Shown: positions 1 through 26,163 of the stretch, in pieces | How the letters are laid out: each line of letters begins with the position of its first letter | Numbering within the stretch: position 1 is the stretch's first letter | IMG/VR virus record: IMGVR_UViG_3300023184_000466 | Coordinates: 1-26,163 of that record | Length of the DNA stretch: 26,163 nt | Origin: a virus | Reading direction: 5' to 3' (one strand) | Notes under the pieces: generated by a model | Seen by the model: the letters and a program-made list of their open reading frames with translations, nothing else | Told to the model about the DNA's origin: nothing | The model's database searches: none | Program-made: the position numbers and the translations under genes

Positions 1-123
1 ATAGAGAGAAATTTCATCAGGGATAGGAGTAGTAATATATGGTTGTCCACTATTACCTCCATAAACCCTGTCGTTCCCATATCTTAGGGACTTAAGATCC
101 GTTTTAAGGTCAATTAAACCCAT
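1..123 (-). CDS. Start of an unrecognised gene, truncated by the window edge
   Basis: An open frame begins with ATG at 123-121 and runs without a stop to the window edge, giving 41 residues that start MGLIDLKTDLKSLRYGNDRV and continue with YGGNSGQPYITTP. The start lies two bases after the TAA stop of the 86-residue gene, so the two are probably translated together. Both proteins begin MGL(L/I)D, which may reflect a shared N-terminal attachment segment. Its place after the tape measure in a T4-like tail cluster suggests a baseplate or tail structural protein, but that is inference. I do not recognise the family from this fragment. Confidence 0.6.
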   Translation of the reverse strand, partial: MGLIDLKTDLKSLRYGNDRVYGGNSGQPYITTPIPDEISLY

Positions 124-125
124 TA

Positions 126-386
126 TTATTTAGGTAAGTTGTCTAAATAAGGTAATTTTCCGTTTACTTTAGGTGCTAATCCATTTAAATCTAATTGAGA
201 AACAGCTAAATCAGTAGCATAATTAGATTTTTTATCATAGACTTTTGGTTGTTTACCATCTAAGTCTAAATTTGATGTTGCTAAATCTTTTTGGTATTGA
301 GATACACCATCATATTTAGTTGGATTCTTACCATCATAAGCTGAATAATTTGATCCTGCGGTTTGTAATTTATCTAATAATCCCAT
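126..386 (-). CDS. Small repeat-containing probable virion protein (86 aa)
   Basis: Unrecognised protein. After MGLLDKLQTAGSNYSAYDG it carries an imperfect internal repeat: DLATSNLDLDGKQPKV near residues 35-50 and DLAVSQLDLNGLAPKV near 59-74, preceded by a degenerate copy containing YDGKNPTKYDG. The repeated pattern is (L/Y)DLxGxxPKV about every 24 residues. There are no signal peptide, membrane segment or cysteines. It sits between the tape measure gene and another gene with the same MGLxD start, and has its own upstream AATATTTAT box, so it is probably a late-expressed structural or tail-assembly protein. The function is unknown. Confidence 0.7.
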   Translation of the reverse strand: MGLLDKLQTAGSNYSAYDGKNPTKYDGVSQYQKDLATSNLDLDGKQPKVYDKKSNYATDLAVSQLDLNGLAPKVNGKLPYLDNLPK

Positions 387-400
387 AGTTGTGTTTTGTT

Positions 401-409
401 ATAAATATT
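401..409 (-). promoter_or_regulatory. AATATTTAT box upstream of the 86-aa gene
   Basis: Coding-strand sequence TAATATTTATAAC, 14 nt before the ATG. It lies in the short gap after the tape measure stop. It is one of nine matching boxes in this window. The plus strand reads TATAAATA exactly. Confidence 0.5.
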
Positions 410-413
410 AAAA

Positions 414-3002
414 TTATTGAACTCTGTAAGTGCTTACGTTCATTGCTGTACCTACTTTAGTTCCGTCTAAGTATACGTTTCCACCTTGTTTTATAACGCT
501 TATTAATTCATCCATTTTTTCATAGAATTTAGTTAAAGGTACTACAGCTTCTGGACCTGCTTCACCAACTAATGCTCGTGTAGGACCCGTTACTATACCA
601 CCTGTTGCCATTTTTTTCTCTTTAGCACCAAACATAGGAATAATTGCTTCTCCTAATCCAGATGCTGCTTCTGGGAATAGGCCTAATAAGTTTTTAAATA
701 ACCATTCACCTCCCATACTTCCAACTACAGTTCCTAATGGTCCTCCAATAGCAGTACCTACAGCACCACCTAAAATTCCACCTAAACCACCAGCAACTAT
801 TTTACCTACTTCTTCAGATAATTTTTCTTTAGATAAGGGTTGTCCATCTTCACCTATAGGATTTTCAATTAAACTTTTAATATCATTGTAAGCAAAAAAA
901 CCAGTTAACATTGTATTTAATAAAGGAACTTTTTTAAGTGCTGTTTTAAAGAATCCACCAATACCACCTGCTGATTTTACTGCTCCTTTAATTGCTGTTA
1001 ATGGATTTAATTTTCCTAATAATCCTTTAGCTCCTTTAAACAAATTAGAGAAAAAACCACCACCACCTTTAGTAACAGCAGCTGCTGCTTGTCCCCCAGC
1101 ACTTGCCGCACCACCTGCTGCTGCTCCTGCTGCCGCTCCTGCTCCACCACCAGCAGCAGCTGCTGCTCCAGTAGCAGCCGAAGCTACTTGACCCATCATC
1201 CCTCCTAATCCTTTAAAAGCACCTGTTAATTTACCAAATTTAGCAATCATGCTACCTCCAGTAAGTAAAAGTAAAGCTTTAACTATAGTTTCAGCATTAT
1301 GAGCTATAAAACTAAAAGCATCAGAAATTGGTTTTATTAATCCTACCAGTTTATCCATAGACTCAGCCATCATTTCTGTAGCTTCTTTTTGTTTTTCTGC
1401 TATGGTTTGGTTTTTTAATTGTCTTTCTAATTCCTCATTTCCTAATTTTTTAGAAATTTCTCTTTCTAAATTTTTAGCTTCTTCTAATTTACCTTGTTTC
1501 TTTAAAACATCAACTTGTTCTAATTCTTTTTTTACTGATTCTTCTAAGTCTGTTTTATCTTTAGCACTATAAGCTGCTAATGCTTTTTGTTCTTGGAACA
1601 TTTCAGCCATTTCATCTCTACTCATACCTAAAGCTTTTGCTGTAGCTTCTTGTTGAATACGATTCATTCGACTGAATTTTTCTGATGTTATTCCTTGTTT
1701 TCCAATTTCATTAGCAACACCTGCTAAATCATTATTTAAAGCTAATCGTCTAGCATCTTCTAAATTTAAATCTTGACCAGTAAGCAATTCAGCTTCCATT
1801 TCAGCTGAAATTGATTCTTCAAAATTTAATAATGAACCAGCAATTTTGTCTACTCCTGCTAAATCTAAACCTAATTTTTTAGAAGCAATAGCTGCTTGAG
1901 TAAGATTTCCTCCAATTCCAGCTGTTGATAATTTTATAGCAGCACTTGCCTTTGATACATCTTTAGTAATAGCTTGATAAGAAATTGCTGTTTTATTACG
2001 ATAGTTACTTAACATAACTTCTCCTCTAATAGCATTTCCTGTATCTTTAATGTTTTGTCCTGTTGCTGCTGAGTATTTTTCTAAATCATTAGCTTCATCA
2101 GCGGACAATCCCATAAATTTTACTTGGGCTGCTAATTCTTTAGTTGTATCCATGCTAGCTACAGCAGTGGTACCTAAAGAAGTAGCTAAACTTTCAGCAG
2201 CTGCCTGAAGTTCACCTCCTGTAAGGCCTTCCATACCACGAGCAGCAGCATTGAAACCTTTCATTAATCTTTCACTCTCGTCTGCGGATTTATTTAAGTT
2301 TCTACCTAAAGAAACCATTCTTTTATCCGCTTCACCTAAACCTTCAACTAGTAAACCTAAAGTAAAAGCAGATGATAATTTTGTAAATGCTCCTCCTAAT
2401 TGTTTAGCACCAGCAACAAAAGAATTTCCACCTTCGGATGCTGCTTCTCGAGCAGCGTCTGATGCTTTTTGAAATTCACCAAATACTTTACTAAGACCTG
2501 GTATTTCATGAAAAAATTCTGCTACATCATCAAAAACTTTAGTTTGTTCATTTAATTTTTCAAACTGGTCTGTTATTTTTCCAGCTTGTTTAGCCTGTTC
2601 ACGTAATTTTTCAGCACCGTCTTCATAATATCTAGCTACACGATACGCCTCTCTAGCTTGTTTTGCTGATAGATTAACTGTTTCTGTTCTTAATCTAGCG
2701 GCTTTGGCTTCTAATTTAATAGCTTCTTCTTGGGCTTTACGAACTTTATCTTCAAAAGCAGCTTGTTGTTTTTTAGAAGCTAATGTTTTTGAGTCTGTTT
2801 TAGCAATAGCATCTCCTAAAGCTTTAGCAGCATTAAAACTTTCTTTATATGCTTCTGTACTTTCACCAGTTGCTCTGCTAACTTCTCTTAAAGAAGAACT
2901 AATACTTTTTCCAATAGAATCTAAGTCATTAAGTAATCCTATAGAGTCTTCTCGTATTTTTTTAATTATTTTTTCGTCTATATCTCCTACTTTTTTTGCC
3001 AT
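414..3002 (-). CDS. Tail tape measure protein (862 aa)
   Basis: Probably the tail length ruler, which lies inside the tube and is ejected during infection. The first ~220 residues and ~470-560 are rich in Glu, Lys, Ala and Gln and look like long coiled coils. Hydrophobic stretches follow: ETIVKALLLLTGGSMIAKFG near 570, an Ala/Gly-rich stretch near 605-640, and a Gly-rich segment (GGLGGILGGAVGTAIGG) near 733-760. The C-terminus has the motif GGIVTGPTRALVGEAGPEAV near 799-818, common at the end of phage tape measure proteins. It follows the tube gene and the gp26-like/frameshift pair, the usual position for a tape measure. T4 itself uses gp29 for this role; orthology is by position and architecture, not alignment. 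A terminator-like hairpin and a box precede the ATG, so it may have its own transcript. Confidence 0.9.
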   Translation of the reverse strand: MAKKVGDIDEKIIKKIREDSIGLLNDLDSIGKSISSSLREVSRATGESTEAYKESFNAAKALGDAIAKTDSKTLASKKQQAAFEDKVRKAQEEAIKLEAKAARLRTETVNLSAKQAREAYRVARYYEDGAEKLREQAKQAGKITDQFEKLNEQTKVFDDVAEFFHEIPGLSKVFGEFQKASDAAREAASEGGNSFVAGAKQLGGAFTKLSSAFTLGLLVEGLGEADKRMVSLGRNLNKSADESERLMKGFNAAARGMEGLTGGELQAAAESLATSLGTTAVASMDTTKELAAQVKFMGLSADEANDLEKYSAATGQNIKDTGNAIRGEVMLSNYRNKTAISYQAITKDVSKASAAIKLSTAGIGGNLTQAAIASKKLGLDLAGVDKIAGSLLNFEESISAEMEAELLTGQDLNLEDARRLALNNDLAGVANEIGKQGITSEKFSRMNRIQQEATAKALGMSRDEMAEMFQEQKALAAYSAKDKTDLEESVKKELEQVDVLKKQGKLEEAKNLEREISKKLGNEELERQLKNQTIAEKQKEATEMMAESMDKLVGLIKPISDAFSFIAHNAETIVKALLLLTGGSMIAKFGKLTGAFKGLGGMMGQVASAATGAAAAAGGGAGAAAGAAAGGAASAGGQAAAAVTKGGGGFFSNLFKGAKGLLGKLNPLTAIKGAVKSAGGIGGFFKTALKKVPLLNTMLTGFFAYNDIKSLIENPIGEDGQPLSKEKLSEEVGKIVAGGLGGILGGAVGTAIGGPLGTVVGSMGGEWLFKNLLGLFPEAASGLGEAIIPMFGAKEKKMATGGIVTGPTRALVGEAGPEAVVPLTKFYEKMDELISVIKQGGNVYLDGTKVGTAMNVSTYRVQ

Positions 3003-3019
3003 AGAAAAAATTGTTTATT

Positions 3020-3028
3020 ATAAATATT
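3020..3028 (-). promoter_or_regulatory. AATATTTAT box upstream of the tape measure gene
   Basis: Coding-strand TTAATATTTATAATAA, 17 nt before the tape measure ATG. It directly follows the hairpin at 3030-3055, a terminator-then-promoter arrangement. Confidence 0.5.
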
Positions 3029-3055
3029 AAAAGGCATCATTTTTTAGATGCCTTT
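3026..3055 (-). terminator. Probable rho-independent terminator after the gp26-like gene pair
   Basis: On the minus strand a 9-bp stem AAAGGCATC/GATGCCTTT with an 8-nt loop TAAAAAAT is followed by TTAATATTT. It overlaps the last codons of the frame that stops at 3037. The T tract is short and interrupted, so termination may be partial. Confidence 0.5.
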
Positions 3056-3342
3056 GTAATATAAGATGGGGGTGTTATAAGATTATTATTTTTTTCTGAT
3101 TTTAAGTTTTTAATTGATTCTTCAACTACATCTTTTTGTGGATTTTTATTTTCGTAATGTTCCCTTAATTTATTATATGTAAAATTTCTTAACCAAATAG
3201 GCATATTATAAATAGTACTCCAATCATATCCTCCATTCCCATTAAATACAATTTCGTGTATTTGATTAAATACACTTAATCTATACTCAGGCGTCAGGCC
3301 AAAAAAAGTTAATCCCAATTGGTAAATCAACGTCCTCCTCAC
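3037..3342 (-). CDS. Downstream frame of a probable frameshifted tail-assembly chaperone (101 codons)
   Basis: Open frame overlapping the 3' end of the gp26-like gene, in the +1 frame relative to it. Read alone it would have to start at a GTG (3342-3340): a stop lies eight codons upstream, and the first in-frame ATG comes only about 46 codons in, so a normal start is missing. The overlap contains a run of seven T (3301-3307, minus strand) where the two frames can exchange. A +1 slip there would join residue 243 of the gp26-like protein to the last 87 residues of this frame (GLTPEYRLSVFNQIHEIVFN...), giving about 330 residues. Such fusions upstream of the tape measure are known for tail-assembly chaperones (lambda G/GT; Mu-like phages). 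The product ends in a charged KSEKNNN...KASKK tail. I think it is expressed as a fusion rather than alone. Confidence 0.65.
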   Translation of the reverse strand: MRRTLIYQLGLTFFGLTPEYRLSVFNQIHEIVFNGNGGYDWSTIYNMPIWLRNFTYNKLREHYENKNPQKDVVEESIKNLKSEKNNNLITPPSYITKASKK

Positions 3343-4030
3343 CGCCTTCTGAGGTACGTAATGTTACTTTCATATCTACGTCAGGACTTAATTCACTATA
3401 GTATTGACGAAATGCTCTAGCATCTTTAGCTAAAAAATAATTATTAACAAAATCTCTAATATCTTTATTTTCTGATGATCCATTAACACTTAATAACATA
3501 TGACTCAATCTTACAGTAACATCACTAGTAGTTTCTTTATTTAGTTTTTTAAGTCCTTTTGATTCACCCTCAATTTTAACTTCATCACCGTGAGTAAGTA
3601 ATTTAAAAGTTAAAGTGTTATTTGAATAAGGAAGAACAAAACTAAATACATTTGATGTTGAATTTAATACTTCTGGATGTAATGGTTTTGGTTCAATGGA
3701 ACTTAAATCTACTTCCTGTTTAATACCATCATACTCAAATTCATAACTAGCTCCATAAGATAAAACACGAGCCGCTAACATAATAGCATTTTTATCACCA
3801 ATCAACAAATCATTATAATTGATTTTAGTTACAATCAATGATTGTAACAATTTATCAACTACAAGTCCTTGTTTGATGTAATTTTGATTTGTTAAAATAT
3901 CTTCTTCCTTAGCGGTCATATATTTCATTTCAATCTTGCCTTCACGAAGAGGGTTTCCTTCCGGATACAATAAACCTTTTGAAGGTAATTCTACCATTTC
4001 GGTAGGTAATTTAAATTTATTTTCTTCCAT
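3287..4030 (-). CDS. gp26-like baseplate hub / tail-assembly chaperone protein (247 aa)
   Basis: Resembles the T4-type baseplate protein family that includes gp26 (208 aa in T4). It opens with PTEMVELPSKGLLYPEGNPL, the typical 'LPSKG..Y' N-terminus, then YMTAKEEDILTNQNYIKQG near 37-55 and VDKLLQSLI near 58-66. The C-terminal half (HMLLSVNGSSENKDIRDFVNNYFLAKD...) resembles the family's helical part. It lies between tail tube and tape measure genes, where long-tailed phages place tail-assembly chaperones, and its last codons pass through a T7 run into a second overlapping frame. The short form would end GINFFWPDA; a frameshifted form would be about 330 residues. The role in hub initiation or tape measure folding follows from family and position and is inference. 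Confidence 0.75.
   Translation of the reverse strand: MEENKFKLPTEMVELPSKGLLYPEGNPLREGKIEMKYMTAKEEDILTNQNYIKQGLVVDKLLQSLIVTKINYNDLLIGDKNAIMLAARVLSYGASYEFEYDGIKQEVDLSSIEPKPLHPEVLNSTSNVFSFVLPYSNNTLTFKLLTHGDEVKIEGESKGLKKLNKETTSDVTVRLSHMLLSVNGSSENKDIRDFVNNYFLAKDARAFRQYYSELSPDVDMKVTLRTSEGGEEDVDLPIGINFFWPDA
3301..3307 (-). other. Candidate programmed frameshift site (T7 run)
   Basis: The minus strand reads AAC TTT TTT TGG CCT in the gp26-like frame and ACT TTT TTT GGC CTG in the downstream frame. A tRNA-Phe in the P site can re-pair on TTT after a +1 slip; a -2 slip gives the same frame. The upstream frame stops only four codons later. Confidence 0.55.
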
Positions 4031-4062
4031 AATTTTTATTTGTTATAACTTTATTGTCCTAT

Positions 4063-4070
4063 ATAAATAT
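4063..4070 (-). promoter_or_regulatory. ATATTTAT box upstream of the gp26-like gene
   Basis: Coding-strand TATATATTTATATAGG, 32 nt before the ATG and just downstream of the strong hairpin at 4076-4106. This is the second terminator-then-box arrangement in the window. Confidence 0.5.
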
Positions 4071-4075
4071 ATAAT

Positions 4076-4106
4076 AAAAAAAGAAGCTCGCAAAAAATGC
4101 GAGCTT
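4076..4106 (-). terminator. Rho-independent terminator after the tail tube gene
   Basis: On the minus strand a perfect 9-bp stem AAGCTCGCA/TGCGAGCTT with a TTTTT loop is followed, one base later, by TTTTTTTATTAT. It starts 24 nt after the tube stop codon and is the clearest terminator in the window. A separate terminator here fits the very high expression usual for a tube protein. Confidence 0.88.
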
Positions 4107-4130
4107 TCTTTGATTTACTTTTAATTTTAA

Positions 4131-4619
4131 TTAGAAATTCAATACACAGTAATCTGGTTGTACTTCCATAGTTAAGTTTACAGCTGTGTTTTCTGTATCC
4201 CAACTATATTCACCAAAGTTAGCGGATGTAATTAACGCACCTTTGATAATCCATTCTGAAACAATATCACCTACTGGTCCTAATACGTCAAATGTTAAAT
4301 CTTTCTTATAGAAATCGCTATAACCATCACGACCTGTTACTGATTCGTGGTGTAAACGTACCCATTCCATTACTGCCTGAGCTCCAGAAGGAGTGATAGG
4401 ATCAAATAATGTAAAGGTAATAGGACTCCATGTAGTTTTACCTTTCACAAAACGTTGTACGTTAATATGGTTTAAAGGTACAGTACCTTGGGTTAACGTG
4501 ACTGCACTAACACCTTTAATCTCATACGCTGGTATACCGTCAATATACATAATGAATCGGTTGGCCTGTTTTGGTTCAAAGGCTGTGAAAAATATTTCGT
4601 TTGGATCTAATACTGCCAT
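4131..4619 (-). CDS. Tail tube protein, gp19-like (162 aa)
   Basis: Major subunit of the inner tail tube, which polymerises as hexameric rings inside the sheath. The length matches T4 gp19 (163 aa). Recognisable features are the N-terminal FEPKQANRFIMYIDGIPAYE (residues ~14-33), a mid-protein TFTLFDPITPSGAQAVMEWV (~68-87), the loop HHESVTGRDGYSDFYKKDL, and the C-terminal strand NTAVNLTMEVQPDYCVLNF, all typical of the gp19/T4-like tube family. It directly follows the sheath gene, the conserved gp18-gp19 order. A strong terminator follows and a box precedes it, suggesting it can be transcribed as a single gene. The start ATG is supported by the family N-terminus. Confidence 0.93.
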   Translation of the reverse strand: MAVLDPNEIFFTAFEPKQANRFIMYIDGIPAYEIKGVSAVTLTQGTVPLNHINVQRFVKGKTTWSPITFTLFDPITPSGAQAVMEWVRLHHESVTGRDGYSDFYKKDLTFDVLGPVGDIVSEWIIKGALITSANFGEYSWDTENTAVNLTMEVQPDYCVLNF

Positions 4620-4642
4620 TTTATTTATTTATTTGTTTTGTT

Positions 4643-4651
4643 ATAAATATT
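4643..4651 (-). promoter_or_regulatory. AATATTTAT box upstream of the tail tube gene
   Basis: Coding-strand ATAATATTTATAACAAAAC, 23 nt before the tube ATG. It follows an A/T inverted repeat (TTTTTTTAAAAAAA on the minus strand) just after the sheath stop codon. The match to the box upstream of the 86-aa gene extends over TAATATTTATAACAAAAC. Confidence 0.55.
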
Positions 4652-4666
4652 ATTTTTTTAAAAAAA

Positions 4667-6433
4667 TTAACCAGGGAAAGTTGCTCCAGTTGGTAAGATG
4701 TTGAAGTCCAAGTAAATGAATTCAGCAGTCTTAGTTGGTTGTAAGTAAATTTGTCCTACTAATTGGTTTCTATCAATTACATCAGGAGTATTGTTACTTG
4801 AATCCATCACTACTTTAAAAGCATACAAACCTTGTCTTTGTTGTACTGATTCTAAGTATGGATTAACTTGGTTCAAGAAACTTGTACGAGTTGCAATTGT
4901 ATTTTGTTCGAATACTAAGTTATTTGCTACTTGAGAAATATAAGATTTAAGAGAAATTAACAAACGACGAACATTTACACGATCTAAAGCACTTGCTTTA
5001 GTTTGTAAAGTTTTTTGTCCGTAAACTACAACTCCTGTTCCAGGGAAAGTAGCGATTGGATTAACTTTATTTGTGTATAAAGTATCACGGTTTGATTGAG
5101 TTAATTTCTTTTCAGCTCTAACTACTGTACCTAATCCACCTCTGTTAATACCTGCTGGTGCAAACCAAGGTTCAGATACGTTATCGTTGTAAGCATAAAC
5201 ACCTGCTACTAATGTTGAAGCTGGTACCCATACTAAGTTAGCTGAGTCTGGATCGATTGTTTGAACCCATGGCCAGTAAGAAGCAGCGTATGAAGTATTC
5301 TTTGAATTTGCTGTACTAGTTACAGCATTAATACTTGAACTAAAAGGTACTAAATCTGAAATGTAAATATTGTCTCCTCTGTTTTGAGTATTATTAATAA
5401 TAGTTGTTACTTGAGATGCACCTAAATTAGCTTCAGAAGCACATAAACCAGGGGTTAATAATATATTAAATTTATAATCATCTTGATTAGCTAATAAACT
5501 AATCATATTGTTATAAGCACTAGCAGATATTCCTTGAATATTAGTTACGCTTGAAGTAATGTTATTATAATAAGCAGCATTACCTCCTACAAATAAAGTT
5601 CCTGTAGCACCAATAAATGAACCACTTGCATTAGCAGGAAGTAAACCAGTGTATTGTACTTTTGGATTACCATTATTATCAAAATATAGTGGAGTAGGAG
5701 TATTAACTGTTTTTATATAAACATATTTAGAATTATTTGGGTAATCTCCATTTGTTATAATTTGTGAACCGCCATCACCATCTATAGAGAATGATTTATA
5801 TTGGTTACCAATCACTCTAGCTACATAATTTGGAGCTGTTGGATCCATTGATAAGTTAGTCCAAGTTTCTAACACAACAGGATTATTAGTATTATCATCT
5901 CCTTGACGAATTAATAAAGCAAAAGTACCAGATCCTGAATCATTGTTGGTGATTTGCCATCTAATATTATTTGCTGAACCCGAGGCAGATAAGGAACCAC
6001 TAGAGTCTAGTGTACCTGAACTGTTCATTATAATACCTTGAGATATAGTATTTAAAGTTAAGGCTTCGGAACCCGTAGTATTAAGAATTGATACTCCACC
6101 TCCATTAGCTCCTGTTACTGAACCTGTTGCTGTTGTTGCTGAAGTAAAACTACCAGTTACTACTCTAGCTACTAATAAACTTTCACCACCATTGTTAAAA
6201 TAGTTAAAAGCAGCAATTGAGGTAAAATACGTGTAAACGTTACTACCACTTAAAAAAGTAGTACCAAATTTGTTTTGGTAGTCGCTATATGAAGTAACAA
6301 TTGTTGGAACTTCTGCGGGACCATAAACGGTAGGACCAATAATAGCAGCTCCTACAGTAATAGGTTGTTGCGTAATAAAGGAGTTGTCGTTTTCTAAAGC
6401 GAGTACGCCAGGTGATATTAGTGTTGATGCCAT
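4667..6433 (-). CDS. Contractile tail sheath protein, gp18-like (588 aa)
   Basis: Forms the contractile sheath around the tube. The N-terminus MASTLISPGVLALENDNSF and GAAIIGPTVYGPAEVPTIVT (~28-47) are classic for T4-type sheath proteins, followed by FNYFNNGGESLLVARVVTG near 75-93. The centre (~95-290) is a variable Gly/Ser/Asn-rich stretch corresponding to the surface-exposed insertion domains. The C-terminal domain is well conserved: RVNVRRLLISLKSYISQVAN (~484-503), FEQNTIATRTSFLNQVNPYL, then QLVGQIYLQPTKTAEFIYLD near the end. The length is slightly below T4 gp18 (659 aa). Its neighbour downstream is the tube gene, as expected, but the genes upstream are fibre and glycosyltransferase genes instead of gp16/gp17 as in T4. 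Confidence 0.95.
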   Translation of the reverse strand: MASTLISPGVLALENDNSFITQQPITVGAAIIGPTVYGPAEVPTIVTSYSDYQNKFGTTFLSGSNVYTYFTSIAAFNYFNNGGESLLVARVVTGSFTSATTATGSVTGANGGGVSILNTTGSEALTLNTISQGIIMNSSGTLDSSGSLSASGSANNIRWQITNNDSGSGTFALLIRQGDDNTNNPVVLETWTNLSMDPTAPNYVARVIGNQYKSFSIDGDGGSQIITNGDYPNNSKYVYIKTVNTPTPLYFDNNGNPKVQYTGLLPANASGSFIGATGTLFVGGNAAYYNNITSSVTNIQGISASAYNNMISLLANQDDYKFNILLTPGLCASEANLGASQVTTIINNTQNRGDNIYISDLVPFSSSINAVTSTANSKNTSYAASYWPWVQTIDPDSANLVWVPASTLVAGVYAYNDNVSEPWFAPAGINRGGLGTVVRAEKKLTQSNRDTLYTNKVNPIATFPGTGVVVYGQKTLQTKASALDRVNVRRLLISLKSYISQVANNLVFEQNTIATRTSFLNQVNPYLESVQQRQGLYAFKVVMDSSNNTPDVIDRNQLVGQIYLQPTKTAEFIYLDFNILPTGATFPG

Positions 6434-6464
6434 GTTTCTAAAATTATTTTGATTTTATTCCGTA

Positions 6465-6473
6465 ATAAATATT
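6465..6473 (-). promoter_or_regulatory. AATATTTAT box upstream of the sheath gene
   Basis: Coding-strand GTAATATTTATTAC, 31 nt before the sheath ATG. This copy lies inside a perfect inverted repeat GTAATA-TT-TATTAC (6463-6476). Confidence 0.5.
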
Positions 6474-6489
6474 ACAGAAAAAGTCAAAA

Positions 6490-6741
6490 TTAATTAGAAG
6501 TGGTGAATTCTCCTTTGGCTATATCGATACTTCCCTCACCATATTTTTGTTGAAATTCTTGACCAACTTTAATTTCTTGAGATTTTAGTTGACTAAGTTG
6601 TTCAATAAGGGATTCTTTTTGTAATTCTAATTCTTGAATTCTAAATTCAATGTAACCAAAATCAATTGTTAGTTGATCTCTTTTAGATTGTAAACCTTGA
6701 ACTTGAGTAAGTTCCTCTTGAGTTAAAACATGTGTTGTCAT
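6490..6741 (-). CDS. Small coiled-coil protein (83 aa)
   Basis: Unrecognised function. Residues ~7-65 are predicted by eye to be one long amphipathic helix or coiled coil (TQEELTQVQGLQSKRDQL, RIQELELQKESLIEQLSQLK), followed by a short Gly-containing tail FQQKYGEGSIDIAKGEFTTS. The 'KYGxGxIdixxGeFt' ending is one I associate with small conserved proteins of T4-like environmental phages, but no role is established that I know of. It starts three bases after the stop of the 282-residue gene and has no box of its own, so it is probably co-transcribed and translationally coupled with that gene. It could be an assembly or scaffold factor or a small virion component. Confidence 0.75.
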   Translation of the reverse strand: MTTHVLTQEELTQVQGLQSKRDQLTIDFGYIEFRIQELELQKESLIEQLSQLKSQEIKVGQEFQQKYGEGSIDIAKGEFTTSN

Positions 6742-6744
6742 TTA

Positions 6745-7593
6745 TTATTTTATTTGTGTAACTGTTGCTATAATTGATGGAACTCCTACATTACCATTTC
6801 CTCCTACTCCAGGTGTTGGAACTTCTGTTAAAGCTTGTACATCACCTCCTTGAGCCCACATTACTAATTCAATGTAATCTCCAGCATTTAAATTTACAAC
6901 AAAATTCCAAGCAGCAACATGTTTATCATTAGTGTTTTGCATGTAAATACCTGTATTTGTGTATGTTTGGTTAGTACCATTTTTTCTTAACCATAAATAA
7001 GCATTTCCATTAGCTCCACTAGATAAAGCAACTTGTACTGAAAATTGAAAATTATAAGTACCAGTTTTACTAACAACCATTCTAGAAGTTGGAGTACCTA
7101 AAGTAACACCATCAGATATATCAATAGTACCTAATGTTAAAGATGCTGAAGTATTTTGAGAAACGGTTTGTGTGGTTCTATCGGAAAAAGCTCCTACAGA
7201 TAAATTATTTGTACCATATAGAGTATATGATGCTGATGCTGCTTGAGAGGCACTTACGGCTTGAGAAGCTGTAGCTGTAAGTATTTGAGTTGTAGGATTA
7301 TAAGTAGGTCCTTGAGCCGAATAATATAAAGCAGAAGTTGATCCTGTTGATGCTAAATAAGGTATTGTATAACCAACATTTGAAGCAATATTTTGAGGTT
7401 TTACTGTATCAGAAGTTACAGCATTAGAAAAATAACCACTACCTGTGGTTTGTCCCGCAAAAGCAAATGAACCTGAAAGGGTAATAGCATATCCTACGGC
7501 TCCAGTAAACGCATCTACAGATTGAGATACATCTGCTGCTTGAACTACATTTCCGTTTAGGATATTTGATTTTGATAAAGTTTGTAATGCCAT
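6745..7593 (-). CDS. Probable virion surface or fibre protein with a C1q-like jelly-roll C-terminus (282 aa)
   Basis: The N-terminus (MALQTLSKSNILNGNVVQAADVSQ) resembles phage structural proteins that start with an attachment segment. Residues ~105-130 are an Ala/Ser/Gln stretch (ATASQAVSASQAASASY) found before fibre head domains. The last ~130 residues form an alternating beta pattern: TGTYNFQFSVQVALSSGANG, AYLWLRKNGTNQTYTNTG, HVAAWNFVVNLNAGDYIELV, ending SIIATVTQI. This layout matches C1q/TNF-like jelly rolls seen at tips of bacterial and phage fibres. The fold is assigned by eye, with no search run. Its neighbours are a glycosyltransferase upstream and the coiled-coil protein downstream. 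It is probably exposed on the particle and possibly binds the host. Confidence 0.7.
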   Translation of the reverse strand: MALQTLSKSNILNGNVVQAADVSQSVDAFTGAVGYAITLSGSFAFAGQTTGSGYFSNAVTSDTVKPQNIASNVGYTIPYLASTGSTSALYYSAQGPTYNPTTQILTATASQAVSASQAASASYTLYGTNNLSVGAFSDRTTQTVSQNTSASLTLGTIDISDGVTLGTPTSRMVVSKTGTYNFQFSVQVALSSGANGNAYLWLRKNGTNQTYTNTGIYMQNTNDKHVAAWNFVVNLNAGDYIELVMWAQGGDVQALTEVPTPGVGGNGNVGVPSIIATVTQIK

Positions 7594-7598
7594 GTTTA

Positions 7599-8792
7599 TT
7601 AATAAATATTCAAAAGTTTATTAATTGACACGATTACTTGCTCAGGTTTTATAGTTTTTGTACATTCAAAATGTCTTGGTGTATTTTGATGTTCAGGACA
7701 CCATTCCCAATCACCAGGATTTAACCAATGTCTATTAAAACATCCAGAACAAGCATTTGAATCAGGAGTAAATATACGTTCACAATCTTCAAATTCAGTA
7801 TATGGTTCACTAAAGCCTGAAATTAATATTGTTTTTGTTCCCAAAGCCCAGGATAACCAACTCATTCCACTACCTACACCAATAAACATATCAGCGTGTT
7901 TAATATCATTCATTCTATCTTGTAATGGTAAATTACCTGTTTTATCAATAATACCTTCTAAAGTACCTCCTAATTTTGAATCATGCCACGGATCACCATG
8001 AGGTTCTTGAGTTAACATAACAACATGATAATTTTTACTAAGTAAATAGTCAATAATATCTTGCCATCCACCTGGGTAATTCCAATATTTAGCATGAGCG
8101 GAAGCATGAGGAGCAATCACAACATATTTTCCATTTATTTGTTTACCTTTATTTTCAAAATAAACTTTAGGTTTTACTTCATAATAATCTAATCCTAAAA
8201 TATCCGTTGCTGTTTGTTGTAAAGGTATTGTTTTGAATTCTTGTGGGTTTTTGCTTTTTACTCTTTCTTCATTATCATAAAACCACCCAATACAGTACAT
8301 AGCATATAAATTTTCTACAGGAGTACCAGGTTTAATAAATTCTATTTCTGGGTATTGAGATTCAAACCAATCGTTATGGAAAGTTGATACTACCATGTGG
8401 CAATTGTGTTTTTTTCTAAATTCTTCGATATGAGGAAACCATGCTAGAGTATCACCTAAAGCATTTGATTCTAAATGTACATAAACTTTTTTATTTTCAG
8501 CATTATATAAATGTTCAAATACTAACTTATTGTTACTGTAGACTTCAATTTTCCACTCAACAAAATAAGCAGTATTACACTTAGTCCACATATTATTACT
8601 AATATCAGCTTCATGGTAAATTTTACCTGTTTTATTATCTTTAAAAACAACATAATAATTAGCATCTTGTGGTCCTAATATTTCACAAGAAGCACAGTTT
8701 ACAAAATGAACATTAAAAGAATTAGAAGGTTCTTTAAAAGGTAAATTTAATTTTACTGTGTTGTTGTATTCTTTAATTAGTATATCTTTCAT
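7599..8792 (-). CDS. TibC/AAH-like autotransporter O-heptosyltransferase family glycosyltransferase (397 aa)
   Basis: GT9-related enzyme of the type that transfers heptose to Ser/Thr residues of autotransporter adhesins in the cytoplasm. Visible features in order: an N-terminal beta-rich domain (~1-100); the acceptor/catalytic segment HLESNALGDTLAWFPHIEEF with Asp114; KYVVIAPHASAHAKYWNYPG (~222-241); the donor-site motif GVGSGMSWLSWALGTKTILI followed by SGFSEPYTEF; and the iron-binding cysteines CSGC (348, 351), WEWC (365) and FEC (377), spaced as C-x2-C-x13-C-x11-C. This cysteine set marks the TibC-type family rather than LPS heptosyltransferases. It overlaps the upstream glycosyltransferase gene by 20 nt. 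The sugar donor cannot be read from sequence. The nearby giant Ser/Thr-rich fibre is a plausible substrate (inference). Confidence 0.88.
   Translation of the reverse strand: MKDILIKEYNNTVKLNLPFKEPSNSFNVHFVNCASCEILGPQDANYYVVFKDNKTGKIYHEADISNNMWTKCNTAYFVEWKIEVYSNNKLVFEHLYNAENKKVYVHLESNALGDTLAWFPHIEEFRKKHNCHMVVSTFHNDWFESQYPEIEFIKPGTPVENLYAMYCIGWFYDNEERVKSKNPQEFKTIPLQQTATDILGLDYYEVKPKVYFENKGKQINGKYVVIAPHASAHAKYWNYPGGWQDIIDYLLSKNYHVVMLTQEPHGDPWHDSKLGGTLEGIIDKTGNLPLQDRMNDIKHADMFIGVGSGMSWLSWALGTKTILISGFSEPYTEFEDCERIFTPDSNACSGCFNRHWLNPGDWEWCPEHQNTPRHFECTKTIKPEQVIVSINKLLNIY
7602..7610 (-). promoter_or_regulatory. AATATTTAT box upstream of the 282-aa gene
   Basis: Coding-strand GAATATTTATTAATAAAC, 8 nt before the ATG. 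It overlaps the last codons of the heptosyltransferase-like gene (stop at 7601-7599). Confidence 0.45.
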
Positions 8793-9720
8793 ATATTTGT
8801 ACTAGTTCTTTTGTTCTATTTAACCAAGATAAGGATTGAGCATGGGATAAAGCATTTTGTCTGTAAGCATCATATTTGTTTAGAATATCTTCCATACCAT
8901 TTACCATATCAGGTAAACTACGAGGAGCTCTCCACATTCCACCAAAAAATGTTTCTTCTTCTATCCAACCTAAAACAGGTAAACCACATGCTGCGGCCTC
9001 TAATATTGTTAAATTAGGGTGACCTGCTTCTAATTCACTTGGATGTAAAAATATAGTATGTGAAGTATAAAGTTGTCTTAATTGTTCATTAGGTAAATCA
9101 TAAATTACATTTAATTTAGGATAACCTTTTACCCAAGGATTAGCATCTATCCAATTTTCATTATTTTGGGGACCAGCAATAGTGATAGATAAATTGTAGG
9201 CCATAGCTAATTTAATACCCAATTCAAATCCTTTTCTATCATGAGTACCATAACCACCTAATCCATTATTAGCTAACATTAACAAACTATGTTTTATTGG
9301 TGGATTTAAATTTGGAAAAAATGTATCAATATCTACACCATGAGAAAAATATTCTACTTTATCACATTCAAAATAATCAACTAAATAACGAGCAGGTACT
9401 AAAGAACACAATGATTTTTCCATTGCTTCTTTATTTTTCCTATACACCTCAGAATCTTTTCCATAATAAAAAGCATGGTGGTCATGGTGCTGAAAAATAT
9501 ATGGTATTCCTCTTTCTGCTAGTTCTAAAGCTAAATTAGCAACGTGTACCATTACAACATCATAGTCACCTTTATTTACTTCGTTTGCCCATTTAATATC
9601 TACTTGATGTCCTAATTTTTTTAAATTACAAGTAAAATCCCATACTATTTTTTCAATAGCACCCCATGAAGGTGGTGGAATAGGAATACCGCAACCTGGA
9701 TTTATTTGGCAAATTTTCAT
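8773..9720 (-). CDS. GT4-like glycosyltransferase (315 aa)
   Basis: Probable retaining GT-B glycosyltransferase. The N-terminus has MKICQINPGCGIPIPPPSWG followed by AIEKIVWDFTCNLKKLGHQV, the usual 'PP..GG.E..v..L...L...GH.V' start of GT4 enzymes. The C-terminal half carries NNGLGGYGTHDRKGFELGIK (~152-171), TIAGPQ (~180), QLRQLYTSHTIFLHPSELEA (~214-233) and GHPNLTILEAAACGLPVLGW (~234-253), matching the donor-binding end of the family. The first Glu of the usual E-x7-E pair is not in the exact position (EAGHPNLTILE), a possible variation. Its start overlaps the upstream 663-residue gene by 4 nt (ATGA) and its end overlaps the next gene, so the three are translationally coupled. Donor and acceptor are unknown; it may extend a glycan started by the TibC-like enzyme. 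Confidence 0.85.
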   Translation of the reverse strand: MKICQINPGCGIPIPPPSWGAIEKIVWDFTCNLKKLGHQVDIKWANEVNKGDYDVVMVHVANLALELAERGIPYIFQHHDHHAFYYGKDSEVYRKNKEAMEKSLCSLVPARYLVDYFECDKVEYFSHGVDIDTFFPNLNPPIKHSLLMLANNGLGGYGTHDRKGFELGIKLAMAYNLSITIAGPQNNENWIDANPWVKGYPKLNVIYDLPNEQLRQLYTSHTIFLHPSELEAGHPNLTILEAAACGLPVLGWIEEETFFGGMWRAPRSLPDMVNGMEDILNKYDAYRQNALSHAQSLSWLNRTKELVQIYERYTN

Positions 9721-11708
9721 TTTAATTCTATATAACCGTTATCTGATAGGTTGTTATAAAAATAATCAGGAGTTAATATAATTTCTTTTGTTTCTATTAT
9801 ATTTTCTTTTAACGTATCTTCTCTATCATAAAAATTTGCTACTATATTACATGGTTTATTTTCAAAATCCATAATTTTAAACCATTTATTATTACCATTA
9901 ATATTGATAGTTTCTACTAGTATATCATCTACAAAAACATCCATTATTCTACTATCTGTAGAATTATTAACACTAAACCAAATAACAAACTTATTATAAG
10001 TCTTTTTTATTGGGAGTAGAGTAAAATATTCAACACGTGAAAAATCATAATGTATTAAATATTGATTTGCTAATTCTACAAAATCTTGATTTTTTTCATA
10101 ATAAACTCTATCAGAAATGAATTTTAAATTATGATAAACCATATTTTCTAATCCATTAGTTTCAGAACCCCAACGGTACATAGCATCAGTATAGTCTTGT
10201 TCTTTTAACATTGGAGGAAAATCGTTTATATATGATTTTGGATTAACTCCCATAAACCAAGTAGTAATAGTTGGACCTTCTTGATCACCTTCTCTTAAAT
10301 GAACATAATAATCTTTTTTATTTAATTTAGAAGATACATAATTTAAAAAATATTCATCATTAATCTCGTAATCATAATTTAAAAAGAAAGCTTTATTAAA
10401 TCCTAAACCTTGAGCTAAACAAGCTCCATTATAATAATTTGTATAACAAGCAGGACCATGATAAATGTCATTTCCATGAGCTTTTAAGTTTATATAAGCA
10501 TAAAAATCAGGATAATTGTAATAAGAATAGGAATAAAAAGTATGTTTAGTTAATAAATTATTATTATCAACAATTACATAATCTACTTTTTTTTCTAATT
10601 CTTTAGGAACTGGTATGTGTGATGTTAAAATAATTTTTCTTCCTGTTTTTTTAGCTGCTTTGATGTTTTGTAATGTTACATCAATAATTCTTTGTGTATT
10701 AGGATATGTAGAAATAATAATTACTTCTTTTTCTTTATTTATATATTCTTCTTTATTTAATAATTGTTGAATTATTTCACAATTTTGTTTAAAGTCATTA
10801 AATTCAAGATAATTAACTTTATCAAATTTATCAAAATAATTTAAATAAACTGGTAAATTATATATTAAAACAGGGATTTGATAAGAAATTGCTTCACGAA
10901 TAACTAAAGGCATTGTTTCTTTATCATTATTTGAACCTTTAGATGTGAATAAAAATAAATCCATTGCTTGGTAAAATCTATCTACATCTGTTCTTTCATC
11001 CCACCATGTTAAATTTGAAGGTGTATCTTTTTCTAATGGTTCCCAATACCATCTAAAATTATCTGCTCTATTACCTAAACTATGAAATTCATATTCAGGT
11101 AATGATTTAGCATATTCAAAAAATTCTGCTTGGTTTTTACGTGATGTATATAATCCAACGTGTAAAATATGTTTTTTATTGGGATCTAAACCTAGTGCTT
11201 TTAATGCTTCTTCTCTATTAGGACGTTCAACATATTCAATTGGATACTCAACTAATACTTTAGGAATGTTTATATCTTTATACTGATTAATTTGCCAATC
11301 AGATACAAACATAAATTTATCTGGAAAGAATTGTTTATTTTCTGTATTGTAAGATGAATCATGTGATGTTTCTACAATAGCATAACTTCTATCCTGTTTG
11401 TATATTTGTTTAGCTATATCTGAATCCATAAAAAATTCAGGTATTTCTTCTAAATGAATAATATCGGGTTGGATATTGTTAATAATTTCAATTAATTGTT
11501 GTTTATTATCGTCTAGTGTATAAAATCTTTCAGGAGCAACGAGTTGGGTTATTTTATTTTTAGTTACAACTAAACGACCACCTGTATGATCTACCCATTC
11601 AATAAGATAAATAATAAATTCATCTTTTAATAATTCTATTTTTTTACAAAGGTATTGAGGAAGTCCACCTGTTGACAGATGCGGGGCAACATATAACAAT
11701 TTTTTCAT
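9717..11708 (-). CDS. Multidomain glycosyltransferase: GT4-like N-terminus fused to a second domain (663 aa)
   Basis: Three parts are visible. Residues 1-~325 form a GT4/GT-B unit: MKKLLYVAPHLSTGGLPQYL at the start, IQPDIIHLEEIPEFFMDSD (~99-117), HILHVGLYTSRKNQAEFF (~180-197), and the E-x7-E donor motif in ETMPLVIREAISYQIPVLIY near 262-281. Residues ~330-580 (VIIISTYPNTQRIIDVTLQN, KAFFLNYDYEINDEYFLNYV, TWFMGVNPKSY) look like a GT-A/GT2-type domain with DYE in the DxD-like position. The last ~80 residues are a beta-rich module (KFVIWFSVNNSTDSRIMDVF). The assignment of the second and third domains is by pattern and less certain. It is the first gene of the glycosyltransferase operon and has a box before it. 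It could make two linkages of one glycan. Confidence 0.8.
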   Translation of the reverse strand: MKKLLYVAPHLSTGGLPQYLCKKIELLKDEFIIYLIEWVDHTGGRLVVTKNKITQLVAPERFYTLDDNKQQLIEIINNIQPDIIHLEEIPEFFMDSDIAKQIYKQDRSYAIVETSHDSSYNTENKQFFPDKFMFVSDWQINQYKDINIPKVLVEYPIEYVERPNREEALKALGLDPNKKHILHVGLYTSRKNQAEFFEYAKSLPEYEFHSLGNRADNFRWYWEPLEKDTPSNLTWWDERTDVDRFYQAMDLFLFTSKGSNNDKETMPLVIREAISYQIPVLIYNLPVYLNYFDKFDKVNYLEFNDFKQNCEIIQQLLNKEEYINKEKEVIIISTYPNTQRIIDVTLQNIKAAKKTGRKIILTSHIPVPKELEKKVDYVIVDNNNLLTKHTFYSYSYYNYPDFYAYINLKAHGNDIYHGPACYTNYYNGACLAQGLGFNKAFFLNYDYEINDEYFLNYVSSKLNKKDYYVHLREGDQEGPTITTWFMGVNPKSYINDFPPMLKEQDYTDAMYRWGSETNGLENMVYHNLKFISDRVYYEKNQDFVELANQYLIHYDFSRVEYFTLLPIKKTYNKFVIWFSVNNSTDSRIMDVFVDDILVETININGNNKWFKIMDFENKPCNIVANFYDREDTLKENIIETKEIILTPDYFYNNLSDNGYIELK

Positions 11709-11721
11709 AACGATGTTGACA

Positions 11722-11730
11722 ATAAATATA
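11722..11730 (-). promoter_or_regulatory. ATATTTAT box upstream of the glycosyltransferase operon
   Basis: Coding-strand TATATTTATTG, 13 nt before the ATG of the 663-aa gene. It is the only box for the three overlapping glycosyltransferase genes, which suggests one transcript. Confidence 0.45.
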
Positions 11731-11750
11731 ATAAAAAGTACTTAAAGTAC
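11731..11750 (-). terminator. Weak hairpin with T tract after the 90-aa gene
   Basis: On the minus strand GTACT-TTA-AGTAC is followed by TTTTTAT. The stem is only 5 bp, so this is a weak or partial terminator candidate. It lies immediately before the box of the glycosyltransferase operon. Confidence 0.35.
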
Positions 11751-11757
11751 CAAGTTA

Positions 11758-12030
11758 TTATAAAGAACCTGTTGGGTATCCTGTAATTGTTAGTCCTTTA
11801 TCAGCCGCTATAGATTGAATGATTACTTTATCATCTGTTCCCCATGTTGCTAAAACTTCAGGGGGTACTTCATAATCCTCACTAAATAAAAGAGAACCAC
11901 TTACTCCTAAAAGATTATATCTAGCAGTACAATATGTTGATTGTAAATCATATCTTAAAATATAAGCATTTAAATAAACTGCTTGTTTATTTATTACTGG
12001 TACTGGTGAAATTGATGCTACTAATGCCAT
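11758..12030 (-). CDS. Small probable virion protein (90 aa)
   Basis: Unrecognised. It starts MALVASISPVPVINKQAVYL and continues with alternating strands (AYILRYDLQSTYCTARYNLL, SGSLLFSEDYEVPPEVLATW) then GTDDKVIIQSIAADKGLTIT. The 'EDYEVPPEVLATWGTDDKVI' part resembles small proteins commonly found among tail-fibre genes of environmental T4-like phages, where the function is unknown. A box lies only 5 nt from the ATG, closer than for any other gene here, so a transcript from it would be nearly leaderless. It is probably a small beta-rich structural subunit or fibre accessory; that is inference from context. Confidence 0.65.
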   Translation of the reverse strand: MALVASISPVPVINKQAVYLNAYILRYDLQSTYCTARYNLLGVSGSLLFSEDYEVPPEVLATWGTDDKVIIQSIAADKGLTITGYPTGSL

Positions 12031-12035
12031 ATGTT

Positions 12036-12044
12036 ATAAATATA
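12036..12044 (-). promoter_or_regulatory. ATATTTAT box upstream of the 90-aa gene
   Basis: Coding-strand TTAATATATTTATAACATATG; only 5 nt separate the box from the ATG. This short spacing is hard to reconcile with a simple -10 element unless the mRNA is leaderless. Confidence 0.4.
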
Positions 12045-12052
12045 TTAAAAAA

Positions 12053-12742
12053 TTAAGTTACATATACATCATAAACAATTCCTGAGCCGTTTGTATATCC
12101 TTGAGAAGCACCTCCTGAAGTCCATGTAAAACTACCTCCACCTCCACCAGCATTATATACAGTAGTACCATTAACTGAAAAAGCAATATTTGCAATACCA
12201 TTACCTGGGTTTGTATTAATTTGGATAGACCAATAAACATTGGATACTAAAGGAAAACTATTAGCAGAAAAACCAGGCATTTGAGTTGCTCCTGCTGAAG
12301 TTCCTCCAGGAGCATTAACATTAAAACTATTATGAACTCTATAAACACCATTATAATCATAACAATCTATTTGAACATTTATGTCATTATTTTGTCCTGG
12401 TGGGGGGAAAAATGTATTGTTTTTTGTATTATTATAAGAATATTTTATATCATAAGTAGTTCCATCAAAATAGTAATATTTGTTAGTATAATTACCTAAA
12501 TTTATAAAATCTACGCCACGTACAAGAGGAGCACCTGTATTGTATATAGCGTTTCCACCTGCAGGTACTCCTCCTCCACTACCATCTCCCCCAAATCCAT
12601 TAGAAGTATAAGTATTAGATCCTAAAGGACCTTGAGCCCAAGATTCATAAGCAATCCTTCCAAAACTTTCCGCCGCTGAAAATCCTGGTGTTGATTCTTG
12701 AAATAAATCATCTATACTTATTGGTCCTCCTGGAGTTGGCAT
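12053..12742 (-). CDS. Glycine/asparagine-rich probable fibre or virion accessory protein (229 aa)
   Basis: Starts MPTPGGPISIDDLFQES, a pattern I associate with phage structural proteins carrying a short N-terminal peptide (P-G-P-I-S-(I/M)-xDL). A Gly-rich linker follows (NGFGGDGSGGGVPAGGN, ~48-64). The C-terminal half has alternating beta strands rich in Asn, Tyr and Gly (NINVQIDCYDYNGVYRVHNS-like region, then SNVYWSIQINTNPGNGIANI and IAFSVNGTTVYNAGGGGG). The ATG is one base after the TAA of the giant gene (TAATATG), so it is translationally coupled to the giant fibre. That linkage suggests an adaptor, tip or assembly partner of the fibre. The function is not known. Confidence 0.7.
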   Translation of the reverse strand: MPTPGGPISIDDLFQESTPGFSAAESFGRIAYESWAQGPLGSNTYTSNGFGGDGSGGGVPAGGNAIYNTGAPLVRGVDFINLGNYTNKYYYFDGTTYDIKYSYNNTKNNTFFPPPGQNNDINVQIDCYDYNGVYRVHNSFNVNAPGGTSAGATQMPGFSANSFPLVSNVYWSIQINTNPGNGIANIAFSVNGTTVYNAGGGGGSFTWTSGGASQGYTNGSGIVYDVYVT

Positions 12743-12743
12743 A

Positions 12744-15700
12744 TTATTTATCTTTAAGTTGTTGTTCTAAACTTTCTACTTTAGCTGTTAATTCTTTAAT
12801 AGCTTCAATCAATAGAGCGTTTAAGTTACCATATGCTACTGCTAATGTTCCATCATCTACTCTTGTTGTAACTACTTCAGGTAATACTTTTTGTACTTCT
12901 TGAGCAATTACACCGGCGTATCTTTGTGTATCTTCTCTATCTGTTCTTATAAACGTTACACCTCTAATTTCTTTAATTTTTTCTATAGCGTTTTCAATTA
13001 CTTGAACATCTCCTTTTACTTTAGCATCTGAAAATGCTACAATATCGTTTGAAGCATATATTGATATTCCACTAACGTTTCCGTTTACATCTAATGGATA
13101 ACTAGGAGCTGTAGTTTGAATACCTACATAACCTGCTGTAGTTATTGCCATTACTGTACCAAAACTAGCGTTATAGAAGAAGAAATCAGATGCTAAAGCA
13201 CCTACTGCACTACCTCCTACACCTACGTTCCATGTGTTAGTTACACCTTGAGCATTATAAATAATTTGAGCGTATCCTGAAGTAGAATCGTTTTCTAATG
13301 TTAATGGACTTTCAGTAGAAGAGTTATTTAAAATGTGTACTTTAGAATTTGGAGATGTTGTTCCAATACCAAATCTACTATTTGTAATATCAGCGTATAA
13401 GAACGATACACTTTGTACTGTTGAAGCACCTACTGATCTTACTAAATAATCGGGTTGGTTTACAAATGTACCACCACTAATACCTGCTGTACCGCTAAAT
13501 GATATACCACTTGTTCCAGCAGCACCACTTGTACCATTAGTACCGTTAATACCACTTGTACCATTAGCACCATTTATACCATTAGTACCAGAAGCACCTG
13601 TTGTACCATTTGTTGCATTAATTCCTGAAGTACCTGCTATACCATTTCTTCCTGAAGTTCCATCAGCACCATTTGTACCTGAAGTAGCATTACTTATTCC
13701 AGAAGTTCCTGATGTGCCATTTCTTCCTGAAGTACCATCTGCTCCGTTTGTTCCTGAAGTAGCATTACTTATTCCAGAAGTTCCTGATGTGCCATTTCTT
13801 CCTGAAGTACCATTAGCGCCGTTAGTACCACTAGTACCACCTCCTATTGAAATACCGCTTGTACCTGAAGTACCGTTTATACCACTTGTTCCACTAGCGC
13901 CATTTACACCTGAAGTACCACCTCCTATTGAAATACCGCTTGTACCTGAAGTACCGTTTATACCTGAAGTACCACTAGCACCTGTTGTACCTGAAGTTGT
14001 AAGACTATTTCCAGATGTACCTGATGTACCACTTATACCTGATGTTTGGTTTGCACCTGAAGTACCAGCTGTTACGTTTGAGTTACCACTTGTACCACTA
14101 GTACCGCTTATACCTGATGTTTGGTTTGCACCTGAAGTACCAGCTGTTACGTTTGAGTTACCACTTGTACCACTAGTACCGCTTATACCTGATGTTTGTG
14201 ATGTGCCTGAAGTACCTGCTGTAACATTACTATTTCCAGAAGTACCACTTGTACCGCTTATACCTGATGTTTGTGATGTGCCTGAAGTACCTGCAGTTAC
14301 GTTTGAGTTACCACTTGTACCTGAAGTACCAGTTGTGCCTGATGTATTTGAAATACCACTAGTTCCAGCATTTCCACTATTACCTGAAGTACCATTTGTA
14401 CCTGTAGTTCCTGAAGTATTGCTTATTCCAGAAATACCAGCAGCACCACTTAAACCTGAAGTACCTGATGTTCCACTAGTTCCTGATGAACCACTAGTTC
14501 CTGAAGTATTAGAAGCACCTGATTGACCGGCTGTACCTGAAACTCCTGTAGTACCACTTGAACCTGAAGTTCCTGAAGTGTTTGAAGCACCTGATTGACC
14601 AGCAGTACCTGAAGCACCTGTTGTACCTGAAGTACCATTTGTACCTGATGTGTTTGAAACACCACTAACTCCTGCTGTTCCATTAGCTCCTGTTGTACCA
14701 GAAGTACCTTGTGAACCGCTTGTACCACTTGTACTAGAAGCACCTGATTGGCCTGCTGTACCTGAAGCTCCTGTAGTACCTGAAGAACCTGAAGTTCCTG
14801 AAGTATTAGAAGCTCCACTGTTACCACCAGTTCCATTAGCACCTGTTGTTCCTGAAGTACCATTAGTACCTGAGGTGTTAGATAATCCTGATTGACCTGC
14901 TGTACCTGAAGCGCCTGTTGTACCAGAAGTTCCTGTTGTGCCTGAAGAACCTGAAGTTCCAGAGGTGTTAGAAACACCACTAACTCCTGCTGTTCCATTA
15001 GCCCCTGTTGTACCTGAAGAACCTGAAGTTCCTGAAGTGTTTGAAGATCCACTATTACCACCTGTTCCATTGGCACCTGTTGTACCAGAAGTACCATTTG
15101 TACCAGATGTATTAGAAATTCCACTAACTCCTGCTGTACCTGAAGCACCTGTTGTACCTGAAGTACCTTGTGAACCACTTGTTCCTGAAGTAGAACTTAA
15201 TCCACTAGTACCTGCAGTACCTGATCTTCCCGCAGTACCATCTGTACCACTTGAACCAGAAGTACCAGAAGTACCACTTGTATCATTATTTCCTGAAGTA
15301 CCAGCTATACCTCTTGTTCCTGAAGTACCAGTAGTACCACTAGAACCTGATGTTCCTGATGTGTTTGAAGCTCCTGATTGACCTGCTGTTCCAGTAGCTC
15401 CTGTAGTACCGGAAGAACCTGAAGTTCCTGAAGTATTAGAAGCACCTGATTGACCTGCAGTACCATTAGCACCTGTTGTACCTGAAGTACCATTTGTACC
15501 TGATGTATTAGATATACCTGATTGTCCTGCAGTTCCAGCGGCTCCTGTTGTTCCAGAAGTACCTTGTGAACCACTTGTTCCCGAAGTATTAGATAAACCA
15601 CTTGTACCTGCTGTACCAGATCTACCTGCTGTACCATCAGTACCACTTGTTCCTGAAGATCCTGAGGTACCTGATGTATTTGAATCACCGCTAGTTCCAG

Positions 15701-18700
15701 CTATACCTCTTGTACCTGAAGTACCAGTTGTACCACTTGAACCTGAGGTTCCTGAGGTATTTGATGAGTTTGACTGTCCTGCAGTTCCTGAAGTACCTGT
15801 AGTACCTGAAGAACCACTTGTTCCACTTGTATTAGAAGCTCCTGAAGTTCCAGCGGCTCCTGTTGTTCCAGAAGTACCTGATGAACCTGAAGTTCCTGAT
15901 GAACCACTAGCTGCAGAAGCACCTGAAACGCCTCCAATACCTGCTGAACCTCCTGAACCACTTGTTCCACTTGTTCCGCTTGTATTTGAGATTCCTGAAG
16001 TACCAGCTGCACCTGCAGTACCTGCTGTTCCTGTAGTTCCTGATGAACCACTTGTACCAGAAGTGTTTGAATTATTTGATTGTCCTGCAGTTCCTGAAGT
16101 ACCAGTTGTACCTGATGAACCTGAAGTTCCAGAAGTATTTGAAATTCCTGATGTACCAGCAATACCTGTTGTTCCTGAAGTACCAGTTGTACCACTTGAA
16201 CCTGAGGTTCCTGAGGTATTAGATAATCCTGAAGTACCAGCTGTACCATTTCTACCTGAAGTACCGTCTGTTCCGTTTGAACCTGAAGTTCCACTTAAAC
16301 CTGAAGTTCCAAATGTTCCATTTTTTCCAGAAGTACCATCTGTTCCATTAGAACCTGAAGTACCACTTATACCTGAAGTTCCTGCTGTACCTGATCTACC
16401 TGAAGTACCTGCGGTACCAGCTGAACCTGAAGTATCATTTATTCCTGAAGTACCTGCTGTACCTTTAGTTCCTGAAGAACCACTTGTACCAGAAGTACCA
16501 CTTACATCACTTATACCAGAAGTACCTGCTGTACCTTTAGTTCCTGAAGAACCAGAAGTACCACTTGTTCCTGAAGTATCGCTATTACCTGAAGTACCTG
16601 CTAAACCTTTAGTACCACTTGTTCCTGAAGAACCACTAGTACCACTAGTTCCTGATGTATCACTGTTACCTGATGTACCAGCGTTACCACGAGTTCCTGA
16701 ACTACCTGATGTACCACTTGTACCACTTGTATTTGAAGCACCGCTTGTTCCAGCAGCACCTGTTGTACCTGAAGTACCTTGTGAACCGCTTGTACCTGAA
16801 GTACTGCTTAATCCGCTTGTTCCTGCTGTAGAAGAAGCACCACTTGTACCTGCTGTACCAGTTGAACCTGATGTATTAGATAAACCAGAAGTTCCAGCAG
16901 TACCATTTATACCTGAAGTTCCTGAAGAACCACTTGTGCCTGAAGTATTGCTTAATCCTGATGTACCGGCAACTCCATTAGTTCCTGAAGTACCTGTTGT
17001 ACCTGAAGAACCACTTGTACCTGAAGTATTGCTTAATCCGCTTGTACCTGCTACTCCATTAGTTCCTGAAGTACCAGTAGTACCACTTGAACCAGATGTT
17101 CCTGAAGTATTTGAATTACCAGAAGTACCAGCAGTTCCGCTTCTACCTGCAGTTCCATCTGTACCTGATGAACCACTAGTTCCTGAAGTACCTGATGTAA
17201 ATGAGTCACCTGATGTGCCTGCTAATCCTCTTGTTCCTGAAGAACCAGATGAACCTGAAGTGCCTGAAGTATTTGATAAACCACTTGTACCAGCAACTCC
17301 ATTAGTTCCTGAAGTACCTGTTGTACCACTTGAACCTGAAGTACCAGATGTGTTTGATAAACCGCTTGTACCTGCTGTACTTGAAGCTCCGCTTGTACCT
17401 GCTGTACCAGTTGAACCTGAAGTTCCTGAAGAACCCGAAGTACCAGATGTATTTGAAATACCTGATGTACCTGCGGCTCCTGTAGTACCAGCAGTACCTG
17501 TAGTACCACTCGAACCTGAAGAACCAGATGTTCCTGAAGTGTTGCTTAATCCGCTTGTACCTGCTACTCCATTAGTACCAGAAGTACCTGTTGTACCTGA
17601 ACTACCTGAAGTGCCAGATGTATTTGATAAACCACTAGTTCCAGCAACACCTGTTGTACCTGAAGTACCATTAGTTCCTGATGAACCTGATGAACCGCTA
17701 GTTCCAGAAGTATTTGAAATTCCAGAAGTACCAGCTGTACCATTTCTTCCTGAAGTACCATCTGTTCCTGAAGAACCAGATGTATTTGATAAACCAGAAG
17801 TACCTGATGTACTACTTCTTCCTGAAGTACCATCTGTACCACTAGAACCTGATGTACCACTAGTACCTGATGTAAATGAATCACCTGAAGTACCTGCTAA
17901 ACCACGAGTACCACTTGAACCTGTAGTACCACTTGTACCTGAAGTATTTGATGCACCTGAAGTACCAGCAACTCCTGTTGTACCAGATGAACCTGAAGTA
18001 CCACTTGTACCACTTGTATTACTTACTCCTGATGTACCTGCAGTGTTTGAAAATCCTGAAGTACCTGCGGTACCAGTAGAACCTGATGTACCTGCTGAAC
18101 CACTTGTTCCTGAAGTATTACTTAAACCGCTTGTTCCTGCAGTATTTGATGCACCTGAAGTACCTGCAGTACCTGTAGTTCCTGAAGAACCAGATGAACC
18201 TGAAGTACCTGATGTATTTGATACTCCTGAAGTACCAGCAGTACCATTTATGCCTGAAGTACCATGAGTACCACTAGAACCTGAAGTACCAGAAGTACCA
18301 CTTGTATTACTATCTCCTGATGTACCTGCTAATCCACGAGTTCCTGAAGAACCAGTTGTACCTGAAGTTCCAGATGTGTTACTTGAACCTGAAGTACCAG
18401 CAGCTCCTGTAGTACCAGCAGTACCTGCAGAACCACTTGTGCCTGAAGTTGCACTAATACCTGAAGTACCAGCAACTCCATTTATTCCTGAAGTACCATT
18501 AGTTCCTGAAGAGCCACTTGTACCTGCTGTACCACTTGTGTTACTTAAACCTGAAGTACCAGCGGTTGAACTTGCACCGCTTGTACCTGCTGTACCTGTT
18601 GAACCTGAAGTTCCTGATGAACCTGAAGTTCCAGATGTGTTTGATATACCTGAAGTACCTGCGGTAGCATTTACACCACTTGTACCTGATGTACCAGTAG

Positions 18701-21700
18701 TACCAGATGAACCTGAAGAACCACTTGTACCACTAGTATTACTTATACCACTTGTTCCAGCTGTACTTGAAGCACCTGATGTACCGTGAGTACCACTTGA
18801 ACCTGATGAACCTGAAGTTCCTGAAGTATTTGAGTCGCCACTAGTTCCAGCTAAACCACGAGTTCCTGAAGTACCTGTAGTACCACTAGAACCTGATGTA
18901 CCTGATGTGTTTGATATTCCTGAAGTTCCAGCAGCACCTGTTGTACCAAAAGTACCTGCTGAACCTGAAGTTCCTGATGTATTACTTAAACCACTTGTAC
19001 CAGCTGTTGAACTAGCACCTGAGGTTCCTGAAGTACCAGTTGTACCTGACGAACCTGAGCTACCTGAGGTACCAGAAGTATTTGAAGATCCTGAAGTACC
19101 AGCAGCACCTGTTGTACCAGATGAACCTGAAGTACCACTTGTACCAGAAACATTACTAACACCTGAAGTACCAGCAGCACCTGTTGTACCAGAAGTACCT
19201 GCTGAGCCACTTGTTCCAGATGTATTACTTAAACCACTTGTACCAGCAGTTGAATTAGCACCTGAAGTACCTGCAGTTCCTGTAGTTCCTGAAGAACCAC
19301 TTGAACCACTTGTACCTGATGTATTTGAAACACCTGATGTACCAGCATTACCATTTGTACCAGAAGTACCTGTAGTTCCTGATGAACCCGATGTACCTGA
19401 TGTGTTAGATACGCCACTAGTACCGCCTATACCATTAGTTCCTGATAAACCTGATGTTCCTGATGAACCACTAGTTCCGCTTGTACTAGACACACCACTT
19501 GTACCTGCAGTACCGCTTCTTCCAGCAGTACCATCTGTACCACTTGAACCAGAAGTACCAGAAGTACCACTTGTATCATTATTTCCTGAAGTACCAGCTA
19601 TACCTTTAGTTCCAGAAGAACCACTTGTACCACTAGTACCACTTGTATCACTATTACCACTTGTACCAGCATTTCCTCTTGTTCCTGAAGAACCAGATGA
19701 ACCTGATGTACCAGACGTAGCACTAATACCTGAAGTACCTGCTACACCATTTATACCTGCAGTACCATTTGAACCTGAAGTACCTGAAGTTGAGCTAATA
19801 CCTGAAGTACCAGCAACTCCGTTTATTCCTGAAGTTCCGTTTGAACCTGAAGTACCAGAAGTAGCACTTATACCACTTGTACCTGCTAAACCATTTATAC
19901 CTGCAGTACCGTTTGAACCTGAAGTACCGGAGGTTGCACTAATACCTGAAGTACCAGCTATTCCATTAACACCATTAGTACCATTAGAACCTGAAGTACC
20001 AGAAGTAGCACTTATACCACTTGTACCTGCAACTCCATTAATACCATTAGTTCCGTTTGTACCTGATGTACCACTTGAACCACTAGTTCCACTAGTAGCA
20101 CTTATTCCACTAGTACCAGCAGTACCATTAATTCCTGAAGTACCACTTATACCATTTGTACCTGAAGTACCTGTAGTTCCTGAAGAACCTGAAGTACCAG
20201 ATGTATTTGAATTTCCAGAAGTACCTGCTGTACCAGATCTACCTGCAGTGCCATCAGTACCACTTGAACCTGAAGTTCCTGAAGTACCACTTGTATCACT
20301 ATTGCCACTTGTACCCGCGTTTCCTCTTGTTCCTGAAGAACCAGATGAACCTGAAGTGCCTGATGTATTTGAAGAACCACTTGTTCCAGCGGCTCCTGTA
20401 GTACCTGCTGTACCTGTAGTTCCTGCTGAACCACTAGTACCAGAAGTACCTGAAGTATTACTAATTCCAGAAGTACCAGCGTTACCATTAGTTCCTGAAG
20501 TACCAGTTGTACCTGATGAACCTGAAGTACCGCTTGTACCTGATGTATTTGAATTTCCTGATGTACCAGCAACTCCTGTTGTACCAGCAGTTCCATTTGA
20601 ACCACTTGTACCTGAAGTATTACTAATTCCTGATGTACCTGCTGTACCTGTAGCACCTGAAGATCCATTTGATCCACTAGTACCACTAGTAGAACTTATT
20701 CCACTAGTACCTGCAGTGCCTGATCTACCTGAGGTACCATCTGTACCACTAGAACCTGAAGTACCACTAGTACCTGATGTAAATGAATCACCAGATGTAC
20801 CTGCATTACCACGAGTTCCAGAAGAACCAGTTGTACCACTTGTACCTGAAGTATTTGAAGATCCTGAAGTACCAGCAGCACCTGTTGTACCAGAAGTACC
20901 TTGAGAACCGCTTGTACCTGATGTATTACTTGATCCTGAAGTACCAGCAGCACCTGATGTTCCTGAAGAACCTGTTGAACCTGAAGTACCTGATGTATTT
21001 GAAATGCCTGAAGTACCTGCTATACCATTCGTACCTGAAGTACCTGTAGTTCCTGAAGATCCACTTGTGCCTGCTGTACCTGAAGTATTTGAAATTCCTG
21101 AAGTACCAGCTATACCATTAATACCACTAGTTCCATTTGAACCACTAGTACCACTTGTATTGCTAATACCACTTGTTCCTGCTACTCCTGAAGTACCTGA
21201 ATTACCATTTGTTCCTGAAGAACCTGAAGTATTTGATAAACCTGAAGTACCGGCGGCTCCTGTTGTACCTGAAGTACCTGTTGTACCACTTGAACCTGAA
21301 GTGCCTGAAGTATTTGAAGCTCCTGAAGTACCAGCAGCACCTGTTGTACCTGAAGTACCAGTTGAACCACTTGTACCACTTGTACTTGACAAACCAGAAG
21401 TACCAGCCGTTCCACTTCTACCTGAAGTACCATCTGTACCTGAAGTTCCTGATGAACCTGAAGTACCAGATGTAAAGGAATCACCTGAAGTACCAGCAAT
21501 TCCTTTTGTACCACTTGAACCTGAAGATCCAGAAGTACCAGAAGTAGCAGAAATACCTGCAGTACCTGTTAAACCACTAGTTCCAGCACTACCTGAAGTA
21601 CCTGAGGTGTTAGAAATACCACTTGTACCTGCTGTATTTGAAGTTCCACTTGTACCTGCAGTACCTGTTGTACCTGCTGAACCACTTGTTCCTGAAGTAT

Positions 21701-24700
21701 TTGATACTCCTGAAGTACCATTTGTTCCATTTATTCCTGATGTACCATTTGTTCCGCTTGAACCAGAAGCGCCTGAAACACCATTAAATCCACTTAATCC
21801 TGAAGTACCACTTGTACCTGTTGTACCTGAAATACCACTTGTACCAGAAGTGTTTGAAATACCACTTGTACCAGCACTACCATTTGTACCGAAAGAACCA
21901 GACGTACCTGATGTACCTGAAGTATTTGAAGCTCCTGAAGTACCAGCAGCACCTGTTGTACCTGAAGAACCATTTGAACCACTTGTACCACTTGTACTGC
22001 TTATACCTGAAGTACCTGCTGTACTTGATCTACCTGCAGTACCATCTGTACCAGCAGTACCTGATGAACCGCTTGTACCTGATGTAAATGAGTCGCCTGA
22101 GGTACCTGCTATACCTTTAGTTCCTGAAGTACCACTTGTACCCGAAGAACCAGACGTACCTGATGTATCACTATTACCGGAAGTACCTGCTATACCACGA
22201 GTACCATTAGAACCTGAAGTACCAGAAGAACCTGAGGTACCGCTTGTATTTGAAATACCTGAAGTACCTGCTACTCCATTTATTCCTGAAGTACCAGCAG
22301 TACCTGTAGTTCCTGAAGAACCTGATGTACCAGCGGTACCTGATGTATTACTTAAACCTGATGTACCAGCATTACCTGTTGTACCTGAAGTACCTGTTGT
22401 ACCTGCTGAACCGGAAGTACCAGATGTACCAGAAGTATTTGATAAACCTGAAGTACCTGCGGCACCTGTAGTACCTGAAGAGCCATTTGAACCACTTGTA
22501 CCTGAAGTGTTTGATATACCACTTGTACCTGCAGTACCTGTTGCACCAGAAGAACCATTTGAACCACTAGTTCCACTAGTAGCACTTAATCCTGAGGTAC
22601 CTGCTGTACCAGATCTACCTGCAGTACCGTCTGTACCACTTGTTCCTGATGAACCTGAAGTACCACTTGTATTACTATCACCTGATGTACCTGCTAATCC
22701 ACGAGTTCCTGAAGAACCAGTAGTTCCAGAAGTACCTGAAGTATTTGAAGCACCTGAAGTACCTGCTGCTCCTGTTGTACCTGAAGATCCATTTGAACCA
22801 CTAGTACCAGAAGTATTTGATATGCCACTTGTACCTGCTGTTGAGCTAGCACCTGATGTACCTGCAGTACCTGTAGTTCCTGAAGAACCATTTGTACCAC
22901 TTGTACCTGAAGTAGATGAAATACCACTTGTACCTGCTGTGCCTGATCTACCAGAAGAACCATCTGTACCTGAGGTACCAGATGTGTTACTTAATCCAGA
23001 GGTACCTGCTGTACTACTTCTACCAGCAGTACCGTCCGTACCAGAAGTACCACTTGAACCACTTGTACCTGAAGTATTAGAATCACCACTAGTTCCAGCT
23101 AAACCACGAGTACCGCTTGAACCTGAAGTTCCACTTGAACCTGAAGTATTAGATAAGCCACTAGTACCTGCTACTCCATTTGAACCAGAAGTACCTGTTG
23201 AACCCGAAGTACCACTTGTTGCTGAAATACCTGAAGTACCAGCTGCTCCTGTTGTACCTGAACTACCATTTATACCAGAAGTACCTGATGTATTATTAGC
23301 ACCGCTTGTTCCAGCAGCACCTGTTGTACCAGAAGTACCTGTAGTTCCGCTTGAACCTGAAGTACCACTTGTATTGCTTAATCCTGAAGTACCAGCTGTT
23401 GAGCTAGCACCTGATGTTCCAGCAGTACCTGTAGTTCCTGATGAACCACTTGTACCACTCGTATTTGATAAACCACTAGTTCCTGCTGTACCTGTATTTC
23501 CAGATGTACCTGCTGAACCACTTGTTCCAGAAGTGTTACTTAAACCACTTGTACCAGCAGTAGAATTTATACCACTTGTACCAGCAGAACCTGAAGTACC
23601 ACTTGTATTAGATATTCCTGAGGTACCTGCTAATCCATTAACACCACTAGTACCTGATGTACCAGTTGTACCACTTGAACCAGATGTACCAGAAGTATTA
23701 CTTGCACCAGATGTTCCTGCTACACCTGTAGAACCTGAACTACCTGATGTTCCAGAAGTACCAGATGTACTTGATATGCCTGAAGTACCTGCTGTTGAAC
23801 TAGCACCTGAACTACCAGCAGTACCTGTTGTACCACTTGTATTTGAAATACCAGATGTACCAGAAGTTGAATTAGCACCACTAGTACCGGAAGTACCAGA
23901 AGTTGAAGAAATACCTGAAGTACCTGAGATACCACTTGTACCTGAAGATCCAGTAGTACCACTTGTATTTGATACTCCTGAAGTTCCTGCTACTCCATTA
24001 ATACCAGAAGATCCATTAGATCCTGATGTACCTGAAGTGTTAGAAATACCTGATGTACCTGCATTTCCATTTATACCTGATGAACCATTAGATCCTGATG
24101 TACCTGAGGTTCCTGAAGTACCATTTGTAGCACTAATACCAGAAGTACCATTAGTACCATTTGTACCTGATACACCACTAGTTCCGCTTGAACCGGATGT
24201 ACCTGAAGATCCTGATGTACCTGAAGTGTTAGAAATACCTGATGTACCTGCTACTCCATTTATTCCTGAAGAACCTGATGTACCGTTTGTTCCTGAAGTA
24301 GAAGAAATACCACTAGTTCCTGCTATACCAGATGTACCTGAACTTCCATTAGTACCAGATGTACCACTAGTTCCAGAAATACCTGCTGTACCATTTGTAC
24401 CTGCTACACCACTTGTACCAGAAGTAGAATTTACATATCCAAAAAGACCTGAAACAGGGTTATATGTAACAACATAAGGACCAGATTGAACTGGTAGAGT
24501 TTGTATTATAAGAGGTTGAGAAGACCCAGAAATAACTAAAGATCCAGTGATAACGGCTGAACCTGAAAATGGGAATCCTACTCCTCCTGAACCAGAAATA
24601 TAAACAGTTACACCAGTGTTGCTTCCACTAACACCAAATCCTGTTATTACTTCTGAACCACTAAAATTTATAAAGGGAACACTAGCACTAACTAATATTC

Positions 24701-24797
24701 CATTTTGATATATATCAATAGTCCCACCCCCACCATTTCCTCCATTAGGATTATATACACCAACCGGTACCTGATCTAAAAATCTTACTTGCGCCAT
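12744..24797 (-). CDS. Giant Gly-Thr-Ser collagen-like fibre with a C-terminal S74 chaperone domain (4017 aa)
   Basis: Residues 1-~123 are a globular N-terminus (MAQVRFLDQVPVGVYNPNGG; SAVITGSLVISGSSQPLI) probably for attachment to the particle. Residues ~124-3775 are Gly-X-Y triplets dominated by Gly-Thr-Ser, Gly-Ser-Ser, Gly-Thr-Ala and Gly-Thr-Thr, without proline or cysteine that I can find. Residues ~3777-3915 contain FVNQPDYLVRSVG, RFGIGTTSPNSKVHILNN and GYVGIQTTAPSYPLDVNGN, as in phage fibre head domains. Residues ~3922-4017 are a Peptidase_S74 domain: FSDAKVKGD with Ser3923 and Lys3928 as the expected dyad, RYAGVIAQEVQKVLPEVV, and a terminal coiled coil. S74 domains drive trimer folding and then cut themselves off. 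The family role supports a trimeric fibre; a triple helix is inference. A box lies 21 nt upstream of the ATG. Confidence 0.93.
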   Translation of the reverse strand: MAQVRFLDQVPVGVYNPNGGNGGGGTIDIYQNGILVSASVPFINFSGSEVITGFGVSGSNTGVTVYISGSGGVGFPFSGSAVITGSLVISGSSQPLIIQTLPVQSGPYVVTYNPVSGLFGYVNSTSGTSGVAGTNGTAGISGTSGTSGTNGSSGTSGIAGTSGISSTSGTNGTSGSSGINGVAGTSGISNTSGTSGSSGTSGSSGTSGVSGTNGTNGTSGISATNGTSGTSGTSGSNGSSGINGNAGTSGISNTSGTSGSNGSSGINGVAGTSGVSNTSGTTGSSGTSGISGTSGISSTSGTSGTSGANSTSGTSGISNTSGTTGTAGSSGASSTAGTSGISSTSGTSGTSGSSGSTGVAGTSGASNTSGTSGSSGTTGTSGTSGVNGLAGTSGISNTSGTSGSAGTSGINSTAGTSGLSNTSGTSGSAGTSGNTGTAGTSGLSNTSGTSGSSGTTGTAGTSGASSTAGTSGLSNTSGTSGSSGTTGTSGTTGAAGTSGANNTSGTSGINGSSGTTGAAGTSGISATSGTSGSTGTSGSNGVAGTSGLSNTSGSSGTSGSSGTRGLAGTSGDSNTSGTSGSSGTSGTDGTAGRSSTAGTSGLSNTSGTSGTDGSSGRSGTAGTSGISSTSGTSGTNGSSGTTGTAGTSGASSTAGTSGISNTSGTSGSNGSSGTTGAAGTSGASNTSGTSGTTGSSGTRGLAGTSGDSNTSGTSGSSGTSGTDGTAGRSGTAGTSGLSATSGTSGSNGSSGATGTAGTSGISNTSGTSGSNGSSGTTGAAGTSGLSNTSGTSGTSGSAGTTGTSGTTGNAGTSGLSNTSGTAGTSGSSGTTGTAGTSGINGVAGTSGISNTSGTSGSSGTSGSNGTRGIAGTSGNSDTSGTSGSSGTSGTSGTKGIAGTSGDSFTSGTSGSSGTAGTDGTAGRSSTAGTSGISSTSGTSGSNGSSGTTGAAGTSGASNTSGTSGTSGSFGTNGSAGTSGISNTSGTSGISGTTGTSGTSGLSGFNGVSGASGSSGTNGTSGINGTNGTSGVSNTSGTSGSAGTTGTAGTSGTSNTAGTSGISNTSGTSGSAGTSGLTGTAGISATSGTSGSSGSSGTKGIAGTSGDSFTSGTSGSSGTSGTDGTSGRSGTAGTSGLSSTSGTSGSTGTSGTTGAAGTSGASNTSGTSGSSGTTGTSGTTGAAGTSGLSNTSGSSGTNGNSGTSGVAGTSGISNTSGTSGSNGTSGINGIAGTSGISNTSGTAGTSGSSGTTGTSGTNGIAGTSGISNTSGTSGSTGSSGTSGAAGTSGSSNTSGTSGSQGTSGTTGAAGTSGSSNTSGTSGTTGSSGTRGNAGTSGDSFTSGTSGTSGSSGTDGTSGRSGTAGTSGISSTSGTSGSNGSSGATGTAGTSGISNTSGTSGSNGTAGTTGVAGTSGNSNTSGTSGTSGSSGTTGTSGTNGNAGTSGISNTSGTSGTSGSAGTTGTAGTTGAAGTSGSSNTSGTSGSSGSSGTRGNAGTSGNSDTSGTSGTSGSSGTDGTAGRSGTAGTSGNSNTSGTSGSSGTTGTSGTNGISGTSGINGTAGTSGISATSGTSGSSGTSGTNGTNGINGVAGTSGISATSGTSGSNGTNGVNGIAGTSGISATSGTSGSNGTAGINGLAGTSGISATSGTSGSNGTSGINGVAGTSGISSTSGTSGSNGTAGINGVAGTSGISATSGTSGSSGSSGTRGNAGTSGNSDTSGTSGTSGSSGTKGIAGTSGNNDTSGTSGTSGSSGTDGTAGRSGTAGTSGVSSTSGTSGSSGTSGLSGTNGIGGTSGVSNTSGTSGSSGTTGTSGTNGNAGTSGVSNTSGTSGSSGSSGTTGTAGTSGANSTAGTSGLSNTSGTSGSAGTSGTTGAAGTSGVSNVSGTSGTSGSSGTTGAAGTSGSSNTSGTSGSSGSSGTTGTSGTSGASSTAGTSGLSNTSGTSGSAGTFGTTGAAGTSGISNTSGTSGSSGTTGTSGTRGLAGTSGDSNTSGTSGSSGSSGTHGTSGASSTAGTSGISNTSGTSGSSGSSGTTGTSGTSGVNATAGTSGISNTSGTSGSSGTSGSTGTAGTSGASSTAGTSGLSNTSGTAGTSGSSGTNGTSGINGVAGTSGISATSGTSGSAGTAGTTGAAGTSGSSNTSGTSGTTGSSGTRGLAGTSGDSNTSGTSGTSGSSGTHGTSGINGTAGTSGVSNTSGTSGSSGSSGTTGTAGTSGASNTAGTSGLSNTSGTSGSAGTSGSTGTAGTSGFSNTAGTSGVSNTSGTSGTSGSSGTTGVAGTSGASNTSGTSGTTGSSGTRGLAGTSGDSFTSGTSGTSGSSGTDGTSGRSSTSGTSGLSNTSGSSGTDGTSGRNGTAGTSGISNTSGTSGSSGSSGTNGTSGTTGVAGTSGLSNTSGTSGSSGTTGTSGTNGVAGTSGLSNTSGTSGSSGSSGTTGTAGTTGAAGTSGISNTSGTSGSSGTSGSTGTAGTSGASSTAGTSGLSNTSGTSGSSGTTGTSGTNGVAGTSGLSNTSGTSGSSGSSGTRGLAGTSGDSFTSGTSGTSGSSGTDGTAGRSGTAGTSGNSNTSGTSGSSGTTGTSGTNGVAGTSGLSNTSGTSGSSGTTGTSGTNGVAGTSGLSNTSGTSGSSGTSGINGTAGTSGLSNTSGSTGTAGTSGASSTAGTSGLSSTSGTSGSQGTSGTTGAAGTSGASNTSGTSGTSGSSGTRGNAGTSGNSDTSGTSGTSGSSGTSGTKGLAGTSGNSDTSGTSGTSGSSGTKGTAGTSGISDVSGTSGTSGSSGTKGTAGTSGINDTSGSAGTAGTSGRSGTAGTSGISGTSGSNGTDGTSGKNGTFGTSGLSGTSGSNGTDGTSGRNGTAGTSGLSNTSGTSGSSGTTGTSGTTGIAGTSGISNTSGTSGSSGTTGTSGTAGQSNNSNTSGTSGSSGTTGTAGTAGAAGTSGISNTSGTSGTSGSGGSAGIGGVSGASAASGSSGTSGSSGTSGTTGAAGTSGASNTSGTSGSSGTTGTSGTAGQSNSSNTSGTSGSSGTTGTSGTRGIAGTSGDSNTSGTSGSSGTSGTDGTAGRSGTAGTSGLSNTSGTSGSQGTSGTTGAAGTAGQSGISNTSGTNGTSGTTGANGTAGQSGASNTSGTSGSSGTTGATGTAGQSGASNTSGTSGSSGTTGTSGTRGIAGTSGNNDTSGTSGTSGSSGTDGTAGRSGTAGTSGLSSTSGTSGSQGTSGTTGASGTAGVSGISNTSGTNGTSGTTGANGTGGNSGSSNTSGTSGSSGTTGANGTAGVSGVSNTSGTSGSSGTTGTSGTTGASGTAGQSGLSNTSGTNGTSGTTGANGTGGNSGASNTSGTSGSSGTTGASGTAGQSGASSTSGTSGSQGTSGTTGANGTAGVSGVSNTSGTNGTSGTTGASGTAGQSGASNTSGTSGSSGTTGVSGTAGQSGASNTSGTSGSSGTSGTSGTSGLSGAAGISGISNTSGTTGTNGTSGNSGNAGTSGISNTSGTTGTSGTSGNSNVTAGTSGTSQTSGISGTSGTSGNSNVTAGTSGTSQTSGISGTSGTSGNSNVTAGTSGANQTSGISGTSGTSGNSNVTAGTSGANQTSGISGTSGTSGNSLTTSGTTGASGTSGINGTSGTSGISIGGGTSGVNGASGTSGINGTSGTSGISIGGGTSGTNGANGTSGRNGTSGTSGISNATSGTNGADGTSGRNGTSGTSGISNATSGTNGADGTSGRNGIAGTSGINATNGTTGASGTNGINGANGTSGINGTNGTSGAAGTSGISFSGTAGISGGTFVNQPDYLVRSVGASTVQSVSFLYADITNSRFGIGTTSPNSKVHILNNSSTESPLTLENDSTSGYAQIIYNAQGVTNTWNVGVGGSAVGALASDFFFYNASFGTVMAITTAGYVGIQTTAPSYPLDVNGNVSGISIYASNDIVAFSDAKVKGDVQVIENAIEKIKEIRGVTFIRTDREDTQRYAGVIAQEVQKVLPEVVTTRVDDGTLAVAYGNLNALLIEAIKELTAKVESLEQQLKDK
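12747..13031 (-). other. S74 intramolecular chaperone / self-cleaving domain
   Basis: The last ~95 codons of the giant gene, beginning at the predicted catalytic serine (codon 13031-13029, TCA). The Ser-Asp-x3-Lys spacing fits the Ser-Lys dyad described for endosialidase-type chaperone domains. The AGVIAQEVQKVLPEV motif and the C-terminal helix (IEAIKELTAKVESLEQQLK) are diagnostic. Cleavage would release a fragment of about 10 kDa. Confidence 0.85.
13681..13830 (-). repeat. Two near-identical 75-nt tandem copies
   Basis: Copies begin at 13681 and 13756. Each encodes a 25-residue unit containing GTSGRNGTSGTSGISNATSG and are identical over most of their length before diverging at the distal end. 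The unit length is divisible by 3 in bases but not in residues per triplet, so each copy shifts the Gly-X-Y register by one. Confidence 0.85.
13840..13967 (-). repeat. 81-nt-spaced repeat with a GGG break in the triplet pattern
   Basis: The segment CCTCCTATTGAAATACCGCT (plus strand) occurs at 13840 and 13921. It encodes GTSGISIGGGTSG, where the triplet pattern is locally broken by three glycines. The spacing is 27 residues. Confidence 0.75.
14041..14340 (-). repeat. Four 75-nt tandem repeats
   Basis: Copies begin at 14041, 14116, 14191 and 14266. The two copies nearest the 3' end of the gene (14041 and 14116) match base for base; the other two are variants. Each encodes a 25-residue unit with GNSNVTAGTSG and QTSGISGTSGTS. 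The near identity suggests recent duplication. Confidence 0.9.
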
Positions 24798-24818
24798 TAA
24801 ACTAGTTTGTTATCTAAT

Positions 24819-24826
24819 ATAAATAT
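24819..24826 (-). promoter_or_regulatory. ATATTTAT box upstream of the giant fibre gene
   Basis: Coding-strand TGATATTTATATTAGATAAC, 21 nt before the giant gene's ATG, in the 33-nt gap after the gp15-like gene. Confidence 0.5.
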
Positions 24827-24830
24827 CAAA

Positions 24831-25772
24831 TTATCCAATAGCAGTTGATCTATTTTGAGTTTCTTTTTGAGAAGCTGTTTCTGTTATAATTCTATCTCCT
24901 GTTACGTTGCCTTCGAAGAATGCTGGGTTGGTAGTTGCTTCCATTGAGAATATAATTTTTGTTTTATTTGAAAATTTCTTAATTGCTGTTATGTCTTTTT
25001 GTAATATATCTGGTATGATATATCCATTAATTTTTATATCAAATGTACTTCTTACTATGCGTTCATCGTTATTAACTAATTCAGTTTGGAAACCAAATGA
25101 ATCGATAGCTGCTTTAAATTGATAACGTTGAGGATTACCCCAGTAAGCGTCTGAGGCATATTCCATTGATTCTACTATTTTATTTAATTGTTCTACATAA
25201 TAAGTAAAAGCAACACATGTATAGGTAACTGTTAAATAATCAGGCATTATTACAGCATAATATTCTTTTTGTGGAATTCTGTTATTTAATACTTTAAAAT
25301 TATCATAAGAATTTCGTTGAGTATATCGCTTAGTAAACACACCAAAATTTTGTGGGTTGTTAGCATCTAATTTGTTAGCTATTTGTCTATTTTTGTCTAT
25401 ACTGTTACGTTTAAACATAATCAACGGAGCCTGTATTTTACCAAGTTGATCCCTATAATACCCATCCTTTTGAAATGATTTCCACTTTTCAGGTGAACCA
25501 TAAATAATGGGAACAGGTAATCTTGAACCATTTTGAAATACTGAGGGTTGAATTACGTTTTGAAAATAATAAAAAATTGCCTCATCTATATCTTGAAGAC
25601 CAACACTAAAAGGTTTTACTGTATCTCCTTTAAATGATGTTTGTAAAGCTCTATTTTCGGTTGGTGATGGATTAAATGAATTAGGATCCCCATATTGAGA
25701 ATATGTAGGAACATTTTGTTCTATTCCTAATTGTTTTTGTGTTTTTGGTATAGGTTTTCTTACGTTTGCCAT
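24831..25772 (-). CDS. Tail sheath stabiliser / tail completion protein, gp15-like (313 aa)
   Basis: In T4, gp15 caps the tail tube and sheath and joins the tail to the neck. The match is by pattern: the centre has AIFYYFQNVIQPSVFQNGSR then LPVPIIYGSPEKWKSFQKDG (~65-105), like the 'vPI.Y...E.w' segment of gp15 proteins; next APLIMFKRNSI (~115-125); then LTVTYTCVAFTYYVEQLNKI (~178-197) and RIVRSTFDIKINGYIIPDIL near 238-257, the conserved 'f.i.v.GyiiP' ending of the core. It is somewhat longer than T4 gp15 (272 aa), with an N-terminal extension of about 60 polar residues. Its start codon overlaps the gp14-like stop (TAATG), preserving the T4 gp14-gp15 order. Confidence 0.78.
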   Translation of the reverse strand: MANVRKPIPKTQKQLGIEQNVPTYSQYGDPNSFNPSPTENRALQTSFKGDTVKPFSVGLQDIDEAIFYYFQNVIQPSVFQNGSRLPVPIIYGSPEKWKSFQKDGYYRDQLGKIQAPLIMFKRNSIDKNRQIANKLDANNPQNFGVFTKRYTQRNSYDNFKVLNNRIPQKEYYAVIMPDYLTVTYTCVAFTYYVEQLNKIVESMEYASDAYWGNPQRYQFKAAIDSFGFQTELVNNDERIVRSTFDIKINGYIIPDILQKDITAIKKFSNKTKIIFSMEATTNPAFFEGNVTGDRIITETASQKETQNRSTAIG

Positions 25773-26163
25773 TACATTCTTGAATTAATAATATTTAATC
25801 TGTCTGAAGGAACATAATGACAGTCACATCTTACTTCTACATTATAACCAAACTGATCTAATCCTGGATTGATAGGGTTTGGAGTACCATTTCCATTATT
25901 ATAAGGATAATCAGGATCTTTACCTGTAAAGAATTGAGTTGCGTTTGTATTATCTACTTCCCAATATCCGTTTTGGTATTGTATAATATCACCTACTTCA
26001 GGGTGTATATTTGCCCCATAAGTTCCAGGTAATGGATTTAAATTTGAACCAAAACTCATACTTGCGTTAAAATCTAAAGTTGGACTTAATAAATCATCTC
26101 TTAAAAATCTAAAAGTAAGTGTCCAAGTAAAATCTACACCTAAATCACTTGTTGGTGATTCTT
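25772..26163 (-). CDS. C-terminal part of a gp14-like neck protein (5' end outside the window)
   Basis: The frame is open to the right edge: 34 codons (ESPTSDLGVDFTWTLTFRFL...) precede the internal Met at 26059, so that Met is not the real start. The visible 129 residues contain NIHPEVGDIIQYQNGYWEVD, then a segment ending FGYNVEVRCDCHYVPSDRLN. The 'GD.i....g.yeid......q...G' followed by 'y...c..h....r.ni' layout fits the C-terminus of T4 gp14 neck proteins. It overlaps the gp15-like gene by one base, as expected for the T4-type order. The identification rests on motif memory and synteny, not a search. Confidence 0.65.
   Translation of the reverse strand, partial: ESPTSDLGVDFTWTLTFRFLRDDLLSPTLDFNASMSFGSNLNPLPGTYGANIHPEVGDIIQYQNGYWEVDNTNATQFFTGKDPDYPYNNGNGTPNPINPGLDQFGYNVEVRCDCHYVPSDRLNIINSRM

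What the first reader, a model, noticed from the sequence alone, without database searches (positions are those of the whole stretch)
7599..24797. Candidate phage-encoded fibre glycosylation system
The giant Ser/Thr-rich fibre is followed in the same tail module by three overlapping glycosyltransferase genes, one of the TibC/AAH type that modifies Ser/Thr of adhesins directly. The fibre has no proline; in Riftia cuticle collagen, glycosylated Thr is known to stabilise proline-poor triple helices. So the GTs may both stabilise and coat the fibre, changing host binding or masking it. Neither the substrate nor the sugar is shown by the sequence.
Basis: inference. Interest (0 to 1): 0.9.

Follow-up and report, generated by a model that had tools for sequence, protein, structure and literature searches.

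The report
Phage enzymes that sugar-coat collagen fibres
This virus of bacteria carries a huge proline-free, collagen-like tail fibre together with an enzyme of a family known to attach sugars to serines of surface proteins, and the same pairing recurs in many different viruses and in some bacteria, so the virus most likely sugar-coats its own fibre, something not yet shown for such viruses.

Summary
A 4,017-aa fibre (12744-24797, minus) has a 3,644-residue Gly-X-Y body with no proline, mainly Thr at X and Ser at Y, ending in an S74 chaperone. Two small genes later come three overlapping glycosyltransferase (GT) genes. The last (7599-8792) passes NCBIfam's TibC/AAH protein O-heptosyltransferase model (326.7 bits, cut-off 200), folds onto TibC (Foldseek E 8e-38) and keeps the catalytic Asp, the donor-site Lys, Arg and Trp, and the four iron cysteines.

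TibC-like genes occur in 31 of 74 contigs sampled for proline-free Ser/Thr collagen (14 of 17 of at least 100 kb) and in 0 of 64 sampled for Pro-collagen. The family tree splits into an autotransporter-type branch (Gly-Ser/Thr tract nearby in 0 of 62 bacterial loci) and a branch holding all the phage genes, where most bacterial members also sit beside a Gly-Ser/Thr tract gene. TibC-like enzymes are often fused to their neighbour GTs.

Not shown: that sugar is attached, which sugar, or its effect. TibC modifies Ser, not Thr, so the Thr/Riftia analogy should become Ser at Y. Three large Ser/Thr-collagen contigs lack the gene.

The parts
12744..24797 (-). giant collagen-like tail fibre, 4017 aa, proposed substrate
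   Evidence: Pfam Collagen in 53 stretches and Peptidase_S74; translation
13488..24419 (-). proline-free Gly-X-Y body (aa 127-3770): Thr at X, Ser at Y, recurrent NTS interruptions
12870..13031 (-). C-terminal Peptidase_S74 intramolecular chaperone domain (aa 3923-3976), Ser-Asp motif at its start
   Evidence: 44.5 bits, cut-off 22
12053..12742 (-). 229-aa Gly-rich protein between fibre and GTs, function unknown
   Evidence: no PHROG or NCBIfam hit; one Pfam hit below its cut-off
11758..12030 (-). 90-aa protein, function unknown
   Evidence: no family hit
9717..11708 (-). two-domain GT: GT4 domain plus a second GT-A-fold-like domain
   Evidence: Pfam PF00534 44.1 bits; AlphaFold model and Foldseek
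8773..9720 (-). small GT4-like glycosyltransferase
   Evidence: Pfam GT4-type families over cut-off; homologues fused to TibC in other phages
7599..8792 (-). TibC/AAH-like protein O-glycosyltransferase, proposed first enzyme
   Evidence: TIGR04414 326.7 bits, cut-off 200; 4rap E 4e-58; fold
7662..7751 (-). iron-finger region, C348, C351, C365, C377
   Evidence: align with TibC C339, C342, C358, C370
4667..6433 (-). tail sheath, shows the tail-module context and was used to sample relatives
   Evidence: phrog_23 251 bits

Best explanation
The phage encodes its own fibre-glycosylation cassette. Most likely the TibC-like enzyme, in the host cytoplasm, transfers a sugar (heptose from the host's ADP-heptose is the best guess) onto serines at the Y position of the newly made Gly-X-Y fibre chain, before or while three chains fold. 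The small GT4 enzyme and the two-domain GT then probably extend the glycan or act on other sites. The S74 domain would help the chains trimerise. The virion would carry a long, heavily sugar-coated collagen rod. Shown here: the genes; the enzyme's family, fold and active-site residues; the repeat composition; the recurrent pairing with Ser-rich Gly-X-Y proteins in phages and bacteria; TibC-GT fusions. Inferred: that the fibre is the substrate, the sugar, the order of the GTs, and any effect on stability or host binding.
For: TIGR04414 326.7 bits, cut-off 200; TibC 4rap E 4e-58; model pLDDT 91 whose 21 best PDB hits are all TibC chains; D110, K230 and W305 kept in 137 of 137 and iron cysteines in 136 of 137 viral homologues. 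Co-occurrence: Ser/Thr-collagen contigs 31/74 versus Pro-collagen contigs 0/64, Fisher 1e-10, each size class p 0.011 or less; whole-record table 16/2/1/13, p 5e-6. Only 4 of 50,697 phage records match the protein by tblastn, and three of these also carry Ser/Thr collagen. Family tree splits at SH-aLRT 100 into an autotransporter-type and a Gly-Ser/Thr-linked branch; among bacterial loci a tract lies within 10 kb in 15/18 versus 0/62, or within 3 kb in 12/15 after leaving out three loci judged phage-derived (L442 added by eye). Ser exceeds Thr at Y in 31/31 window-lineage and 115/115 Ser/Thr-collagens but in 9/84 Pro-collagens, matching TibC's Ser specificity (PMC4358343). TibC is fused to homologues of the neighbour GTs in many phages.
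Against: No biochemistry. Three of 17 Ser/Thr-collagen contigs of at least 100 kb lack TibC, and TibC-negative contigs mostly lack the two-domain GT too. LR756504 (636 kb) has TibC but no collagen hit. Some fused-TibC relatives sit near Pro-rich collagen (L152, L153). The sheath-tree independent-pairs test is underpowered (p 0.5-1), and proximity within diverse contigs is only p 0.053. The Pro-collagen controls come from other virus lineages. Among 50 records no HldE-type match passed its cut-off and GmhA was found only in LR756504.
Confidence: 0.75

Rival explanations
1. The GTs modify host surface glycans (LPS core or O-chain) to block superinfection or re-adsorption, and sit in the tail module because host-recognition genes cluster there.
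For: This is the usual reading of phage GTs in host-recognition clusters (PMC7029224). The two other GTs are GT4-type, a family with many LPS and exopolysaccharide enzymes, and GT9 includes the LPS heptosyltransferases.
Against: The TibC-like enzyme is far nearer to TibC than to LPS enzymes (326.7 versus at most 37.2 bits) and has the iron-finger cysteines. It tracks Ser/Thr collagen and not Pro collagen, and bacterial relatives pair with Gly-Ser/Thr tract proteins outside phage modules.
Confidence: 0.12
2. The cassette glycosylates another phage protein (for example the 229-aa Gly-rich neighbour, the sheath or a capsid protein) and the Ser/Thr collagen is only a frequent neighbour.
For: Mycobacteriophage capsid and tail-tube subunits are glycosylated (Freeman et al. 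2023, cited in PMC12619734); LR756504 has TibC without a collagen hit.
Against: The partner that recurs across phages and bacteria is the Ser-rich Gly-X-Y tract.
Confidence: 0.1
3. The association is lineage hitch-hiking: large aquatic phages of one host group happen to carry both genes, with no functional link.
For: Within the sheath lineage the tree-aware test is underpowered and controls are not lineage-matched.
Against: The pairing recurs in LR756501, Mel-JY01 and widely divergent contigs, and in bacterial chromosomes of several families; the 0/62 contrast in autotransporter-type loci.
Confidence: 0.08

Closest known systems
TibC/AAH with TibA/AIDA-I (bacterial autotransporter heptosyltransferases, BAHT; TIGR04414, PDB 4rap)
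   Same: fold, catalytic Asp, donor-site Lys/Arg/Trp, iron-finger cysteines, gene close to a Ser-rich repetitive protein
   Different: partner is a Gly-X-Y collagen fibre in a phage tail module, not a beta-helical autotransporter; separate, well-supported branch of the tree; Pro300 replaced by Gly; two further GT genes
Mimivirus collagen glycosylation (collagen-modifying enzymes of Acanthamoeba polyphaga mimivirus, PMC9546862)
   Same: a virus that encodes both collagens and enzymes that glycosylate collagen
   Different: acts on hydroxylysine with unrelated enzymes, in a eukaryotic virus; here Ser is the predicted acceptor and there is almost no Lys
BclA of Bacillus spores and other bacterial collagen-like glycoproteins (PMC8968730)
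   Same: bacterial-type Gly-X-Y protein that is O-glycosylated
   Different: known bacterial collagens favour Pro at X and Thr at Y; here Thr at X, Ser at Y, no Pro; TibC-type enzyme not reported for them in that review
Mycobacteriophage virion glycosylation (Freeman et al. 2023, cited in PMC12619734)
   Same: phage virion proteins carrying glycans, linked to phage GTs
   Different: capsid and tail-tube C-termini, not collagen fibres; different phages

Membership tests
TibC/AAH (BAHT) family | score over the curated TIGR04414 cut-off | tested here: met
   326.7 bits, cut-off 200
TibC/AAH (BAHT) family | TibC fold with N-terminal beta-barrel and GT-B catalytic domain | tested here: met
   model pLDDT 91, TM-score 0.82 to 4rap
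TibC/AAH (BAHT) family | catalytic Asp110 and donor residues Lys230, Arg286, Trp305 (Thr226 or Ser) | tested here: met
   D114, K235, R293, W312, S231 in the window protein
TibC/AAH (BAHT) family | four iron-finger cysteines | tested here: met
   C348, C351, C365, C377
TibC/AAH (BAHT) family | partner gene is an autotransporter | tested here: not met
   partner is a collagen fibre; sister branch of the tree. Filed as a sister branch, not as an autotransporter heptosyltransferase
TibC/AAH (BAHT) family | dodecamer; ADP-heptose as donor; transfer to Ser | not testable with these tools
   needs purified protein and mass spectrometry
collagen-like proteins (PF01391) | long Gly-X-Y repeat | tested here: met
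   53 Pfam stretches; 996 of 1214 triplets
collagen-like proteins (PF01391) | Pro enriched at X and Pro or Thr at Y, as in known animal and bacterial collagens | tested here: not met
   0 Pro in the body; Thr at X, Ser at Y. So collagen-like by repeat, atypical by composition
collagen-like proteins (PF01391) | forms a triple helix | not testable with these tools
   needs circular dichroism or a structure
S74-chaperone phage fibres | C-terminal Peptidase_S74 domain | tested here: met
   44.5 bits, cut-off 22; Ser-Asp motif at its start
LPS heptosyltransferases (WaaC/WaaF/WaaQ, GT9) | over the curated cut-offs of the LPS models | tested here: not met
   at most 37.2 bits, cut-offs 170-467

The most novel reading that the evidence does not exclude
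A separate branch of the TibC/AAH family is a general collagen O-glycosylation system shared by large phages and some bacteria: it puts a sugar on Ser at the Y position of proline-free Gly-X-Y chains, taking over the stabilising role that hydroxyproline plays in animal collagen.
Probability: 0.35. Interest if true: 0.9.

Novelty: new variant of a known kind. Interest (0 to 1): 0.78.

Why it matters
Phage glycosyltransferases are usually read as modifiers of the host surface or of DNA. Here one group gains a specific predicted substrate, the phage's own collagen fibre, with a testable site (Ser at Y). It could explain how huge proline-free collagens are stable, would add a virion sugar coat that may affect host binding, and would extend the TibC family from autotransporters to collagens in phages and bacteria. 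Searches of the held library found no paper that joins phages with O-heptosyltransferases or with heptosylated collagen; preprints and most subscription papers were not held.

Tried and rejected
A weak Erwinia jumbo-phage DNA match to the repeat lies antisense to a Val/Pro-rich protein and is not collagen. HldE-type hits (TIGR02199) were all below cut-off, so no phage heptose pathway is claimed. The 'cytidylyltransferase like protein' of Mel-JY01 has no NCBIfam hit and is not shown to be HldE. The sheath-tree pair test was underpowered. GT25-like domains in relatives of the two-domain GT are below cut-off and absent from the window. Foldseek for the two-domain GT gives only generic GT folds, and its N-terminal half is poorly modelled.

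Full report
The window is a 26-kb linear viral fragment with a myovirus tail module on the minus strand: a 313-aa protein, the giant fibre, two small genes, three GT genes, two more small genes, sheath, a tube-like protein, baseplate hub and tape measure. The nearest cultured sheath is that of Flavobacterium phage immuto, which lacks both TibC and collagen.

The fibre is 4017 aa. Its body (aa 127-3770) has Gly at 996 of 1214 triplet starts, Thr at 56% of X and Ser at 63% of Y, no Pro and no Tyr; where Gly is missing it is mostly Asn in NTS (85 triplets), and interruptions commonly lie 8-10 triplets apart. It ends in an S74 domain. Known bacterial collagens favour Pro at X and Thr at Y (PMC8968730), so this composition is distinct.

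The TibC-like enzyme (7599-8792) is well over the cut-off of TIGR04414, matches TibC by sequence and fold, and keeps the catalytic and donor-site residues and iron cysteines that the TibC paper shows to be needed (PMC4358343). The position that sets stereoselectivity (Pro300 in TibC, Ser in AAH) is Gly here; most viral homologues have Gly and some Ser, so the exact sugar is open. In that paper Ser and not Thr was modified.

Three comparisons test the substrate. First, contigs sampled by a Gly-Ser/Thr repeat pattern have TibC in 31 of 74 cases, rising to 14 of 17 at 100 kb or more, against 0 of 64 sampled by a Gly-Pro pattern. Second, in 32 records reached through TibC, sheath or phage hits, presence of TibC and of Pfam collagen agree in 29; the one TibC-negative record with collagen (L144) has a Pro-containing one. 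Third, the tree of 118 enzymes splits with SH-aLRT 100 into a branch of autotransporter-type bacterial genes and a branch with all the phage genes and 16 genes from bacterial assemblies. In the second branch, Methylococcaceae, Oxalobacteraceae and other proteobacteria have the gene about 0.1-1.5 kb from a protein with GTS or GSS tracts; several of these have a signal peptide or lipoprotein-type start by eye. Among bacterial loci of this branch, 12 of 15 not judged phage-derived have a tract within 3 kb (one, L442, added by eye; L447, a Rickettsiaceae MAG contig, may be phage too), against 0 of 62 in the other branch. One locus scored as lacking a tract (L443) has instead an exported-looking poly-Ser protein next to TibC.

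Ser exceeds Thr at Y in all 31 window-lineage and all 115 sampled Ser/Thr-collagens, but in only 9 of 84 Pro-collagens, where Y is often Thr. This fits an enzyme that modifies Ser.

Fusions of TibC with homologues of the neighbour GTs in other phages, and the constant three-gene cassette (30 of 30), point to joint action. The two-domain GT has a GT4 domain and a GT-A-fold-like domain.

Limits. No chemistry was done. That the fibre is the enzyme's substrate is therefore a strong inference; the sugar and the physical effect are weaker ones.

Noticed in passing
L440, L441, L442, L444, L446 (Methylobacter, Methylomicrobium and other Methylococcaceae) and L448-L450, L452, L453, L455: Bacterial loci with a TibC-like gene next to a gene with GTS/GSS tracts, several with a signal peptide or lipoprotein-type start: candidate bacterial O-glycosylation pairs.
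   Followed up: partly
L081 (Microcystis phage Mel-JY01, PP395634.1) 2-3049: A Ser/Thr collagen open frame at the record start is overlain by antisense CDS annotation; TibC is fused to other domains in a 1226-aa protein annotated as FkbM methyltransferase.
   Followed up: partly
LR756504.1 (L083, L437): A 636-kb phage record with TibC and, 27 kb away, a GmhA over cut-off, but no Pfam collagen hit: possible own heptose supply and an unknown substrate.
   Followed up: no
L018, L023, L037, L086 (relatives of the two-domain GT): C-terminal extension weakly matching GT25, the family that includes animal collagen galactosyltransferase; below the Pfam cut-off.
   Followed up: partly
window 13488-24419: Recurrent Gly-to-Asn interruptions (NTS) and 161 N-X-S/T sequences in the collagen body; role unknown.
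   Followed up: no
L438 and L454: Contigs binned in bacterial MAGs (L438 labelled Winogradskyella) carry the phage sheath and a Ser/Thr collagen as well as TibC, so look like phage sequence; L438 hints at a Flavobacteriia host for the window's lineage.
   Followed up: partly
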